Below are positions 1-64,000 of a DNA stretch of 64,000 nt, piece by piece. Numbering within the stretch: position 1 is the first letter of the stretch; the number at the start of each line of letters is the position of its first letter. The position numbers were made by a program, and so were the translations under genes. The notes beneath the pieces are model-generated. The model had not been told where the DNA came from and did not search any database. It worked only from the letters and a program-made list of their open reading frames with translations. The stretch comes from Microlunatus phosphovorus NM-1 (GTDB taxonomy: Bacteria; Actinomycetota; Actinomycetes; Propionibacteriales; Propionibacteriaceae): assembly GCF_000270245.1 (NCBI RefSeq), contig NC_015635.1, positions 2,480,001 to 2,544,000 of the forward strand, in the 5' to 3' direction.

Positions 1-1041
1 GTGCCCGAGGGCGATCGCACCTCCGTACGGATTGATCCGGTCGCTGGCAGGATCCAGTCCGAAGTGGTCGAGGAAGGCGAGCACCTGGACGGCGAATGCT
101 TCGTTGATCTCGATGGCACCGATATCGGACATTTCCAGGCCCGCGCTGCGGAGCGCCTTCTCGGTGGAGGGAATCGGACCGACCCCCATTACCTCGGGCT
201 CGACGCCGGCGAACCCGTACGACACCAGCCGCATGGCCGCAGGCAGACCCAGCTCTTCGGCGACGGATTCGGCGGCCAGCAGACAGGCGGTGGCGCCGTC
301 ATTGAGCCCGGCGGCATTGCCGGCCGTGACCCGGCCGTGGGAGCGGAACGGCGTACGCAGCTGGGCCAGTGCCTCGACCGTGGTTCCTGGCCGGGGTGGC
401 TCATCGGCGGTGGCCAGACCCCAACCCAGCTCGGCGGAGCGGGTGGCGATCGGGACCAGCGACTCCTGGATGACGCCTTGGGCGTACGCCGAGGCGACCC
501 GCTGCTGGCTCTGGGCCGCGAACTCGTCGGCCCGCTGGCGACTGATGCCGGGGAAGCGGTCGTGCAGGTTCTCTGCGGTCGAGCCCATCACCAGGGCGGA
601 CGGATCGACCAGCCGCTCCGCCACGATCCGTGGGTTGGGGTCGATACCCTCTCCCATCGGGTGCCGGCCCATGTGCTCGACCCCGCCGGCGATCGTCACG
701 TCGTACGCACCGAAGGCGATGCCTGAAGCCGTGGTGGTGACGGCGGTCATCGCCCCGGCGCACATCCGGTCGATGGCATACCCGGGCACCGACCGCGGCA
801 GTCCCGCGAGCAACGCGGCCGTGCGGCCGATGGTCAGGCCCTGGTCGCCGGTCTGGGTGGTGGCGGCGATGGCCACTTCGTCCACCCGTTCCGGCGGCAA
901 CTCGGGGTGGCGGCGGAGCAGTGCACGGATGCAGCTGACCACGAGGTCGTCGGCTCGGGTCTCGCTGTAGAGCGACCCGGCCTTTCCGAACGGGGTACGG
1001 ACGCCGTCGACGAAGACGACATCCCGGGACTGGCGAGGCAT
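1..1041 (-). CDS. Acetyl-CoA acyltransferase (thiolase), partial
   Basis: Thiolase family enzyme that condenses or cleaves acyl-CoA with CoA, probably in fatty acid beta-oxidation. The N-terminus carries VRTPFGKAG. The nucleophilic cysteine is in DRMCAGAM near residue 94, the NEAF motif follows, and the frame leaves the window right after NPYGGAIALGH, which holds the catalytic histidine. About 40-50 C-terminal residues, including the second active-site cysteine, lie outside. Two in-frame ATGs exist (1050 and 1041). Neither has a clear Shine-Dalgarno sequence; 1041 is chosen because MPRQSRDVVFV matches the usual family start. It diverges from the PadR gene across a region with a perfect 14-bp palindrome, so TetR-type control is likely. 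The family assignment is firm; the substrate chain length cannot be told. Confidence 0.9.
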   Translation of the reverse strand, partial: MPRQSRDVVFVDGVRTPFGKAGSLYSETRADDLVVSCIRALLRRHPELPPERVDEVAIAATTQTGDQGLTIGRTAALLAGLPRSVPGYAIDRMCAGAMTAVTTTASGIAFGAYDVTIAGGVEHMGRHPMGEGIDPNPRIVAERLVDPSALVMGSTAENLHDRFPGISRQRADEFAAQSQQRVASAYAQGVIQESLVPIATRSAELGWGLATADEPPRPGTTVEALAQLRTPFRSHGRVTAGNAAGLNDGATACLLAAESVAEELGLPAAMRLVSYGFAGVEPEVMGVGPIPSTEKALRSAGLEMSDIGAIEINEAFAVQVLAFLDHFGLDPASDRINPYGGAIALGH

Positions 1042-1051
1042 GAGCCACATA

Positions 1052-1065
1052 TTACTCGCGAGTAA
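1052..1065. promoter_or_regulatory. 14-bp perfect palindrome, probable operator
   Basis: TTACTCGCGAGTAA reads the same on both strands and ends just upstream of the thiolase start. A related sequence, GTCTCGCGAGTTAC, lies at 1086-1099 with the same CTCGCGAG core. Operators of this shape are typical of TetR-family regulators of fatty acid genes. The cognate regulator is not visible in the window. Confidence 0.6.
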
Positions 1066-1098
1066 CAACGGCTGCACCTCTTGGGTCTCGCGAGTTAC

Positions 1099-1120
1099 CG
1101 ATATATCGTCGAGTATCGAC
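1099..1120. promoter_or_regulatory. Possible PadR autoregulatory site
   Basis: CGATATATCG (1099-1108) is a 10-bp palindrome, followed by TCGAGTATCGA, a degenerate second copy. It lies about 35-55 bp upstream of the padR-like start. PadR regulators often bind AT-rich palindromes in their own promoters, so autoregulation is plausible. This is inferred from position only. Confidence 0.35.
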
Positions 1121-1153
1121 AACACTCGTGAACTACTGGTGAAGGGAACGGCA

Positions 1154-1882
1154 ATGGGCGCATATGCGATGGGTGCTCCGTGGCTCCGATTCGGGTTCGA
1201 CTGCGGCGACGGAGAGCTGGAGCAGCGGCTGCGGGAACGCTGGGCCGAGATGACGGGGAAGGCGCGCACCGGTCGCCGCGGCGGCCCACCCTGGGCCGGG
1301 TTCGGACCGGGCTTCGGGGGACCGGGTGGACCTGGTTTCGGCGGGCCTGGTTTCGGTGGGCCGCCCTGGATGCGGGGCATGCGTGGACCGAAGGCCCGAC
1401 GGGGTGACGTTCGGGCGGCGATCCTCTCGGTGTTGTCCGATCAGCCACGCAACGGCTACCAGGTGATCCAGGAGATCGCCGAGCGGACCGGCGGCGCCTG
1501 GAAGCCCAGCCCGGGCTCGATCTACCCAACGCTGCAGCAGCTGGAGGACGAAGGGCTGGTCGAGCAGACCACCGAGGGTGGGCGGAAGGCGTACGCGCTG
1601 ACCGAGGACGGCCGGACGTACGTGGCGAATCATCCCGACGAGATGGCCGCGCCGTGGGCTGCGCTCTCCGACACCGAGACCGACGGCGACATCCGCCCGA
1701 TGATCGGCCAGGTCGCTGCGGCGATGTGGCAGGTGATGGCGGTCGGCACGCCCGAGCAGCAGGCTGCGGCGAAAGAGGCGATCGTCGAGCTGCGTAAGAC
1801 GCTCTACGGAATCCTGGCCGACGGTGTCGAGCCGGACGGCAACGAGTCCGACCGGACCGCGTTCGATCGAGCTCAGCGATGA
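1154..1882 (+). CDS. PadR family transcriptional regulator
   Basis: A 242-residue DNA-binding regulator. The N-terminal third is rich in Gly, Pro, Phe and Trp (repeats such as GFGGPG between about residues 55 and 80). The PadR winged-helix domain follows, starting at RRGDVRAAIL and including NGYQVIQEI, the SPGSIYPTLQQLEDEGLV recognition region and GRKAYALTEDG. The frame stays open upstream, but ATG 1154 is chosen because GAAGGG lies seven bases before it. The stop overlaps the next gene by 4 bp (ATGA), so the two are probably translationally coupled. The Gly-rich N-terminal extension is common in actinobacterial PadR proteins. The effector is unknown. Confidence 0.85.
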   Translation: MGAYAMGAPWLRFGFDCGDGELEQRLRERWAEMTGKARTGRRGGPPWAGFGPGFGGPGGPGFGGPGFGGPPWMRGMRGPKARRGDVRAAILSVLSDQPRNGYQVIQEIAERTGGAWKPSPGSIYPTLQQLEDEGLVEQTTEGGRKAYALTEDGRTYVANHPDEMAAPWAALSDTETDGDIRPMIGQVAAAMWQVMAVGTPEQQAAAKEAIVELRKTLYGILADGVEPDGNESDRTAFDRAQR

Positions 1883-2394
1883 GACGGGGCTGGCAGCCGG
1901 GCCCACCCCCTCCACCGCCGCAGCTGCAGATGTGGTGGTGGGGAGCCGGCCCGCAGCGTCCTGCCGATCTGCCGGCCACGACTTCAGTGGCAGCGACTCC
2001 GGCGGCACCGGCGACACCGGTACGGATCGGTGATGCGGAGCGGGACCAGGCCGTCTCCGACCTCGGTGACCACTTCGCGGCGGGCCGGTTGACCCGCGAG
2101 GAGTTCGACGAGCGGGCGGATCAGGCCATCCAGGCCAGGTTCAGCACCGACCTGGAGCCGTTGTTTGCGGACCTGCCGAAGTCGTCGCCGGTCGAGTCGG
2201 CACCCGCGACGGCACCGGCGAAGGTTGGCGGACCGCCGCCTTGGGCGTACGCGATGTGGCTGTTGCCGTTCGTGCTGGTCGCGGCGATCGCTGGATCGAT
2301 CCTGCTGCATGCGCCGTTCCTGCTGTGGGTGCTGGTCTGGTTCGTGGTGATGGGCAAGATCACTCAGCACCGGCGGCGGCACGCGCGGCGATAG
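1879..2394 (+). CDS. DUF1707 domain membrane protein
   Basis: A 171-residue protein with a Pro/Trp-rich N-terminus (PGPPPPPPQ, WWWGAG). A DUF1707 (SHOCT-like) domain at about residues 48-90 carries the hallmark RIGDAERDQAV, AGRLTREEFDER and DLEPLFADLP. Two hydrophobic segments near residues 122-160 are probably membrane-spanning. The last residues are basic. It starts inside the stop of the PadR gene, so it is likely its co-transcribed partner. PadR plus DUF1707 pairs are frequent in actinobacteria, but no biochemical role is established for DUF1707. Confidence 0.8.
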   Translation: MRRGWQPGPPPPPPQLQMWWWGAGPQRPADLPATTSVAATPAAPATPVRIGDAERDQAVSDLGDHFAAGRLTREEFDERADQAIQARFSTDLEPLFADLPKSSPVESAPATAPAKVGGPPPWAYAMWLLPFVLVAAIAGSILLHAPFLLWVLVWFVVMGKITQHRRRHARR

Positions 2395-2448
2395 CATGGG
2401 CCCGCTCGCGACGATGACGTGCGTTCACCGGCTACGTCGTCACTCTTC

Positions 2449-2475
2449 GTGAAGGCAGAAAAGCGCCGCCTTCAC
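2449..2475. terminator. Hairpin between convergent genes
   Basis: GTGAAGGC and GCCTTCAC form a perfect 8-bp stem around an 11-base loop between the DUF1707 gene and the end of rnd. There is no T-run. Hairpins without U-tracts between convergent genes are common in high-GC actinobacteria, so a bidirectional terminator is plausible. Confidence 0.5.
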
Positions 2476-2514
2476 TCATCACTCCTCCGCACGCCGGGCA
2501 CGTCATCTTCCCGC

Positions 2515-3756
2515 TCACGGGCCTAGTGCCTCGGTAAGCCCGGGCACGGTCAGTCGGCGCTGCCACTCGCGGGCCCCGAGTTGGGCCAGGGCAGCGTCGA
2601 CTGACTCCTCGGTGAGCGGTGCGGGCGGGGACCAGGCAAGCCGGCGTACGTGGTCTGGCGTGAGCAGGTTCTCCATCGGCAGCTCATATTGCTGGGCGAC
2701 GGCACCGAGCACCTCGCGGACCCGGGTCAACCGCTTGGCGGCGACCGGATCCTTGGACGCCCACATCCGCGCCTGCGGCGGGCCCACGCTGGGGATGTGC
2801 ATGGGCGGCAACTCGGCGTCCCGCAGGGTTGCCACGTGTTGCAGTCCGGCCAACCATTCGGGCAGATAGCGCCGGGCCTGGCGGCGCTGGAAACCCGGGA
2901 TCTGATGGAGCGTCGACCGGTCGGGCCGCTCGGCGGATGCCAGCTCGGCGATCGCCACGTCGGGCAGGATCCTCGACGGTGCTCGGTCGGTGTCGCGGGC
3001 GATCTCGTCCCGGATCTGCCACAGCTCGGCGACGTACGCCAGTCCGCGGCGGGTCCGGACCCGGTGAATACCCGAGGTACGCCGCCACGGGTCCGTTCGT
3101 CGTTCGATCGGTGCTCCGGCGCCTGCGGCGAGGGCAGCGAACTCCTCGGCGGCCCAGGCGTCCTTGCCTGCCGCCACCAGCTGATCGGCAAGCCGATCGC
3201 GCAACTCCACGAGCAACTCGACGTCTAACGCCGCATAGGTGAGCCACTCGGCCGGCAAAGGTCTGGTGGACCAGTCCGCGGCCGAGTGCTCCTTCAGAAG
3301 CCGAACACCCAGCAGCTCGGTGAGCATGGTGCCGAGGGCGACCCGCGGATAGTTCAGCAGCCGAGCAGCCAGCTCGGTGTCGAACAGGTGCAGGGGAGTC
3401 ATCCCGATCTCGGCAAGGCAGGGGAGATCCTGGCTGGCGGCGTGGATGATCCACTCGGTGTTGGAGATCGCCGCGCCGAGCTCGGCCAACGCCGGGGTGT
3501 CGTCGAAGGCGATCGGGTCGATCAGGTGCGTGCCTGCTCCGGTGCGCCGGAGCTGGATCAGATAGGCGCGCTGGGAGTAGCGGAAACCATGCGCACGCTC
3601 GGCATCGATGGCGATCGGTCCGGTGCCGGCCCGGAGGGCAGCGATGGTCTCCTGGAGACAGCCTGGGGTGTCCTCGATATCGGGCGTGCCCTCGGCTGGG
3701 GCGACAAGCAGCCGAGCGTCAGCATCGAGCTGGGCTGTCGTGGGCTGGTCGGTCAC
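2515..3756 (-). CDS. rnd: Ribonuclease D (3'-5' exonuclease with HRDC domain)
   Basis: DEDD-family exoribonuclease acting on tRNA and other structured RNA 3' ends. The exonuclease motifs are IAIDAERA (Asp51, Glu53), HAASQDLPCL, and YAALDVELLVEL with the Tyr/Asp of Exo III. An HRDC domain follows in the middle, and the C-terminus is the extended actinobacterial type. The start is set at GTG 3756, not an upstream ATG at 3855 inside the neighbouring gene. GTG 3756 overlaps the DUF3000 stop (GTGA), has GGAG five bases before it, and gives 413 residues, a normal length. It is co-transcribed with DUF3000, a standard actinobacterial pairing. Confidence 0.9.
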   Translation of the reverse strand: MTDQPTTAQLDADARLLVAPAEGTPDIEDTPGCLQETIAALRAGTGPIAIDAERAHGFRYSQRAYLIQLRRTGAGTHLIDPIAFDDTPALAELGAAISNTEWIIHAASQDLPCLAEIGMTPLHLFDTELAARLLNYPRVALGTMLTELLGVRLLKEHSAADWSTRPLPAEWLTYAALDVELLVELRDRLADQLVAAGKDAWAAEEFAALAAGAGAPIERRTDPWRRTSGIHRVRTRRGLAYVAELWQIRDEIARDTDRAPSRILPDVAIAELASAERPDRSTLHQIPGFQRRQARRYLPEWLAGLQHVATLRDAELPPMHIPSVGPPQARMWASKDPVAAKRLTRVREVLGAVAQQYELPMENLLTPDHVRRLAWSPPAPLTEESVDAALAQLGAREWQRRLTVPGLTEALGP

Positions 3757-4373
3757 CGTCTCCGTGGGCTTCGATTCTGGCTCTTGTGGGCAAGTCGCCG
3801 GGCAGGCATGGCGACCACGCCGGCCGGCAGCGGGGGGAGCCCCGCCGTCGTACACAGTAGTTCACCCCAGGCCTGCACGTGCGCGGTAAGGCCATAACCG
3901 TCGGCAAGCAGCGGCGTCCAGGACGCTCGGACCTCGACCTCTGCGTTCGGATCCTCGTCGGCCATGCCGCCGAACGACTCGCTCGACACCGAGGTGACGG
4001 TGCCGCTCGGGGCTGCATATTCTGCGCCGTGACCGTCGAGCGCGTCGATCAGCCAGGACCAGCCGACGCGGGCCAGCAGCGGGTCGGTCACCATCTCCGG
4101 CTCGACCGAGGCGCGGGCGAAGGTGACGCAACGGAAGGTGCCCTGCCAGGCGGCGTTCCCGGCCGGATCGTGCAAGAGGACGAGCCGACCGGTGCCGACG
4201 TCCTCGCCGCCGACCAGCACATCGGCGCTCACCGCGACCGCGAACGGTGCGATCTTCTGTGGCGCAGGTATCTCCTCGACCGCGAGCTCAGGCCGCCATG
4301 CGGCGTTGAGCAGGTCGTGGGCGGCCCGTTGGAATGGGGTGGGGACCGCGGCCACGTCGGAGTTGGCTGCCAC
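3753..4373 (-). CDS. DUF3000 family protein
   Basis: A 206-residue protein matching DUF3000, a family found in actinobacteria beside ribonuclease D. Recognisable parts are PFQRAAHDLLNAAWRPE near the N-terminus, LVLLHDPAGNAAWQGTFR in the middle and GWSWLIDAL. It has no signal peptide and no membrane segment. It starts with GTG at 4373 and its stop overlaps the rnd start by 4 bp. The function is unknown; conservation next to rnd suggests a link to RNA metabolism, but that is inference. It diverges from hemE across an 85-bp gap. Confidence 0.85.
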   Translation of the reverse strand: MAANSDVAAVPTPFQRAAHDLLNAAWRPELAVEEIPAPQKIAPFAVAVSADVLVGGEDVGTGRLVLLHDPAGNAAWQGTFRCVTFARASVEPEMVTDPLLARVGWSWLIDALDGHGAEYAAPSGTVTSVSSESFGGMADEDPNAEVEVRASWTPLLADGYGLTAHVQAWGELLCTTAGLPPLPAGVVAMPARRLAHKSQNRSPRRR

Positions 4374-4458
4374 CCGTCGAGCCTAGATCGCCCGACTGAC
4401 AGTCCGGGGTTCGACGCGCCGAGAGCCGGTCTGCTGTCCACATGGAAAGATCGGCGCC

Positions 4459-5514
4459 GTGTCCGCACCCACCGTCGAGAGTCCTTTCCTGGCCACCTGT
4501 CGGCAACAGAGCGACGACCGGGTGCCGGTCTGGTTCATGCGGCAGGCCGGTCGGTCGCTGCCGGAATACCGGCAGGTCCGCGCCGGGATCTCGATGCTGG
4601 ACAGTTGTGCCCGGCCCGAACTGGTCACCGAGATCACCCTGCAGCCGGTCCGGCGGTATGGCGTCGATGCCGCCATCTTCTATTCCGACATCATGGTCCC
4701 GCTGAAGGCTGCCGGCATCGAGCTCGACATCGTGCCCGGCACCGGGCCGGTGATCGCGGAGCCGATCCGCTCCGCGGCCGACGTGCAACGGATCCGCCCA
4801 TTGACGGTCGAGCAGCTGCCGTACGTGACCGAGGCGGTCCGGCTGCTGGTCGCCGAGTTGGGGGAGACCCCGCTGATCGGGTTCGCGGGCGCGCCGTTCA
4901 CCCTGGCCAGCTATCTGGTCGAAGGCGGGCCGAGCAAGGACTACGCGAAGACCAAGGCACTGATGGTGTCGGAGCCGGAGGTGTGGCACGACCTCTGCAG
5001 CCGACTGGCGCAGATCTCGGCGACCTTCCTCACCGCCCAGGTCACCGCCGGGGCCCGGGCGGTCCAGCTGTTCGACTCGTGGGTGGGCAGCCTGAGCGCG
5101 GCCGACTACCGAGCCTCGGTGCTGCCGCACTCCGCCGAGGTGCTGGAGACGATCGGGCAGTACCGCGTACCGCGGATCCACTTCGGGGTCGGCACCGGTG
5201 AGCTGCTGACCCTGATGGGGACGGCCGGTGCGGAGGTGGTCGGGGTGGACTGGCGGATCCCGCTGGACGAGGCGTCGGCCAGACTGGGACATCGCTATGC
5301 GGTGCAGGGCAATCTGGATCCGGCGCTGTTGGGCGCGCCGTGGCCGGTGGTCGCCGAGCGTACCCGCGCGGTGATCGCTGCCGGCGCCGCAGCTCCGGGG
5401 CACATCTTCAATCTCGGACACGGGGTGCCGCCGGGCACGGATCCCGCTGTCCTGGAGCGGATCGTCGACCTCGTCCACGACGAGGGCCCAGAGATCCGCC
5501 GCGCCGTCGAGTGA
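4459..5514 (+). CDS. hemE: Uroporphyrinogen decarboxylase
   Basis: Converts uroporphyrinogen III to coproporphyrinogen III by four decarboxylations in the cytoplasm. The 351-residue protein has the family signatures [15 protein letters not shown] near residue 25, the [10 protein letters not shown] segment, [12 protein letters not shown], and [13 protein letters not shown] near the C-terminus. The start is GTG 4459. It is the first gene of a tight cluster with hemY and hemQ: the hemE stop overlaps the next GTG by 4 bp. That arrangement fits the coproporphyrin-dependent heme route of Gram-positive bacteria. Confidence 0.97.
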
Positions 5515-6977
5515 CTGAACAACGGATGACCAGACGACAGGTGACTGGCAGGCCGGTGACCAGACGGCAGCCGGAGGTCGTCGTGGTCGGCGCCGGTATC
5601 GCCGGACTGGCCGCGGCACGACGACTGTCGGCTGCCGGTCATCGGGTTCTGCTGCTGGAGGGCTCGCCGCGGCTGGGTGGCAAGCTGGCCGCCAGCCAGC
5701 TGGCGGCCGGGCTGCGGGTCGACGTCGGAGCGGAGTCGATCCTCGTCCGCCGACCGGAGGCTCCGGCGCTGATCTCCTCGCTCGGCCTGGATGCGCAGCT
5801 GGTGCATCCCACCGAGGCAAAGCCGCGGGTCTATGTCGACGGGCAGGCGGTGGGCCTGCCGCCCTCGGTCATGGGCGTGCCGGGGGAACTCGACGTGTTG
5901 TCCAACCTGCTCAGTCCGGCCGGCTTCGCCCGAGCGCTGCGTGAGCCCTCGGTTCCCGCGCCACCGTTGCCGGCCGATCTTGCGATCGGTGAGTTGGTCG
6001 ACGAGCGGTTCGGGCCGGAGGTGACCGACCGGCTGCTGGAGCCCCTGCTGGGCGGGGTGTACGCAGGTCATGCGCGTCGCCTGTCGTTCGCGGCGGTCAA
6101 CCCGACACTGTTCGAGCGGGCGCGCTCCGGCGGTTCGCTGAGCGGTCATGCCGCCGCCAGCCGACGACCGGGGGAGGGACCGGTGTTCGGTGGGTTGTCG
6201 GGAGGCATCGCCGGGCTGGTGGACGCGCTGGCCACCGAGTTGCAGGCGCGCGGGGTCGAGATCCGACATTCGCCGGCGAGGGCATTGGTGCCAGTGAGCG
6301 GCGGTTATCGACTCACGATCGGATCCACCCGGGACGCGCAGGAGATCACGGCGCCGGCGGTGGTGCTGGCGACACCCGCGAAGCCGACTGCTCGGCTGCT
6401 GGCCGGGGTGGTCGACTCGGCGGCCTGGCTCGGTCGGATTCCCTACGCGTCGATGGCCGTGGTCGCGCTGGCCGTGCGGGGTGTCGAGCCAGTGGGTTCC
6501 GGGCTGCTTGTTCCGCCCGGCGAACTGCCCACGATCAAGGCGGTCACCCATTCCTCTGTCAAATGGCGTTGGGTCGCCGAGTCGGCCGAGCGGGCGCTCG
6601 GTCCCGGGGTGCAGATCATCCGGGCGAGTGTCGGCAGGCAGGGCGAGGAGCGGCTGCTGCAACTCGGCGACCGTGAGCTGACCGATCGGACGGTGGCGGA
6701 GCTGCGTAGCCTGCCGGATTGGTCCGGACTGGAGGTCGCGGCGAGCACGGTGCAGCGCTGGGGCGGCGGCCTGCCGCAGTACGAAGTCGGCCATCGCGAC
6801 CAGGTGGCACGGCTGTATGAGGAGCTGACGTCCTGGTCCGGGCTGGCGGTGTGCGGCGCGGCGTACGACGGTGTCGGGATCGCCGCCTGCCTGGGCTCGG
6901 CCGACGTGGCCGCGAGCAAGATCACAGCCGACCTGTGTGCCGAAGCCGACGAAGGAACGATAGGAAGGAAGGCATGA
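5511..6977 (+). CDS. hemY: Coproporphyrinogen III oxidase, HemY/CgoX type
   Basis: FAD-dependent enzyme that, in Gram-positive heme synthesis, oxidises coproporphyrinogen III to coproporphyrin III. The 488-residue protein opens with the dinucleotide-binding motif [15 protein letters not shown] at about residues 25-39, followed by [11 protein letters not shown]. Later come [10 protein letters not shown] and the C-terminal [14 protein letters not shown]-contact segment. GTG 5511 is chosen because it overlaps the hemE stop (GTGA); ATG 5526 is an alternative. The gene overlaps hemQ by 4 bp. Together with hemQ it indicates the coproporphyrin route rather than the protoporphyrin route. Confidence 0.93.
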
Positions 6978-7663
6978 AGGCGCGCGAGATCAACAACACC
7001 ATCCGATACACGATGTGGTCGGTGTTCCGCTACGACCGGTCGCAGCAATCACTGAGCGGGTCGCCTGTGGAGATCGCCGAGTCGGCATGGTCGGCGGTCA
7101 ACGAAGCGACCGAGGGCGGTGACCTGACGATCCGCGGCTGGTATGACGTTGCAGGTTTGCGGGCCGACGCCGACCTGATGGTGTGGTGGCATGCGCCCAC
7201 CTCGGAGACGCTGCAGGACGCCTATCACGCGCTGCGCCGCTCGGACCTCGGCCAGCGCCTGGTGCCGGTCTGGTCCCAGCTCGCGCTGCACCGGCCGGCC
7301 GAGTTCAACAAGGGTCACGTGCCCGCCTTCATGCAGGACGAGGAGGCCAAGGCGCACGTCTGCGTCTACCCGTTCGTGCGCTCGTACGAGTGGTATCTGC
7401 TGCCCGACGAAGAGCGCCGCGCGATGCTCGCCGAGCACGGCATGATGGCCCGGCCCTATCCGGACGTCCGCGCCAACACGGTGTCGTCGTTCGCCCTCGG
7501 CGACTATGAGTGGATGCTCGCGTTCGAGGCCGACGAACTGCATCGAATCGTCGACCTGATGCGCGCTCTGCGTGCCGCCGCCGCGCGCCGCCACACCCGT
7601 GAAGAGGTCCCCTTCTACACAGGCCGGCGCCGGGAGTTGGCGGAGATCGTCGCTTCCTGGTGA
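6974..7663 (+). CDS. hemQ: Coproheme decarboxylase (HemQ/ChdC)
   Basis: Catalyses the last step of the coproporphyrin route: peroxide-dependent oxidative decarboxylation of iron-coproporphyrin III to heme b. The 229-residue protein is chlorite-dismutase-like. [11 protein letters not shown] contains the tyrosine (Tyr132) matching the radical-forming tyrosine of Gram-positive ChdC, and MLAEHG supplies the probable proximal histidine (His155). ATG 6974 overlaps the hemY stop and has GGAAGG eight bases upstream. No ferrochelatase gene lies in the cluster, so the iron-inserting enzyme must be elsewhere. The assignment is firm. Confidence 0.95.
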
Positions 7664-7689
7664 TTGTGGGAAAGGTTTGGTGTCGGCTT

Positions 7690-7865
7690 GCCGTTCCAGT
7701 CCGGCACCTGCGGCCATGATTCCGGATCGCTGAGAATCTCTCGGATCGCATCCTCGAAGCGGTCGATCAACTCGTCGCCGAGTCCGACGCCTTCCCATCA
7801 TAGAAGGCGACGGCCTGAAGGTACTCTGCGTGAGCCTCGGGATGGTCGTCGGCGACGTACGTCAC
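7690..7865 (-). pseudogene. Frameshifted ParE/RelE-like toxin remnant
   Basis: A GTG at 7865 overlaps the antitoxin stop (GTGA) and reads HPEAHAEYLQAVAFYD, typical of ParE toxins, then stops at 7767. In the neighbouring frame, from about position 7790, the reading continues as VGLGDELIDRFEDAIREIL and SDPESWPQVPDW, exactly what should follow AFYD in this family. One base change therefore breaks the gene near 7790. The expected C-terminal half with the basic catalytic residues is missing, because the homology ends close to the hemQ stop. The toxin is probably inactive while the antitoxin is intact. Confidence 0.75.
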
Positions 7866-8119
7866 TTCCGCCGCGCTGCGAGCATGGTGCGCGCCGCCGT
7901 GACGGTGTCCTCGTGACTGACCGGCTGAACCTTGCCGTGCTCGATGTCGTCGATACGTCGGCGATATTCTGCACGCCACGCCGCCGCAGCCTGCTCCTGG
8001 TCGTCCGACATGTCGTCGTCGTCATCGAGCACACGAAGCAAGGCGTACGCGAGATCTGCAATCTGATCGCGTTTGAGTAGCTTTGCGGTCTCGAGTACCT
8101 CCGCCACATCCGGTGCCAT
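7862..8119 (-). CDS. Addiction module antitoxin, TIGR02574-like
   Basis: An 85-residue acidic protein resembling the putative addiction-module component family. It starts MAPDVAEVLETAKLL, has an acidic run LDDDDDMSDDQ, and continues with AAWRAEYRRRIDDIEHGKV, the motif that precedes the toxin-binding tail in these antitoxins. Its stop overlaps the GTG of the toxin remnant. Normally such a protein neutralises a ParE/RelE toxin and represses its own promoter. Here the partner is frameshifted, so it is either an orphan antitoxin or could act on related toxins elsewhere. Confidence 0.75.
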   Translation of the reverse strand: MAPDVAEVLETAKLLKRDQIADLAYALLRVLDDDDDMSDDQEQAAAAWRAEYRRRIDDIEHGKVQPVSHEDTVTAARTMLAARRK

Positions 8120-8164
8120 GCAGCGAGTGTACGGCTGTGGATGGACGTCAACCAGATCCCCCAG

Positions 8165-8554
8165 CTACACCTCCACGGAATAGTTGAGCGCGAGGTCGGC
8201 GGCGTTCTGGCCGCGGATGCCCCAGTTCACTTGGGGAGTCTCGGTGATGGTGATCTCGACGCTGTGCGGGGCGATACCCACCTCGTCGGCGATCCGGCGG
8301 AACAATTCGGCGATCAGCCGGCGTTTGGCTTGCTCGGAACGCCCAGCGAACATCGAGATCTCGATGACGATGTAGTCGGCACCGCGGTCGGGTGGGTAGA
8401 CGAAGTCCTCGGGCTCCAGACCGACGAACCGGTGGAACCGCTTTTCGGCCGGATAGTCCAGCGCCGACATCACCGCCGCGTGGATCGCATCGGACAAGAC
8501 GGTCCGGCGCGATTCGAGTTGACCACGCAGACCCCAGACCACGACTTGTGCCAC
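8165..8554 (-). CDS. Tautomerase superfamily protein lacking Pro-1
   Basis: A 129-residue protein of the 4-oxalocrotonate tautomerase superfamily, longer variant. Recognisable parts are RRTVLSDAIHAAVMSAL, KRFHRFVGLEPEDF, YIVIEISMFAGRS and the C-terminal ETPQVNWGIRG. Tautomerases normally use an N-terminal proline exposed after removal of Met. Here the only sensible start, GTG 8554, gives V-A-Q-V-V-V, with Ala at that place. A known subgroup also lacks Pro-1, so a role other than classical tautomerisation is likely. The substrate is unknown. Confidence 0.75.
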   Translation of the reverse strand: MAQVVVWGLRGQLESRRTVLSDAIHAAVMSALDYPAEKRFHRFVGLEPEDFVYPPDRGADYIVIEISMFAGRSEQAKRRLIAELFRRIADEVGIAPHSVEITITETPQVNWGIRGQNAADLALNYSVEV

Positions 8555-8570
8555 GCTCGCGGAGCCTAGC

Positions 8571-9359
8571 TCAGCGACGCCACTCGTACGGCGTCGTCGT
8601 GGAGACCTTGACCAGTCCGGCCCGCTCCAGGATCGGCCGGGAGAACTCGGTCGAGTCACTCTGGATCAGAGTCTTGCCCAGGCTCAGCGCCGATCGAGCT
8701 CGGGCTGCGGTCAGGGCGCGATAGATGCCTTGATGCCGCCATTGCGGCAGGGTTCCCCCGCCCCAGATGCCGGCGAAGTCCGTGCCGGCAACCGGCTCGA
8801 GGCGGCCGGCCGACACGATCGCGCCGTCCGCCTCGGCTACCCAGAGCTCCATCCCGTCGTCGAGGGACAGCCGATGCAGCAGCTGCTCGGCCATCTCGTC
8901 GGACATGTCCTCGCTCTCGTCGAACACGACGCTCTCCATTGCACACATGGCGCGTACGTCTGACTCACTCGTCACTCGGCGTAGTGACACGCCTGCCGGT
9001 AAGGGCGCATCGACCGCCAGCAGTTGGGCCTCGCCGATCATGATCGACTCCGGTTCACCGGCCACGAACCCGTGCCGCACCAGGGCTTCGTGCAGTCCCG
9101 GCGCGTGGTCGTGATCGCGGGTCTTCCACTCGACCCGGGCTATCTCGGAGTCGCTGCCGAAGTGCGTGAGGGCCGCGGGGACCAGCCCAGCGATGGCCGT
9201 GCCTTCGTCATCGTCGAGTGCCCCGTAGGTGATCCAGCCGCGCCCGCCGAGGTACGTCGCCAGATACAACGGTCCGAGGCGGGTGACAGCGATCGCACTC
9301 GCCGCCTCGGTGCGCAGTTGGGCGTCGTAGGCGGCGAGATAGTCGGCAGTGGTGGACAT
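8571..9359 (-). CDS. GNAT family N-acetyltransferase
   Basis: A 262-residue acetyltransferase-like protein. The C-terminal half holds the GNAT fold: ELWVAEADGAIVSAGRL (strand pair), then IWGGGTLPQWRHQGIYRAL, where QWRHQGIYRAL is the acetyl-CoA pyrophosphate-binding loop, then IQSDSTEFSRPILERAGL. The N-terminal half is a less conserved, possibly degenerate second domain. ATG 9359 gives MSTTADYLAAYD and is preferred over the open frame upstream, which reads as low-complexity antisense of the intergenic region. The acceptor substrate cannot be predicted. Confidence 0.8.
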   Translation of the reverse strand: MSTTADYLAAYDAQLRTEAASAIAVTRLGPLYLATYLGGRGWITYGALDDDEGTAIAGLVPAALTHFGSDSEIARVEWKTRDHDHAPGLHEALVRHGFVAGEPESIMIGEAQLLAVDAPLPAGVSLRRVTSESDVRAMCAMESVVFDESEDMSDEMAEQLLHRLSLDDGMELWVAEADGAIVSAGRLEPVAGTDFAGIWGGGTLPQWRHQGIYRALTAARARSALSLGKTLIQSDSTEFSRPILERAGLVKVSTTTPYEWRR

Positions 9360-9391
9360 CGGAGCCAGCCTGCCATGCTCGGATCGGCTGC

Positions 9392-9853
9392 TCAGCTGGT
9401 TTTCGGCTCGAGCGTCAACGAGACGGAGTTGATGCAGTAGCGCAGATCGGTCGGGGTGTCGTAGCCCTCGCCCTCGAACACATGCCCCAGATGAGAGTCG
9501 CAGGCCGCACAACGCACCTCGACCCGCTTCATGAAGTGGCTGTCATCTTCGATGTAGCGGACCCGGTCCTCGGCCAACGGTGCGAAGAACGAAGGCCAGC
9601 CGCAATGCGAGGAGAACTTCTGGTCACTGCGGAAGAGCTCGGTGCCACAGGCGCGGCACCGGTACACCCCCTGGGAGGTCGTGTCGGTGTATTCACCGGT
9701 GAAGGCGCGCTCGGTGCCCGCCTCACGCAGCACCTTGTATTCGAACGGCGTCAGCTGCGCCCGCCACTCCGCTTCGGACTTGACGATCTTGCCTACCGCG
9801 CTCGCCGGATCGGTGGTCGTCGACCCGGGCGTTGTTGGATTGTTCTCGGTCAT
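9392..9853 (-). CDS. msrB: Peptide-methionine (R)-S-oxide reductase
   Basis: Reduces methionine-R-sulfoxide in oxidised proteins in the cytoplasm. The 153-residue protein has both zinc CxxC pairs, CRAC (66-69) and CAAC (115-118), the substrate motif SSHCGWPSF, HLGHVF, and the catalytic cysteine in RYCINSVSL (Cys140). ATG 9853 is preceded by AGGAGG at ideal spacing, so the start is firm. It reads in the same direction as the erm-like gene upstream, with an 83-bp gap. Confidence 0.97.
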   Translation of the reverse strand: MTENNPTTPGSTTTDPASAVGKIVKSEAEWRAQLTPFEYKVLREAGTERAFTGEYTDTTSQGVYRCRACGTELFRSDQKFSSHCGWPSFFAPLAEDRVRYIEDDSHFMKRVEVRCAACDSHLGHVFEGEGYDTPTDLRYCINSVSLTLEPKTS

Positions 9854-9936
9854 GGTTCCTCCTGTGCTTGCGACCCACTCAACACCGCCGTCCCAGCGGG
9901 TGTTCCACGGGGTCGATGTCCTCACTGCGGGAGTGG

Positions 9937-10701
9937 TCAGCTGCCCTGCGCCGATCGATAGGCGGTTGCCCAGTCCTCCGCAAGCAGGTCACGCGCCAGT
10001 GCCACCGGGCGGTTTCGCTCCCTTCGGACCAGGTCGGCTGCGATGCGACGCGGTACGCCATTGCGCCGCAGAATCTCGACGATTCCGCGGCCTCGGCTGC
10101 TGAAGACACGTGCCACCCAGGCTTGGTAGCTCCGCTGCTTCTGCTCCGGAAGCAAAGGCTCGCTGCGTCGATGGATGAGGAGCAGCCCCGCATCGATCGA
10201 GGGCCGCGGGCGGAAAGCTGTGGAGGGAATGCGCTGGTCGAGCGCAAATTCGTACCAGGGCCACCACTGCGCCGTCAGCTGGGTTGCCCCGCCGACACCA
10301 GCGCGTTTACGGGCGACCTCCCATTGCGTGACGAGCACGGCATCGGTCCAGCGTCGCGATCGGAGAAGATGTCGGAGAATGGGTGTGGTCAGGTGAAACG
10401 GGATGTTCGACACCAGGACAGCACCGGCTGGCGGCGCGTGCCGGAGGATGTCACCCTCCGAGATGCAAACGTGGGGACCGACCTTCCGCTTGAGCTCCTG
10501 GACACGACGGGGATCGATCTCGATGCCCTCGAGACGGCGGCCGAGCCGGTCCAGGCCCAACGTGAGGGCGCCGTTGCCGGTGCCCCACTCCACGATCGGA
10601 CCGGGTCGCTCTGCGACGAGGCCCACGATGTGGTCGATGACCCTGGTATCGACGAGAAAGTTCTGGCCGAACTCCTGCCGACCGAGACGGGATTGGTGCA
10701 T
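9937..10701 (-). CDS. erm: 23S rRNA adenine N6-methyltransferase, Erm type
   Basis: A 254-residue Rossmann methyltransferase of the Erm/KsgA family. It has RQEFGQNFL at the N-terminus, motif I EWGTGNGALT (38-47), the acidic IEID, EGDIL, and the catalytic motif NIPF (99-102). The N-terminal GQNFL and overall length fit Erm, which methylates A2058 of 23S rRNA and confers macrolide-lincosamide-streptogramin resistance, better than KsgA. ATG 10701 has AGGAG six bases before it. The 200-bp upstream region is full of stable hairpins, two of them mutually exclusive, which suggests attenuation. Intrinsic rather than acquired resistance seems likely, since base composition matches the neighbours. Confidence 0.85.
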   Translation of the reverse strand: MHQSRLGRQEFGQNFLVDTRVIDHIVGLVAERPGPIVEWGTGNGALTLGLDRLGRRLEGIEIDPRRVQELKRKVGPHVCISEGDILRHAPPAGAVLVSNIPFHLTTPILRHLLRSRRWTDAVLVTQWEVARKRAGVGGATQLTAQWWPWYEFALDQRIPSTAFRPRPSIDAGLLLIHRRSEPLLPEQKQRSYQAWVARVFSSRGRGIVEILRRNGVPRRIAADLVRRERNRPVALARDLLAEDWATAYRSAQGS

Positions 10702-10726
10702 GACGACTCCTGTGAGTGTGAAGGGA

Positions 10727-10858
10727 GCCGGGCAGCACAAAACGCCGCCCGGCAGATGCCGAGTGGCGGCGCGAATGCGAGGTTGAAGTGGTGATCCGCG
10801 CCGTTACCGGCCGCGGATCCGCTCTATGGTCGCGAAGATACCCACGGTCAAACCATAG
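10727..10858 (-). promoter_or_regulatory. Structured leader of the erm gene (possible attenuator)
   Basis: Reading towards the gene, hairpin A (10858-10824) pairs CTATGGT with ACCATAG. B (10819-10793) pairs GATCCGCG with CGCGGATC. C (10771-10743) pairs CGCCGCC with GGCGGCG plus an inner CGGCA/TGCCG. D (10753-10727) pairs GCCGGGC with GCCCGGC. C and D share bases 10747-10753 and so exclude each other. A four-codon reading frame ATG-TTG-GCC-CCT-stop lies further up at 10911-10897. Inducible erm genes are classically controlled by leader peptides and alternative hairpins; the mechanism here is inferred. Confidence 0.5.
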
Positions 10859-10957
10859 CCGGGCTTCTTGCCTGCTGGGGAATCCCTGGCTACCGTTCAA
10901 GGGGCCAACATTGAACAAACCTTGAACACGCTAGCTTGCGAACAGAGGTGAGAGCGC

Positions 10958-12349
10958 ATTCCCGCCGACGCATCAGCGATCGTCTGGCTTCGTCGCGACC
11001 TGCGGCGAGCGGATCTGCCCTTGCTGGCCGCCGCACACGAGGGTGCCGGCGGTGGTCAGGTCATCGTCTGTTTCGTGCTCGACCCAGCCATCTTCGATCG
11101 TGCCGGGCCGGCACGGCAGGCGTGGCTGGCGGCGAATCTGCTCGCCTTGCGCGAGACCTACCAGGGCCGACTCACGTTGCTGCACGGTGATCCCGTCGAC
11201 GTTCTCCCCGGATTCGCGCAGGAACATGGTGCGACCGCTGTCCATGTCAGCACTGAGACCCAGCCTTTCGGAGCGGCTCGGGACGCTCGGGTCCGGGCAG
11301 CGTTGGCCGAGGTCGGCGTCGAGTGGGTCGAGACCGGCAGCCCGTACGCGGTGACTCCCGGCCGAGTGCGGAACAAGGCCGGCGATCCGTTCGCCGTCTT
11401 CACCCCGTTCGCCCGGGCATGGCGCGACCACGGCTGGCGGGCTCCGGCGGAGGAACCGGCTTCGCTCCAACTGGCCGACGCAGCGAGCGGTCCCGAGCCG
11501 TGGGCGATCCTAGAGTGCGCGCTTGCCCGGAAAGGTGTGCCCGAGCTGCCGCCGGCGGGGGAGGCGGCCGCCCTGGCTCGGTGGCGGACGTTCCTGAGCG
11601 ATGGACTGCAGGGCTATGCCGCACACCGCGACCGGCCCGATCTGGACCACACGTCGCGGCTGTCGCCGTACCTCAAGTTCGGGGTGCTGCATCCACGAAC
11701 GCTGCTGGCCGACTTGGCAGACTGTCGCGGTGCGGGCGCGGACCGGTTGATCACCGAGCTCGCCTGGCGCGAGTTCTATGCCGATGTCCTGCATCATCAT
11801 CCGGGCAGTCTCGACGCCGATCTGCGCGATGGCCTGACGGGAATGGCGTACGAGGAGGATCCACAGCTGGTCGAAGCCTGGCAGCAAGGACGGACCGGCT
11901 ATCCCTTGGTGGACGCGGGAATGCGTCAACTGCTCGCCCTCGGCTGGATGCACAATCGGGTCCGGATGGTCACGGCCAGCTTCCTCACCAAGGATCTACA
12001 CGTCTGGTGGCCGCTGGGTGCCCGCTGGTTCCTGGACCATCTCATCGACGGCGATCTCGCCTCCAACACCCACGGCTGGCAGTGGACCGCCGGCACCGGG
12101 ACTGACGCTGCGCCCTACTTCCGGGTGTTCAACCCAGTGCTGCAGGGAGTGAAGTTCGACCCGCACGCTGACTACGTACGTCGCTGGATCCCCGAGCTTC
12201 GCCACCTCTGCGGTGCGGCTGCCCACGAGCCGTGGAAGCAGGATGACGGCTACGCCCATGGCTATCCGCAGCGGGTCGTCGACCACGCCGACGAGCGCCG
12301 TGGAGCACTCGCCCGATACGAAGCTGCTCGTGGTGGCAACAGCCGATGA
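10958..12349 (+). CDS. phr: Deoxyribodipyrimidine photolyase with apparent ATT start
   Basis: Light-driven repair of cyclobutane pyrimidine dimers with FAD and an antenna chromophore. The N-terminal domain begins IVWLRRDLRRADLPLL. The C-terminal FAD domain has TSRLSPYLKFGVLHPR, ELAWREFYADVL, GYPLVDAGMRQL, NRVRMVTASFLTKDL and HGWQWTAGTGTD. No ATG, GTG or TTG lies in frame between the upstream stop (10949-10951) and the conserved WLRRDLR. A TTG at 11021 would delete that motif. ATT 10958 is preceded by GAGGTGA, seven bases matching the anti-Shine-Dalgarno, at six-base spacing, giving 463 residues. A one-base error joining GTG 10948 is the alternative. Confidence 0.85.
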   Translation: MPADASAIVWLRRDLRRADLPLLAAAHEGAGGGQVIVCFVLDPAIFDRAGPARQAWLAANLLALRETYQGRLTLLHGDPVDVLPGFAQEHGATAVHVSTETQPFGAARDARVRAALAEVGVEWVETGSPYAVTPGRVRNKAGDPFAVFTPFARAWRDHGWRAPAEEPASLQLADAASGPEPWAILECALARKGVPELPPAGEAAALARWRTFLSDGLQGYAAHRDRPDLDHTSRLSPYLKFGVLHPRTLLADLADCRGAGADRLITELAWREFYADVLHHHPGSLDADLRDGLTGMAYEEDPQLVEAWQQGRTGYPLVDAGMRQLLALGWMHNRVRMVTASFLTKDLHVWWPLGARWFLDHLIDGDLASNTHGWQWTAGTGTDAAPYFRVFNPVLQGVKFDPHADYVRRWIPELRHLCGAAAHEPWKQDDGYAHGYPQRVVDHADERRGALARYEAARGGNSR

Positions 12350-13113
12350 CTGAGCGCAATCGCTCGGATTCGCCGGGCCGCGAGCCGGTGCGACGTGGCC
12401 CCGTCGCAGAGGTCCGAGCCTTCTTCGACGCGGCGCTGCTTCAGCCGACGGAGCGAAACTATGACGAGACACCGGCACAGCGGCTGCGGCGACTGATCGT
12501 GGTGGCGGCCACGGTTGTCCTCGGCACGATCGCGCTGGGTCTGGCGCTGGCGATCCCGCCCGGCGACCCGCGCTTCTATCTCGCTTCTTTGGGGGTCGCC
12601 GGGGTGTGGATCGTGGGCGCCCTGGTCTCTGGGCCGCTGCACCTGGGACGCGGTCGAACCCGGGCCGGAACCACCAGCCGGGGAGTCCTGCAAGGGTTCA
12701 TCCTCGGCGCCATGCTGCTCGCCGTCTTCTTGGCTGGCGCATTCGTGATTGCCCGGATTCCGCTGCTGCGAACCCCCGTCGAACAGCTCCTCGACCATGT
12801 CCGTCACGGATCGCTGGGGCTCGTCGCGCTGGTGACCGTGGTGGGCGGCATTGCCGAGGAGCTGTTCTTCCGTGGGGCGGTCTTCGCGGCCTTCTCCCGG
12901 CGCTTCAACCTGGTGGGCTCGACGGTGTCATATGCCGCGTCGACTCTGTTCTCCGGGGTGCCGCTGCTCACTTTCGCGGCTGCGTGCCTGGGCCTGCTGA
13001 CTGCCGCGCAGCGGCGCGTCACCGGGGGTGTGGCCGGCCCCATCACCTCACATCTGACCTGGTCACTGGGCATGCTCCTGCTGCTCGGCCCGGTCCTCGA
13101 CCTAGGAGGCTGA
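12346..13113 (+). CDS. CPBP family intramembrane metalloprotease
   Basis: A 255-residue multi-pass membrane protein of the CAAX-protease/bacteriocin-processing (Abi) family. Hydrophobic segments lie at about 50-70, 78-97, 113-137, 156-170, 190-220 and 230-252. The glutamate motif EELFFRG is at 171-177 and the histidine motif SHLTWS ends near 240, matching the expected catalytic arrangement. The N-terminus is cytoplasmic and basic. Its ATG overlaps the photolyase stop by 4 bp (ATGA), so the two are co-transcribed. The target is unknown; family members process prenylated or small peptides or serve in bacteriocin immunity. Confidence 0.85.
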   Translation: MTERNRSDSPGREPVRRGPVAEVRAFFDAALLQPTERNYDETPAQRLRRLIVVAATVVLGTIALGLALAIPPGDPRFYLASLGVAGVWIVGALVSGPLHLGRGRTRAGTTSRGVLQGFILGAMLLAVFLAGAFVIARIPLLRTPVEQLLDHVRHGSLGLVALVTVVGGIAEELFFRGAVFAAFSRRFNLVGSTVSYAASTLFSGVPLLTFAAACLGLLTAAQRRVTGGVAGPITSHLTWSLGMLLLLGPVLDLGG

Positions 13114-13116
13114 CAG

Positions 13117-14511
13117 ATGTCTCGTACGGCTCTCGTTACCGGTGCCACCGGTGCGGTCGGATCCCGGCTCGTCCCCGCGCTGCTGGACGCCGGCTGGCAG
13201 GTCCGGGTGTTGTCTCGCAGCCCCGACAAGCTCGACAGCGCCTGGCACGAACGGGTCGAGGTCGTCGAGGGCGACGCCGCGGATCCTGAGGTGCTGCGTC
13301 GAGCGCTCGATGGGGTCGAGGTCGCGTACTACCTGCTGCACTCGATGGACGCTGACGGCGATTTCGTCGAGCGCGATCGCCGGCTGGCCCACGGGTTCGC
13401 GGCTGCCGCCGGAGCCGCCGACGTCGGCAGGCTGGTCTATCTCGGCGGGCTCCATCCCGACGGGCCTCTCTCGCCGCACCTGGCGTCTCGGGTAGAGGTG
13501 GGGGAGATCCTGCTGGCATCCGGCGTTCCCACCGCGGTGCTGCAGGCGGGAGTGGTGCTCGGCGCGGACTCGGCGTCCTTCGCGATGCTGCGCCATCTCA
13601 CCGAGCGGCTGCCGGTCATGGTCGGCCCGAAGTGGCTGCAGAACCGGATCCAACCCATCGCCGTCGACGATGCCGTGCACTACCTCGTCCGGGCGGCTGA
13701 GTTGGCTCCCGAAGTCAATCGCACGATCGACATCGGTATGGACGAGGTGCTCACCTATGCCGAGATGATGCAGCGGTATGCCCGGCTCGCCGGTCTGGCG
13801 CCTCGGCTGGTGGCGACGGTCCCAGTGCTGACACCGTGGCTCGCCTCCCACTGGGTCGGTCTGGTCACGCCCGTGGCCGCCGGGGTCGCCAAGCCCCTCG
13901 TCGGCAGCCTGATCCACGAGGCCGTGCGACGAGACGGCGACGCGTCCCGGTTGCTCGGCGATCCGGCCGGCGGCCTGCTCGGCTACGACAAGGCGGTACG
14001 GTGCGCGCTCGCCGGGACCGACCCGAAGCGCTGGAGTCGCACAGTGCTCCAGGTCGGCGCGGCGGTGGCCGCCTGCGCGGTCGTCGGCTCGGTCGCGACG
14101 ACACCGGACTCCAGCTGGTATCGCCGGCTCCGCAAGCCGCGCTGGCAGCCGCCGCCGGCAGCCTTCCCGGTTGTCTGGACCTCGTTGTACGCCGCCATCA
14201 CCGTGGCTGCCACGGCGACGATCGCCGAACTGGAGGACCAGGGGCGCGAGGCCGATGCGGCGGCCTTCTGGAGGGCGCTGACCGTCAACCTGGCTCTGAA
14301 CTCCGGCTGGAGCGTGGTGTTCTTCCGGCTGCACCGGTTGCCGCTCGCCACGCTGTGGTCGGCGCTGCTCGCCGCGTCGTCGACGGATCTCGCTCGGCGG
14401 GCCGCCGCGACCGGGCCCGGCAAGGCGACCGCCCTGGGTGCGTACGCCGGATGGACCGGCTTCGCGACGGTCCTTTCCGGTGCGGTCGCCAGGCTCAACC
14501 GGCGGCATTAG
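13117..14511 (+). CDS. NAD(P)-binding (SDR-like) domain fused to TspO/MBR
   Basis: A 464-residue two-domain protein. Residues 1 to about 290 form an atypical SDR/NmrA-like domain with the Rossmann motif VTGATGAVGSRLVPALL and LVYLGGLHPDG, ending in a DUF2867-like region (QPIAVDDAVHYLV). From about residue 305, five membrane segments form a TspO/MBR domain. WYRRLRKPRWQPPPAAFPVVW is the signature loop (written here in part: RKPRWQPPP), followed by LNSGWSVVFF. TspO proteins bind porphyrins and act in tetrapyrrole or light stress. It lies 3 bp after the CPBP gene in the photolyase operon. The fusion suggests NAD(P)-linked tetrapyrrole or pigment handling, which is inference. Confidence 0.82.
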   Translation: MSRTALVTGATGAVGSRLVPALLDAGWQVRVLSRSPDKLDSAWHERVEVVEGDAADPEVLRRALDGVEVAYYLLHSMDADGDFVERDRRLAHGFAAAAGAADVGRLVYLGGLHPDGPLSPHLASRVEVGEILLASGVPTAVLQAGVVLGADSASFAMLRHLTERLPVMVGPKWLQNRIQPIAVDDAVHYLVRAAELAPEVNRTIDIGMDEVLTYAEMMQRYARLAGLAPRLVATVPVLTPWLASHWVGLVTPVAAGVAKPLVGSLIHEAVRRDGDASRLLGDPAGGLLGYDKAVRCALAGTDPKRWSRTVLQVGAAVAACAVVGSVATTPDSSWYRRLRKPRWQPPPAAFPVVWTSLYAAITVAATATIAELEDQGREADAAAFWRALTVNLALNSGWSVVFFRLHRLPLATLWSALLAASSTDLARRAAATGPGKATALGAYAGWTGFATVLSGAVARLNRRH

Positions 14512-14520
14512 CGTGGCGCT

Positions 14521-15600
14521 ATGGCGAAGAGCGCAGCGGCGACCGTGACGGCAGGGGAGCGCGAGGTACGGGTCTCCAGTCCTGACCGGATCATCTATGA
14601 GGCGACCGAGCGCACTCCCGCGGTCACGAAGCTCCAGGTCTGCGAATATTTCGCAGCTGTTGGAGAGCCGCTGATGCGTGCCCTCGGTGAACGTCCGACC
14701 GCGATGGAACGGTGGCCCGACGGCTGGCGCGAGGGGATGCGACTGGCGATCGGTACTCAGGACCGCGAAGCTGACGGCTTCTATCAGAAGCGGCTGCCCA
14801 AGGGCGCACCCGATTTCGTCGAGACCGTCAAGGTCACCTTTCCCAGCGGCCGGACCGCCGACGAGTTGTGTCCGACGGAGCCGGCGGCCTTGGTCTGGGC
14901 GGCACAGATGGGTGCCCTGACCTTCCATCCCTGGCCGGTACGTCGCCCCGACGTCGACCACCCCGACGAGCTTCGGCTGGATCTCGACCCGCAGCCCGGC
15001 ACCACCTTCGCCGATGCACAACGGATCGCAGGTGTTGCCCGGGAACTGCTCGAGGAGCTCGGGATGCGCGGCTATCCGAAGACCAGCGGCAATCGAGGCA
15101 TCCACATCTACGTACGGATCCAGCCCGACCACACCTTCGAGGACGTACGTCACGCCGCCATCGGCTTCGGCCGTGAGCTGGAACGGCGAGACGGCGGAGT
15201 GACCACGAATTGGTGGAAGGAGGAACGGGGCCAGCGGATCTTCATCGACTTCAACCAGAACAACCGGGATCGCACCATCGCGAGCGCCTGGAGTCTGCGG
15301 GCCCGACCTGGGGCCCCGGTCAGCACGCCGATGACCTGGGAGCGGCTGGCCGAGATCACCGATCCGCGTGAGTTCAACCTGACCACGGTCCCGGATTACC
15401 TGGCCGACGGGGATCCGTGGGCGGACATGGACGAGGTCGCCTATCCGCTCGAGCCGTTGCTGCAGCTCTGGGAGACCCTGCCAGGGGGCGAGCTGAACTT
15501 CCCGCCGGACTATCCGAAGATGCCGGGCGAACCGCCTCGCGTGCAGCCGAGCAAGAAGGTCGCGAGCCACTGGGACGAGGACGGCAATCGGATCGGATGA
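14521..15600 (+). CDS. LigD-type DNA polymerase/primase domain protein
   Basis: A 359-residue stand-alone homologue of the polymerase domain of LigD, the archaeo-eukaryotic primase fold used in bacterial non-homologous end joining. Visible parts are PDRIIYEATERTPAVTK, GFYQKRLPKGAPDFV, LHFD-like LRLDLDPQPG with the metal aspartates (Asp154, Asp156), KTSGNRGIHIYVR, and FIDFNQNNRDRTIASAWSLR. Neither the ligase nor the phosphoesterase domain is attached. No Ku gene is in the window. The protein probably fills gaps or adds ribonucleotides at breaks. It follows the SDR-TspO gene by 9 bp, so it may belong to the same DNA-repair and light-stress operon. Confidence 0.88.
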   Translation: MAKSAAATVTAGEREVRVSSPDRIIYEATERTPAVTKLQVCEYFAAVGEPLMRALGERPTAMERWPDGWREGMRLAIGTQDREADGFYQKRLPKGAPDFVETVKVTFPSGRTADELCPTEPAALVWAAQMGALTFHPWPVRRPDVDHPDELRLDLDPQPGTTFADAQRIAGVARELLEELGMRGYPKTSGNRGIHIYVRIQPDHTFEDVRHAAIGFGRELERRDGGVTTNWWKEERGQRIFIDFNQNNRDRTIASAWSLRARPGAPVSTPMTWERLAEITDPREFNLTTVPDYLADGDPWADMDEVAYPLEPLLQLWETLPGGELNFPPDYPKMPGEPPRVQPSKKVASHWDEDGNRIG

Positions 15601-15607
15601 CACTAAG

Positions 15608-16162
15608 TTGACGGACGTGGGAACCGAAGATCGCCGAATGGCCAGGAACTCGGGCGAACCACCGAAGTCGGGCGTGCCGGGTGCGCAGCGGTGGGCCGAC
15701 TACCTCGACTGGGTGCGGATGGACGTCATTCGCGGCACACTGCGTCTGTCTCCGATCGAGAGACGTCTCCCGCGCGTGCCTTCGGGCTGGAGTCCGCTGG
15801 AGTTGTTGTCCCACGTGCTGCACATGGAGCAGCGATGGTTCATCTGGGGCTTCCTCGGGGAGCCCGTCGACGATCCGTGGGGCGATTGGGACGTATCAGA
15901 TCCGACTGCGGCGAATCGGGCTCACTGGCAGGTGCCGTCGGCTGTCACCGGCGAGCAGCTCGCCAACCGACTCCAGGAGATCGGAAAGAGAACGCGGGAG
16001 ATCCTCGCGAGTCATCCCCTCGACACCGTGGCGAGCCTCGGCGGCCGATTCGACGCCGACCCACCAACCCTCGAGTGGATCTGCTTCCATGTCTTGGCTG
16101 AGTATGCGCGCCACGCAGGGCACCTGGACATCGTGGTCGAGCTCGGATCACACAATCGCTGA
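15608..16162 (+). CDS. DinB superfamily (DUF664-like) protein
   Basis: A 184-residue helical-bundle protein of the DinB/YfiT metal-binding superfamily. The three histidines expected to bind a metal are in LSHVLHMEQRW and FHVLAEYARHAGHLDIV. PSGWSPLELL precedes the first helix as in DUF664. The start is uncertain: TTG 15608 sits just after the previous stop, while ATG 15638 would remove ten residues with no obvious loss. Actinobacterial members include mycothiol-dependent transferases, so a thiol-linked detoxification role is possible but not shown. Confidence 0.75.
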   Translation: MTDVGTEDRRMARNSGEPPKSGVPGAQRWADYLDWVRMDVIRGTLRLSPIERRLPRVPSGWSPLELLSHVLHMEQRWFIWGFLGEPVDDPWGDWDVSDPTAANRAHWQVPSAVTGEQLANRLQEIGKRTREILASHPLDTVASLGGRFDADPPTLEWICFHVLAEYARHAGHLDIVVELGSHNR

Positions 16163-16169
16163 AGGGACC

Positions 16170-16460
16170 TCAGGCCGGCACGGCTGCTTTTGACTTGAGG
16201 TAGAGCTCATCGGGGGCCCAATCGGCACCGGTGGGCCACGAGATCGTCCCCGCCTCGTGATCGACCGCGACCTGGCAGAAGAGGTTGTAGTCGACGAGGA
16301 CCGGTTGGAAGACCGGCCCCCACATCAAAGGCTCCATGTCGAGGATCTTGGTCTCACCGGTGTCAAAGGTCAGCTCGAGCACGTAGCGCCCGAGCACGCG
16401 CACGTCGGTCACCAACACCAAGTAGGGATCGACTCTCGCTGAGACGTCAGCTGAACTCAT
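16170..16460 (-). CDS. DUF2442 domain protein
   Basis: A 96-residue protein with the DUF2442 pattern: VLVTDVRVLGRYVLELTF, then FDTGETKILDMEPL, and near the C-terminus the diagnostic TISWPTGADWAPDELY. It starts inside the end of the DUF4160 gene (14-bp overlap), so the pair is translationally coupled. DUF4160/DUF2442 pairs are widespread small two-gene modules; they resemble toxin-antitoxin loci in size and overlap, but no activity is established. Confidence 0.8.
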   Translation of the reverse strand: MSSADVSARVDPYLVLVTDVRVLGRYVLELTFDTGETKILDMEPLMWGPVFQPVLVDYNLFCQVAVDHEAGTISWPTGADWAPDELYLKSKAAVPA

Positions 16461-16743
16461 CTCTTGTCACCACCCTCAGATCTCGATCCAGTCTAGCGAT
16501 CGGTTCCTGCCGCAGCGCTGCCTCGAATGCAGCGACCGCCGAGTCCGCGTGGCGCGCTAGGAGTTTCTTGATCTTCCGATGCTGCTGGGCAGTCAGTGAG
16601 CCGGCGAGAATCTCCCCGGTCTCGACAGCCACCGTCGCAAGCCGTCGGCGTCCAGCCATCACGGCGACATGCGGAAGGCGGTGCTCCTCGCGGCTGTAGA
16701 AGTAGAGCTTGAACTCGCCGCCGTCGTACCAGATAGGCGTCAC
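16447..16743 (-). CDS. DUF4160 domain protein
   Basis: A 98-residue protein. The DUF4160 part is at the N-terminus: MTPIWYDGGEFKLYFYSREE, followed by HRLPHVAVMAGRRRLATVAVETGEIL, which fits the family's HxPH pattern. The C-terminal half is helical and basic (QQHRKIKKLLARHAD). It is the first gene of the overlapping DUF4160-DUF2442 pair. Function unknown. Confidence 0.78.
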   Translation of the reverse strand: MTPIWYDGGEFKLYFYSREEHRLPHVAVMAGRRRLATVAVETGEILAGSLTAQQHRKIKKLLARHADSAVAAFEAALRQEPIARLDRDLRVVTRDEFS

Positions 16744-16800
16744 GGGCCGAGCCTAGGGCCCGCCGCTGACACGAGATCTCGGCGACGCACCGCCCTGACG

Positions 16801-17568
16801 TCAGTCAGCAACCTGACGCCGGTAGTTGGTGAACAGGGTCTGGTCGTCGGCGAGCAGCACGAAGTCCAGGTCGAAGTCGGCGCGCTCGGGCAACGCGGCC
16901 CCGGCAGTGGAGCGGTGCCCGACACCGCCGACGACGCTGGGGGCCAGGGTGAGGGAGAGCCGGTCGACCAGTCCGGCAGCCAGCAGATCACGGTGCAGGC
17001 TGGGGCCGCCCTCGGTCAGGATCCGACGCTCGCCCCGCGCGGCGAGCGAATCCAGCACCCAGCCGAGGTTGACGGTCGGTCCTGGCACCTGCAGCACCTC
17101 CGCGCCCGCGTCACGGAGCGGTTCGATCGTGCCCGGCTCATGGTCCCCGCTGGTCACCACGATCACCGGACCGTGCTCGACGGGTGGCGCCGCGAACGCC
17201 GGATCGAGGTGGAGCGACCTGGTGACCACCACCAGGATCGGGAAGGGTGCGAGGCCTTCGGCCGACCTGATGGATCGCTGCCACGGTTGCAGATCCACGG
17301 CCTGATAGCCCTCGGCGCGGATAGTCCCGGCACCCACCATGATCACGTCCGACAACGCCCGGAGAAGCGCGAAGATCTCGTGGTCGCTCTCGGTGTTGAT
17401 CGATCCGGAGCGCCCGTCCAGACCCTGCACCGATCCGTCGAGGGTCGAGACGAAGTTGCTCCGGACGACCGGTCCGGAGCCGCCTTCGGGCCAGCGATAG
17501 AGATCGATCAGGTCTGCTCGGCTGAGCTCGGCGGATGGTCGAGGGTCCGCGTGATGAAGCAGGCGCAC
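16801..17568 (-). CDS. Pyrimidine reductase family protein (RibD C-terminal domain)
   Basis: A 255-residue reductase of the RibD-C/dihydrofolate-reductase-like fold. It shows VVRSNFVSTLDGSVQG, the NADPH-binding DVIMVGAGTIRAEGY, and the C-terminal RILTEGGPSLHRDLLAAGLVDR, all typical of the 5-amino-6-(5-phosphoribosylamino)uracil reductase domain. It lacks the deaminase half. Actinobacteria often carry such stand-alone genes in addition to riboflavin biosynthesis genes, so a role outside riboflavin synthesis is possible. GTG 17568 gives a normal length. It diverges from ppk2 across only 45 bp. Confidence 0.82.
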   Translation of the reverse strand: MRLLHHADPRPSAELSRADLIDLYRWPEGGSGPVVRSNFVSTLDGSVQGLDGRSGSINTESDHEIFALLRALSDVIMVGAGTIRAEGYQAVDLQPWQRSIRSAEGLAPFPILVVVTRSLHLDPAFAAPPVEHGPVIVVTSGDHEPGTIEPLRDAGAEVLQVPGPTVNLGWVLDSLAARGERRILTEGGPSLHRDLLAAGLVDRLSLTLAPSVVGGVGHRSTAGAALPERADFDLDFVLLADDQTLFTNYRRQVAD

Positions 17569-17613
17569 CAGCCCATCCTGACACCCGGGACCGGCGTACG
17601 GCAGAATGCCCGC

Positions 17614-18528
17614 GTGGCCTCGAAGAAGTCGAAGAAGCACAAAGGCGTGGCGGCTGCACCCGTGCATCCACCGGAGCCGCCGCCGAAGCAGACGCTGAGC
17701 GAGGTCCTGCGGTTGCCGGCCGGGCCGGTCGATCTCGCCGCCCTGGACAGCAGGGCCACCCCCGGGTTTCCGGGATTGGGCAAGGATCACGTCCCCGCAC
17801 TGATGGATCAGCTGGGGACCTCGCTGGCCGACCGCCAGGAGTGTCTGTTCGCCAACGGTCGCTCGGGGGACTCGGCACGGAATGTGCTGGTGATCCTGCA
17901 GGGCATGGACACGTCCGGCAAGGGCGGGATCATCCGGCATGCCATCGGTCTGGTCGACCCGCAGGGCGTCAAGATCACCTCGTTCAAGGCGCCAACCGCC
18001 GAGGAGCGCCAGCACCCGTTCCTGTGGCGGATCACCAACGCCCTGCCTGGGCCGGGGATGATCGGCATCTTCGATCGCTCACAGTACGAGGACGTGCTGA
18101 TCGCCCGCGTCAACGAGCTGGCCACCAAGCAGGTCTGGTCACGCCGCTACGCTTTGATCAACAACTGGGAGCAGAAGCTGGCCGATGCCGGCACGACGAT
18201 CATCAAGTGCTACTTGCACATCACGCCCGAGGATCAGCTCGGGCGGTTGCAGGCGCGGCTGGACGATCCCACCAAGCACTGGAAGTACAACCCCGGTGAC
18301 CTCGACGTGCGCGCGAAGTGGTCGGACTATCAGGCTGCGTACGCCGACGCTCTCGAACGATGCAATACCGATGCCGCACCGTGGTACGTGATTCCGGCCG
18401 GTCGGAAGTGGTATCGCAACTGGGCCGTCGCGGCGCTGCTGGACGAGCACCTCCGCGCGCTCGGATTGACCTGGCCGAAGGCCGGTTTCGATGTCGCAGA
18501 GGAGAAGCAGCGCCTCGCCGCGATGTAG
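17614..18528 (+). CDS. ppk2: Polyphosphate kinase 2 family protein
   Basis: A 304-residue PPK2-family phosphotransferase that moves phosphate between polyphosphate and nucleotides. It has one PPK2 domain with Walker A GMDTSGKG (98-105), the DPQGVKITSFKAPTAEE segment, Walker B-like FDRSQYEDVL, and the basic lid region. The first 25 residues are Lys/Pro rich (KKSKKHKG). The C-terminal AGRKWYRNWAVA matches polyphosphate:AMP/ADP phosphotransferase members. GTG 17614 is chosen because the frame upstream is antisense to the reductase gene. Polyphosphate metabolism would fit a Microlunatus-like host, though that is only suggestive. Confidence 0.9.
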   Translation: MASKKSKKHKGVAAAPVHPPEPPPKQTLSEVLRLPAGPVDLAALDSRATPGFPGLGKDHVPALMDQLGTSLADRQECLFANGRSGDSARNVLVILQGMDTSGKGGIIRHAIGLVDPQGVKITSFKAPTAEERQHPFLWRITNALPGPGMIGIFDRSQYEDVLIARVNELATKQVWSRRYALINNWEQKLADAGTTIIKCYLHITPEDQLGRLQARLDDPTKHWKYNPGDLDVRAKWSDYQAAYADALERCNTDAAPWYVIPAGRKWYRNWAVAALLDEHLRALGLTWPKAGFDVAEEKQRLAAM

Positions 18529-18620
18529 CGTGCCCCCGGCAACCACCCATGCTTGTCGCTGCCGCTCGGCAGTCGGCGAAACCCGCAACCCACGTACTGA
18601 CAAGACAAGGAAGGCACGAG

Positions 18621-18932
18621 ATGGCCAATCCGAACCCCCTGTTCCTGGTGGTGACGATCTATCCCAAGACCGACAAGCTCGCCGAGGCGGAGGCCCAGCT
18701 GCACAAGATGCGCGCTGCCTCCCAGCAGGAGGAGGGCTGTGAGTTCATGCACCTGACGCAGGGCATCGACGACCATCGCGACATCTGGGTGATGATCGAG
18801 AAGTTCCGGTCACGGGCCGACTGGGACGCTCACATGGCCTCCGAGCACAACCAGCGCGGCAACGCCGAACTGGAGCCGCTGCTGAGGCAGCCTTCCGACC
18901 TGCAGCTGTTCCACGAGAAGCTGCCGGAATAG
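18621..18932 (+). CDS. Antibiotic biosynthesis monooxygenase (ABM) domain protein
   Basis: A 103-residue dimeric alpha-beta barrel (ABM-like) protein. It starts with NPLFLVVTIYPKTDKL, continues CEFMHLTQGIDDHRDIWVMIEKF, and then RADWDAHMASEHNQ, the usual helix with the conserved His. Such proteins include heme-degrading and quinol monooxygenases, and many of unknown role. ATG 18621 has AAGGAAGG upstream. It stands alone between ppk2 and a strong hairpin. Confidence 0.75.
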   Translation: MANPNPLFLVVTIYPKTDKLAEAEAQLHKMRAASQQEEGCEFMHLTQGIDDHRDIWVMIEKFRSRADWDAHMASEHNQRGNAELEPLLRQPSDLQLFHEKLPE

Positions 18933-18975
18933 AAGTGCGAGCGGCCGGGGCCGCCCGCCGGTGTGCTGAGGAGGA

Positions 18976-19005
18976 GTGAGGAGAGGCGTTCTTTCCTCTC
19001 CTCAC
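18976..19005. terminator. 11-bp perfect hairpin between convergent genes
   Basis: GTGAGGAGAGG and CCTCTCCTCAC pair perfectly over 11 bp around the loop CGTTCTTT. It lies between the ABM gene (plus) and the end of the sulfate operon (minus), so it could stop transcription from both sides. There is no U-tract, as is usual in high-GC genomes. Confidence 0.65.
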
Positions 19006-19058
19006 GACGACGAAGTAGCCGGGCTCGAAGGGCGGTCCCAGCGAGCACGACCATTGAA

Positions 19059-19862
19059 TCAGGCAGACACCACGCTGAGGTGCCGGACTGGGGCTTCCTC
19101 GGTCTCGGCACCCTCTTCGGGTTCCAGATCGACCAGTTCCATGGCCGCGACCACATAGCGGCTGAGCACGACCTCGGCGATCTCGGGTCCGGCGCCGAGC
19201 GGATCGGAGACCGCCACCGCGCCGGCCGCCAGAGCACTGGTGGCCTCGCGGACGAACAGCGGCGTGGCGGACAGGAACCAGCTGCCCACCGCGACGTGGC
19301 GACGGCCCTGGCTGCGCAGGGTACGGACCGCCTCGGCGGCCGACGGCCCGGACACCGCACCGAACGCGGTCAGGCAGGGCAGCCGGTGATGGGTCGCCCA
19401 CTGGCGGGCCCGCCGGGTGATGATGGCGTTGCTGCGTACGTCGGTGCTGCCCATGGCGGCGAACACCAGACCGTCCAGCTCACTGGCCCGCCGGGCCCGC
19501 AGGGCGTCCCGCAGTCGGCGATCCACGACCGACAGCAGCTGAGCCTCCGGCCCCACCGGTCGGGAAGCCGCGACCTTGATGCCACCCGCGGCACCGATCT
19601 GGGCGAGCAGACTGGGGAACTCCGCGTGTGCGTGGAAGGCGTCCGACAGCAGCAGGGGCACGATGACGGCTTCCTCGACGCCGCGCTTGGCCAGCTTCGC
19701 GGTGACCTGCAGCCCGCTCGGACTGCCCTCACTGACGAAGGCGACGTGCACGTCCAGCTCGGGACGGACCGCCAGCACCCCCGCCCGGATGTCATGGCTG
19801 ACCTGCGCGACCCGTGGGTCGTCGCTGCCATAGCCGACCAGAATCAATGAGGGGGCGGTCAT
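19059..19862 (-). CDS. Sirohydrochlorin chelatase-like (CbiX/SirB) protein
   Basis: A 267-residue CbiX-family chelatase. The N-terminal unit begins LILVGYGSDDPRVAQ and contains VEEAVIVPLLLSDAFHAHAEFP with the metal-site histidines. A second half (LVFAAMGSTDVRSNAI, RHVAVGSWFLSATPLF) mirrors the first. Its ATG overlaps the cysN stop by 4 bp, making it the last gene of the sulfate operon. It probably inserts Fe2+ into sirohydrochlorin to make the siroheme needed by CysI. The first histidine usually found after the first strand (GHGS) is replaced by GYGS, which is worth noting. Confidence 0.82.
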   Translation of the reverse strand: MTAPSLILVGYGSDDPRVAQVSHDIRAGVLAVRPELDVHVAFVSEGSPSGLQVTAKLAKRGVEEAVIVPLLLSDAFHAHAEFPSLLAQIGAAGGIKVAASRPVGPEAQLLSVVDRRLRDALRARRASELDGLVFAAMGSTDVRSNAIITRRARQWATHHRLPCLTAFGAVSGPSAAEAVRTLRSQGRRHVAVGSWFLSATPLFVREATSALAAGAVAVSDPLGAGPEIAEVVLSRYVVAAMELVDLEPEEGAETEEAPVRHLSVVSA

Positions 19863-21283
19863 TCCTTACCTGCGTTCTCGTCTGTGTCGTTCAGGAGATC
19901 TGGGTCGTCGAAGTCGTCGAACTCGTCTGGCGCCGGTCGGTGCGCGACGGAGAACGCGGGTGGGCCGGCCATCCCGGCGCCCAGCGTCCAGCCATCCTGC
20001 GCATCGACGATGATGAAGGCTCCCGTGCCCCGATGCTCCTTGTAGGCGTCGATCGGCAGCGGACTGGCCAGTGCTATCCGAAGCCGTGCGATGTCGTTGA
20101 GCGTCAGGACGTCGGTGTCGGTCCACACGGGGTGCTCACCGTCGCCGCCGAGGTCGAGTTTAGCCTCGATGGCCCGAATCAGCCCCTTCGTGATGCTGGT
20201 GCCGTGCTGGATCAGCACCCGGGCCCCGACCGCCAGCTCCCGATCGGTCAACCAGGACACGGTCGCGGTGATTTCCTTCAGCGGCACCGGCGGGGTGTCC
20301 GGACCGACGATCAGGTCCCCCCGGGAGATGTCGATGTCAGCCGCGAGCCGCAGGATCACCGATTGGCCGGCGACCGCCAGGTCGAGGGGACCGTCGGCGG
20401 TGTCGATGGCCTCGACCGTGGTGTGCGAGCCGCGTGGTAGGACGATGATCTCGTCGCCGACGCGTACGGTGCCGGAGGCGATCTGTCCGGCGTATCCGCG
20501 GTAGTCGGCGGTCAAGCTCGGGGTCTGAGCGGCCCACGGAGCGAGCCCGGCGGTCTGTGGTCGGATCACCTGCTGGACCGGGAACCGGAAGTCGGCGAAG
20601 GTGGCCAACGGGGTGATGTCGACGCTCTCCAGATAGCCGAGGACGGTCGGGCCGTCGTACCAGGACATCCTGTCCGAGCGGATCGCGACGTTGTCACCCT
20701 CGGTCGCCGACACCGGGATGCAGTGGATGTCGAACACATTCAGGCTGCGGGCCAGCAGGGCGAACTCGGTCGCGATCTCGGTGAACCGGTCCTGCGAATA
20801 GTCGACCAGGTCGATCTTGTTGACGGCCAGCACCACGTGTGGGACCCGCAGCAGCGAGGCTACGGCAAGGTGTCGGCGAGTCTGCTCGACCACACCCTTG
20901 CGGGCATCGACCAGCAGCACGATCACATCCGCGGTGGAGGAGCCGGTGACCGTGTTCCGGGTGTACTGCACGTGCCCAGGGCAGTCGGCCAGGATGAACT
21001 TGCGGGCCGGCGTCGCGAAATAGCGGTACGCGACGTCGATCGTGATGCCCTGCTCGCGCTCGGCCCGCAGACCGTCGGTCAGCAGAGCCAGATCGGCGCT
21101 GGCGAGCCCCTTGCGCTTGCTGACCTGCTCGACGTGATCGAGGGTGTCGGCGAGCACCGAGTTCGTGTCATAGAGGAGCCGGCCGACCAGGGTCGACTTG
21201 CCGTCGTCCACGGAGCCCGCGGTGGCGAGCCGCAGGATCGTGCGGCCCCCGGTCTTGGTGGCCGTGCCGGTACGCGCTGCCAT
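19859..21283 (-). CDS. cysN: Sulfate adenylyltransferase subunit 1 (GTPase)
   Basis: GTPase subunit of ATP sulfurylase, which activates sulfate to adenosine 5'-phosphosulfate. The 474-residue protein has the P-loop GSVDDGKSTL (about 23-32), switch I EREQGITIDVAYR, DCPGHVQYTRN and the guanine motif NKIDLVDYSQD, followed by EF-Tu-like beta-barrel domains. The kinase domain found in CysNC fusions is absent; cysC is a separate gene. ATG 21283 overlaps the cysD stop. A C-terminal acidic tail (FDDFDDPDLLND) is unusual. Confidence 0.96.
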   Translation of the reverse strand: MAARTGTATKTGGRTILRLATAGSVDDGKSTLVGRLLYDTNSVLADTLDHVEQVSKRKGLASADLALLTDGLRAEREQGITIDVAYRYFATPARKFILADCPGHVQYTRNTVTGSSTADVIVLLVDARKGVVEQTRRHLAVASLLRVPHVVLAVNKIDLVDYSQDRFTEIATEFALLARSLNVFDIHCIPVSATEGDNVAIRSDRMSWYDGPTVLGYLESVDITPLATFADFRFPVQQVIRPQTAGLAPWAAQTPSLTADYRGYAGQIASGTVRVGDEIIVLPRGSHTTVEAIDTADGPLDLAVAGQSVILRLAADIDISRGDLIVGPDTPPVPLKEITATVSWLTDRELAVGARVLIQHGTSITKGLIRAIEAKLDLGGDGEHPVWTDTDVLTLNDIARLRIALASPLPIDAYKEHRGTGAFIIVDAQDGWTLGAGMAGPPAFSVAHRPAPDEFDDFDDPDLLNDTDENAGKE

Positions 21284-22194
21284 CAGAAGTACCCCTCTCG
21301 CTTCCGGTCCTCCATCGCGGCCTCGGTCAGCCGGTCGTCGGCTCGGGTGGCGCCACGCTCGGTCAGTGTGCTCACGCCGACCTCGGTGATCACGTCGGCC
21401 ACCGTGGTGGCGACCGACAGCACCGCAGCGGTGCAGGACATGTCGCCGACCGTTCGGTAGCGAACCGAACGCCGCTCGACCACGTCGCCGTCCCGGGCGG
21501 GAGTCACCTCGGTCACCGCCATCCACATGCCGTCGCGCTGGACGACCTCACGCTCGTGGGCGTAGTAGATGGTCGGCAACTCGATCTTCTCGGCCTCGAT
21601 GTAGTCCCAGACGTCCAGTTCGGTCCAGTTCGACAGCGGGAAGACCCGGACATGCTCGCCCGGCAGATGGCGGCCGTTGTAGAGCGACCACAGCTCCGGC
21701 CTCTGGTTGCGCGGGTCCCACTGGCCGAACTCGTCGCGCATGCTGAACACGCGCTCCTTGGCCCGGGCGCGCTCCTCGTCCCGCCGGGCACCGCCGAAGA
21801 CGGCATCGTGGCGGCCATCCTGGATGGCTTCCAGCAGTGGCACGATCTGCAGCGGATTGCGCTGCCCGTCGGGCCGCTCCCGCAGTCTGCCGTCGTCGAT
21901 GTAGTCCTGGACCTTGGCCACGGCCAGGTGGGCACCGTAGAACTCGGCCGCCCAGTCGCGGAAGGTCAGCACCTCGGCGAAGTTGTGGCCGGTGTCGACG
22001 TGCAGCAGCCCGAAGGGGATCGGTGCCGGCCAGAACGCCTTGGCGGCCAGGTGCAGCATGACGACGGAGTCCTTGCCACCGGAGAACAGCATCACCGGCT
22101 TGGCGAAGGTGGCCGCCACCTCACGGAAGATGTGGATGGACTCCGATTCCAGAGCCTGCAGCTCGGTGAGCGGTCGGATCGCTTGGGTCATCAT
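21283..22194 (-). CDS. cysD: Sulfate adenylyltransferase subunit 2
   Basis: Catalytic subunit of ATP sulfurylase, forming APS from ATP and sulfate with CysN. The 303-residue PP-loop protein has the ATP-binding motif LFSGGKDSVVMLHLA, LLHVDTGHNFAEVL, AVFGGARRDEERARAKER and ERRSVRYRTVGDMSCTAA. There are two adjacent ATGs (22194 and 22191). It overlaps cysC upstream and cysN downstream by 4 bp, so all are translated from one mRNA. Confidence 0.96.
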   Translation of the reverse strand: MMTQAIRPLTELQALESESIHIFREVAATFAKPVMLFSGGKDSVVMLHLAAKAFWPAPIPFGLLHVDTGHNFAEVLTFRDWAAEFYGAHLAVAKVQDYIDDGRLRERPDGQRNPLQIVPLLEAIQDGRHDAVFGGARRDEERARAKERVFSMRDEFGQWDPRNQRPELWSLYNGRHLPGEHVRVFPLSNWTELDVWDYIEAEKIELPTIYYAHEREVVQRDGMWMAVTEVTPARDGDVVERRSVRYRTVGDMSCTAAVLSVATTVADVITEVGVSTLTERGATRADDRLTEAAMEDRKREGYF

Positions 22195-22784
22195 GCGTCC
22201 GACCCCACCAGGTCTGCGGCCTTCGGTTCGATGAGGTCGGTGACCAGGGCATAGGCCTGTTCGACCGACTGCTCCAGTGGTACGGCGGCTGTGTCGATGC
22301 TCAACTCCGCGGATGTGGGTTGCTCGTACGGGTCGTCGACCCCGGTCATGCCGGAGATCTCGCCGGCCCGGGCCCTGGCGTAGAGGCCTTTGACATCCCG
22401 GCTCTCGGCGACCGCCAAGGAGGTGGCGACGAACACCTCGCCGAACGGTACGCCGGCCTCGGCATGATCCTCCCGGACCGCGGCACGAGCGGCGGCGTAC
22501 GGGGCGATGACTGGCACCAGCACGATCACGCCGTGGCTGGCCAGCAGCCGGGCGACCCAGCCGATCCGCTTCACATTGACGTCGCGGTCGGCGCGGCTGT
22601 AGCCCAGTCCTGCGGAAAGGTAAGGCCGGACGGCGTCGCCGTCGAGCACCTGGACGCGGTAGCCGTCGAGCAGGAGGCGGTCCGCGAGTGCATGGGCGAT
22701 CGTCGACTTGCCTGCGGACGGCAGCCCGGTGAACCAGAGGGTCGCGCCCCGGGCGGTGCCTGGAGTGGTGAGGTCAGCGTTCAT
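22191..22784 (-). CDS. cysC: Adenylyl-sulfate kinase
   Basis: APS kinase forming PAPS from APS and ATP. The 197-residue protein has the P-loop LWFTGLPSAGKSTIA, VQVLDGDAVRP, LGYSRADRDVNVKRIGW, and VIAPYAAARAAVRE. In the enterobacterial enzyme the last motif has Ser where Ala stands (ISPYRADR), a variation often seen in actinobacteria. Because the neighbouring CysH looks like an APS reductase, PAPS is not needed for sulfate reduction here, so CysC may serve sulfotransferases or be regulatory. ATG 22784 overlaps the cysH stop by 4 bp. Confidence 0.93.
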   Translation of the reverse strand: MNADLTTPGTARGATLWFTGLPSAGKSTIAHALADRLLLDGYRVQVLDGDAVRPYLSAGLGYSRADRDVNVKRIGWVARLLASHGVIVLVPVIAPYAAARAAVREDHAEAGVPFGEVFVATSLAVAESRDVKGLYARARAGEISGMTGVDDPYEQPTSAELSIDTAAVPLEQSVEQAYALVTDLIEPKAADLVGSDA

Positions 22785-23500
22785 CGGTGGATTCCACATT
22801 CTGTCTTGGCCAGGCCCGCCCAGCGGCCCGCGCGCGGATCATCGGCTGAAGCTCGAGTGGTGCAGGGCGCGCAGCCGATCGAGGTGTAGCCATCTTCGAA
22901 CAGGGGATTGACCAGCAAGGAGTTGGCCTCGATGTAGTCGGCGACCTCGTCGTCGGACCAGGCCGCGATCGGGAAGACCTTCACGATCTTGCGGCGCATG
23001 TCCCACTCGACCAGCGGGGTGTTGGCCCGCGCTGCGGAGTCGGCCCGCCGGACGCCGCTTGCCCAGGCCGTGTAGCCGGCCAGTGCCGCATCGAGCGGAG
23101 CGGTCTTGCGCAGCGCGCAGCACTGGTCGGGATCGCTGGCGAACAGGTCCTTGCCCCAGGTGGCGTCCTGCTCGGCCACACTCTGCGCGGGGGTCAGCGA
23201 GATCAGGTTGACGTTATGGATCGCGGCGACCGCGTCCCGGGTCCCGATCGTCTCGGCGAAGTGATAGCCGGTGTCGAGGAACAGCACGTCGATGCCTGGC
23301 GCCACGCGCTCGGCCAGGTGCACCATCACCGTGTCGGCCAGGGATGACGTCACGGCCAGACCGGCACCGAACGTCGCGTACGCCCAGCTGAGGATGTCGA
23401 GGGCACTGGCCCCGGCCAGTTCCTCGTTCGCACGCCGGGCGAGCCCGCGAAGGTCATCGCTTGGCTGTGGGGCGCGGTGCCCGAGATCGAGAGCGGTCAT
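22781..23500 (-). CDS. cysH: Assimilatory adenylyl-sulfate reductase
   Basis: Reduces activated sulfate to sulfite. The 239-residue protein has the PP-loop remnant SSLADTVMVHL, FLDTGYHFAETI and the catalytic ECGIH at the C-terminus (Cys235). Cys127-Cys128 in DQCCALRK and Cys210/Cys213 in GCAPCTTR form the two cysteine pairs that bind a 4Fe-4S cluster. That is the mark of APS reductases rather than PAPS reductases. It overlaps cysX and cysC by 4 bp each. Reductant is probably thioredoxin. Confidence 0.94.
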   Translation of the reverse strand: MTALDLGHRAPQPSDDLRGLARRANEELAGASALDILSWAYATFGAGLAVTSSLADTVMVHLAERVAPGIDVLFLDTGYHFAETIGTRDAVAAIHNVNLISLTPAQSVAEQDATWGKDLFASDPDQCCALRKTAPLDAALAGYTAWASGVRRADSAARANTPLVEWDMRRKIVKVFPIAAWSDDEVADYIEANSLLVNPLFEDGYTSIGCAPCTTRASADDPRAGRWAGLAKTECGIHR

Positions 23501-23697
23501 GGTTGCGGCTTTCCCTGGCCCCGTGCCGGTCTCAGCCCGAGGAACCTCACGCTGAACGCGCGCTGGCAGCTCCGGCATTCCCAGCCGTGGTCCTCCAGCG
23601 GAAACAGCGTCTCTTCCGCGCAGTAGGGGCAATACATCACCGCCTGCCGGTTCGCGTGTCCCGACCCGGCAGCGGGCGCGGGCGTCGAGCCGCTCAT
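23497..23697 (-). CDS. Small zinc-ribbon protein, CysX-like
   Basis: A 66-residue protein between cysI and cysH, overlapping each by 4 bp. Four cysteines in two pairs (Cys23/Cys26 in YCPYC and Cys41/Cys44 in CRSC) should bind zinc or an iron centre. The first 18 residues are low complexity (Ala, Ser, Gly, Pro). Corynebacteria and other actinobacteria have a similar small protein, CysX, at this position. It has been proposed to carry electrons as a ferredoxin-like protein, but the spacing here looks more like a zinc ribbon. Function unproven. Confidence 0.75.
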   Translation of the reverse strand: MSGSTPAPAAGSGHANRQAVMYCPYCAEETLFPLEDHGWECRSCQRAFSVRFLGLRPARGQGKPQP

Positions 23698-25391
23698 GCG
23701 AGTGCTGACTCATCGGCCCTCACAACCCACTGGGCAAACCGCTCGCCATCGTTGCGCTCGGCGAGGAAGTTCTTGGCGACTCGCTCGACGTAGTCCGGCA
23801 ACTCGTCCGCGGTCACCTTGTGCCCGCGGAGCTTGCGGCCGAAGCCGGCGTCGAGGCCGAGTCCGCCGCCGAGGTGCACCTGGTAGCCCTCGACCTGGTC
23901 GCCATTCGGACCGGGCACCAACTGTCCCTTCAGGCCGATATCGGCGACCTGGATGCGTGCGCACGAGTTCGGGCAGCCGTTGAGGTTGACGGTGATCGGG
24001 GTGTCCAGCTCGCCGAGCCGTTGCTCGAGCTCGTTGACCACGCGGGCCGCCTGCGCCTTGGTCTCCACGATGGCGAGCTTGCAGAACTCGATGCCGGTGC
24101 AGGCCATCACCGACCGTCGCCAGGCACGGGGTCGAGCCGAGAGACCGAGCTGCTCGGCTCCGGCGACGAGCGAGTCGACCCGTTCCTTGGCCACGTCGAG
24201 GACCAGGATCTTCTGCATCGGAGTCGCGCGCAGCCGGAACGAACCGTGCGCCTCGGCCAGCTCGGCCAGGTCGATCAGCGCCTGACCGCCCGTCCGGCCG
24301 GCGATGGGTGACAGGCCGATGAAGTAGTTGCCGTCCTTCTGCAGGTTGACACCGACGTGGTCGCCCGGCCGCGCCGGCGTCTCGGGTGCCGGACCGTCGG
24401 GCAGCTTGCGCTGCAGGTACTTCGTCTCCAGCACCTCGCGGAACTTCTCGGGGCCCCAGTCCGCGATCAGGAACTTGATCCGTGCGCGGCTGCGCAGCCG
24501 GCGATAGCCGTAGTCGCGGAAGATCGCGCACACTCCGGCCCACACCTCGGCGACGTCCTCCTCGGCCACCCAGGTGCCGAGTCGCTGCGCGAGCATCGGG
24601 TTGGTCGACAGGCCGCCGCCGACCCACAGGTCGAAGCCCGGTCCCAGCTCTGGGTGCACGACGCCGACGAAAGCGACATCGTTGATCTCCGGCACCACGT
24701 CCTGCAGGGGATGGCCGGTGATTGCGGTCTTGAACTTGCGGGGCAGGTTGGAGAACTGCGGATCGCCGATGTAGCGGTCGACGATGGCCCTGATCGCGTT
24801 GGTCGGGTCGATGATCTCGTCGGCGGCGATGCCGGCCACCGGCGAGCCCAGGATCACCCGCGGACAGTCGCCGCAGGCCTCGGTCGTGGAAAGACCGACC
24901 GCCTCGAGCCGGCGCCAGATCTCCGGCACGTCCTCGACGCGGATCCAGTGCAGCTGGATGTTCTGCCGGTCGGTGATGTCGGCGGTGTTGCGAGCGAACT
25001 CGACGCTGATCTGGCCGATCACGTGCAGCTGCTCGGTGGTCAGGGCGCCGCCGTCGATCCGGACCCGGAGCATGAAGTACTCGTCGTCCAGCTCGTGCGG
25101 CTCGAGGGTGGCGGTCTTGCCGCCGTCGATGCCGGGCTTGCGCTGGGTGTAGAGCCCGTACCAGCGGAATCGGCCGCGCAGATCACCGGGATCGATGCTG
25201 GCGAAGCCGCGGTGGGCGTAGATGTTCTCGATCCGGGCGCGGACGTTGAGCGGGTTGTCGTCCTTCTTGGACTGCTCGTTCGGGTTGAGCGGCTCGCGGT
25301 AACCGAGCGCCCACTGGCCTTCGCCGCGCGGCTTGCGAGCGGCGCGTGCGGCAGGTTTGCGGGCAGGGGGTGCTGTGGGGGTCTGGGTCAT
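23694..25391 (-). CDS. cysI: Ferredoxin-dependent sulfite reductase
   Basis: Six-electron reduction of sulfite to sulfide with siroheme and a 4Fe-4S cluster. The 565-residue protein starts with a Lys/Arg/Ala-rich tail (PARKPAARAARK). GRFRWYGLYTQR and EACGDCPRVILGSP are the NirA/SirA-type segments that carry the Tyr-Cys pair next to siroheme. ACTGIEFCKLA and NGCPNSCARIQ hold the four cluster cysteines in the C-x5-C and C-x3-C arrangement. ATG 25391 gives a normal length; the longer open frame upstream covers the leader region in another frame. It is the first structural gene of the sulfate operon. Confidence 0.95.
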   Translation of the reverse strand: MTQTPTAPPARKPAARAARKPRGEGQWALGYREPLNPNEQSKKDDNPLNVRARIENIYAHRGFASIDPGDLRGRFRWYGLYTQRKPGIDGGKTATLEPHELDDEYFMLRVRIDGGALTTEQLHVIGQISVEFARNTADITDRQNIQLHWIRVEDVPEIWRRLEAVGLSTTEACGDCPRVILGSPVAGIAADEIIDPTNAIRAIVDRYIGDPQFSNLPRKFKTAITGHPLQDVVPEINDVAFVGVVHPELGPGFDLWVGGGLSTNPMLAQRLGTWVAEEDVAEVWAGVCAIFRDYGYRRLRSRARIKFLIADWGPEKFREVLETKYLQRKLPDGPAPETPARPGDHVGVNLQKDGNYFIGLSPIAGRTGGQALIDLAELAEAHGSFRLRATPMQKILVLDVAKERVDSLVAGAEQLGLSARPRAWRRSVMACTGIEFCKLAIVETKAQAARVVNELEQRLGELDTPITVNLNGCPNSCARIQVADIGLKGQLVPGPNGDQVEGYQVHLGGGLGLDAGFGRKLRGHKVTADELPDYVERVAKNFLAERNDGERFAQWVVRADESALA

Positions 25392-25450
25392 CGGATCCTC
25401 AGTCGCGGAGTTGGCCGCCTTTGGGGGGTGACGGCGATGGTCGGCGGTTG

Positions 25451-25588
25451 TCAGCGCGCGAGCGCGTGACACATCATCGACTTGGTCCGCGCGAGGTCGA
25501 CGAAGCGACGCACAGTCAGCTCCGCCGCCCACATGCCGGTGCTGAACGCATGGTGCGAGCAGCAGCAGGGCAGGGGAGCGGGACGCAT
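25451..25588 (-). CDS. Cysteine-rich leader peptide of the sulfate operon
   Basis: A 45-residue reading frame from ATG 25588, ending 59 bp before cysI. It has three cysteine codons in a row (residues 8-10, LPCCCSHH). The C-terminal part reads LTVRRFVDLARTKSMMCHAL, which matches the R-R-x-V-D-L-x-R pattern of actinobacterial putative leader peptides, with one more Cys. A shorter start at ATG 25534 would drop the CCC run. Polycysteine leader frames are known to act as cysteine-responsive attenuators of sulfur operons in mycobacteria. AAAGG lies eight bases before ATG 25588. A regulatory role here is inferred. Confidence 0.65.
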   Translation of the reverse strand: MRPAPLPCCCSHHAFSTGMWAAELTVRRFVDLARTKSMMCHALAR

Positions 25589-25678
25589 ACCGACAGCCTT
25601 TGTCACCGGACGAGCGAAAGCAACTTGAAATCTCGACATATGAGAATGCTGTTCACAATGTGATATTGACGTCGGTGG

Positions 25679-26761
25679 TCAGGTCGATGGGGGCTGAAGC
25701 CGTCGGCTGGCTGGGTCCTTGGGCTGTCCCGTCGGCTGCTCGGGGAGGATGGGAATCAGGCTCTCGGCGGTCTCGGCGTCCAGTGCCTCACGAAGGCGCG
25801 GCGAGCTGGCTGGCACGGTCGTGGCCTTATAGGTGCGTCGATGGTCGATGCCGGAGAGCCGGGGCCAGACGAAATCAATGGCGGCGTTGCAGGCGGCTCC
25901 GATCAGCACGGCCATGGCAGTCACGAAGGTCCACACCAGGAAGGCGATCGGTGCGGCCAAGGGGCCGTAGATCGTGGTCGAGCCGGCCGAGGCGATCAAC
26001 ACAGCTCGGAGCACCCAGTTGCCGCCGAGCCAGATGGCCAGGGTGAGGCCGGCGCCCGGCATCTCCGATATCCAGCGAGTGCGCACCGGGACGGAGAGGT
26101 GGAACAGGCCGGCGAGTACGCAGGCGGTGCCGACCAGCACGATCGGCCAGTAGAGGTTGTTGAGGAACTCCAGTCGGGTCGGCAGCAGGTGGTCGACCAG
26201 GGTCGGCCCGGCCAGCACGAGTGGCAGCACGATCGCGCCGATCACCAGGAAGAAGGCGTACAGCGCGAAGGACAGCAGCCTGGTCTTGACGATGTTCCGC
26301 AGGCCGGCGAGGCCGTACATGATCGTGATCGTGTCGACGAGCACGTTGAGGGCCCGCGAGCCGGACCAGACTGCCAGTACGAAGCCGATCGAGATGATGT
26401 CGAATCGACCGCCGGACAAGACGTCGTCGAGGGTGGGTTTGATCAAGGTGTCGACCGCGTCCGGGGTGAGGGCCCGGCTGCTCATCTCCAGGACCTCGTC
26501 GCGGAAGTCATCGACGGTCGCACCTTCATACCGTTGGGCGACATAGCCGACGGCACCCATCAGGGCGAAGATCAGGGGCGGGAGGGACAGGACGGCGAAG
26601 AAGGCGGCCTCGGCCGCCAGCCCGGTGACCCGGTAGCGAAAGCAGATGCCGACCGTGCGGCTGATGACCTCCCAGATCTGGCCGAGACGAAAGCGGACTG
26701 GCCGCGGGATGCGTTGGCGTACGCGCGCCGCAACCCCCCTCACGTCCTCCCAGCCAGCCAC
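25679..26761 (-). CDS. YihY/virulence factor BrkB family membrane protein
   Basis: A 360-residue inner membrane protein with six hydrophobic segments. The family signatures are GLAAEAAFFAVLSLPPLIFAL early on, FVLAVWSGSRALNVLVDTITIMYG, the central LLPTRLEFLNNLYWPIVLVG, and IYGPLAAPIAFLVWTFVTAM. The N-terminus is basic, and the C-terminal 60 residues are soluble and Pro/Arg/Ser rich. It starts at GTG 26761. Despite old names (RNase BN, BrkB), its biochemical function is unsettled. Confidence 0.88.
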   Translation of the reverse strand: MAGWEDVRGVAARVRQRIPRPVRFRLGQIWEVISRTVGICFRYRVTGLAAEAAFFAVLSLPPLIFALMGAVGYVAQRYEGATVDDFRDEVLEMSSRALTPDAVDTLIKPTLDDVLSGGRFDIISIGFVLAVWSGSRALNVLVDTITIMYGLAGLRNIVKTRLLSFALYAFFLVIGAIVLPLVLAGPTLVDHLLPTRLEFLNNLYWPIVLVGTACVLAGLFHLSVPVRTRWISEMPGAGLTLAIWLGGNWVLRAVLIASAGSTTIYGPLAAPIAFLVWTFVTAMAVLIGAACNAAIDFVWPRLSGIDHRRTYKATTVPASSPRLREALDAETAESLIPILPEQPTGQPKDPASRRLQPPST

Positions 26762-26991
26762 CCGTCAAGCCTAGGGGAGAAGGTCCCTGCGACAGGGGAA
26801 CAAGGTCCGCGCAGAGTCGCCGCGTTTCCGTCAGTCGACGGCTTTCGCGGTCTGGGCGGCGCTGCACGGCATCGTCTCTGATCAGGGTTGGCTTCCCGGG
26901 TCAGCCGGCCACGTGAAGGAAGTGTCAGGGCAGCTTCAGGTGGGCTGCCGCGCCACCCCTCGACCTTGAGGGCCCCATCGCTCCGCACCTG

Positions 26992-27051
26992 GTCATCGAG
27001 AAGGAGAGGAAGTCATCTAGAAGGAGAGGACGTCATCGAAAAGGAGCAGGC
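26992..27051. repeat. Three tandem 20-bp imperfect repeats
   Basis: The unit GTCATCGAGAAGGAGAGGAA is followed by two copies differing at two to four positions (26992-27011, 27012-27031, 27032-27051). A reversed copy, CTGCTCCTTCTCGACGAT, lies at about 27108-27125, so the third unit and the reversed copy could form a long hairpin downstream of the minus-strand tRNA genes. The 390-bp gap 26762-27151 holds no gene that I can support. Confidence 0.75.
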
Positions 27052-27151
27052 ACACCCGAAATCGCAGGTTTCGCCTGCATCTGCGCCTTGTCGGCGGCGA
27101 CTGCTCCTTCTCGACGATCCCATCGAGGGCGCAAGAGCCAGGCGTTCTTGT

Positions 27152-27226
27152 TGGTGGGCGATACTGGGTTCGAACCAGTGACCTCTTCCGTGTCAGGGAA
27201 GCGCGCTACCGCTGCGCCAATCGCCC
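27152..27226 (-). tRNA. tRNA-Val (GAC)
   Basis: The minus strand folds as a cloverleaf: acceptor GGGCGAT/ATCGCCC, D-arm GCGCAGCGGTAGCGC, anticodon stem CTTCC/GGAAG with loop CTGACAC (anticodon GAC), and T-arm with GGTTCGAACCC. Discriminator A is at 27155 and CCA is encoded at 27154-27152. It is nearly identical to the other valine tRNA at 28850 outside the anticodon arm. Confidence 0.95.
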
Positions 27227-27227
27227 G

Positions 27228-27298
27228 AGGTGGAGACGGGATTTGAACCCGTGTACACGGATTTGCAGTCCGTTGCCTCGCCTCTCGGCCACTCCACC
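27228..27298 (-). tRNA. tRNA-Cys (GCA)
   Basis: Acceptor GGTGGAG/CTCCACC, anticodon stem ACGGA/TCCGT with loop CTGCAAA (anticodon GCA), and T-arm GGGTTCAAATCCC. The discriminator is U, as expected for cysteine. CCA is not encoded. It lies 1 bp from tRNA-Val. Confidence 0.95.
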
Positions 27299-27371
27299 CT
27301 GAGGAGTTCGCTTCCCCCTTGATGGACTGGAGAACACTGCTCTCCCGAAGGGATGGGCGAGACTCGCTCCG

Positions 27372-27444
27372 AGCGGACGACGGGATTCGAACCCGCGACC
27401 CTCACCTTGGCAAGGTGATGCTCTACCAACTGAGCCACGTCCGC
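27372..27444 (-). tRNA. tRNA-Gly (GCC)
   Basis: Acceptor GCGGACG/CGTCCGC, D-arm GCTCAGTTGGTAGAGC, anticodon stem TCACC/GGTGA with loop TTGCCAA (anticodon GCC), and T-loop GGTTCGAATCC. Discriminator U, no encoded CCA. With tRNA-Cys and tRNA-Val it forms a minus-strand cluster in the order Gly-Cys-Val. Confidence 0.95.
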
Positions 27445-27563
27445 GTTGCGCTGCTTTCCGGAGTGAATCCGGTCCGTGGCGCGGTCAGGAACAATAGCCG
27501 AGTACGCGCCGGAAGCCAAACCGTCTCGGCGGTGCGTGTTGGGGCCCGGTCTAGGCTCTCGCT

Positions 27564-28436
27564 ATGAGCGCGCCGACGACCCCCGAGACCCGCCCGACGC
27601 TGATCAGACCCGCCCGCACGATCTGGCTGAACGGCCGACTCTACGGGGATGGCGAGACGCCTGCGGTGCCGGTCACCGACCACGGCCTCGTTGTCGGCGA
27701 CGGCGCCTTCGAAGCGCTCAAGATCACGGCGGCGGGCCCGTTTGCCGTGCAGCGTCACCTCGAGCGACTCTCTCGGTCTGCGAAATCGCTGGAACTGCCG
27801 CCTCCCGATCACGCCGTCGTCCGCGGTGCGATCGACGCGGTCTGCGCCGGCCAGGACTGGCAGTTCGGGAAGGTTCGGATCACCTACACCGGCGGTCCGG
27901 GGCCGCTCGGATCCCAGGCCGCGTACGGCCCGCCCAACCTGGTGGTGATCGCCGAGCCCATGGATCCGGCACCAGCGATCGGCACCGTCGTCACGGCTCC
28001 CTGGCGACGGAACGAGAACGGGGCCCTGACCGGGGTCAAATCGACCTCGTACGCCGAGAACGTCCGTGGGCTGGCGTACGCGCGCTCCCGGGGCGCCGCC
28101 GAGACGATCTTCCTGAACACGACGGGCGACGTCTGCGAGGGGACCGGGACCAACGTCTTCTGCGTGTTCGGTAGCCGGGTTGTCACCCCGCCACTGGCGG
28201 CGGGCTGCCTGGCGGGCATCACCCGCGAACTGGTGGTCGAGTGGTGCGATGTGGTGGAAGACGACTTCACCCTCGCCGAGGCCGCCGAAGCGGACGAGGT
28301 GTTCCTCACCTCGTCGCTGCGTGATGTGCAGGCGATCTCGCGCTGGGACGGCATCGACCACGCCGCACCCGGGCCGAAGACCACCGAGATCGCAGCCCAC
28401 TTCCTGGCCAGGAGCGCCGAACTCGTCGACCCCTGA
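27564..28436 (+). CDS. Class IV aminotransferase (aminodeoxychorismate lyase-like)
   Basis: A 290-residue PLP enzyme of fold type IV. It opens with TIWLNGRLY and DHGLVVGDGAFEAL, the usual fold IV start. The PLP lysine is in TGVKSTSYAENV, and EGTGTNVFCVFG and TPPLAAGCLAGITREL bind the cofactor phosphate. The family includes branched-chain and D-amino-acid aminotransferases and aminodeoxychorismate lyase (PabC); length and the GTGTNVF motif fit PabC-like members, but the substrate is not certain. ATG 27564 is 119 bp from tRNA-Gly, reading away from it. Confidence 0.85.
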   Translation: MSAPTTPETRPTLIRPARTIWLNGRLYGDGETPAVPVTDHGLVVGDGAFEALKITAAGPFAVQRHLERLSRSAKSLELPPPDHAVVRGAIDAVCAGQDWQFGKVRITYTGGPGPLGSQAAYGPPNLVVIAEPMDPAPAIGTVVTAPWRRNENGALTGVKSTSYAENVRGLAYARSRGAAETIFLNTTGDVCEGTGTNVFCVFGSRVVTPPLAAGCLAGITRELVVEWCDVVEDDFTLAEAAEADEVFLTSSLRDVQAISRWDGIDHAAPGPKTTEIAAHFLARSAELVDP

Positions 28437-28544
28437 CCAGGACCTTGATGCGGGCCCAGGCCCGCGTCCTTGATCGACCGCCTGCGCCGTCGGCGAAGGA
28501 CCTGCTGGCCGGTCTGCGGGATGAGACCCGGCAGCGACGCTCGC

Positions 28545-28692
28545 CGACGCGGCCGAGCGGTGCGGGTACGCGCTGCGCAACGTCACCCACCTGCTCACCT
28601 GGCTGCCGACCCCGGCCGACTTCGGGCGCCTGCTAGCCGCGGTTGATCGGCGAGTCGGCAGCGGGCCGTCCGGCCGGCAGATGCCGGAGTGA
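28545..28692 (+). pseudogene. Unrecognised coding remnant
   Basis: An open stretch without start codon reads AERCGYALRNVTHLLTWLP and continues to a TGA at 28690-28692. Just upstream, in another frame, DLLAGLRDETRQR looks like it could precede it. Codon use is like coding sequence. It may be the tail of a frameshifted small gene. I do not recognise the family. Confidence 0.3.
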
Positions 28693-28701
28693 GTGCTCAC
28701 T
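28688..28701. promoter_or_regulatory. AGTGAG-TG-CTCACT inverted repeat
   Basis: Two perfect 6-bp arms around TG, the size and form of a TetR-type operator. It directly precedes the nested hairpin at 28703. No clearly controlled gene follows apart from tRNA-Val at 28850, so the assignment is weak. Confidence 0.3.
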
Positions 28702-28702
28702 C

Positions 28703-28755
28703 ACTGGTGCCCCAGGGTGGCTTCGATTGACGTGAAGCCACCACAGCGCACCAGT
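28703..28755. repeat. 53-bp symmetrical nested hairpin
   Basis: ACTGGTGC and GCACCAGT form the 8-bp outer arms. After 5-base spacers, GGTGGCTTC and GAAGCCACC form 9-bp inner arms around a 9-base loop. All 17 base pairs are perfect and the design is symmetrical. It could be a terminator, a protein-binding site or a leftover of a mobile element. There is no T-run. The rest of 28437-28849 holds the coding remnant described separately and no gene. Confidence 0.7.
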
Positions 28756-28849
28756 CGATGATCCACATCGATGTCTCACCCTCTGCATGGTCAGAATGTG
28801 GGGACAGCGCCTGCGATGGGATATGGTTGGCGTCGCCCGACAGGGCAGG

Positions 28850-28924
28850 GGGCGATTGGCGCAGTGGTAGCGCGCTTCGTTCACACCGAAGAGGTCACTG
28901 GTTCGAACCCAGTATCGCCCACCA
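28850..28924 (+). tRNA. tRNA-Val (CAC)
   Basis: Acceptor GGGCGAT/ATCGCCC, D-arm GCGCAGTGGTAGCGC, anticodon stem CTTCG/CGAAG with loop TTCACAC (anticodon CAC), and T-arm GGTTCGAACCC. Discriminator A at 28921 and encoded CCA at 28922-28924. Together with the GAC species it reads valine codons; a TAC species is not in the window. Confidence 0.95.
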
Positions 28925-28936
28925 TGGATTGAGTGT

Positions 28937-29302
28937 TCAGACCTGCGAGGTCAGAGCCGCGGCACATGCCGTCCGCGCTAGGCGTCGGACGAGGTCGTCC
29001 GGTAGGGGTTTGCGCGGGGTAAACGTGATCCCGGTCTTCGTGGCCTTGAAGCCGGCGGCGGCGATTTCCTCACTGTGCTGGGAGATGGCGCTCGGAAGGA
29101 AGTACACCCCGCACTGCTTGCTGAACGCCGCATAGCTCGCGACCACCAAGCCGCCGATCTTGAATCCCGGCATGTTGTACATCACGACCTCGTCGGCCTG
29201 CGGCAGAGCTTGGGCTAGCAACTCGCGCAGCCGCGCCAGCGTCGCACGGAAGGATTCCGGCGCAGCAGCGATGTAGGCGTCGTGATCAGATATCGCTGTC
29301 AT
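28937..29302 (-). CDS. DUF1801 (YdhG-like) protein
   Basis: A 121-residue protein of the YdhG/DUF1801 family. It begins MTAISDHDAYIAAAPE, then LRELLAQALPQADEVVMYNMPGF, the typical motif with the conserved Tyr/Met-Pro, and later ITFTPRKPLPDDLVRRL. ATG 29302 is chosen; the frame is open upstream but unconserved. Function unknown. It reads in the same direction as the TetR gene 43 bp upstream and may be its target. Confidence 0.8.
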   Translation of the reverse strand: MTAISDHDAYIAAAPESFRATLARLRELLAQALPQADEVVMYNMPGFKIGGLVVASYAAFSKQCGVYFLPSAISQHSEEIAAAGFKATKTGITFTPRKPLPDDLVRRLARTACAAALTSQV

Positions 29303-29345
29303 GGTCGTGTCTCCAACTCCAGCGTCGGTGGTACTGATGAGGACC

Positions 29346-29933
29346 TCAGACCTCCATTGTGCCGATTGGGTTCCGGGGTCGTAGGGACTGCTCCACGAGG
29401 TGCGCCAGGCGCAACGCTGCATCGCGATCCGGTAGGTACGCTGCCGCCTCTAATGACGCCATCGCGTACTGCACCAGTTCGTCGACGGGCACGTCGGTGC
29501 GGATTGCACCAGCCTCCGAGTCCGCGATGATCAACTCGTGCAGGAGTGCTGCAACGGTTTCCCTTGCGTCGCTCACTGCTGCCGACCGATGAAGGGCACT
29601 GTGGTCTTGGTCGCCGTGTTGGTGTTGTCGACTGATCGCATAGCGCTCGATGACAGTAGAAAGTCGCTCATCCTCGGGTGTGGCTGCCGCGACCGCCTGG
29701 AGTTGACGCAGGTGGTCGCCGATCTGGTGTGCGTGCCAGAGTTCGACTGCTTCGGCGGAGTCCTTGACGTACCGGTAGAGCGTTGCTCGGCTGATCCCAG
29801 CTGTCTCGGCGATCGCCGACATCGTGAGGCCGGTGAACCCGTCCTGGTGAACCAGCTTTGCTGTCGCCTGCACGATCGCTAGCTTCACGGAGTCCTTGTG
29901 GCCCTCGATGGTCGCTTCCCACAACTTCGGCAC
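29346..29933 (-). CDS. TetR family transcriptional regulator
   Basis: A 195-residue repressor. The helix-turn-helix is at about residues 20-60: AIVQATAKLVHQDGFTGLTM, then SAIAETAGISRATLYRYV. The C-terminal ligand domain is helical and ends with LRLAHLVEQSLRP. GTG 29933 is the start. It diverges from a small membrane protein gene; the gap contains an inverted repeat (TGTAT/ATACA) that is a candidate operator. The ligand is unknown. Confidence 0.85.
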   Translation of the reverse strand: MPKLWEATIEGHKDSVKLAIVQATAKLVHQDGFTGLTMSAIAETAGISRATLYRYVKDSAEAVELWHAHQIGDHLRQLQAVAAATPEDERLSTVIERYAISRQHQHGDQDHSALHRSAAVSDARETVAALLHELIIADSEAGAIRTDVPVDELVQYAMASLEAAAYLPDRDAALRLAHLVEQSLRPRNPIGTMEV

Positions 29934-29962
29934 GGATCCATGCTACTGGCGATGAGACAGTT

Positions 29963-29979
29963 TGTATCTAAACAATACA
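29963..29979. promoter_or_regulatory. TGTAT-N7-ATACA inverted repeat
   Basis: It lies in the 53-bp gap between the TetR gene and the divergent small membrane gene, an unusually AT-rich patch for this window (TTTGTATCTAAACAATACA). The position fits an operator through which TetR represses itself and the divergent genes. TACACT next to it could be a -10 box for the plus strand. Confidence 0.45.
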
Positions 29980-29986
29980 CTATGTC

Positions 29987-30121
29987 ATGATAAATCGCAT
30001 GAGACGGTGGCTTCGATCGACGCCTACCTGGGTCGTGGTCCTGCTCTCGATCGCAGCCGTTGGTGCGGTGGTCTTCGTCGTCATGCACCTTGGCGGTGGT
30101 GGCATGCACCGGATGCACTGA
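29987..30121 (+). CDS. Small single-span membrane protein
   Basis: A 44-residue frame: a basic start (MINRMRRWLR), one hydrophobic span of about 18 residues (VVVLLSIAAVGAVVFVV), then a His/Met/Gly tail (MHLGGGGMHRMH). ATG 29987 follows the candidate TetR operator, and the stop is 2 bp before the next ATG, so the two are likely co-transcribed. The His/Met-rich tail might bind a metal such as copper, which is speculation. No known family is recognised. Confidence 0.5.
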   Translation: MINRMRRWLRSTPTWVVVLLSIAAVGAVVFVVMHLGGGGMHRMH

Positions 30122-30123
30122 CG

Positions 30124-30622
30124 ATGCCGTCGCTCCCGCCAGGAGGTCGACGGTGCCTGGTCGTGATCCATGCAGGAACGTCCGTGGGCTGGATCGGAGC
30201 GGTCGTTGGATTCGTCGCCGTCGCTGCGGTCGGGGCAGCCCTCGCCGTCGAATCGATGGACGCCAGCGGTCTCTACTCAGCCCTGAGCATCCTCCTCACA
30301 GTCGTCATCGTCCCGCTGGCGGGACTCTCCTTCGTATCGGGAGTGGTCGTTGCCCTCGCGACGCCCTGGGGACTGTTTCGGCATTGGTGGGTGGTCATCA
30401 AGCTCGTACTCACCACCGGTGCCACAGTGGCGCTCCTCCTCCATCGAGGCGTCGCGCAGCAGGCAGCGGAGTACGCGGTCAGCGCGAGGCCTGAACTGGC
30501 GTCGTTGCAGACCCAATTGTTGGTCGATGCCATTGCCGGACTCGCGGTGCTGCTCCTCGCAGCCCTTCTCGGCTTGGCTCAAACCCAAAGGCCGGCTCAA
30601 GGTGGCCGCGTTGTCGGAGTGA
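30124..30622 (+). pseudogene. Frameshifted DUF2269-like membrane protein
   Basis: From ATG 30124 the frame reads VIHAGTSVGWIGAVVGFVA, the typical start of a four-helix integral membrane family, then IVPLAGLSFVSGVVVAL, TPWGLFRHWWVVIKLVL and AGLAVLLLAALLGLA. At about 30580 it should end with a short basic tail. That tail (WLKPKGRLKVAALSE, stop at 30620-30622) is present in the neighbouring frame. Without the shift, the frame runs on for more than 1.3 kb antagonistic to the next gene. A one-base change therefore breaks the C-terminus; the four helices may still be made. Function unknown. Confidence 0.6.
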
Positions 30623-30642
30623 CTTGGTCCGCCTGGCTTCGC

Positions 30643-30735
30643 TCAGGTCGGCGTCAAGACAGTGATGCCGTTGGTCCGTGCCGCGTCTGCGAAACGATCG
30701 TCGTAGGTGACGACGCCATCCCGCAAGCTCGGCCG
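30643..30735 (-). pseudogene. C-terminal remnant of a VapC (PIN domain) toxin
   Basis: The minus strand reads LRDGVVTYDDRFADAA and then RTNGITVLTPT before a TGA at 30645-30643. That is the last part of a PIN-domain ribonuclease toxin, with the conserved Thr-Tyr-Asp and the final V-L-x-P. A TGA at 30738-30736 interrupts the frame directly upstream, and no antitoxin or N-terminal half is present. It is the second degraded toxin in the window. Confidence 0.6.
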
Positions 30736-30871
30736 TCAGGCTGGGACCCGCCTAAGGGGCCGGCAACTCACGGATGTCGCGCCGTGGTCCGATGGCTGGC
30801 GAAAGGCTGTTGGATACAGTGCGGCTGCGATAGCAGGACTCTCACCCGTCTCGATGAGGAGCCGCTCCCAG

Positions 30872-32053
30872 ATGACAGCCAGTGTTCGTATCAGCGTGGT
30901 CGGTGCTGGTCTGATCGGGATCCGGCACGTCGAGGAGATCGTCGCCAGCGACTGTGCCGAGTTGGCGTCGATCGTCGATCCCGGACCGGCTGGACCGGCA
31001 GTGGCCGACAAGTTTGGCGTCGTCTGCCACCAGACCTTGGCCGAGCTGTTCGAACGCGACAAACCCGACGGGATCATCCTGGCGACGCCGAACCAGCTGC
31101 ATGTCGAGGGCGCTTTGGCGTGCATCGCGGCTGGCGTGCCGGTGATCGTGGAGAAGCCGCTGGCGGACACGATCGAGGGTGCGGTTCGGATCGTCGAGGC
31201 GGGGGAGTCGGCGGGCGTACCGGTGCTGACCGGGCATCACCGCAACTACAGCCCGATCATGGCCACGGCGAAGAAGGTCGTGAACGAGGGCGTGCTCGGG
31301 CGGATCGTCGCGGTGACCGGTACCGCGCTGTTTTACAAGCCCGACGACTACTTCGACGTCGGCGGCGGCTGGCGTCGGGAGCCGGGTGGCGGACCGATCC
31401 TGCTCAATCTCACCCACGAGGTGAACAACCTCCAGCAGCTGCTGGGTCGGATCGTGCGCGTCCAGGCCGTAGCGTCCAATGCCGTACGCGGCTTTCCGGT
31501 GGAGGACACGGCGGCGATGGTGTTCACCTTCGCCAACGGTGCTTTGGGCACGTTCCTGCTGTCCGACGCGGCAGGTTCGGCACGCTCCTGGGAGCAGACC
31601 TCACGGGAGAATGCCAGCTATTCGACCTACCCGGACGAGGACTGCTATCACATCGCCGGCACGGCCGGGTCGCTGTCGGTGCCGACGATGCGGCTCAAGG
31701 TCTTCGCCGGCAAGCCGTCCTGGTGGGAGCCTCTCGAGACCTCCACCATCGAGATAGACCGCAGCGATCCGCTCGCCAACCAGATCGTCCACTTCGCGGC
31801 CGTGATCAGCGGCGACGCGGAGCCGATCTGCAGTGCCCGGGATGGACTCGACACCATGCGCGTAGTCGATGCGGTCATCGAGTCCGCGGCGACCGGGCAG
31901 CCGGTAGATCTTGCACCCAGCAGCTCGGTTGGGATGCCGAATCGTGATGACGGATCGGCCGAGGATGGGGGAGGATCGAGCCGACGGGTGTCCGGCGGCG
32001 GGCCTCGTACCCACTCGTCCGGATCGGGAGCACCTGTATGTCCTACCGCGTAG
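30872..32053 (+). CDS. Gfo/Idh/MocA family oxidoreductase
   Basis: A 393-residue NAD(P)-dependent dehydrogenase. The Rossmann fold begins SVRISVVGAGLIGIRHVEEI; VIVEKPLADTIEGA has the family EKP motif with the catalytic lysine, followed by TGHHRNYSPIM and LNLTHEVNNLQQLLG with the usual His near the active site. The last 45 residues are Ser/Gly rich and overlap the Hsp70-like gene by 16 bp. ATG 30872 has GAGGAG ten bases upstream. The family acts on sugars, inositols and their derivatives; the substrate is unknown. Confidence 0.88.
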   Translation: MTASVRISVVGAGLIGIRHVEEIVASDCAELASIVDPGPAGPAVADKFGVVCHQTLAELFERDKPDGIILATPNQLHVEGALACIAAGVPVIVEKPLADTIEGAVRIVEAGESAGVPVLTGHHRNYSPIMATAKKVVNEGVLGRIVAVTGTALFYKPDDYFDVGGGWRREPGGGPILLNLTHEVNNLQQLLGRIVRVQAVASNAVRGFPVEDTAAMVFTFANGALGTFLLSDAAGSARSWEQTSRENASYSTYPDEDCYHIAGTAGSLSVPTMRLKVFAGKPSWWEPLETSTIEIDRSDPLANQIVHFAAVISGDAEPICSARDGLDTMRVVDAVIESAATGQPVDLAPSSSVGMPNRDDGSAEDGGGSSRRVSGGGPRTHSSGSGAPVCPTA

Positions 32054-34434
32054 GGGTCGACCTGGGCACGACGTTCACGGCCGCCGCCGTCGCCAACGGT
32101 CAGCCCCCGACGATGGTCGGCCTCGGCAACCGCGCGCTGCAGATTCCGTCGGTGCTGTTCTTGGCGCCCGACGGACAGCTCATGTGTGGCGAATCGGCGG
32201 AGCGGCGCGGACTGGCCGAGCCGGATCGGGTGGTCAGGGAGTTCAAACGTCGAATCGGTGACTCGGTCCCGATCCTGGTGGCCGGCTCGCCCTACTCTGC
32301 ACAGAGTCTGACCGCCCGCCTGCTGCGGCATGTTTGGCTGACGACCCGCGACCGGATGGGGTCGGCACCTAACGAAGTGGTGCTCACCCATCCGGCCAAC
32401 TGGGGCCCCTACAAGCTCGAGCTGCTCGACCAGGTCGCTTCGATAGCCGACGTCGGCCCGGTCATTCGCTGCCCCGAGCCGGTGGCGGCGGCAGCGCAGT
32501 ACGCGGCGCAGAACAAGGTGGACATCGGCAGCACGATCGCTGTGTACGACCTCGGCGGCGGCACGTTCGACGCGTGTGTCCTGTCCAAGACCGCCAACGG
32601 CTTCGAGTTGGTCGGGGTCCCCGAGGGAATCGAGCATCTGGGCGGCATCGACTTCGACGAGGCGCTCTTTCAGAACGCCATCGGTCTGCTCGGCTCCCGG
32701 ATCGAGCAGCTCGACCCCGATGATCCCCAGACCACCCTCGGGCTGAATCGCCTTCGCCGCGACTGTGTGGACTGCAAGGAGGCACTGTCCTCGGACGTGG
32801 ACGCCGTGCTGCCTGTCGCGCTGCCTGGACTCTCCACCACCCTGCGGTTCACCCGCAGCGATTTCGAGGGTCTGATTCGGCCGGCGCTGGAGGAGACCAT
32901 GGACGCCATGGCGCGCGCGCTGCGCTCGGCGAACGTCACCCCCGACCGGCTCTCCGCGATCGTGCTGGTCGGCGGGAGCAGCCGGATCCCGCTCGTCGGC
33001 GAGCTGGTCCAGCAACGCTTCGGGATCCCGACCGCGCTCGACACCCACCCCAAGCACGACATCGCTCTCGGTGCGGTGCAGTTCGGACACCGCGCGGACA
33101 GGGCGGCAGCGCTGCCGCCGACCCCGTCGGTCGCGCCGACATCCGCGCCGACGACGCCCCCGCCGACGACACCCGCATCCACGGCACCGGCACCCACGAC
33201 ACCGGCACCGATCCCGAAGCCGACCACGCCAGCCACCCCGCCCGTCCCGCCGAGTCCGGACACGCCCAAGCCCGCGCCAGTCGATCCAGCAGCAGCTCCG
33301 CGGCCCGATCGGGCCGCGAACCGGCGGCGAGGCATCGTCATCGCCGGCGTGGCAGCTGTCCTGATCGCCGGTGTCATTGCCGGGGTCGCGCTCCTCAACC
33401 GTCCGAAAGACGTGCCGGTGGTCAGCGATCAACCTTCGACCAGCCTGGGTCCATCCACTGCATCAGCAAGTGTCAGCCCGTCGGCCACGGTGAACGCAGC
33501 CGGGCTGCCGATCTCTGCGCCGTTGACCGACAGCCAGTTGATCGTGCCGGCAAAGGTCGACGACAACTGGGATCTCTGGCTCGCGGACACCGAGACGGCG
33601 GCCCCGGTCGCCCGGCTGACAACCGACCCGGCAGTGGACGGGGGACCGGTCCTGTCGCCCGATCGGCGCACGGTGATCTACCTCCAGAATCTGAACAACG
33701 AGGGCAAACGGACGCTGCTGGTGAAGGGTGCTGCCTCACCAGGCGACGGCCGCGCGCTGTTCAATCCGATGCCTTCGCAGTGCGCCGACACGGTGTTTCG
33801 CCCGGCCTGGAACCCGGCTGTGCCGCTGGAGGCCGGCGGCGAGATCGCGGTGCCCTGCGTCAACGCCAAGGGAAAGTACGGGCTCTATCGATTCACTCTC
33901 GACGGGGAGTTGATCGCGAAGGTCCCGGTCCCGTCCGGCACCGTACGCGTGGATGATCCCGCCTACTCACCCGACGGTTCAAAGCTGGTCTATTGGGCCG
34001 CTTCGGACTCGAAGCTGGATGGCGGCGTCCTCTACACCGTCGAGGTGAACGGTGGGAAGCCCAGGTTGCTGGTGGAGTCGACCCAGGCCGGTGAGGACGC
34101 CGATCCTGTCTGGTCACCGGACGCGTCGCACATCGCGTTCCGACGCCGGGTCGCCGATGGCACGTCGGGGGGCAACTTCGACGTCTTCACGGTGACCACG
34201 GACGGCAGTGCCAAGCTGGCCAGGCTCACCGAGGACCCTGCCGATGAGCAGAACCCGATCTTCTCCCCGTCCGGCAGTCAGATCGCCTACAAGAGCACGG
34301 CGCCGGACCCCAAACATCCAGATCATGCTGCGACCCGGGTCTGGATCATGGACAACGACGGGGACAACAAGGCAGCGCTGTGGTCGCAGGGCCTCGACCC
34401 AGAGCAGAACGCCGCTGCCTGGGGATTGCGCTAG
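32038..34434 (+). CDS. Hsp70-family protein with membrane span and TolB-like beta-propeller
   Basis: A 798-residue three-part protein. Residues 1 to about 345 form an Hsp70/actin-type ATPase: phosphate loop 1 VGVDLGTTFTAAAV, phosphate loop 2 YDLGGGTFDACVL, adenosine motif LVGGSSRIPLVGELV. A Pro/Thr/Ala-rich linker covers about 360-425. A single membrane span (about 430-452, IVIAGVAAVLIAGVIAGVAL) follows the basic RAANRRRG. The C-terminal part, outside the cell, has PD40 propeller repeats: PVLSPDRRTVIY, AYSPDGSKLVYWA, WSPDASHIAFRR, FSPSGSQIAYKS. The peptide-binding domain of DnaK is absent. It may link cytoplasmic ATPase state to sensing of the envelope; this is inference. Confidence 0.88.
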   Translation: MSYRVGVDLGTTFTAAAVANGQPPTMVGLGNRALQIPSVLFLAPDGQLMCGESAERRGLAEPDRVVREFKRRIGDSVPILVAGSPYSAQSLTARLLRHVWLTTRDRMGSAPNEVVLTHPANWGPYKLELLDQVASIADVGPVIRCPEPVAAAAQYAAQNKVDIGSTIAVYDLGGGTFDACVLSKTANGFELVGVPEGIEHLGGIDFDEALFQNAIGLLGSRIEQLDPDDPQTTLGLNRLRRDCVDCKEALSSDVDAVLPVALPGLSTTLRFTRSDFEGLIRPALEETMDAMARALRSANVTPDRLSAIVLVGGSSRIPLVGELVQQRFGIPTALDTHPKHDIALGAVQFGHRADRAAALPPTPSVAPTSAPTTPPPTTPASTAPAPTTPAPIPKPTTPATPPVPPSPDTPKPAPVDPAAAPRPDRAANRRRGIVIAGVAAVLIAGVIAGVALLNRPKDVPVVSDQPSTSLGPSTASASVSPSATVNAAGLPISAPLTDSQLIVPAKVDDNWDLWLADTETAAPVARLTTDPAVDGGPVLSPDRRTVIYLQNLNNEGKRTLLVKGAASPGDGRALFNPMPSQCADTVFRPAWNPAVPLEAGGEIAVPCVNAKGKYGLYRFTLDGELIAKVPVPSGTVRVDDPAYSPDGSKLVYWAASDSKLDGGVLYTVEVNGGKPRLLVESTQAGEDADPVWSPDASHIAFRRRVADGTSGGNFDVFTVTTDGSAKLARLTEDPADEQNPIFSPSGSQIAYKSTAPDPKHPDHAATRVWIMDNDGDNKAALWSQGLDPEQNAAAWGLR

Positions 34435-34460
34435 CAGCGTGAGGGCGGGGCACCGCGCGA

Positions 34461-35360
34461 TCAGAGCAGCGGCGGCCGACCCAAGGCGGTCATCCGAGCG
34501 ACTGTGCGCCAGCGCATCGGGCGCCGGGCGGGGAGTGCGGTGAGCCCATCGCGGTAGCCGGCGAGCACATCGCGTGCCGGGGCGCCGCGGGCCACGGCAG
34601 CCGCCGTCCAGGTGGTCAGGTACGCGATCGTGAACGGAACGGGCAGCGAGCGCCACGCCATCCACAACCGGTTGCGCGCGGTCAACCGTGCGTAGTCGAG
34701 GTGCCGAGCCGGAGTGCTCCGAGGATGGAAGGCCCTCAGATCGGCCGAATACCAGATCGACCAGCCGGCATCGAGCAACCGCCAGGCCAGATCGGACTCC
34801 TCCATCGAATAGAAGAACCGAGCGTCGAAGCCACCGACCTGCCGAAAGGCGGCAGTTCGCACTACGCACGCACCACCGACGAAGTAGGTGACTGGTCCCG
34901 ACCGCGCCGCGGAGCGGGCACCTAGTCGTGGCACGTGCCGGCGCTGGGTCAGGCCGGACTCGTCGACCAAGCGGATCGCCATCGCGCCGAGCCGGGGGTC
35001 GGCCTGGAAACGGGCAACGACCGACGCCAGCATCCCGGGGTCGAGCAGCTCGGCGTCATCGTCGAGGAACATCACCAGCCCGGCGTCGGTGCTCGCGGCA
35101 CCGATGTTGCGGCCGGCCGGGATGCCGACGTTCTCCCGCAGCACGATCAGCAGGTCGGCAAGCTCGGACGGACGCTCCAGGTCGGCGGGTGGGGATGACA
35201 CGCCGTTCTCGATCAAGACGAGCTGGGTTCGGACACGGCGTTGATCGCGAACCGACCGCACCGCTCTGGCCAACTGCGCCGGTCGGTCGGCTTGAGTGAG
35301 GATGACGATGGCGATCTCGTGCTGTGGCTCGAAGGAATCACCACCGGTATCAGGACTCAC
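34461..35360 (-). CDS. Glycosyltransferase family 2
   Basis: A 299-residue GT-A-fold glycosyltransferase. IAIVILTQADRPAQLARAV starts the nucleotide-sugar domain, NVGIPAGRNIGAA follows, and MFLDDDAELLD carries the metal-binding DxD. FFYSMEESDLAWRLLDAGW is the ED acceptor motif of the rhamnosyl- and galactofuranosyl-transferase-like group. The C-terminus has amphipathic and hydrophobic helices (PFTIAYLTTW). It diverges from the next GT with only 32 bp between starts. Acting in cell-envelope polysaccharide is likely from context. Confidence 0.87.
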   Translation of the reverse strand: MSPDTGGDSFEPQHEIAIVILTQADRPAQLARAVRSVRDQRRVRTQLVLIENGVSSPPADLERPSELADLLIVLRENVGIPAGRNIGAASTDAGLVMFLDDDAELLDPGMLASVVARFQADPRLGAMAIRLVDESGLTQRRHVPRLGARSAARSGPVTYFVGGACVVRTAAFRQVGGFDARFFYSMEESDLAWRLLDAGWSIWYSADLRAFHPRSTPARHLDYARLTARNRLWMAWRSLPVPFTIAYLTTWTAAAVARGAPARDVLAGYRDGLTALPARRPMRWRTVARMTALGRPPLL

Positions 35361-35392
35361 CGGGTGCCGATCCGGTCAGCTAACGTTCTGGC

Positions 35393-36358
35393 ATGACGAG
35401 CAGACCCGACCTGTCCGTCGTGGTCCCGATGCACAATGCCAGCGCGACCATCGCGAAGGTGGTCCGCTCGTTCGTCGAGATCGAGCAGCGCAGCATCGAG
35501 GTGATCGTCGTCGACGACGGCTCGACCGACGACTCGGTCAAGCGGGTGCTGGCCATTGACCGACCGGAGGTGCAGGTCGTCGGACTGGGTGCCAACGCGG
35601 GTGCCGGTATCGCGCGCAACCACGGCTTTGCCCGGGCGCAGGGCCGATATGTGCTTTTCTTCGACGCTGACGACCAGATCCATCCGGGGGCGCTGCTGAA
35701 TGCCGTCGAGGCGCTCGACGACCTGGGCGCCGATGCGGCGATCATGCCCTATCGCTACCGTCGCGGAGCGGCACGCAAGTCCGACGGCATGAACTCCTAC
35801 GACACCGGTGTGTGGAGCCAGTACGCCGTTGGGCCACGTCGGATTGCCCGGCTGGGCGAAGTGCCGAGGCTCCTCGGCTTCTCCAACTACCCGTGGAACA
35901 AGCTGGTCCGGAATGATCACTACCGTCGTACCGGGCTTCGCTTCGGTAGCACCCCGGTCCACAACGACATCCTCGGACACTGGCTGACCCTACTGGACGC
36001 GCGGGCTCTGGTGTTGCTGGACGAGCCGCTCTGCACCCATATCGTGAACGAGGGCGGTCGTCATCTGACCAATCGGGAGAGCAGCGCCAGGCTGAGTCTG
36101 GTCGCAGCGCTCGATGAAACCTATACCGAGTTGGCCGCGCGTCCCGAGAAGCGGAATCGGTTCTCGCACCACTATTGGGACTTCGTGCTTCGGGTGGCCA
36201 GCTGGGCAACCACCCGGATGGCACCAGATACCGTCGATGAGTTCAATCTCCGGCTGCAGCACCACCTGCTCCGGATCGATCTCAGCGACTTCACCCGGAT
36301 GCGGTTGCGGCGCGATCCCCGGTTGGCGACCCGGATCATCCGCAAGGCCTTGGCATGA
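35393..36358 (+). CDS. Glycosyltransferase family 2
   Basis: A 321-residue GT2 enzyme: LSVVVPMHNASATIAKVV, IEVIVVDDGSTDDSVKRV, ANAGAGIARNHGFARAQG, and the DxD motif YVLFFDADDQIHPG. The C-terminal half (SNYPWNKLVRNDHYRR) resembles transferases that modify teichoic acids or capsule. It overlaps the next GT by 4 bp (ATGA), so the two form an operon. Donor and acceptor are unknown. Confidence 0.88.
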   Translation: MTSRPDLSVVVPMHNASATIAKVVRSFVEIEQRSIEVIVVDDGSTDDSVKRVLAIDRPEVQVVGLGANAGAGIARNHGFARAQGRYVLFFDADDQIHPGALLNAVEALDDLGADAAIMPYRYRRGAARKSDGMNSYDTGVWSQYAVGPRRIARLGEVPRLLGFSNYPWNKLVRNDHYRRTGLRFGSTPVHNDILGHWLTLLDARALVLLDEPLCTHIVNEGGRHLTNRESSARLSLVAALDETYTELAARPEKRNRFSHHYWDFVLRVASWATTRMAPDTVDEFNLRLQHHLLRIDLSDFTRMRLRRDPRLATRIIRKALA

Positions 36359-37767
36359 GCGACCAAGCCGAGCGCCCGTCACCGCGGTTGAGCCCAGCAC
36401 TGCAGTTGGGTCAGACGCCGCAGGCGAGCATCATCGTGACCGCCTACAACATCGAGTCCTACATCGAGGAGTCCCTGGCCAGCATCGCCGCGCAGACCCT
36501 GGCCGAACTCGAGGTCATCGTGGTCGATGACGGGTCGAGCGACGCCACACCGGCCAGGATCACGGAGTTCTGTGCCGGAGATCCTCGATTCATCCCGGTG
36601 CTGCTGCCACACAACAGCCCCGGTGGCGTGGCCACGGCCGCCAACATCGGTCTCGAGCGGGCCAGCTCCCCGTGGGTGGGCTTCGTGGACGGGGACGACT
36701 TCATCGAGCCGACCATGTTCGAGCGGCTCGTCGGCGCTGCCGCCGCGTCCGGATCCGACCTCGCGATGTGCGAGTACCTCGAAGTGATCGACGGTTCTGG
36801 CGAGCGCCGCGACCCGGCCGATGCCCATCGCTGGGCCGAGTTCACCGCGGGCCGCTACGAGCTCGATACCCACACCCGCTATCAGCTCCTCCGCTTCATC
36901 GCGGTCCCCTGGCGCAAGCTCTACCGTCGCACCCTGCTGGCGGACAACCAGATCCGATTCCCGGTCAGCGAAGGCTTCTACGAGGACAACCCATTCCATT
37001 GGTTCACATTGCTCTGCGCCGATTCGATTGCGCTGGTGCCGGAGGTGCTCTGCTATCACCGGGTCGCGCGGACCGGCCAGACCACGTCGGCAGCTGACGA
37101 GCGGCTGCTGCAGATCTTTGACCACCACGACACGATCCACACCTGGCTGCTCGGTCGAGGCCTGCTGGATGCGTACCAGGTCCCTCTGCTGATCTGGGTG
37201 ATCTCGCAGCTGGAGTGGATCGCGCGGCGCATCTCGCCCAGCACGCGCCGGCAGCTGTTCGCGATCCTGCGACCGATCTTCGCCCAGTACTCGACGGAGA
37301 TGGTGCTGGTCGCCCTCCGCGAGGGCAACAAGGGTGCGACGGCTCGGCGGCTGAGCCTCGCCATTGCCAAGGGCGAGTACGGCAGCTTCGTTCGCGCGCT
37401 CTCCAGCCGATCCGACTCGAACAGCCCGGTGCTGGCTGCGGCATTCCACCTCCGGCATTCCGGTGTCCGGCACACTGCGCTGTTGACCGGCCGTTATCTC
37501 CGCAACCGGTTCCTCGGCGACCAGGCCGGCAGGGCACTTGGTCGATTCGGTCTGTTCGGCCGACTTGGTCGCGAGGCCTCGCGGCAGGATGTGCTGTTCG
37601 GCCTGATGGTGATCCAGCGGCAGCTCGCCGGTCTGGAGGAGTCGATCGGCGTCGTCGAGGCCAGACTCGATGCCATCGATCGGCGAATCGAGGGTCGCGG
37701 CACTGATCGCGAGACGACCTCAGGCGCCGTCGACGTCGACGCACAGCGAGGGGATCCTGCCGCCTGA
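36355..37767 (+). CDS. Glycosyltransferase family 2 with C-terminal coiled segment
   Basis: A 470-residue GT2: ASIIVTAYNIESYIEESL, LEVIVVDDGSSDATPARI, NSPGGVATAANIGLERA, DxD in WVGFVDGDDFIEP, and VPWRKLYRRTLLADNQ. About 200 extra C-terminal residues follow, including a predicted coiled coil (VIQRQLAGLEESIGVVEAR). Such tails are typical of envelope-polymer transferases. Its 3' end overlaps the 3' end of the convergent glf gene by 48 bp. Confidence 0.86.
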   Translation: MSDQAERPSPRLSPALQLGQTPQASIIVTAYNIESYIEESLASIAAQTLAELEVIVVDDGSSDATPARITEFCAGDPRFIPVLLPHNSPGGVATAANIGLERASSPWVGFVDGDDFIEPTMFERLVGAAAASGSDLAMCEYLEVIDGSGERRDPADAHRWAEFTAGRYELDTHTRYQLLRFIAVPWRKLYRRTLLADNQIRFPVSEGFYEDNPFHWFTLLCADSIALVPEVLCYHRVARTGQTTSAADERLLQIFDHHDTIHTWLLGRGLLDAYQVPLLIWVISQLEWIARRISPSTRRQLFAILRPIFAQYSTEMVLVALREGNKGATARRLSLAIAKGEYGSFVRALSSRSDSNSPVLAAAFHLRHSGVRHTALLTGRYLRNRFLGDQAGRALGRFGLFGRLGREASRQDVLFGLMVIQRQLAGLEESIGVVEARLDAIDRRIEGRGTDRETTSGAVDVDAQRGDPAA

Positions 37768-38871
37768 GTCGATTCCCGCGAGGATCCGGTCCGCGGTCGC
37801 CAACGCCTCGGCGATCGTGACATCCATGTCGAGGTACCGATAGGTGCCGAGCCGCCCGGCGAACGTCACGCCTGATGCCGACCGTGCGGCGTCGAGATAC
37901 CGGCGCAGCGTTCGCTGATCGGCGGCCAATCGGATCGGGTAGTAGGGGATATCGCCTTCGCCGGCCAGCCTGCTCGTCTCCCGAATGCACACCGTGTCGG
38001 TGTGCTCCTCCCAGGGCGCAAGGTACTTGTGCTCGGTGATCCGGGTGTACGGCACGTCCAGGTCGCCATAGTTCATCACCGCGCAGCCGAGGAAGTCCCC
38101 GGTCGCGCGGATCTCCTCGAAGTCCAAGGTGCGGTAGCCCAGCCGGCCGTAGCGATGCTCGAACCAGTCGTCCAGCGGCCCGGTCCAGATCGAGTGATCG
38201 AAGGCGTCCCGATCAGCGGCGGCGTACGGCGTCGAAAGCCGGACCTCGATCAGCGGATGATCCAGGATGGCGGAGACGATGGCTGTGTACCCGTCCCGCG
38301 GCATGCCCTGATGCGGATGACTGAAATAGGAGTCCTCGTAGGTGAAGCGCAAGGGCAGTCGTCGCAGCACCGAGGCCGGGATCTCGTTCGGCTCCAGCCC
38401 CCACTGCTTGCGGGTGTAGCCCAGGAAGAAGGCCTCGTACAAGCGGCGGCCCATCAGCTTGAGCGCCTGCTCCTCGAAGTTGCGAGGCACCTCGATCGAC
38501 GAGTCTGCCTGCTCCGCGATGAAGGCTCGTGCCTGATCGGGATTCAGCGCGGTCTGGAAGAGCTGATTGATGGTCAGCAAGTTGACCGGCAGGAGATATA
38601 CCCGGCCGCCTACGGTGGTGCGGACCCGGTGGTAGTACGGGAGCAGCACCCCGAACCGGTTGATATAGCTCCAGACACGTTCATTGCCGGTGTGGAAGAT
38701 GTGCGGCCCATAGCGGTGGACCAGGACCTGCGTCTGCGGGTCCCGTTCGGTGTGGCAGTTGCCGGCGACGTGGTCGCGGCACTCCAGCACGGTCACCTCG
38801 TGCCCGGCATCGGCGAGTTCGCGGGCGATCACCGCTCCCGAGAAGCCCGCTCCCGCCACGCCGAATCTCAC
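37720..38871 (-). CDS. glf: UDP-galactopyranose mutase
   Basis: Flavoenzyme interconverting UDP-galactopyranose and UDP-galactofuranose, the precursor of galactofuranose polymers in the cell envelope. The 383-residue protein has the FAD motif VAGAGFSGAVIARELADAG, RYGPHIFHTGNERVWSYI, YTRKQWGLEPNEIP, and YTRITEHKYLAPWEEH with the conserved flavin-site residues. Its presence next to four GT2 genes points to a galactofuranose-containing glycan. It ends inside the convergent GT gene (48-bp overlap). Confidence 0.95.
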   Translation of the reverse strand: MRFGVAGAGFSGAVIARELADAGHEVTVLECRDHVAGNCHTERDPQTQVLVHRYGPHIFHTGNERVWSYINRFGVLLPYYHRVRTTVGGRVYLLPVNLLTINQLFQTALNPDQARAFIAEQADSSIEVPRNFEEQALKLMGRRLYEAFFLGYTRKQWGLEPNEIPASVLRRLPLRFTYEDSYFSHPHQGMPRDGYTAIVSAILDHPLIEVRLSTPYAAADRDAFDHSIWTGPLDDWFEHRYGRLGYRTLDFEEIRATGDFLGCAVMNYGDLDVPYTRITEHKYLAPWEEHTDTVCIRETSRLAGEGDIPYYPIRLAADQRTLRRYLDAARSASGVTFAGRLGTYRYLDMDVTIAEALATADRILAGIDSGGRIPSLCVDVDGA

Positions 38872-38938
38872 GGGCCGGCTCGGTGCTGCCGGTCGGCCCT
38901 GCGTACGGCCGTCATGCGCGCCACTCTAGTGCCGTCGA

Positions 38939-38980
38939 GATCTCTGGCCGTGTAGCCCAGATCTCTGGCCGTGTAGCCCA
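38939..38980. repeat. Exact 21-bp tandem duplication
   Basis: GATCTCTGGCCGTGTAGCCCA (38939-38959, 21 bp, shown here as a unit one base over the short-motif norm by necessity of identity) occurs twice without mismatch; its key parts are GATCTCTGG and CCGTGTAGCCCA. It lies between the starts of glf (minus) and a GT2 gene (plus), 35 bp before the latter, and may alter promoter spacing. It probably arose by replication slippage. Confidence 0.85.
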
Positions 38981-39014
38981 GCCCACCCCGGCGCGGGCGG
39001 ATACACTCCGACCG

Positions 39015-39944
39015 ATGCACCCGATCCCCCGGATCGGCCCGACCGAGGCCGCAGACCGACCGCGATGGTCGGTCATCGTGCCGGTGCACGACTGCGCGCC
39101 GTTTCTGGCCGATGCCCTGACCGGAGTGCTCGAGCAACTGGCCGAGGACGACTGCGAGGTGGTCGTGCTCGACGACGATTCAACCGACGATCCGGCGCGG
39201 GTGGTTGAGCAGGTCGGTCGTGATCGGGTCCGCTTTGTCGTCAACCCGGGCCGGCTCGGTGCCAGCGCGACGTTCAACCGAGGTCTCGAGCTTGCCAGGG
39301 GCGACCTGGTCCACCTGCTGCACGGCGACGACATGGTTCTTCCGGGCTTCTACTCGACGATGGCGGCTGCGCTCGACTCGACGGCGGCGCTCGCCGCCAT
39401 CTGCCGGGTGGAGGACGTCGATATCGACAGTGCTCCGCTGTATCGCACCCGGTCCTACCGCCGGGGCACGGGCGTGTGGACCGATGCGTTGGACGCACTC
39501 GCGGTCTCGAACCGGGTCCGGGCCCCCGGCATCGTGGTGCGCCGCTCCGGGTACGAACTGGTGGGAGGCTTTCGGACCGACCTGCCGCATGCCGCGGACT
39601 GGGACATGTGGACGCGGCTTGCCGCGCACGGGCGGGTGGCTTTTGTCGACGAGGTGCTCGCGCGCTATCGGCGGCATCCCGGCTCGGACACTCGGGCTCG
39701 GGTGCTGACCGGTGCGAACGTCCGCGAGCGGGTTGCCGCCATCGGCGTGCTGGCGGGATATCTGGAGCCGCGTCGGAGGCCGTGGGTGACCCGGCGGGCA
39801 CTGGTCTATGCGACCGTGTTCGCGGCCCGCACGTCGCTGTCCTTGGCTCGATCGGGCGAGCGGCGGGCTGCGGGTGTCCAGCTGGCGGAGGCGGCGCGTT
39901 GCCTGGTGCAGGTGCCCGGAGGCCCGCCAAGGATCAGCCGTTGA
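39015..39944 (+). CDS. Glycosyltransferase family 2
   Basis: A 309-residue GT2: WSVIVPVHDCAPFLADAL, CEVVVLDDDSTDDPARVV, NPGRLGASATFNRGLELA, and LVHLLHGDDMVLPGF with the metal site reading GDD. RTDLPHAADWDMWTRLAAHG is the acceptor-side ED-like motif, with Asp-Trp-Asp. ATG 39015 is preferred over an open frame from 38883, which would include the 21-bp tandem repeat. The stop overlaps the next convergent gene by 11 bp. Likely role in the same envelope glycan as glf. Confidence 0.86.
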   Translation: MHPIPRIGPTEAADRPRWSVIVPVHDCAPFLADALTGVLEQLAEDDCEVVVLDDDSTDDPARVVEQVGRDRVRFVVNPGRLGASATFNRGLELARGDLVHLLHGDDMVLPGFYSTMAAALDSTAALAAICRVEDVDIDSAPLYRTRSYRRGTGVWTDALDALAVSNRVRAPGIVVRRSGYELVGGFRTDLPHAADWDMWTRLAAHGRVAFVDEVLARYRRHPGSDTRARVLTGANVRERVAAIGVLAGYLEPRRRPWVTRRALVYATVFAARTSLSLARSGERRAAGVQLAEAARCLVQVPGGPPRISR

Positions 39945-40437
39945 GCTGACGTACCGCTGCCTCGCCGAGCATCTCGATCGCGGCGTCGAAGACCTCCAGC
40001 ATCTCGGGGTCGTCGTAGTGCGCGGAGATGTCGGCGGCGGCCAACAGCCCGCCGAGCAGCAGCTGAGCAGTCTCGACCGGACCAGGGCGCGGACCCGGGA
40101 CCGGCCAGCCCTTCGGCCAGCGGCGTGGCCAGCCGGTGCCGCACCAGTCGTCGATGTCGCTCAGGAATGAGCGCTTGAAGCCATCCCGGCTGGCCAGCGC
40201 GGCAGCAGTCATCTTGTGCAGCAGGGCTGCACCCATCGACGGATCGCCCGGCGGCAGCGGTTGAGGATTCAGCTCGACCTCCTCCCCGCCCAATGCCGCC
40301 TTCTGGCGTGCCGCGAACTGCACGACGTGTTGTGGTCCGCGCGGGATCACATCGGCCGCCTTGGGATTCAGGGCGATGACCAATGCCAGCCGGTCGCCGG
40401 ACATGAGGGCACGCAGGATCTGTGAGGTTGATGCCAT
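39934..40437 (-). CDS. Hypothetical protein with NPQPLPPG motif
   Basis: A 167-residue soluble protein. In the middle, EVELNPQPLPPGDP matches a short motif seen in many otherwise unannotated bacterial proteins. A Trp/Pro-rich stretch (WCGTGWPRRWPKGWPVPGP) follows, then a helical C-terminus. There is no signal peptide and no membrane span. ATG 40437 is preceded by GAGAGGAACC. I do not know its function and the neighbours do not reveal it. Confidence 0.6.
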   Translation of the reverse strand: MASTSQILRALMSGDRLALVIALNPKAADVIPRGPQHVVQFAARQKAALGGEEVELNPQPLPPGDPSMGAALLHKMTAAALASRDGFKRSFLSDIDDWCGTGWPRRWPKGWPVPGPRPGPVETAQLLLGGLLAAADISAHYDDPEMLEVFDAAIEMLGEAAVRQLNG

Positions 40438-40546
40438 GGTCGGTTCCTCTCCTCGGAAATGTTGGAGGGAGGAGACTTCGGCTGCCGCCGGCGATACATG
40501 CCTGGGTAGTGCGTGCTGATGAGCCCGATGCCGTCAGCGGAGCCTG

Positions 40547-41722
40547 TCAGATCTCGTCTGTGCGGCGTAGGCGGTCGTACGCGGTCAGCTCGGCAGCCAG
40601 GCGTTCCCTGCTCCAGCCCTCGTCCAGCGCGCCCTGGACCAGCTGGGCCTGGGACAGCGGCGTGAGCCCGTCCACGTTGGAGTCCAGGTCGAGGTTGGTC
40701 GGGAAGGGATATCCTTCCGCCGCACAGGCCAGTGCGTTGGCGAGCGTGTCGGCGGCCACACCCGCGGCCCTGCGCGCCGCGAGCACAGGATAGATCGCCC
40801 GGGACACCTTGGCTCGGTCGATGGTCTCCATCGCCCGGCCGAACGCCGACGACACCTGCAGCAGATTCGCCATCCGCTGCACGTCCGCGGACACGTTGGT
40901 GCCGGCACCGTGGAAGAGCGCCGGGTTGAAGAAGACGCCGTCCCCCTTGGCCAGCGGCAGCTGGACATAGCGGCTGGCGAAGAACTCGCGGAACTCCGGC
41001 AGCCGCCACGCCAGATAGCCCGGCCCGTAGGCATGCGAATAGGGCAGATACATCGTCGGCCCGGACTCGATCGGCATGTCCGAGTGGGCGACGGCACCCT
41101 GCAAGGTGAGCACCGGCGACAGCAGGTGGACGTGAGCCGGGAAGCGAGCTGCAGTCTCGTTCGTGAGAAAACCGAGGTGGTAGTCGCGGTGCGGGTCCTG
41201 TGCCTTTCCGCCCGGCCGGACGACATTCACCTGCGAGGTCAGCTGGTATCCAGGACCCAGCCAGGCGGAGCTGACCAGGGCCAGGATGTCGTTGCCGTAG
41301 TAGTCGACGAAGGTGTCGGGATCGCGTACCGCCAGCTTCTCCAGCGCGTTCCAGATCCGATCGTTGGCACCCGCCTTGGCGAAGTGATCATTGCGACCGC
41401 CACCGGCCTCCTTCTCGGCGGCGATGATCTCTTCGAAGGCTTCGGTGGCCCGATCCAGCACCGCGGTGTCCGGGAAAGCGCCCGAGAACGCCACTACGCC
41501 CGGCCCGGCGGTCAGCGCCCGGACCAGCTCGGCCTCGACCGCCAACCGACCCGTGTGGTGAGCGATCGCCTTTCGCACGGCAGCGGCGTCGTAGACGAGG
41601 ACGTTCTTCTCGACGGCACTCGCGTACGGATAGTCGACGAGCTCGGTGACCTGGTCGACCAGCGCAGCGAAGTCGGCCAGTGAACAGTCGGCTTCGGTGA
41701 ACCGCGCGGTCGTCTCAGTCAA
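40547..41722 (-). CDS. Phytanoyl-CoA dioxygenase (PhyH) family protein
   Basis: A 391-residue Fe(II)/2-oxoglutarate-dependent oxygenase. The metal triad is His178 and Asp180 in DPHRDYHLGF and His271 in LFHGAGTNVS, and Arg283 is a candidate for binding 2-oxoglutarate. GDGVFFNPALFH and SGPTMYLPYSHAYGPG are typical of the family. TTG 41722 is taken as start because GAGGAG lies six bases upstream; a longer frame is open but unconserved. It lies downstream of a TIM-barrel gene with a strong hairpin between them, in a carbohydrate-use region, so it may hydroxylate a small polyol-like or osmolyte substrate. That is inference. Confidence 0.78.
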   Translation of the reverse strand: MTETTARFTEADCSLADFAALVDQVTELVDYPYASAVEKNVLVYDAAAVRKAIAHHTGRLAVEAELVRALTAGPGVVAFSGAFPDTAVLDRATEAFEEIIAAEKEAGGGRNDHFAKAGANDRIWNALEKLAVRDPDTFVDYYGNDILALVSSAWLGPGYQLTSQVNVVRPGGKAQDPHRDYHLGFLTNETAARFPAHVHLLSPVLTLQGAVAHSDMPIESGPTMYLPYSHAYGPGYLAWRLPEFREFFASRYVQLPLAKGDGVFFNPALFHGAGTNVSADVQRMANLLQVSSAFGRAMETIDRAKVSRAIYPVLAARRAAGVAADTLANALACAAEGYPFPTNLDLDSNVDGLTPLSQAQLVQGALDEGWSRERLAAELTAYDRLRRTDEI

Positions 41723-41753
41723 CGCGGTCTCCTCGGATCGGGGCGCAGCGAAT

Positions 41754-41779
41754 GCGGCGGCTTGCGGGCAAGCCGCCGC
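41754..41779. terminator. 11-bp perfect hairpin with 4-base loop
   Basis: GCGGCGGCTTG and CAAGCCGCCGC pair around CGGG. It lies between the stop of the TIM-barrel gene (41832) and the start of the PhyH gene (41722), both on the minus strand. It could terminate most upstream transcripts or lower the expression of the PhyH gene. There is no T-run. Confidence 0.6.
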
Positions 41780-41831
41780 ACACGCTAGTCGCAGATCCGC
41801 GTCCTGGACAGTCGGACGCCGCGAGTGACAG

Positions 41832-42719
41832 CTACATACAGCTGGACAGATAGGTGTAGGTCCGCCGGGCGATGGGCAGCGGACGGTCGGGACTGCAGGG
41901 ATACATGTCCTGCTCGACGATGGCGAACAGCTGCTGCGGCAGCTGCTCGGCGGCCTGCAGCACCTCGGCGAGATCCGGTACGCCGGCCGGCGGCTCGACC
42001 ATGATGTCCATCCGGACGGTCTGGGAGAACGAGATGTCCTCGGCCACGGCGCGGGCCGCAAGCTCGGGGTCGACCTGCTTGAGATGCAGATAGCCGATCC
42101 GCTCCGGGTACTTGGTGATCAACTCGACGGAGTCGCCGCCGTAGTAGGCGACATGTCCGGTGTCGAGACACAGATTGACGTACGCCGGGTCGGTGTCCTC
42201 CAGGAAGCGCTCGATGTCCGGCTGATAGCCCACGTGACTGTCGGCATGTGAGTGGAACTGGGAATGCACGCCGTACTCCTCGAGCATCCGCCTGCCCAGC
42301 TCGTTGTGCCCCTCGGTGAGCGCGGTCCACTGCTCAGTGGTGAGCCGGCGCGACTCCTTCTCGTTGCCGGTCAGATCGTCGCGCCACAGGTCGGGGATGA
42401 CGACCAGGTGCTCGGCGCCCATGGCCGCGGTCAGCGCGGCGATGGGAGCGACGTGAGCCCAGGCCGCCTCGATGGTGTCGGGGTGCTGCAGCCGGGCGAA
42501 GGTCGTGCCGCCGGACACCTTGAGCCGACGCGCGCCGAGCTCATCGGCCAGCTGGATCGGATCGGTCGGAAGATAGCCGTACGCGCCGATCTCGATCCAC
42601 TCGTAGCCGGCCTGGACGACCTCGTCCAAGAAGCGGCTCGCGGGTGTCTGGTGCGGGTCCTCGGCGAACCAGATGCCCCAGGAGTCGGGGGCGGTGCCGA
42701 GGACGACATTCTTGGCCAT
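41832..42719 (-). CDS. TIM-barrel sugar isomerase/epimerase family protein
   Basis: A 295-residue xylose-isomerase-like TIM barrel, related to IolE/IolH and AP endonuclease 2 folds. Metal-site segments are visible: YEWIEIGAYGYLPTDP, FHSHADSHVGY, NLCLDTGHVAYYGG and DIMVEPPAGVPD. The start APDSWGIWFAEDP is typical of a subgroup in inositol- and polyol-use clusters. It is not a clear inosose dehydratase, so no symbol is given. It diverges from the transketolase module over a 112-bp gap that has two inverted repeats. Confidence 0.82.
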   Translation of the reverse strand: MAKNVVLGTAPDSWGIWFAEDPHQTPASRFLDEVVQAGYEWIEIGAYGYLPTDPIQLADELGARRLKVSGGTTFARLQHPDTIEAAWAHVAPIAALTAAMGAEHLVVIPDLWRDDLTGNEKESRRLTTEQWTALTEGHNELGRRMLEEYGVHSQFHSHADSHVGYQPDIERFLEDTDPAYVNLCLDTGHVAYYGGDSVELITKYPERIGYLHLKQVDPELAARAVAEDISFSQTVRMDIMVEPPAGVPDLAEVLQAAEQLPQQLFAIVEQDMYPCSPDRPLPIARRTYTYLSSCM

Positions 42720-42730
42720 GGGGCTCCTCG

Positions 42731-42780
42731 TCGAGAAGACAGCTAGAAATCTCGATTATTGCTGGATGGACAGACTGTCC
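42731..42780. promoter_or_regulatory. Inverted repeats in the divergent TIM/transketolase promoter
   Basis: TCGAGA (42731-42736) and TCTCGA (42750-42755) form one inverted repeat; GGACAG-A-CTGTCC (42768-42780) is a perfect second one. They lie in the 112-bp region between the two divergent starts, which is otherwise AT-richer than the genes. They are candidate operators for one of the two IclR regulators at the end of the module. The link is by position only. Confidence 0.45.
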
Positions 42781-42831
42781 GCAAATCGGTAAGTTCGCTG
42801 CTGTGATGTTCGCCGATCAGCAGGAGGTGTC

Positions 42832-43779
42832 GTGGTGACAGCCGACCCAGGCGTCCCCGTCGTCAGTGACGATCTGCCGGCCCTGGCCAGGCAGGCGCGC
42901 TGGCAGGTGGTCAAGACCGTGACCAGCAGCAAGGCCGGGCACATCGGCGGTCCGCTGTCCATGATGGACCTGCTGGTGAGTCTGTACTTCCGGCAGCTGA
43001 ACATCCGTCCGGAGGAACCGGACTGGGCCGATCGGGACCGATTCGTGCTGTCCAAGGGACACGCCGCGATCGGGCTGTACGCCGTGCTGGCGCTGCGTGG
43101 CTTTCTGCCGCTGGACGAGCTGCCGACCTTCGACAAGGGCGACTCGCGGCTCCAGGGGCACCCCGACGTCACCCGGCTGCCCGGCCTCGACTCCTCCACC
43201 GGCTCCCTCGGACAGGGACTGTCGGTCGGGGTCGGGATGGCCCTGGGCGCTCGGCTGGCGAAGAAGCCTTTCCATACCTGGGTGCTGCTCGGCGACGGTG
43301 AGATCCAGGAGGGCATGGTGTGGGAGGCCGTCCAGGTCGCCGCCCGCTACCGGCTGTCCAACCTGACCGCGATCATCGATCGCAACGGTCTGCAGCAGTT
43401 CGGTCTGCCGTCGAGCGAGGACACCGTACGTACCGACCGCGGTGATCGGCGCGACCCGTGGTTCGGGGTTGATCTGGCGGCGGTGTTCACTGCGTTCGGC
43501 TGGCGGGTGCTCGAGATCGACGGGCACGACTACGGCCAGATCGACAACGCGTACGCGCTCGCGCAAGCCGGTGACCATGCCGATCGCCCGACGGTGATCA
43601 TCGCCCACACTGTGAAGGGCAAGGGTCTGTCCCTGGCCGAGGGCGTGCACACCTGGCACAGCATCGTGCCCAGTGCCGAGGACTTCGAGCGCGCCCGGCA
43701 GGAGTTGGAGCCCGATGAGCTCGAGCTGCTGGACGCCCATGCCACCTCGGCGCCGACGATGAACGGAGCTTCAGCATGA
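42832..43779 (+). CDS. Transketolase N-terminal subunit
   Basis: A 315-residue protein with the diphosphate-binding half of transketolase. The thiamine motif is GDGEIQEGMVWEA (154-166) with Asn185 in IIDRNG. Conserved histidines are His37 in SKAGHIGG, His77 in SKGHAAIG and His110 in LQGHPD. The start is GTG 42832, with GGAGGTG just upstream. The second half is encoded by the next gene, which overlaps by 4 bp. Split transketolases of this type often serve special sugar pathways, for example apulose-4-phosphate or sulfo-sugar cleavage, rather than the pentose phosphate pathway. Confidence 0.9.
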   Translation: MVTADPGVPVVSDDLPALARQARWQVVKTVTSSKAGHIGGPLSMMDLLVSLYFRQLNIRPEEPDWADRDRFVLSKGHAAIGLYAVLALRGFLPLDELPTFDKGDSRLQGHPDVTRLPGLDSSTGSLGQGLSVGVGMALGARLAKKPFHTWVLLGDGEIQEGMVWEAVQVAARYRLSNLTAIIDRNGLQQFGLPSSEDTVRTDRGDRRDPWFGVDLAAVFTAFGWRVLEIDGHDYGQIDNAYALAQAGDHADRPTVIIAHTVKGKGLSLAEGVHTWHSIVPSAEDFERARQELEPDELELLDAHATSAPTMNGASA

Positions 43780-44711
43780 CGGCGATGCGTGACGTCTGGG
43801 GCGAGAAGCTGGTCCAGCTCGGTGACGCCGACCCACGGACGGTGGTGCTGGACGGCGATCTGGCCAACTCGACCAAGGCCGACAAATTCGCCAAGGCGCA
43901 TCCGGACCGGTTCTTCCAAATGGGTATCGCCGAGCAGAACCTGATCGGCGCCGCGGCCGGCCTGGCCTCCGTCGGGTATGTGCCGTGGACGTCCTCGTTC
44001 GCGGTGTTCTTCACCCATCGGGCCGTCGACCCGATCCGGATGCTGGTGGCGCAGAGTCACGCGAACGTCAAGATCGCCGGCTCGTATGCCGGTCTGCTGA
44101 TCGGCGCGGTCGGCAAGACGCATCTGGACATCCAGGATCTGGCGATCATGCGTGCCATGCCCGACATGACGGTGCTGTCCCCGGGGGACAATCACGAGCT
44201 GGTGGCGATGATGGACTGGGCGCAGGCCAACGACGGCCCGGTGTATCTGCGGCTGACCCGCGGTGCGGTGCCGGACCTGTTCGACGCCGAGTACGTCTTC
44301 GAGCCCGGCTCCGTGCGCGAGCTGCAAGCCGGTGGCGAGGTGGCGCTGGTCTCGACCGGGCCGCAGACCTCCCGGGTGCTGGCGGCGGCCGAGCTGCTGG
44401 CTGAGGCCGGCGTCCAGCCGACCGTGCTCCACCTGCCGTGCCTGAAGCCGCTGGACGAGGCGGCACTGCTGAGCGCGCTGGCCGGTCATGACCTGATCGT
44501 GACCGTCGAGGAGCACTCGATCCACGGAGGACTGGGTGGTCTGGTGGCCGAGGTGCTCACCGCGGCGGGCGCGGCACCCAGGATCGATCGGATCGGGATC
44601 CAGGACACCTGGGGTGAATCCGCCGGCGACGACTTCCTGCTCGCCAAGCACGGACTGTCCGCCGAATCGATCGCCAATCGGGTCCGCCGCAACCTCCCGA
44701 TCCGTCACTAG
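43776..44711 (+). CDS. Transketolase C-terminal subunit
   Basis: A 311-residue protein with the pyrimidine-binding and C-terminal domains. FFQMGIAEQNLIGAAAGLA contains the glutamate that activates the thiamine ring. KIAGSYAGLLIGAVGKTH and PVYLRLTRGAVPDLF follow, and the regulatory domain closes with TVEEHSIHGGLGG. With the previous gene it makes a complete transketolase. The donor and acceptor sugars are unknown; neighbours suggest a catabolic ketose phosphate or a carbocyclic intermediate. Confidence 0.9.
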   Translation: MTAMRDVWGEKLVQLGDADPRTVVLDGDLANSTKADKFAKAHPDRFFQMGIAEQNLIGAAAGLASVGYVPWTSSFAVFFTHRAVDPIRMLVAQSHANVKIAGSYAGLLIGAVGKTHLDIQDLAIMRAMPDMTVLSPGDNHELVAMMDWAQANDGPVYLRLTRGAVPDLFDAEYVFEPGSVRELQAGGEVALVSTGPQTSRVLAAAELLAEAGVQPTVLHLPCLKPLDEAALLSALAGHDLIVTVEEHSIHGGLGGLVAEVLTAAGAAPRIDRIGIQDTWGESAGDDFLLAKHGLSAESIANRVRRNLPIRH

Positions 44712-44723
44712 GAGGAGCAGGCG

Positions 44724-45755
44724 ATGTCGCACTCTGCCGCGGATTCCCCGTTGCGGATCGGCGTGCTCGGCACGGCCCGGATCAGCACTCTGGCAATCAT
44801 CGAGCCGGCTCACCGACTCGGCGCCCGGCTGGTGGCGGTGGCTGCTCGGGACCGGGATCGAGCCGCTGCCTGGGCGGACGCGAACGGGGTGGAGCGGGTC
44901 CTCGACAGCTATCAGCAGGTGATCGACGATCCCGAGGTGGAGGCGATCTACAACCCGCTGCCCAACAGCCTGCATGCACGGTGGAATGTCGCAGCACTGC
45001 GCGCGGGCAAACATGTGCTCACCGAGAAGCCGTTCGCTAGTAACGCCGTGGAGGCCGCACGGGTCCACGAGATCGCGCGAGGCTCGGATCGGGTGTTGTT
45101 CGAGGGCTTCCACTATGCCTATCACCCGATCTTCGCCCGGCTGCTGGAGCTGATCTCCGAGGGCTCCATCGGCGAGCTGCAGCACTTCCACGTGGCGATG
45201 GAGATGCCGGCCCCGCCGCCGGACGATCTGCGCTGGTCCTGGTCGCTGGCCGGGGGAGCGATCATGGACCTCGGCTGCTACGGCGTGCATGCCATCCGGA
45301 TGCTGGCCGCCGCCCAAGGCGGCACGCCGACCTTGCTGGAGGCCGACGCGGGTGAACGGGCCGGCTTGTCGCAGCTGGACGAGTGGGCGACTGCAACCTT
45401 CCGGCTGCCGAGCGGGGCCGAGGCCACCGCGACGGCGAACATGGACGGCCCGTGGAACCTCTCCATGACCGCCACCGGCACGTCGGGACGGGTTCGGCTG
45501 GCCAACCTCATCAACGTCCATGACGACGACCGGCTGATCATCAGCACCGACAGCGGAGGCGATCGAGTCGAGCACCTGGGCACGACCTCCACCTACACCT
45601 ATCAGCTCGCCGCGTTCACCAACGCGGTCCGTAGACACGCGCCCTACCTGACCACCACGGCTGACAGCATGGCGACGATGGAGCTCGTCGACGAGTGGTA
45701 TCGCCGGGCCGGCCTGCGACCACGCGAGGGCGATCTGAGGGGAGCGCAGCTATGA
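44724..45755 (+). CDS. Gfo/Idh/MocA family oxidoreductase
   Basis: A 343-residue NAD(P)-dependent dehydrogenase: LRIGVLGTARISTLAIIEPA (Rossmann start), YNPLPNSLHARWNVAAL, HVLTEKPFASNAVEAA with the EKP lysine, FEGFHYAYHPIF, and GAIMDLGCYGVHAIRML with the Asp and His of the active site. Its length fits the xylose/glucose-fructose dehydrogenase branch. ATG 44724 follows GGAGGAG. It overlaps the SDR gene by 4 bp. Confidence 0.88.
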   Translation: MSHSAADSPLRIGVLGTARISTLAIIEPAHRLGARLVAVAARDRDRAAAWADANGVERVLDSYQQVIDDPEVEAIYNPLPNSLHARWNVAALRAGKHVLTEKPFASNAVEAARVHEIARGSDRVLFEGFHYAYHPIFARLLELISEGSIGELQHFHVAMEMPAPPPDDLRWSWSLAGGAIMDLGCYGVHAIRMLAAAQGGTPTLLEADAGERAGLSQLDEWATATFRLPSGAEATATANMDGPWNLSMTATGTSGRVRLANLINVHDDDRLIISTDSGGDRVEHLGTTSTYTYQLAAFTNAVRRHAPYLTTTADSMATMELVDEWYRRAGLRPREGDLRGAQL

Positions 45756-46540
45756 CGACCGAGAACTGGCTCGGCGGCCAACATGTGCTGGTGAGCGGCG
45801 GCACTCAGGGCGTGGGTGCGGCGATCGTGCGGACGGCGGCCGCACGGGGTGCCGGCGCGATCACCGTCACCGGCCGCAGCGCCGACCTGGGTGGTGCGCT
45901 GGTCGCTGAGCTGGAAGCAGTCGGCACGCCGGCCCAGTTCCTGCGGGTCGATCTCAGCGACGTCGATCAGGCCCGCGCCTCGGTGGCGGGCGCGATCGAG
46001 GGGTTCGGGCACCTGGACTGTGTCGTCAACGCAGCCGGTCTCACCAGCCGCGGCACGATGCTGGACACCACGCCCGAGCTGTTCGACGCCCACATCGCGA
46101 TCAATCTCAAGGCACCGTTCTTCATCATGGCCGACACGATCCGGCACCTCCGGGAGCGTGGCGTTCCCGGCAGCATCGTCAACATCATCTCGATCGCCGA
46201 GGTGGGCGGGCAGCCATACCTGGCGCCGTACGTCGCCGCCAAAGCCGGCTTGGCCGGTCTGACCCGCAATGCCGCGTACGCCCACCGGTGGGACAAGATC
46301 CGGATCAACGGCATCGACATCGGTTGGACCGCCACCGAAGGCGAGGGCAGGATCCAGCGCCAGGCACACGGGGCAGGCGACGACTGGCTGGCCAAGGCCG
46401 ATGCCTCGGTGCCGATGGGCCGAATCAGCCGCCCCGACGATCTCGCGGAGTTCGCCGTCTTCCTCTTGTCCGAACGCGCTGGTGTGGTCACCGGTTCGGT
46501 CATCGACTGGGACCAGCAAGTCATCGGAGGACAGGACTAG
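45752..46540 (+). CDS. SDR family oxidoreductase
   Basis: A 262-residue classical short-chain dehydrogenase: cofactor motif LVSGGTQGVGAAIVR, NAAGLTSRG, NIISIAEVGG with the catalytic Ser, YVAAKAGLAGL with Tyr and Lys, and INGIDIGWTATEG. The C-terminal ITGSVIDWDQ-like end (VVTGSVIDWDQQVIGG) is normal. ATG 45752 overlaps the previous stop. The substrate is presumably a sugar, a polyol or the product of the neighbouring Gfo/Idh/MocA enzyme. Confidence 0.88.
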   Translation: MTTENWLGGQHVLVSGGTQGVGAAIVRTAAARGAGAITVTGRSADLGGALVAELEAVGTPAQFLRVDLSDVDQARASVAGAIEGFGHLDCVVNAAGLTSRGTMLDTTPELFDAHIAINLKAPFFIMADTIRHLRERGVPGSIVNIISIAEVGGQPYLAPYVAAKAGLAGLTRNAAYAHRWDKIRINGIDIGWTATEGEGRIQRQAHGAGDDWLAKADASVPMGRISRPDDLAEFAVFLLSERAGVVTGSVIDWDQQVIGGQD

Positions 46541-47391
46541 TGACAACCACCACGCCGGATCTCGTCGCGACGTGCTGGACCAGTGCCGGCAATGTCGGCC
46601 CGCTCGACACGTCTGAGGCCAGTCCGATCCCGGTCCTCGAACGCGTTCGAGCCGTCGGTGCGACCGGGTGGATGGGGATGGGCCTGGTCTATGACGACCT
46701 GCTGGTCGTCCAGGACACGATCGGTTTCGCGGAGCTTCGCAGGCACGCCCACGCTGCGGGACTGAGGCACCTCGAGGTCGAACTGGCCACGGGCTGGTGG
46801 CGTACCGAGGACCAGTCCTGGCGGGACAAATGGAATCTGCTGCTCGAGGCAGCCACGGAGCTGGGCGCGGCGTTCATCAAGATCGGCACGGAGTTCGGGG
46901 AACCGGTCACTGACCTCACGATGTTCGTCGACCCGCTCCGCAGCCTCGCCGACGAGGCGGCGGCAGCCGGCACCCGGGTCGCACTCGAGCCGCTGCCCTT
47001 CGGGCTGATCGCGTCGATGCCGCAAGGTGCCGAGCTGATCCGAGCGGTGGATCACCCGGCTGCCGGGCTGCTCGTCGACTACTGGCACGTGTTCCGTGCC
47101 GGCACCTCGTTGGGCGAACTGGCGGACTGCCTGGATCCGAGCATCGTGTTCGGAATCGAACTATGTGACGCGCGTGCCGAGGTGGTCGGGACGCTGTTCG
47201 AAGACACGCGCGACCGCCGCACGCTTGTCGGACAGGGCGATCAGGACGTGGCCGGGTTCATCCGCACCATGCGTGACATCGGCTACACCGGGCCGTGGGG
47301 AGTCGAGATCTTGTCGTCCGAACACCGCCAGCGCCCGCTCTGGGACGCCTTGCGAGCGGCCTACAGCACCGCGCTGCAAGCCTTCGAGTGA
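46540..47391 (+). CDS. TIM-barrel sugar isomerase/epimerase family protein
   Basis: A 283-residue xylose-isomerase-like barrel. Segments with likely metal ligands are HLEVELATGWW, FIKIGTEFGEP, VALEPLPFGLI, GLLVDYWHVFRAG, FGIELCDARAE, and WGVEILSSEHRQRPL. The start GTG 46540 shares a base with the SDR stop. It is the last catabolic gene of the module before the regulators. It may isomerise, epimerise or dehydrate the sugar intermediate handled by the adjacent enzymes. Confidence 0.8.
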   Translation: MTTTTPDLVATCWTSAGNVGPLDTSEASPIPVLERVRAVGATGWMGMGLVYDDLLVVQDTIGFAELRRHAHAAGLRHLEVELATGWWRTEDQSWRDKWNLLLEAATELGAAFIKIGTEFGEPVTDLTMFVDPLRSLADEAAAAGTRVALEPLPFGLIASMPQGAELIRAVDHPAAGLLVDYWHVFRAGTSLGELADCLDPSIVFGIELCDARAEVVGTLFEDTRDRRTLVGQGDQDVAGFIRTMRDIGYTGPWGVEILSSEHRQRPLWDALRAAYSTALQAFE

Positions 47392-47504
47392 ACTCGGCTC
47401 AGTAGCTGGGCGGTCGAGCTGCCCGGTCCAGTTGTCCGCCACGTGATAGTTTGTCTCTCGCAGGTGGGTCCGTAGCGGTGATCCATGACGATGAGAGGAT
47501 CACC

Positions 47505-48296
47505 GTGGTCGCCAAGGCTCGCGCCAGTGACAATGACGCCGCCGGGGTCGAGCTCCTCGCCAAGGTGGATGCGGTCGTCACCATCCTCGAACGGCGCGGC
47601 GAGACCAGCGCGGCTGACATCGCCGCCTTGACCGGAGAGCCGTTGAGTTCGGTCTATCGGCTGCTGCAGAGTCTGACCGGCCTCGGCTGGGTGGACCGAG
47701 GCTGGCGCCGAGGAACCTACCGGCTGGGGCTGTCGATGCTCACCTTGGGACGACGGCTGGAGGATCGGCTCGACATCCGGGAAGCCGCGCTGCCGACATT
47801 GCGCGCGCTGCTCGCCGACATCGGAGTGACCAGCTACCTCTGCGTACGCCGCGGTCCCCGTGCTGTCTGCGTGGAGCGGCTGGAGGGCCGGGCGGTGCAG
47901 TCGCTGGCGATGCAACTGGGCAGTTCGCTGCCGCTCTATTCCGGCGCGGCCCCGCGTTCGCTGCTGGCCTTCCTGCCCGTGGCCGAGCAGCAGACGGTGC
48001 TCGACGAGGCAAGCGACGTGGTTGGCGACCCGCCGCGACCGGCCCGATCGGTCATCGAGACAGACATCGACCAGGTACGCCGTCGCGGGTACGCGGTGTC
48101 CGACGGCGACGTGACGCCTGGCATCGCCGCCCTCGGCGCACCGGTGTTCAACCACCGCGGGGACCTGGTCGCGGCGATCTCGGTCAGCGGTCTGCGGGCC
48201 CAGGTGCTGGGTGACCAGGAGCGCCGCAACATCGAGCTCATCCGAGCCGGTGCGCAGGCGGTCAGCAAGGCGCTCGGTCAGGAGGATGGATCGTGA
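47505..48296 (+). CDS. IclR family transcriptional regulator (first of two)
   Basis: A 263-residue regulator. The winged helix covers ELLAKVDAVVTILERRGETS, DIAALTGEPLSSVYRLLQSL and GTYRLGLSMLTLG; the IclR effector domain covers about 100-255 (RGPRAVCVERLEGR, YSGAAPRSLLAFL, VTPGIAALGAPVFNHRG). GTG 47505 is chosen since GAGAGG is seven bases upstream; TTG 47451 and GTG 47478 are alternatives. It follows the TIM-barrel gene and overlaps the second IclR gene by 4 bp. It probably controls the module. Confidence 0.85.
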   Translation: MVAKARASDNDAAGVELLAKVDAVVTILERRGETSAADIAALTGEPLSSVYRLLQSLTGLGWVDRGWRRGTYRLGLSMLTLGRRLEDRLDIREAALPTLRALLADIGVTSYLCVRRGPRAVCVERLEGRAVQSLAMQLGSSLPLYSGAAPRSLLAFLPVAEQQTVLDEASDVVGDPPRPARSVIETDIDQVRRRGYAVSDGDVTPGIAALGAPVFNHRGDLVAAISVSGLRAQVLGDQERRNIELIRAGAQAVSKALGQEDGS

Positions 48297-49057
48297 GTGT
48301 CGAGCGGCCGATGGGCATCCTGCAGCGCTCGGACGCGCTGGTCCGGCTCCTCGCCGAGGAAGGTGCGCTCACCCCGGCGGAGATCGCCGAGCGAATCGAT
48401 ACCCCCCGTCCCACGGTCTACCGGCTGGCGGACGCGCTGGCCAGGATGGGTTTGACCGAGACGTTGCCGGGGACCCGGATTGCCCTGAGCCGGCGCTGGC
48501 TACGTCTCGGCGACGCCGCCCGGAGTTCCATGAGCGAATGGCAACTGGCGAGACCCATCCTGGACGGACTCGCCGCCTCGACCGGTCAGACCGTGTTCTT
48601 GTGCGTGCCGCGCGGAAGGGAGGGGGGCGGACAGGAGGCGGTCTGCATCGACTGTGCCCAGGGGCAGGCGTTCAATGTGTTGCTGCTGAAGCCCGGCCGG
48701 GCTTTGCCGCTGCATGCCGGGGCCGAAGGGCGGGTGACGCTGGCGTACGGGGTCTCTGACGTCGAGCAGTATCTCGTCGGTGCACCGTTCGCCGCCTACA
48801 ACCTGCGCACCCTGGTCACTGCCGAGGAACTGCGCCGCGATATCGCGGAAACCCGCGATCGTGGCTTCAGCATCTCCGATGAAGATGTGACCGACGGGAT
48901 CGGGGCGCTCGGCGCGCCACTGCGGACTTCGCGTACCGGTGCTTTCGCCGGCGCCCTGTCGATCGTCGGGCTCGCCGACCGGCTGACAGCACGCCGCGTC
49001 GAGCTGGCCGAAGCTCTGCTCGACGCGGCGGATGCGCTGTCTGCGACCCTTCCCTAG
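48293..49057 (+). CDS. IclR family transcriptional regulator (second of two)
   Basis: A 254-residue IclR protein: LQRSDALVRLLAEEGALTPA, EIAERIDTPRPTVYRLADAL, then the effector domain with TVFLCVPRGREGGGQEAV, LKPGRALPLHAGAEG, and VTDGIGALGAPLRTSR. It starts at GTG 48293 with GGAGGA upstream, coupled to the first IclR gene. Two IclR genes in a row are unusual; they differ clearly in sequence and are not a recent duplication. They may respond to different intermediates or form hetero-oligomers. Confidence 0.86.
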   Translation: MSVERPMGILQRSDALVRLLAEEGALTPAEIAERIDTPRPTVYRLADALARMGLTETLPGTRIALSRRWLRLGDAARSSMSEWQLARPILDGLAASTGQTVFLCVPRGREGGGQEAVCIDCAQGQAFNVLLLKPGRALPLHAGAEGRVTLAYGVSDVEQYLVGAPFAAYNLRTLVTAEELRRDIAETRDRGFSISDEDVTDGIGALGAPLRTSRTGAFAGALSIVGLADRLTARRVELAEALLDAADALSATLP

Positions 49058-49067
49058 CCGGCGTCTC

Positions 49068-49484
49068 CTAACCCGTGACTTGGCGGATGCCGGAGGGTAG
49101 TTCGAACGCGCCGCCGGACAACTCGCCCTCGGGCAGCTTGACCGCGACGACGGGGACCGGGGCGTTGAGCAGCAGGGTCTGGCTCATGCTGCCCAGGATG
49201 GCCTTGCCGACCGGCGTACGGCGTTTGATGCCGATGACCAGGCGAGTGGCTTCGCGGGCGGTGATCTCATCGAGGATCATATCCGCGGAGTCCTGATTGT
49301 CTTTGGCCCGGCGATCGACGACCTGGACGGTGACACCGCGGGTGTCGATGCCGGTCAGATCCAGTGTGGTGTTGGCCAGGTTGACCGCGACCACGTCGGT
49401 GCCGAACCGCTCCGCCTCGGTGATGGCCTGGACCAGAGCCAAATGGCCTTGGCGGTTGTCGGTGACGGCGGCGATGACAGTCAT
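49068..49484 (-). CDS. Universal stress protein family
   Basis: A 138-residue single UspA domain: MTVIAAVTDNRQGHLAL at the start, ILDEITAREATRLVIGIKR and GKAILGSMSQTLLLNAPVPVVAV. The G-2x-G-9x-G-S/T loop is partly kept (GIKRRTPVGKAILGSMSQ). It reads in the same direction as the MFS gene upstream, 43 bp after it, and so may belong to the transporter transcript. Role unknown. Confidence 0.85.
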   Translation of the reverse strand: MTVIAAVTDNRQGHLALVQAITEAERFGTDVVAVNLANTTLDLTGIDTRGVTVQVVDRRAKDNQDSADMILDEITAREATRLVIGIKRRTPVGKAILGSMSQTLLLNAPVPVVAVKLPEGELSGGAFELPSGIRQVTG

Positions 49485-49527
49485 GAGCGTAGCTCCTCAG
49501 CTTGACTCTCGGGATGGTTGGACAGTG

Positions 49528-51009
49528 TCATTTGCGGTCCCAGAGGAAGCCGGCGAAGGGCAGCCGGCGGGGGAGTGACCGGTAGATCTCGCCGCTGGTG
49601 AGGTCTTCTTCGAGGGCTTCCAGGGAGCGGCCGCGGGTCTCGGGGACTTCGTGCCAGAGGAAGCCGAGCATGATCACGCCGATGACGGCGAACAGGAAGA
49701 ACGTGTTGGTGCCGAGCGCGCCCAACAGGGTGGGGACGAACAGGGCGAGGATCCCGTTGACCGTCCAGCCGAAGAACACCGAGATGCCGATCGCGGTGCC
49801 GCGGATCGACAGCGGGAAGATCTCGGCCAGCCAGACCCAGACGGCGATGTTGAGGAAGGACTGCATCGACAACACGAACAGCGTCACCAACACCATGACG
49901 ACATAGGGCTTGGCGGGCGAGTCGGCCGGGATCAAGATGCCGGACAGCCCGACCAGGACGTGGCAGGTGGTCGTCAAGAACAGGCCGATGAAGAAGGTCT
50001 TGCGGCGGTCGAGGCGGTCCATGTTCCGCAGCGCGAAGATGCCGCCGACGACCGCGGCCAGCCCGAACAAGGTGGCCGCTCGCAACGCGCCGGACTCGGT
50101 GAAACCGGACTGCTCCAGCACTCGCGGTCCGTAGTACATGATCGTGTTGATACCGGTGAGCTGTTGGGTCACGGCGACGCCGATGCCGACGAGCACGATC
50201 CGGCGTAGCCAGCGGTTGGACATGATCTGACCGAGGTTGGGCCTCCCGGAAGCGCTTGCCTTCTCCTCCTCCGCGACTCGCTCGACCTGGCCGTACTCGG
50301 CCAGGGCGCGCTCATTGGAGCGGACGGTCTTCAACACGGCCAGGGCTTCGTCCATGCGTCCCTTGTCGACCAGCCAGCGCGGGGATTCCGGCATTCGGAG
50401 CATGCCGACAAAGAGACAGACAGCGGGGATGGCGCAGATGCCGAACATGACCCGCCACAGGCCGTCGACGTGGCCGAGGGTGGCATTCAAGATGGCGTTG
50501 ACGGTGAAGGCGGCGAACTGGCCGGCGACGATGGCCATCTCGTTACGACCGGTGATGGAGCCGCGGATCTCGAACGGTGCCAGCTCCGCGAGATAGACCG
50601 GAACGACGGTGGAGGCGCCGCCGACCGCGAGGCCGAGGATGGTGCGGCCGGTGACGACCATCGCGAAGCCGGGGGCGAACACCACGAACAACACGCCGGT
50701 GAAGAACATGATCGACAACACCAGGATGGTCTTGCGCCGGCCGATGGCATCGGACAGTCGACCGCCGATGAAGGCGCCGACAGCGGCCGCGAAGACCAGT
50801 GAAGAGATCACGATTCCGGTCTGGAGCAAGGTGAGTCCGAGTTCCTCGGACATCGGTCCTTCCGCGCCGGAGGAGACGCCGGTGTCGTAGCCGAACAGGA
50901 AGCCGCCGAAGCAGGCGACGATCGAGATCAACCCGATCCGTTTCCGGTGCGGGCCGGCAGTCAGCGGGGGGAGCTCGGTCTCAGCCGCAGAAGCGCCATG
51001 CCCGCTCAT
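49528..51009 (-). CDS. MFS sugar transporter, probable myo-inositol uptake
   Basis: A 493-residue major facilitator of the sugar porter family with twelve predicted spans. Signatures are FGYDTGVSSGAEGPM in helix 1, GRLSDAIGRRKTIL between helices 2 and 3, PESPRWLVDKGRMDEA, VTQQLTGINTIMYYGPRVLEQSG in helix 7, and PETRGRSLEALEEDL at the C-terminus. The form fits IolT-type inositol:H+ symporters. ATG 51009 is chosen. Its promoter region is shared with a divergent inositol-dehydrogenase-like gene and has the 42-bp element found before iolB. It may be the main uptake route, since the ABC ATPase nearby is disrupted. Confidence 0.87.
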   Translation of the reverse strand: MSGHGASAAETELPPLTAGPHRKRIGLISIVACFGGFLFGYDTGVSSGAEGPMSEELGLTLLQTGIVISSLVFAAAVGAFIGGRLSDAIGRRKTILVLSIMFFTGVLFVVFAPGFAMVVTGRTILGLAVGGASTVVPVYLAELAPFEIRGSITGRNEMAIVAGQFAAFTVNAILNATLGHVDGLWRVMFGICAIPAVCLFVGMLRMPESPRWLVDKGRMDEALAVLKTVRSNERALAEYGQVERVAEEEKASASGRPNLGQIMSNRWLRRIVLVGIGVAVTQQLTGINTIMYYGPRVLEQSGFTESGALRAATLFGLAAVVGGIFALRNMDRLDRRKTFFIGLFLTTTCHVLVGLSGILIPADSPAKPYVVMVLVTLFVLSMQSFLNIAVWVWLAEIFPLSIRGTAIGISVFFGWTVNGILALFVPTLLGALGTNTFFLFAVIGVIMLGFLWHEVPETRGRSLEALEEDLTSGEIYRSLPRRLPFAGFLWDRK

Positions 51010-51152
51010 GTTGCGACCTGGCGGTGGGGGGTGGTCGTCATCGACCCGTCCTTTCTTGTCTCCACAGCGGTGTCTGTGCGAGGGGTTGCCTGTCCGAGGG
51101 GGCCCAGCCGGGGTCGGCGACTTGCTCTGCCTCCCGAACATGTTGACGGAAC

Positions 51153-51194
51153 CTATCGCACAGTGGACGAGATGTCTAGCATCTGATAGACAGG
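51153..51194. promoter_or_regulatory. 42-bp iol operator, copy A
   Basis: It starts with CTATCG, has ACGAGATGTC in the middle and ends with GATAGACAGG. Aligned without gaps to copy B (60801-60842), 32 of 42 positions agree. CTATC and GATAG at the two ends form an inverted repeat, and a further CTGATAG follows at 51194-51200. It sits between the divergent starts of the MFS transporter and the Gfo/Idh/MocA gene. The cognate regulator is not known; the GntR and IclR genes in the window are candidates. Confidence 0.75.
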
Positions 51195-51262
51195 CTGATA
51201 GTCTGCGTTCGTAGCGCCAAGTTCCTTCTCGCCCGTTGGCCCATACCCTCTGGAGTTCGTTG

Positions 51263-52465
51263 ATGACTCTGCACGACGTCACCTCGTCGGTTCCCGAAAT
51301 CGGTGTCGCCATGATCGGCAGCGGCCTGATGGCCAAGTCTCACACCATGGGCTACCGCAACGTGGAAGCCGTCTACGGCACGACCCCGTACCGTCCGCGC
51401 TTCGCGGTGCTGGCCGACGCCCGGGAGGATCTCGCGCGCACAGGGGCCGAGTCGTTGGGTTATGAGCGCTGGACGATCGACTGGCGGGAGGCGGTGACCG
51501 ATCCGGATGTCGACGTGGTCGACATCGTGACGCCGAACTTCTTGCACGCCGAGATCGCGATGGCGGCGATCGCGGCCGGCAAGCACGTCTACTGCGAGAA
51601 GCCGCTCGCGCTCAGTGCAGCCGAGGCCAAGCAGATGTACGAGGCCGCCGAGAAGGCCGGCGTCAAGACGCTGGTCGGGTTCAACTATCTGCGCAACCCG
51701 GCGATCGCCGAGGCCCGTCGGCTGATCGCCAGCGGTGCGCTGGGAGAGATCTGGACCTTCAACGGCCAGTTCGTGCTGGATGCCTGCAGCGACCCCGACG
51801 TGCCGTTCACCTGGCGGTTCGAGCGCAAGCTGTCCGGCAGTGGTGCGCTCGGCGATCTCGGCGCGCACATCATCTCGCTGGCTCAGGTGCTGGTCGGCCC
51901 GATTGCCTCCGTCGCCGGCATCAACAAGACCTTCATCAAGACCCGGCCTGAGCCGACCGGTGTGTTCGGCTATGGAAGCGGCGCCGACCTGTCTGCGCCA
52001 CGCCGCGAGGTGGAGAACGACGACCACACCAGCTTCGTGATGGAGTTCGCCAACGGAGCCAGCGGCCATATCGAGGCATCCCGAGTGGCTACCGGTCGGA
52101 CCTGGCACCAGAGCGTCGAGGTGATCGGCAGCCTGGGCGCCCTGCAGTTCGTCCAGCAGGACATTCATACCCTGCGGCTCTATCTTGTCGGCGATCCGGC
52201 CGACAAGAAGGGCTACAAGGAGATCGAGCTCGGTCCCGGCCATGGCGACTACGGCGCCTTCTGGCCGTTCGCCGGCGTACCCATCGGCGTGCACGAGCTG
52301 AAGACCATCGAGGTCAACGAGTGGCTGCATGCGATTGCGGAGGATCGCCGTCCGGACGGCGACTTCAAGGAGGGCTGGCGCGTCGCTGAGGTGCTGGACG
52401 CGGTCGAGATCGCCGCGGCCGAACGTCGTTGGGTCGACGTCCCCGTCCTCGAGGAAGATCTGTGA
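51263..52465 (+). CDS. Gfo/Idh/MocA dehydrogenase, inositol-related
   Basis: A 400-residue dehydrogenase with VAMIGSGLMAKSHTMGYRN, DVVDIVTPNFLHAEIAM, HVYCEKPLALSAAEAK with the catalytic Lys, and LVGFNYLRNPAIAEARRLI. GALGDLGAHIISLAQVL carries the Asp/His pair. It is longer than typical IolG (about 340) and fits the larger inositol/inosose dehydrogenase branch. ATG 51263 has GGAG eight bases upstream. It runs into the next dehydrogenase gene, sharing a base with its start, and lies 70 bp after the shared operator. Confidence 0.85.
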   Translation: MTLHDVTSSVPEIGVAMIGSGLMAKSHTMGYRNVEAVYGTTPYRPRFAVLADAREDLARTGAESLGYERWTIDWREAVTDPDVDVVDIVTPNFLHAEIAMAAIAAGKHVYCEKPLALSAAEAKQMYEAAEKAGVKTLVGFNYLRNPAIAEARRLIASGALGEIWTFNGQFVLDACSDPDVPFTWRFERKLSGSGALGDLGAHIISLAQVLVGPIASVAGINKTFIKTRPEPTGVFGYGSGADLSAPRREVENDDHTSFVMEFANGASGHIEASRVATGRTWHQSVEVIGSLGALQFVQQDIHTLRLYLVGDPADKKGYKEIELGPGHGDYGAFWPFAGVPIGVHELKTIEVNEWLHAIAEDRRPDGDFKEGWRVAEVLDAVEIAAAERRWVDVPVLEEDL

Positions 52466-53475
52466 TGCGGATCGGTCTGATCGGTCTCGGGCGGATCGGC
52501 GCCTTCCACGCGACCACTCTCAGCGGCCTGGATGCGGTCGACTCGCTGGTCGTCTATGACCAGGCGCCCGCCCTCGTCACGTCGGTGGCGGAACGGCTCG
52601 GTGCGGAGCCGGCCGGCAGCGTCGAGGCACTGCTGGCCGCCGGGCTCGACGGTGTGGTGATCGCGGCCGCCACCGATGTGCATCCGGAGTTGATCCTCGC
52701 CTCGATCGAGGCAGGCCTGCCGACCTTCTGCGAGAAGCCGGTGGCCAGGGATCCCGATGTCGGCATGGAGATCTTGCGGCGGACTCAGGTGAGTGGAGTG
52801 CCCGTGCAGATCGGCTATCCGCGCCGGTTCGATGCCGCGTTCGCCGAAGCGCGTCGCGCGGTCGCCGCCGGTGAGCTGGGTTTCCTGCACACCGTACGTT
52901 CCACCACTCTGGACCCGGCGCCGCCGCCGGACGACTACGTCCGGGCTTCCGGCGGGATCTTCCGGGACTGCAGCGTCCACGATTTCGACGCCGTCCGCTA
53001 TGTCACCGGTCAGGAGGTCGTCGAGGTGTACGCGACCGGCTCCAACCAAGGGGACACGACTGTGTTCGCGGACAACGACGATGTCGACTCGGCCGCGACG
53101 ATCCTCACGTTGGACTCCGGGACCTTGGCGGTGGTGTCGAACTCCCGCTACAACCCACGCGGCTATGACGTCCGCCTGGAACTGCACGGCTCGCAGGACA
53201 GCATCGCGGCCGGTGTCGAGCCCAAATGGCCGATCCGGTCCACCGAGCCGGGTGTCACCTTCCCCGACGGCGAGCCGCACAGCTTCTTCATGGACCGATT
53301 CGCTGCGGCGTTCCGCCGTGAACTTGCCGCCTTCACCGACGTGGTCAGTGGCGTTATCGAGAGTCCGTGCACCGTCGCAGATGCGGTCGAGGTCGGCTGG
53401 ATCGCAGAAGCGGCCGCACTGTCGCGGCAACAGCACCGACCGATCCGGATGGATGAGCTCAGAAACTCTGCATGA
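52465..53475 (+). CDS. iolG: Inositol 2-dehydrogenase-like protein
   Basis: A 336-residue Gfo/Idh/MocA enzyme with the IolG-type pattern. It starts RIGLIGLGRIGAFHATTL, has CEKPVARDP, IGYPRRFDAAFAEARRAV, and FRDCSVHDFDAVRYVTG with Asp and His of the proton-relay site. Other features are the DNDDVDSAATILTL segment and length typical of IolG, which oxidises myo-inositol to scyllo-inosose with NAD+. The start is ATG 52465 or the adjacent GTG 52462. The 3' end overlaps the convergent GntR gene by 17 bp. Confidence 0.85.
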   Translation: MRIGLIGLGRIGAFHATTLSGLDAVDSLVVYDQAPALVTSVAERLGAEPAGSVEALLAAGLDGVVIAAATDVHPELILASIEAGLPTFCEKPVARDPDVGMEILRRTQVSGVPVQIGYPRRFDAAFAEARRAVAAGELGFLHTVRSTTLDPAPPPDDYVRASGGIFRDCSVHDFDAVRYVTGQEVVEVYATGSNQGDTTVFADNDDVDSAATILTLDSGTLAVVSNSRYNPRGYDVRLELHGSQDSIAAGVEPKWPIRSTEPGVTFPDGEPHSFFMDRFAAAFRRELAAFTDVVSGVIESPCTVADAVEVGWIAEAAALSRQQHRPIRMDELRNSA

Positions 53476-53788
53476 GCCCGTCAAGGCGTCCGGGACTGCT
53501 TGGCTGTCGGATCAGGACCGTGCGAACGCCTCGATGCCGACGAACCAGGCCGGCGGCGACGAGTGCGTCTACGGCTCGACGTACGGTTGCGCGGCTCAGG
53601 TTGAACCGACTGGCCAGTTGCATCTCGCTCGGCAGCAAGTCGCCGATCCGGTAGCCGTCGGCGTACAGATGCAACTCGAGGATCCCCTGCAGTTGGGCGT
53701 GGCAGGGGATCGGAGATGACACCTGAATGTGGTCGTGCCACTGATCAACAATGCTCGGCGAGCGTGGTTTGACCACGGCGTCGCTCAC
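53459..53788 (-). CDS. GntR-type winged-helix protein without effector domain
   Basis: A 109-residue protein that contains only the GntR helix-turn-helix: HAQLQGILELHLYADGYRIG, LLPSEMQLASRFNLSRATVR and RAVDALVAAGLVRRHRG. HutC-type regulators normally go on for about 150 residues with a UTRA ligand domain. Here the protein stops after RTVLIRQPSSPGRLDG. It starts at GTG 53788, sharing a base with the stop of the ABC ATPase gene, so it was the last gene of the iol/ABC operon. It may be a truncated iol regulator or a mini-regulator. Confidence 0.75.
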   Translation of the reverse strand: MSDAVVKPRSPSIVDQWHDHIQVSSPIPCHAQLQGILELHLYADGYRIGDLLPSEMQLASRFNLSRATVRRAVDALVAAGLVRRHRGVRTVLIRQPSSPGRLDGLMQSF

Positions 53789-54063
53789 TATCGTTGGAGT
53801 TCGTGGCTGAGTTCGGTGAGTTCGTCGCCGCCGGCCATTTGGCGGGTGAGTTCGTCGAGGCTGACTTCGGTGCGTTTGCGGTCGAGGACGGCTTGGCCGA
53901 GTTTCAAGATGATGAAGTGGTCACTGACCAGGTAGGCGTGGTGTGGGTTGTGGGTGATGAATACCACGCCCAACCCGGCGTCTCGTGCGGCGGCGGTGGA
54001 CTTCCCCCCGTTTGACGGACACCTGACCTGAGGTGGCCACTGGTCACCAGGGAGGATGTCGTT

Positions 54064-54357
54064 GTGCCTGCTCCTCACCCGCCTGAGTTCCGCCGTCGTG
54101 CGGTCGAGCTTGCTCGTGAGCGGTCCAAGCCAGTTGCTGAGTTGGCGAAAGATCTGGGAATTTCCGAATCGTGTCTGCGTCGCTGGATGGAGCAGTCCGA
54201 GACCGACGCTGCCGGTGGTAGCGAGACGGCGTTGACCAGTCGGGAGAAGAAGGAGCTGGTCGAGCTGCGCCGGGATAAACGGCGCCTGGAGATGGAAGTC
54301 GAGATCTTGAAAAGGGCGGCCGCCTATTTTGCCCAGGAGAATGTTCTCCCAAAATAG
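54064..54357 (+). CDS. IS3-family transposase OrfA
   Basis: A 97-residue DNA-binding subunit: HPPEFRRRAVELARERSKPV, then the helix-turn-helix ELAKDLGISESCLRRWM, and a leucine-zipper-like helix REKKELVELRRDKRRLEMEV. It starts at GTG 54064. Its end holds CCCAAAATAG (54347-54357) just after a small hairpin (GGAGAA-TG-TTCTCC). That is a typical slippery site for a -1 frameshift making the OrfAB fusion, the active transposase in this family. Confidence 0.92.
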   Translation: MPAPHPPEFRRRAVELARERSKPVAELAKDLGISESCLRRWMEQSETDAAGGSETALTSREKKELVELRRDKRRLEMEVEILKRAAAYFAQENVLPK

Positions 54358-55247
54358 TGTACGGGCTGGTCCATGAAATGGCCGATGACGGGATTGATGT
54401 CGCGGTGGCTTGCCGGGTGCTGAATGTGTCGCGGTCGGGATACTACGACTGGCGCGGCCGGCCTGCATCGGCACGGGAACAGGAGAACACGCTGCTGTTG
54501 AAGCTGATCGAGGAGATCCATGCCGATGAGGACATGAAGACGTACGGGGCGCCGCGGGTGCACGCCGAGCTGGTCTTGGGGCACGACCTGCAGGTGAACC
54601 AGAAGCGGGTCGCCCGGCTGATGCGCCAGGCCGGCATCCAGGGCCTGTACCGGCGGCGTCGGTCGTGGACCACGATCCGGGACCCGCACGCCATCCCCGC
54701 CAAGGACCTCGTCAACCGCCGGTTCACGGTGGACGGTCCGAACCGGTTGTGGCTGACCGACATCACCGAGCACCCGACGGTGGAGGGCAAGGTGTACTGC
54801 GCCGCGGTCATGGACGCCTGGTCCCGCCGGGTCCTGGGCTGGTCCATCGACGACAACATGCGGAAGGAGCTCGTGGTCGACGCGCTCGGGATGGCGGTGC
54901 TGCGGCGCAACCCGATGGACGTCGACAATAACACGATCATGCATTCCGATCACGGGTCGCAATTCACATCGTGGGCATTCAGTCAGAAAGTCTATGATGC
55001 CGGGCTGGTGCCGTCGATGGGCAGTGTGGGCGACTGCTACGACAATGCGATGATGGAGTCCTTCTGGGAGAGAATGCAACTCGAGCTGCTCGATTCGCAG
55101 GTATGGTTCACCCGGGACGAGCTTGCCAACGCGATGTTTCGATGGATAGAATCATGGTATAATCGGAGACGTCGGCATTCGAGTATTGGAATGCTGTCGC
55201 CGATAGAGTTTGAAACCCGTTCCACAGGGTCAGACCGTCCGGGCTGA
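54357..55247 (+). CDS. IS3-family transposase OrfB (DDE integrase)
   Basis: A 296-residue catalytic part. An HTH_21-like region (RVLNVSRSGYYDWRGRPAS) precedes the rve core: LWLTDITEHPTVEGK with the first Asp, MHSDHGSQFTS with the second, and MMESFWERMQLEL with the Glu. The end NRRRRHSSIGMLSPIEFE is characteristic of IS3 transposases. The frame begins at GTG 54357, sharing a base with the OrfA stop; it is probably made mainly as an OrfAB fusion by frameshifting. Confidence 0.94.
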   Translation: MYGLVHEMADDGIDVAVACRVLNVSRSGYYDWRGRPASAREQENTLLLKLIEEIHADEDMKTYGAPRVHAELVLGHDLQVNQKRVARLMRQAGIQGLYRRRRSWTTIRDPHAIPAKDLVNRRFTVDGPNRLWLTDITEHPTVEGKVYCAAVMDAWSRRVLGWSIDDNMRKELVVDALGMAVLRRNPMDVDNNTIMHSDHGSQFTSWAFSQKVYDAGLVPSMGSVGDCYDNAMMESFWERMQLELLDSQVWFTRDELANAMFRWIESWYNRRRRHSSIGMLSPIEFETRSTGSDRPG

Positions 55248-55900
55248 CCCTCAACCCCGAGTGTCCGTGGAACAGGGGGAACCTCAGCGGTGTATTTCAG
55301 CACGACCCCGGACTGTTTGACGCCGAGGGCGGCGGTCGGCTCGTCCAAGATGAGGACGCGGGCGCCGAAGTAGACGGCGCGGGCGATGGCGACGCATTGG
55401 CGTTGGCCGCCGGACAGGGTGCCGATGGGCTGGTCGATGTCTTTGACCACGATCCCCATCTTGCGGAGTTCCTCATCGGCGATCCGCTTCATGTCCCGCA
55501 CCCGTAGCGGCGCCAACGGGAACCCCGAGGCCACCAGCTCGGAGCCGAGGAAGAAGTTCCGCCACACCTCCATCAACCCGACCACCGCCAGGTCCTGATA
55601 GACGGTGGCGATCCCACGTTCCAACGCCTCTCGCGGTGAGGAGAACGTCGTCTCGACCCCGTCGACCAGCATGGTGCCCTCGTTGTGCGGGTGCAGCCCG
55701 GCAATGATCTTGATCAGGGTGGATTTCCCGGCGCCGTTGTCGCCGAGGACCCCGGTCACCTCGCCGGCCTTGACGGTCATGTTGATGCCCTTCAACGCCC
55801 GGATCGCCCCATACGTTTTCCCGACATCCACCATCTCCACCAACGCCTCACCCTTGTGCAGCTCCGGGTCGGCGTGCTCACGCAAACTATCGGTCATGGG

Positions 55901-56965
55901 TCAGCCGACCTTTCGGGTGGTGGAGAGTCTCTTCACATACAGGTTCACCATGACCGCGAGGAGCAGCATCACGCCGAGGAACGCCCGGAACCAGTTCGGA
56001 TCCCACCCGGCGTAGACGATGCCGAGTTGGGTCATGCCGAAGATGAACGCGCCGATCGCGACGCCGATCGCGTTCCCGTAGCCGCCGGTGAGCAGGGTGC
56101 CGCCGACGACGGCGGCGATGATGTAGATGAACTCGTTGCCGACCCCGTTCCCGGCCTGCAACGTGTTGAACCGGTACAAGGTGTGCATGCCGACGAACCA
56201 GCCAAGGAAGGAGACGGCCATGAACAGGCCGACCTTCACCCGGATCACCGGCACACCCACCGCCCGCGCGCTCGCGGCGTTCCCGCCGACCGCGTAAATC
56301 CAGTTGCCGATCTTCGTCCGGTTCAGGATCCACGACGACAAGGCGACGAAGAGGAACCACCAGATCACCGTGTTCCACACCGTGACCGGGCCGATCTTGA
56401 ACGACCCCGCAAAAATCGTGGACAAGACGGCGTAGCCGTCCATCTGCGAAATATTCGGTGACGAGACCGCACCCGACACGAGTTTGGTGACACCCAGGTT
56501 CGCGCCCTGCAACACGAAGAACGAACCGAGGGTGATCAAAAAGCTCGGGATGCCGGTGCGCATCACCATGTAGCCGTTGAAGAACCCGATCCCCAGACAG
56601 AACACCAACGACACGACCGCGCCCACGATCAGATTGATGCCCAGGTAGTAGCAGAACAAGGCGTTGAACAAGCCCGCCGAGGTGACGATCACACCCGCCG
56701 ACAGATCAAACTCACCACCGATCATCAACATGCCGACCGCGACCGCGACAATCCCGATCGTCGACGCCGCATACAACACCGTGAACAACGACTCCGCCGA
56801 CCGAAACGACGGCGCCACCACCAAAAAGAAGATCAAGATGACTACCGCGGCCACCGCGGCACCCACCTCAGGACGAGCAAGAAGACGATTCGACCAACCC
56901 AACCGCACCCGATTCGACGCCTCCGACGGCGCACCCACCGACGCCATCCTCGTTGACTGACTCAT
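55901..56965 (-). CDS. Sugar ABC transporter permease
   Basis: A 354-residue membrane protein of the ribose/inositol (RbsC/BPD_transp_2) type with about ten hydrophobic segments. Typical motifs are GMLMIGGEFDLSAGVIV, RTGIPSFLITLGSFFVLQG, and YAVGGNAASARAVGVPVIRVK, which contacts the ATPase, then AAVVGGTLLTGGYGNAIG. It lies between the binding protein gene and the disrupted ATPase gene, three bases before the latter. Location next to iolB and iolD suggests inositol as substrate. Confidence 0.92.
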   Translation of the reverse strand: MSQSTRMASVGAPSEASNRVRLGWSNRLLARPEVGAAVAAVVILIFFLVVAPSFRSAESLFTVLYAASTIGIVAVAVGMLMIGGEFDLSAGVIVTSAGLFNALFCYYLGINLIVGAVVSLVFCLGIGFFNGYMVMRTGIPSFLITLGSFFVLQGANLGVTKLVSGAVSSPNISQMDGYAVLSTIFAGSFKIGPVTVWNTVIWWFLFVALSSWILNRTKIGNWIYAVGGNAASARAVGVPVIRVKVGLFMAVSFLGWFVGMHTLYRFNTLQAGNGVGNEFIYIIAAVVGGTLLTGGYGNAIGVAIGAFIFGMTQLGIVYAGWDPNWFRAFLGVMLLLAVMVNLYVKRLSTTRKVG

Positions 56966-56977
56966 CGTCGTGGGCTC

Positions 56978-57964
56978 CTAACGGGTGTTGTTGTTGACGA
57001 ACTCCAGCACCTGATCGATGTTGTCCTTGTCGACGAAAGAAGGACCGGTCAGCACCGGACCACCACCACCGAGGACATTGCCGTTCTTCTTGTACAGATA
57101 CAGCTGGGTGATCGCCATATATCCCTGCAGATACGGCTGCTGATCGATATAGAACTGGATCTTGCCGTCTTTGACCGCCTGTGCCGCATCGGGGTTGGTG
57201 TCGAAGGTGCCGATCTTGCCCTTCCATCCTGCCTGCTCGGCCGCCTGGATGGTGTCCAATGCCTGTGGAGCACCCAGGTTGATCACCCAGTCGATGTCCT
57301 TGTCTTGAGCCAGCTTGGCCTGGACCGTCGTGGTCACCGCAGAGTCGTCGGCACCGTTGACCTGGATGTTCTCGGTATTGGGGAAAGTGTCCTTCACTCC
57401 CTTGCACCGGTCCTCCAGGGCGACAGAGCCGGTCTGCTGAATCGTGCACAAGATCTTGGTCGCGCCTGCGGCCTTCATCCGTTTGCCGGCTTCCTGACCG
57501 GCCAGGAACTCATTCGATGCGAAGTGGGTGAGTGAGCCGGCCTGTTCGAAGTAGTCGATCCCTGAGTTGAAGCTGTCGACCGGGATGCCGGCGGCGACCG
57601 CGGCCTTGGTGGTCGGGATCAGGGAGTCCGGCGTCACCAGAGTGGTGGCGATGCCGTCGACCTTGGCGTCGATGGCGGCCTGGATCAACTGGGCCTGCTT
57701 GTCGGCCTGCGGATCGGACGAGTACTTCAGTGTCGACCCGGTGTCCTTCGCGGCCTGCTCTGCACCCGCCCGGATGCGATTCCAGAAGCTGTCACCCGGA
57801 GTCTCGTGGGTGATCATGGCGAAGGTGTAGCCCGAATCGCCGCCGCCACCGCCAGAGTTGTCATTGTTGTTGTTCGGCGCCGCGCCGCCGCCGCTGCACG
57901 CGGAGACAGTGAGGACGAGGGCGCTGGCGAGGCTCGCGAACGCGACCTTTTTCGTGATCTTCAT
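56978..57964 (-). CDS. Sugar ABC transporter substrate-binding lipoprotein
   Basis: A 328-residue periplasmic-binding-protein type 1 (ribose/inositol type). The signal peptide ends with the lipobox LTVSAC (Cys23), followed by a Gly/Asn-rich linker. The mature part has FAMITHETPGDSFWNRIRAG, DSFNSGIDYF, HFASNEFLAGQEAGKRM, and TFDTNPDAAQAVKDGK. The family binds ribose, xylose, galactose or inositols; genome context favours myo-inositol or a related cyclitol. It is the third gene of the iolB-iolD operon. Confidence 0.92.
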   Translation of the reverse strand: MKITKKVAFASLASALVLTVSACSGGGAAPNNNNDNSGGGGGDSGYTFAMITHETPGDSFWNRIRAGAEQAAKDTGSTLKYSSDPQADKQAQLIQAAIDAKVDGIATTLVTPDSLIPTTKAAVAAGIPVDSFNSGIDYFEQAGSLTHFASNEFLAGQEAGKRMKAAGATKILCTIQQTGSVALEDRCKGVKDTFPNTENIQVNGADDSAVTTTVQAKLAQDKDIDWVINLGAPQALDTIQAAEQAGWKGKIGTFDTNPDAAQAVKDGKIQFYIDQQPYLQGYMAITQLYLYKKNGNVLGGGGPVLTGPSFVDKDNIDQVLEFVNNNTR

Positions 57965-57989
57965 CGATCATTCCTTCCTGATAGGGGTG

Positions 57990-59864
57990 TCACAGGTAGA
58001 GCTGTTGGTTGGCCACCTCAGCGTCGTATTCGGCCCGGGCGGTCTGGGTGCTGTCGAGCTCGGAGGTCTCCGGGACTGGCACGTCCCACCAGGCGCCGGA
58101 GCCGCCGAAGCGGCCCTTGGCGTCGACCTTCACGTAGATCACCACGGTGTTGTCGATGCCGGCGGCCTCGGCCAGGGCCTGCTGCAGTTCGGCGGCGGTG
58201 CTGGCGGTGAGGACGTCGGCACCATAGCTGGCCGCGTTGGCGGCCAGATCGACGCCCACCAGGTTGTCGTCGTCGAACTGTCCCTCGCTGTCGCGGTGGC
58301 TGAAGCGGCAGGCGAAGGCCTGCGAGCCGCGCGTCTCGGACAGTGCCGCGATTGAGCCGTAGCCGGAGTTGTCGACCAGCAGGACGGTGATCTTGAGACC
58401 TTCCTGCACCGCGGTCATGATCTCCTGGCTGGAGAGCAGGAAGGTGCCGTCGCCGATGAAGCAGAACACGTCGCGCGACGGGTCGGCCAGCTTCGCACCG
58501 ACCGCCCCGCCGACCTCGTAGCCCATGCAGGAGTTGCCGTACTCCAGGTCGTAGGCCTTGGGATCGCTGGGTCGCCACAGCCGGTGCAGATCCCCGGGCA
58601 TCGAACCGGCGGCGTTGACCACCACGTGGTGATCACCGGCAGTGGCGTTGACAATGCCGATCGCCTCGGCCTGCGCGAGCGTCGGGCTGTCCTGGATCTC
58701 GATGATCCGGTCGACCTCGGTCCGCCAGTCGGCAGCGGCCTGCGCGACCTCGGCTCGGTACTCCGCGCCCACGCTGTGATCGCCGAGCAGCTCAGCAAGC
58801 TCGGTGATGGACTCGCGGGCATCGCCGACCAGACCCAGCGCGGATTCCTTGTACGCGTCCAGCTCGGCCACGTTGAGGTTGACGAACTGAACGTCCGGGT
58901 TGCGGAAGAGGGTGTTGGAGGCGGTGGTGAAGTCGGTGTAGCGGGTGCCGATCCCGATGATCAGATCGGCTTCGTTGGCAAGCTTGTTGGCGAACACCGA
59001 GCCGGAGGCGCCGAGCGCGTTGACCATTTGGGGGTGGTCGAACGGCAGGCTCGCCTTGCCGGCCTGCGTGACGCCGACCGGGATGCCGGTGCTGGCGGCA
59101 AACTCGGCGAGAGCGGCGGTCGCGTCGGAGTAGATGACGCCGCCGCCGGCGATGATCACCGGGCGCTGCGCGCCGGCGATCAGCTGGGCCGCGCGGCGCA
59201 GCGCTTCGCGATCGGCCCGGGCACGAGGCACCAACCAGGTCCGGGGACGGAACAGCCGAGCGGGGAAGTCCCAGGCCTCGGCCTGCACGTCCTGCGGCAG
59301 GCTCAAGGTGACGGCTCCGGTGTCGGCCGGGCTGGTCAGCGTACGCATCGCCTCCAGCAGGGCGGTCGGCAGCTGGTCCGGACGGTTGATCCGGTCCCAG
59401 TACTTGGAGACGGCCTTGAACGCGTCGCTGGCGGAGTAGTCCCAGGAGAAGTTCGACTCCAGCTGCTGGAGCACCGGCCCGGTCCGGCGGCTGGCGAAGA
59501 TGTCGCTGGGCAGGCACAGCACTGGCAGCCGGTTCACCGTCGCCGTCGCAGCACCGGTGACCATGTTGGTGGCACCGGGCCCGATCGAGGTGGTGACGGC
59601 CATCGCACCGAGCCGGTTCTTCATCTTCGCGTACCCGGTGGCGATGTGGACCATGCCTTGCTCGTTGCGGCCCTGATAGAGCCGGAACTCCTTGCGGTAC
59701 TGCAGGAGCGCCTGGCCGATGCCGGCCACGTTGCCATGGCCGAAGATACCGAGCGCGCCGCCGAAGAACTGCTGCTCGAGCCCGTCGCGCTCCACCCGCT
59801 GCGCGGCGAGAAAGCGGACCACGGCCTGACCGACCGTGAGACGAGTGGTGCTGGTGTTCGACAC
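57990..59864 (-). CDS. iolD: 3D-(3,5/4)-trihydroxycyclohexane-1,2-dione acylhydrolase
   Basis: Thiamine-diphosphate enzyme opening the ring of trihydroxycyclohexanedione to 5-deoxy-glucuronate in inositol catabolism. The 624-residue protein begins LTVGQAVVRFLAAQRVERDG, has GIFGHGNVAGIGQAL, IATGYAKMKNRLGAMAVTTS with the Gly-rich acetolactate-synthase-like region, and the cofactor motif CFIGDGTFLLSSQEIMTAVQ followed by VDNSGYGS. GTG 59864 is chosen, with AAGGAA upstream; GTG 59882 would add six residues. It lies 42 bp after iolB. Confidence 0.95.
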   Translation of the reverse strand: MSNTSTTRLTVGQAVVRFLAAQRVERDGLEQQFFGGALGIFGHGNVAGIGQALLQYRKEFRLYQGRNEQGMVHIATGYAKMKNRLGAMAVTTSIGPGATNMVTGAATATVNRLPVLCLPSDIFASRRTGPVLQQLESNFSWDYSASDAFKAVSKYWDRINRPDQLPTALLEAMRTLTSPADTGAVTLSLPQDVQAEAWDFPARLFRPRTWLVPRARADREALRRAAQLIAGAQRPVIIAGGGVIYSDATAALAEFAASTGIPVGVTQAGKASLPFDHPQMVNALGASGSVFANKLANEADLIIGIGTRYTDFTTASNTLFRNPDVQFVNLNVAELDAYKESALGLVGDARESITELAELLGDHSVGAEYRAEVAQAAADWRTEVDRIIEIQDSPTLAQAEAIGIVNATAGDHHVVVNAAGSMPGDLHRLWRPSDPKAYDLEYGNSCMGYEVGGAVGAKLADPSRDVFCFIGDGTFLLSSQEIMTAVQEGLKITVLLVDNSGYGSIAALSETRGSQAFACRFSHRDSEGQFDDDNLVGVDLAANAASYGADVLTASTAAELQQALAEAAGIDNTVVIYVKVDAKGRFGGSGAWWDVPVPETSELDSTQTARAEYDAEVANQQLYL

Positions 59865-59906
59865 GAGGGATGTTCCTTCCACGTCAAAGAGTCGTGATGT
59901 TGGAGA

Positions 59907-60746
59907 TCAGCTGGGATAGCGGGGGATGAAAGGGAGTCGGGAGTCGATGCCTGCGTCGGGCCAAGCGTCCTGAGTCGCCTTCAGGCATGGGTCCTGGAAG
60001 GCCTGCAGGGTGCGCTTGGATGCCGGCCCGGCGAGCACGTTCAGGTAGTAGAGGTCATGGCCGTGGGCAGCCACGGTGGTGTGGTAGCCCCACGGGATCA
60101 GCAGCAGGTCGCCGTCGCGGACCGTCTGGACCAGGTCGAAGTCACGCTCGGGGGAGTAGACCCGCTGCACCGCCCAGCCGTCCCGCGGGTCGCGGAGACG
60201 GTAGTAGTAGGTTTCCTCGAGCTCCGCCTCGCCGTCGCGATCATGCTCGTGCTTGTGCGGGGGATAGCTGGACCAGTTGCCGCCGGGGGTCCAGACCTCG
60301 ATGACGTGCAGCCGGTCGGCCGGGAAGTCCGGCAGCATCAGGCTGTTCACCTGCCGGGAAGCGTTGCCGCCACCGCGGAGCTCCAAATCGGTGTCATCCG
60401 GAGTGACCAGCACGGGCGCATGCTTCGTGGTGGCCGGTGCGGCCGCGATCGCGATCTCCAGATCGGTGGTCGCGGTCACCGTAGCTTCGGTGTCCAACGG
60501 CAGATAGAGGCAGTGACCCAGACCGTCGAACACCGTCTGCCGGCCGCCGAGCTGCCAGCGCTGACCGTCGGCGGCGACGTCGGCTGTGCCCGAGAGCGGC
60601 ACCAGTGCTCGCTCCTGACCGTCGATCGGCAAGGTCAGTGAGTCACCTGCTTGCAGGGTGTGGACGGCGAAGGAGACATAGGTCCAACCGGCATCGGCGG
60701 GAGTGATCGACTCCCATCCGTTGGCGAGGATCTTGGGTTCAGTCAT
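59907..60746 (-). CDS. iolB: 5-deoxy-glucuronate isomerase
   Basis: Isomerises 5-deoxy-glucuronate to 2-deoxy-5-keto-gluconate. The 279-residue bicupin has [13 protein letters not shown] in the first cupin. The second carries the metal histidines in [23 protein letters not shown] (here HKHEHD is the core) and [21 protein letters not shown] 60746 has GGAGGAG upstream. It is the first gene of the minus-strand operon and lies 55 bp from copy B of the 42-bp element. Confidence 0.95.
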
Positions 60747-60800
60747 CGAGGGAGAACTCCTCCAGCTAGCGGGATCCGTCATCGGCCGAGCGTCGACAAT

Positions 60801-60842
60801 CTATCGGGTAGCAGACGAGATGTCCATCAAGCGATAGACAGG
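60801..60842. promoter_or_regulatory. 42-bp iol operator, copy B
   Basis: It has the same three blocks as copy A: CTATCG, ACGAGATGTC and CGATAGACAGG. CTATCG and CGATAG at the ends form a perfect inverted repeat. It lies between iolB (minus) and thrS (plus), nearer to iolB. Since thrS is a housekeeping gene, the site most likely controls iolB-iolD and the ABC transporter. Confidence 0.75.
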
Positions 60843-60944
60843 AACTTGGCGCGCAGGAGGCGAAATGGTGCCGCGGCGAAGGGAGGCGACCGACTAGGCT
60901 GGCGGGTGGCCGTTTGGCAATCATCCAGAGGGGAGCATGGGCGC

Positions 60945-63002
60945 GTGTCCAGCATGTCGATCACCATTGTTGGCGAACAGATCGAGGGCCAGCAGGTGAC
61001 CGACACGACTACCGGGCTGGATCTGTTCGGCGACGACAAGACGATCGTCGCCGTTCGGGTCAACGGCGAGTTGCGTGATCTGTCCCGCCCCATCCTTGAC
61101 GACATCAAGGGTCTCGACGACATCGAGGGCCTCGATGGTGCCGAGATCGCGATCGAGCCGGTGAGCAACGCCGAGCCGGACGGGCTGGCGATCGTGCGCC
61201 ACTCCGCCGCCCACGTCGCCGCCCAGGCGGTGCAGGCTGCCCATGCCGACGCCAAGCTGGGCATCGGACCGCCGATCACCGACGGCTTCTATTACGACTT
61301 CGATCTCGCTGAGCCGTTCACGCCCGAGGACCTCAAGGACCTCGAGAAGCGGATGACCCGGATCATCAAGGAGCGGCAGCGCTTCGTCCGCCGTGAGGTG
61401 TCCGACGACGAGGCTCGGGTCGAGCTGGCCAACGAGCCCTACAAGCTGGAGCTGATCACCGACAAGGGCTCTGTCGGTCAAGGGGCAGGTGTCGATGACG
61501 GCGCGAGCGCCGAGGTCGGCGCCGGCCAGCTGACCATCTACGACAACGTCAAGCGCGACGGCTCGGTCGCCTGGAAGGACCTGTGCCGGGGCCCGCACGT
61601 GCCGCACACCGGCTACATCCCGGCGTACGCGCTGATGCGCACCTCTGCCGCTTACTGGCGCGGCGACCAGGCCAACCCTCAGCTGCAGCGGCTGTACGGC
61701 ACCGCCTGGCCGAGCCGGGAGGAGCTGAAGGCGTACCAGACCCGGCTGGAGGAGGCCGCCAAGCGCGACCACCGCCGGCTGGGCCGGGAACTGGACCTGT
61801 TCTCCTTTCCCGACGAGATCGGCTCCGGAATGGCGGTGTTCCACCCCAAGGGCGGGATCCTGCGCAAGGCGATGGAGGACTATTCGCGGCAACGGCACGT
61901 GGATGCCGGCTACGAGTTCGTCTACAGCCCGCACATCAGCAAGGGTGAGCTGTTCGAGATCTCCGGTCACCTCGGCTTCTACAAAGAGGGCATGTTCCCG
62001 CCGATGCATGTCGACGAGGAGCTCAATGACGACGGGAGCGTCCGCAAGCCCGGCCAGGACTACTACCTGAAGCCGATGAACTGCCCGATGCACTGCCTGA
62101 TCTTCCGCTCCCGTGGCCGGTCCTACCGCGAGCTGCCGCTCCGGCTGTTCGAGTTCGGATCGGTCTACCGGTACGAGATGTCCGGCGTGGTGCACGGGCT
62201 GACCCGGGTCCGGGGCATGACGCAGGATGACGCGCACATCTACTGCACCGAGGAGCAGATGCAGGGCGAGCTGATCTCGCTGCTGCAGTTCGTGCTGGAC
62301 CTGTTGAAGGACTACGGCCTGAACGACTTCTATCTGGAGCTCTCCACCCGTGATCCGGAGAAGTCGATCGGCTCGGACGGGGAGTGGGAGCGCGCCACTC
62401 TGGCGCTCGAACAGGCCGCCGCGGCCTCCGGGCTGGACCTGGTCCTCGATCCGGGGGGCGCCGCGTTCTATGCACCCAAGATCTCCGTCCAGGCCCGCGA
62501 CGCGATCGGCCGGACCTGGCAGATGTCGACGATCCAGGTCGATCTGATGCTGCCGGAGCGCTTCGGCCTGGAATACACCGCCTCCGACGGCACCCGGCGG
62601 CGCCCGGTGATGATCCACCGGGCCCTGTTCGGCTCCGTGGAGCGGTTCATCGGGGTGCTCACCGAGCATTACGCCGGCGCTTTTCCGCCCTGGCTGTCCC
62701 CGGTCCAGGTGGTCGGCATCCCCGTTGCGGCGGAGTTCAACGGCTATCTCACCGAGATCGCCGACAAGCTGCGGGCCGAAGGCGTGCTGGTGGAGGTCGA
62801 CACCTCCGACGACCGGATGCAGAAGAAGATCCGTACCGCTCAGCAGGCCAAGGTGCCGTTCATGCTGATCGCCGGTGGCCAGGACGTCGAGGCGGGCGCG
62901 GTGTCGTTCCGCTATCGCAACGGCCGTCAGGTCAACGGCGTGCCGGTGGATGAGGCCGTCCAGATCATCACCGGCGCGATTCGCGACCGGGCCCAGGTCT
63001 GA
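60945..63002 (+). CDS. thrS: Threonyl-tRNA synthetase
   Basis: Charges tRNA-Thr. The 685-residue protein has the N-terminal TGS domain (about 1-70, [17 protein letters not shown]) and the editing domain with [13 protein letters not shown] (metal-like HxxxH) and [12 protein letters not shown]. The class II core has [13 protein letters not shown] with the zinc cysteine, [12 protein letters not shown] (motif 2) and [15 protein letters not shown] (motif 3). An anticodon-binding domain ends it. GTG 60945 is preferred because GAGGGGAG is nine bases upstream; ATG 60954 is the alternative. I see no T-box. Confidence 0.96.
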
Positions 63003-63015
63003 GGGTCAGGTTCGA

Positions 63016-63564
63016 GTGGAGGTCGAGGGCCCAGGCGAGCGGCCCGGCGCGCCGGATGCGTTCCAGCGGCTCTGGACACCGCACCGGATGGTCTACATCG
63101 CCGGAGAGAACAAACCGGCCACTCCGCAGGTCGAGCATTGCCCGTTCTGCGCCGCCCCGGAGCGTGGCGATGATCGGTCCGCGCTCATCGTGCACCGGGG
63201 CGAGCTGGCGTACGCGATCTTGAACCTCTACCCGTACTCGCCGGGTCACCTGCTGATCTGCCCGTACCGCCATGTCGCCGACCTGACCGACGCGACGGTC
63301 ACCGAGTTGACCGAGCTCGCCGTCTTGACCCAGCAGGCGATGCGGGTCACCCGGGCCGTGAGCGGCCCGGACGGCTTCAACCTGGGCATCAATCAGGGTG
63401 CCGTCGCAGGCGCGGGCATCGCCGCGCATCTGCATCAGCACGTGGTGCCACGCTGGACCGGGGATGCGAACTTCCTGCCGGTGGTCGCGCAGACCAAGGC
63501 GGTGCCGCAGCTGCTCGACCAGACCTGGGAACTGCTCGCGACCGCCTGGGCCGAGGCCGGCTGA
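63016..63564 (+). CDS. HIT domain protein, Ap4A phosphorylase-like
   Basis: A 182-residue HIT hydrolase/phosphorylase. HCPFCAAPE (Cys42, Cys45) is the zinc-binding start, YAILNLYPYSPGHLLICPY the nucleotide-binding part, and HLHQHVVPRW (His138, His140, His142) the catalytic HxHxH. Mycobacterial proteins with the same place before pgsA split diadenosine tetraphosphate with phosphate. GTG 63016 follows thrS by 13 bp. The order thrS-HIT-pgsA is conserved in actinobacteria. Confidence 0.92.
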   Translation: MEVEGPGERPGAPDAFQRLWTPHRMVYIAGENKPATPQVEHCPFCAAPERGDDRSALIVHRGELAYAILNLYPYSPGHLLICPYRHVADLTDATVTELTELAVLTQQAMRVTRAVSGPDGFNLGINQGAVAGAGIAAHLHQHVVPRWTGDANFLPVVAQTKAVPQLLDQTWELLATAWAEAG

Positions 63565-63597
63565 TGCTGGAGAGATTCTGATGCTCGAGAGATTCAG
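63564..63597 (+). repeat. 17-bp near-tandem duplication at the pgsA start
   Basis: ATGCTGGAGAGATTCTG (63564-63580) is followed by ATGCTCGAGAGATTCAG (63581-63597), two differences. The first copy makes a five-codon frame (Met-Leu-Glu-Arg-Phe-stop) that overlaps both the HIT stop and the real pgsA start by ATGA. It may affect ribosome re-initiation. Confidence 0.85.
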
Positions 63598-64000
63598 GGC
63601 CGGTGCGTCTCGACTGCTCACCCCGATCGCGTTGTTCCTCAACCGGCACGGGGTCTCGCCCGATCTGGTGACCGCGGTCGGAACCGCCGTGGTGATGCTG
63701 GCGGCCCTGATCTGCTATCCGATGGGCTGGCTGTGGCAGGGCAGCCTCGTGATCGCGGTCTTCGTGCTCGCGGACATGATCGACGGGCTGATGGCCAAGC
63801 TCAGCGGTACTGCGTCGAAATGGGGTGCCTTCCTTGATTCGAGCCTGGACCGGCTGGGGGACGGCGCGATCTTCGGTGGGCTGCTGCTCTATTTCGCGTA
63901 CGAGCGTGATGCGCCGATCTGGGCCGGGATCACCCTGGCGGCTCTGGTCATGGGGCAGCTGACCTCCTATGTCCGGGCCCGGGCGGAGAGTCTGGGATTC
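63581..64000 (+). CDS. pgsA: CDP-alcohol phosphatidyltransferase (PIP synthase), partial
   Basis: Membrane enzyme making phosphatidylinositol phosphate from CDP-diacylglycerol and inositol phosphate, the precursor of actinobacterial inositol lipids. The 140 visible residues have basic N-terminus MLERFRAGASRLLTPIAL, membrane segments, and the family motif: Asp65, Asp68, Gly69, Ala72 in DMIDGLMAK, then Gly82, Asp86 and Asp90 in GAFLDSSLD. The usual Arg after Ala72 is Lys73 here. The C-terminal third is outside the window. It follows the HIT gene with an intervening mini-frame. Confidence 0.88.
   Translation, partial: MLERFRAGASRLLTPIALFLNRHGVSPDLVTAVGTAVVMLAALICYPMGWLWQGSLVIAVFVLADMIDGLMAKLSGTASKWGAFLDSSLDRLGDGAIFGGLLLYFAYERDAPIWAGITLAALVMGQLTSYVRARAESLGF

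Follow-up and report, generated by a model that had tools for sequence, protein, structure and literature searches.

Judged from its gene content, the split transketolase (TK) module of Microlunatus phosphovorus NM-1 belongs to an inositol locus, and we consider this locus probably to be a kinase-free inositol catabolic cluster in which the split TK replaces both phosphorylation by IolC and aldolase cleavage. The genes were located in a window of 64,000 nucleotides, the whole stretch of DNA that was analysed (Table 1). An earlier note on this DNA had listed, between 41832 and 49057, TK N and C subunits, a Gfo/Idh/MocA enzyme, an SDR, a TIM barrel, two IclR regulators, and a divergent TIM barrel, and profile searches found all of these frames open and in the families named. 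Of the neighbors in the overlapping operon described there, TK_N/TK_C, Gfo/SDR, SDR/TIM, and IclR/IclR overlap by 1 to 4 bases, and the remaining pairs are separated by 12 and 59 bases. Neither a kinase nor an aldolase was present among the profiled proteins of this region, as had been claimed. The accompanying claim that there was no transporter failed outside the region, with an MFS porter and ABC genes (53.8 to 58.0 kb) nearby.

Table 1. Features of the split-TK inositol locus, in window positions
Feature	Positions	Strand	Evidence or remark
IolE-like inosose dehydratase (divergent TIM barrel, TIM1)	41832..42719	-	TIGR04379 137.9 bits, under 290 cut-off
Split transketolase N-terminal subunit TK_N (ThDP-binding)	42832..43779	+	PF00456, Transketolase_N 5e-52
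Split transketolase C-terminal subunit TK_C	43776..44711	+	PF02779 Transket_pyr 3e-36; PF02780 Transketolase_C 1e-24
Gfo/Idh/MocA dehydrogenase	44724..45755	+	profile search; 58% relative beside TIM2, IolG, and TK in locus L136
SDR dehydrogenase	45752..46540	+	NF004847 subfamily, 374.5 bits, above 240 cut-off
TIM2, xylose-isomerase-like TIM barrel (AP_endonuc_2)	~46540..47391, start codon inferred	+	PF01261
IclR-family regulator 1	47451..48296	+	profile match
IclR-family regulator 2	48293..49057	+	profile match
MFS sugar porter, probable uptake	49528..51009, start codon inferred	-	TIGR00879 325 bits, above 237.8
Second palindrome copy, 1 mismatch	51173..51192	+	upstream of Gfo-iolG pair
Gfo/Idh dehydrogenase, levoglucosan-dehydrogenase-like	51260..52465	+	375.9 bits, under 650 cut-off
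IolG-like inositol dehydrogenase	52462..53475	+	TIGR04380 299.9 bits, under 355 cut-off
ABC sugar ATPase, 3' part beyond IS3	53791..54003	-	tblastn with intact L136 protein
ABC sugar ATPase, 5' part	55286..55897	-	cut by IS3-family element (~54002-55281)
ABC sugar permease	55901..56965	-	profile match
ABC substrate-binding protein, closest to rhizopine type	56978..57964	-	NF052284 171.9 bits, under 420
IolD, trihydroxycyclohexane-1,2-dione hydrolase, TK-linked branch	57990..59882	-	TIGR04377 847.6 bits, above 715; tree
IolB, 5-deoxyglucuronate isomerase	59907..60782	-	TIGR04378 343.7 bits, above 205
Palindrome TGTCCATC-N4-GATAGACA, candidate operator	60821..60840	+	upstream of iolB

The genes for IolB and IolD, both above their curated cut-offs in the profile search, as well as those for the IolG-like dehydrogenase, the MFS porter, and the ABC transporter, all lie within 12 kb past the split-TK module. 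No frame in the whole 64-kb window matched the genome's own IolC at 1e-10 or an IolA (MMSDH) reference, and no aldolase was found among the profiled proteins of the cluster. IolA matches above cut-off were found elsewhere in the genome, at 4.237 and 2.575 Mb, and a canonical inositol operon occupies C1:4.237-4.245 Mb. The divergent TIM barrel was 59% identical to the IolE of that operon, which likewise scored under the TIGR04379 cut-off (152.4 bits), and its top PDB matches, 3cny and 9zmu, are both IolE. From sequence comparisons, the Gfo/Idh/MocA protein at 44724 is likely an inositol-isomer dehydrogenase, and TIM2, which gave weak PDB matches that included IolI (1i60) and has relatives adjoining IolG in L136, L038, and L125, is perhaps an inosose isomerase or dehydratase. 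Relatives of other members were also found at TK loci: L136 carries those of the SDR (approximately 60%) within its cluster and of the IolG-like protein (79%) inside its TK operon, that of the MFS porter (68%) lies beside TK in L048, and those of the Gfo/Idh protein at 51260 adjoin TK_N in L136 and L137. The IclR pair was found again in L136, L139, L141, L143, L038, L125, and L048. A PhyH dioxygenase (40547-~41722) was dropped as a member of the module after no relative was found in 13 clade TK loci, and a levoglucosan/3-keto-glycoside module was rejected because of the score of the Gfo/Idh protein at 51260 (375.9 versus a cut-off of 650).

The two TK subunits were then compared to other transketolases. 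A housekeeping role for the pair was rejected because the genome encodes another, full-size TK (752 residues, C1:1555156, Transketolase_N 430 bits); together with a second split TK at C1:3448144, whose TK_N is 81% identical, this excludes the possibility raised in the earlier note that the two subunits are the sole TK of the cell. Separate N (ThDP) and C (pyr plus C-terminal) subunits with catalytic histidines place the pair in the split-gene transketolase family, and the ThDP-side histidines are retained. The nearest solved chains were the 6yak N-subunit for TK_N (3.7e-75) and 6yaj for TK_C (2.2e-76), both from the Carboxydothermus hydrogenoformans split TK, which differs in keeping the common GEDG pocket motif and for which we know of no inositol link. 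The substrate pocket of TK_C instead has a Tyr and a GKTH motif. In a tree of 33 rows, chosen from approximately 100 loci with most clostridial loci left out, the TKs from IolD-linked loci fell in a single 14-row clade (support 100/99). GKTH was present in all 14 rows of this clade versus none of the 19 others, the arginines at TktA positions 358 and 520 were conserved in the clade, and the pocket was altered in each clade member examined. The sister pair L039/L142, which is without IolD, likewise has Tyr at 461 and lacks Asp469. Four clade members (L023, L048, L124, and L140) had no IolD within the fetched stretch. Of 86 loci screened (L037-L122), three (L038, L047, and L049) had an IolD at 40% identity or more, each with a clade TK. 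Matches to the subunits were found, own genome included, for TK_N in at least 2 of 394 class genomes at E<=1e-85 and at least 11 of 391 order genomes at 1e-80, and for TK_C in at least 42 of 396 phylum genomes at 1e-70, where only the own genome exceeded 46% identity among the matches scored; some members may have escaped, as scoring was limited to five candidates for the majority of genomes.

When relatives of the operon were sought in other genomes, as the earlier note had proposed, TK and IolC were found to exclude each other at IolD loci. None of the 10 TK-linked IolD loci (nine relatives and the window, with L047 and L137 counted once as a single locus) had IolC; the split TK is present in all 10 by definition of the set. 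Of 35 ordinary IolD loci, 33 had IolC nearby and none had a split TK; these controls were hand-picked at approximately every fourth place among the matches listed (at least 145 of 394 genomes) rather than at random, with G386 and G150 left out and some control windows clipped at contig ends. The TK-linked IolDs formed one side of a 51-row IolD tree (SH-aLRT 93), which was built by a quick search without bootstrap and includes L143, with masked bases and a long branch, and six genomes carried two IolDs, one of each kind. These data also bear on a reading in which the TK acts on 5-keto-aldonates of the 5-keto-gluconate or idonate type to give tartaric semialdehyde and tartrate, the inositol genes being nearby through shared regulation or mere neighbourhood. 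TTC carries the name tartrate dehydrogenase, the SDR groups with sugar-acid and polyol dehydrogenases, TK activity with 5-keto-gluconate is known in vitro (PMC12016104), and the four clade members lacking a nearby IolD would fit. We nevertheless think this reading unlikely, given the absence of IolC at all 10 linked loci, the separate branch of the TK-linked IolDs, and the compact order IolD-TK_N-TK_C-IolB, with the TK pair flanked by inositol genes, in L038, L139, and L141.

Of the 10 TK-linked loci, 9 contain IolB, and this puts a ketose acid ahead of the TK. The earlier note had proposed a kinase-free catabolic split TK tied to inositol, and both of these elements stand; its suggestion that the TK acts on a cyclitol fares less well, the substrate most likely being, from the gene content, the ring-opened ketose acid formed by IolD and IolB. 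In view of the retained IolB, we give very little credence to action of the TK elsewhere, on a ring diketone or open-chain hexuronate derived from another cyclitol through the SDR, Gfo, and TIM enzymes, even though the TK is accompanied by several further dehydrogenases and another TIM barrel. Canonical IolC was under cut-off in three of nine distinct TK-type genomes and was kept in the other six, so that the TK is the sole visible route in at most three, of which one is 80% complete and one is without a completeness figure. Retention of IolC in those six genomes speaks for a reading in which the split TK serves the pentose-phosphate pathway as an auxiliary, keeping sugar phosphates in balance while the cell grows on inositol, with IolC and an aldolase still processing 2-deoxy-5-keto-D-gluconate (DKG). 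This is improbable in view of G044 (100% complete) and G747 (a MAG), which have neither IolC nor MMSDH/IolA (IolA at E 1e-100), the full-size TK already in the window's genome, and the altered pocket.

In the kinase-free route that we favor, IolG, IolE, IolD, and IolB would convert inositol to DKG, the ketose product expected of IolB, and the split TK would transfer its two-carbon ketol unit (C5-C6) to glyceraldehyde-3-phosphate (GAP), yielding xylulose-5-phosphate and D-malic semialdehyde. The latter would be oxidized to D-malate by a dehydrogenase of the SSADH/malic-semialdehyde type, and D-malate would be converted to pyruvate and CO2 by TTC/D-malate dehydrogenase, or the C4 unit could follow other routes. 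By our own reasoning from Fischer projections, DKG matches normal TK donors in its D-threo form, and the aldehyde product would have the D-malate configuration. The route would share the IolG, IolE, IolD, and IolB steps and ABC or MFS uptake with the canonical IolG-E-D-B-C-J-A pathway of the Bacillus/Salmonella type and differs in that the cluster lacks IolC and IolA and has instead the split TK and, in some relatives, an SSADH-type ALDH. The sulfoquinovose sulfo-transketolase pathway (SqwGH), as given in PMC11659671, also has a split TK with an unphosphorylated ketose donor, GAP as acceptor, and xylulose-5-phosphate as product, although its donor is sulfofructose, two TK rounds occur, and a sulfonate is released, in place of the inositol-derived keto-acid proposed here. 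It was therefore too strong to say, as the earlier note did, that the known split-TK pathways depend on a sugar phosphate, since only the acceptor is phosphorylated there (PMC11659671). Unlike the apulose-4-phosphate pathway, the TK locus has no sugar kinase among its profiled proteins.

The proposed reaction has an engineered counterpart. In PMC12016104, the E. coli TktA variant R358I/H461S/R520Q cleaves 5-keto-D-gluconate to tartaric semialdehyde, with the same donor type, a C4 semialdehyde acid product, a proposed use of SSADH, and an altered position 461. That enzyme was engineered with Arg358 and Arg520 changed, while here a natural split enzyme keeps both arginines and would use a 2-deoxy donor. 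We lean towards the broader interpretation that a natural TK clade has specialized in a 2-deoxy-5-keto-aldonate and allows inositol to be degraded without the ATP used by IolC. Under this interpretation it would have evolved together with a separate lineage of IolD, its occurrences being in Actinomycetota, on a plasmid, and in a Deinococcota MAG, and its specificity switch would be the new lysine of GKTH combined with the absence of His461 and Asp469, the usual residues.

Companion genes in some loci, encoding an SSADH-type dehydrogenase, a D-malate/tartrate dehydrogenase, or PEPCK, suggest a C4 product. The ALDH was found in 5 of the 10 TK-linked loci and was absent from the fetched stretch at the other five, the window among them; TTC was above cut-off in one (L049) as well as in L023, a paralogue locus, and PEPCK was found in one (L125). 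The L136 ALDH matched malic semialdehyde dehydrogenase 8S33 at 4e-133 and retains its Arg166, Arg284, Cys290, and Ser447 (numbering mapped by hand count), but general succinate semialdehyde dehydrogenases scored slightly better (472 versus 448 bits), so this ALDH does not discriminate between malic and succinic semialdehyde. A short ALDH remnant lies at L023:8659-8832. In carnitine catabolism, as described in PMC11353897, conversion of malic semialdehyde through D-malate to pyruvate has been reconstituted; its lower half likewise uses an SSADH-like ALDH, D-malate, and a beta-decarboxylating dehydrogenase, the semialdehyde coming from carnitine monooxygenase rather than a transketolase. No close ALDH was found in the window's genome, the best being 54% identical to that of L136. 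With no ALDH and an ABC ATPase split by IS3, the cluster in this strain looks partly decayed, and the pathway may be impaired here or lean on an SSADH encoded elsewhere.

Inositol is a very common plant polyol, and its catabolism is usually viewed as a single conserved route with IolC among the core genes. In a survey of 193,757 genomes, clusters missing one of four core genes were put down to genome incompleteness, faulty assembly, or frameshifts (PMC9430895). Our literature search found no paper on a transketolase inositol route of this kind; if it operates, it would be an undescribed form of inositol breakdown that accounts for some of the iolC-less clusters, D-malate would become an inositol product, and there would be a natural enzyme for converting a 5-keto-aldonate to a C4 semialdehyde, a reaction currently pursued by engineering.

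A palindrome upstream of iolB is a candidate operator. With up to 3 mismatches allowed, six copies were found versus 0.61 expected; since the window sites themselves served to define the pattern, this comparison is circular as regards two of these copies. The best copy in the TIM1/TK gap had 4 mismatches, and no site in the L136 gap had fewer than 6, while the Kribbella iolB/TK gap contained two copies with 3 mismatches (L137:11529 and 11552).

The split transketolase (TK) operon described in the earlier note was recovered whole: every gene was present, and they were compactly ordered with overlaps of 1 to 4 bases at four junctions. The note had named, as a point that would count against it, the case in which the two subunits are the only TK of the cell; this genome, a single contig of 5,683,123 bases with the window at 2480001-2544000, also encodes a full-size TK frame and a second split pair, whose TK_N is 81% identical to that of the window. 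The divergent TIM-barrel protein matched IolE at 137.9 bits, under the cut-off of 290, as did the IolE of the canonical inositol operon of this genome (152.4 bits); the two are 59% identical, and IolE structures were the best PDB matches of the divergent protein. The canonical operon also carries IolC (393.5 bits) and MMSDH/IolA (685.6 bits), both found by profile search, the second IolD of the genome, an IolB identified by 37% likeness and a gene that we take to be the actinobacterial aldolase.

Positions of the split-TK genes, their neighbours and related loci (window coordinates unless stated; bits of matches with model cut-offs)
Feature	Position	Strand	Remarks
PhyH-family dioxygenase	40547-about 41722	-	directly downstream of IolE-like gene
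Operon and divergent gene	41832-49057
TK_N	42832-43779	+
TK_C	43776-44711	+
Frame resembling universal stress protein	about 49070-49485	-	by eye; between second IclR and MFS genes
MFS sugar porter	downstream of 49057
Two Gfo/Idh genes	downstream of 49057		second IolG-like, 299.9 (355)
ABC transporter genes	downstream of 49057		binding protein rhizopine-like, 171.9 (420)
IolD	downstream of 49057		847.6 (715)
IolB	downstream of 49057		343.7 (205)
IS3-family element	54002-55281		terminal inverted repeats; interrupts inositol-type ABC ATPase gene, a part on each side
Second split pair	3.448 Mb of genome; gene group around it at 8602-13495 of locus L023 (G000:C1:3437000-3456900)
Canonical inositol operon	4.237-4.245 Mb of genome
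PfkB kinase	15883-16926 of Curtobacterium plasmid locus		immediately after TK_C

Relatives of TK_N were drawn from a scan of named genomes (76 loci) and from surveys of the family, class, order and plasmids. Reading of the neighbouring genes gave 10 distinct loci that combine IolD with a TK of the same clade as the window's: the window itself, G508, Kribbella pittospori (G511), G644, G571, G642, G682, G044, a Thermaceae MAG (G747) and the Curtobacterium plasmid NZ_CP126261. None of the 10 contained IolC, and IolB was present in nine, with none seen in L143. Ordinary IolD loci were sampled from the class-level IolD matches listed; of these 35, 33 had IolC nearby (the exceptions were L181 and L192) and none had a split TK. 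Five more loci, fetched via IolC in genomes holding a TK-linked IolD, likewise had no TK. IolC over cut-off occurred somewhere in the genome in six of the nine distinct TK-type genomes and was not found in G044 (100% complete), G682 (80%) or G747 (no completeness given; best score 161.7 of 300). No MMSDH matched at E 1e-100 in G044 and G747, and two did in G682. The plasmid PfkB kinase is a 1-phosphofructokinase relative (194.6 bits) that scored just 33.5 of 300 as IolC. By gene context, it is well supported that the TK is part of inositol breakdown and takes the place of IolC, which a large inositol survey counts as core (PMC9430895). A literature search judged at listing level, covering a minority of subscription papers and no bioRxiv preprints, found no report of a TK in inositol breakdown.

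The 14 clade TKs formed a single set (support 100/99) in a 33-row tree, and all 14 carried the pocket motif GKTH versus none of the other 19 rows. All 14 also had Tyr at the TktA His461 position and had lost Asp469 (TktA numbering, aligned via 6yaj and human TK). Arg358, Arg520 and the histidines on the ThDP side were retained. Because the sister pair L039 and L142, which lacks IolD, has the same Tyr and Asp469 loss, the pocket lysine is the distinctive mark of the clade, and our confidence is slightly lowered, since two of the three pocket changes are common to both. The sister pair has the pocket GSTGMSH and, by eye, a small adjoining cupin-like frame, with molybdenum-hydroxylase-like genes also nearby in L039; it possibly represents another undescribed TK route. 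In a 51-row IolD tree from a quick search, with L143 on a long branch, the 10 TK-linked IolDs all fell on one side (SH-aLRT 93), eight of them at 100, and six genomes held one IolD of each kind. Two GKTH-clade TKs, in L140 (G617) and L124 (G272), have no IolD nearby and may serve another 5-keto acid; an aldehyde dehydrogenase (ALDH) 54% identical to that of L136, the G508 locus, adjoins the former.

The proposed donor is the IolB product, 2-deoxy-5-keto-D-gluconate. By Fischer projection, this compound read from C6 would be a ketose of D-threo form like fructose and xylulose, the usual TK donor form, and a C4-C5 cut would yield an aldehyde of D-malate configuration; we infer that the TK would make this cleavage. 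One paper describes TktA R358I/H461S/R520Q converting 5-keto-gluconate to tartaric semialdehyde and cites an earlier suggestion of TK plus SSADH (Salusjarvi 2004) as lacking validation (PMC12016104), and another reconstitutes malic semialdehyde to D-malate to pyruvate in a carnitine route (PMC11353897).

The companion genes fit, in part, a C4 acid aldehyde as product. An SSADH-type ALDH, unlike IolA (34%), occurs in five of the 10 TK-linked loci, starting about 7.5 kb past TK_C in L049. In the L136 ALDH, all four residues singled out in the malic semialdehyde dehydrogenase 8S33 are retained; general SSADHs share these and score slightly higher against it. A tartrate/D-malate dehydrogenase-family (TTC) protein over cut-off directly adjoins the TK in L049 and L023, its nearest solved chain being tartrate dehydrogenase/decarboxylase 3flk, and PEPCK is present in the plasmid locus. 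In L138 and L141, ordered IolD-TK-IolB, genes for a Zn alcohol dehydrogenase and an HpaB-like protein (HpaB model, 167 of 480 bits in L141) follow IolB, perhaps indicating a reductive, fermentative fate of the C4 product. The HpaB-like gene is reminiscent of 4-hydroxybutyryl-CoA dehydratase.

In the congeneric L136 cluster an ALDH follows IolD, and the ATPase frame is uninterrupted at 515 residues. No ALDH match was found in the window, where the ATPase gene is split. L023 holds TK_N, TK_C, the TTC frame and an ALDH remnant, and IolD was not found there; also present are a short frame resembling Gfo and a TIM barrel that looks by eye like hydroxypyruvate isomerase. The best ALDH/SSADH elsewhere in this genome matched the L136 ALDH at 54%. 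In this genome the pathway may be incomplete, or an SSADH from elsewhere may serve it. Relatives of the PhyH-family dioxygenase were found in none of the 13 other clade TK loci; its putative substrate might be a cyclitol ether.
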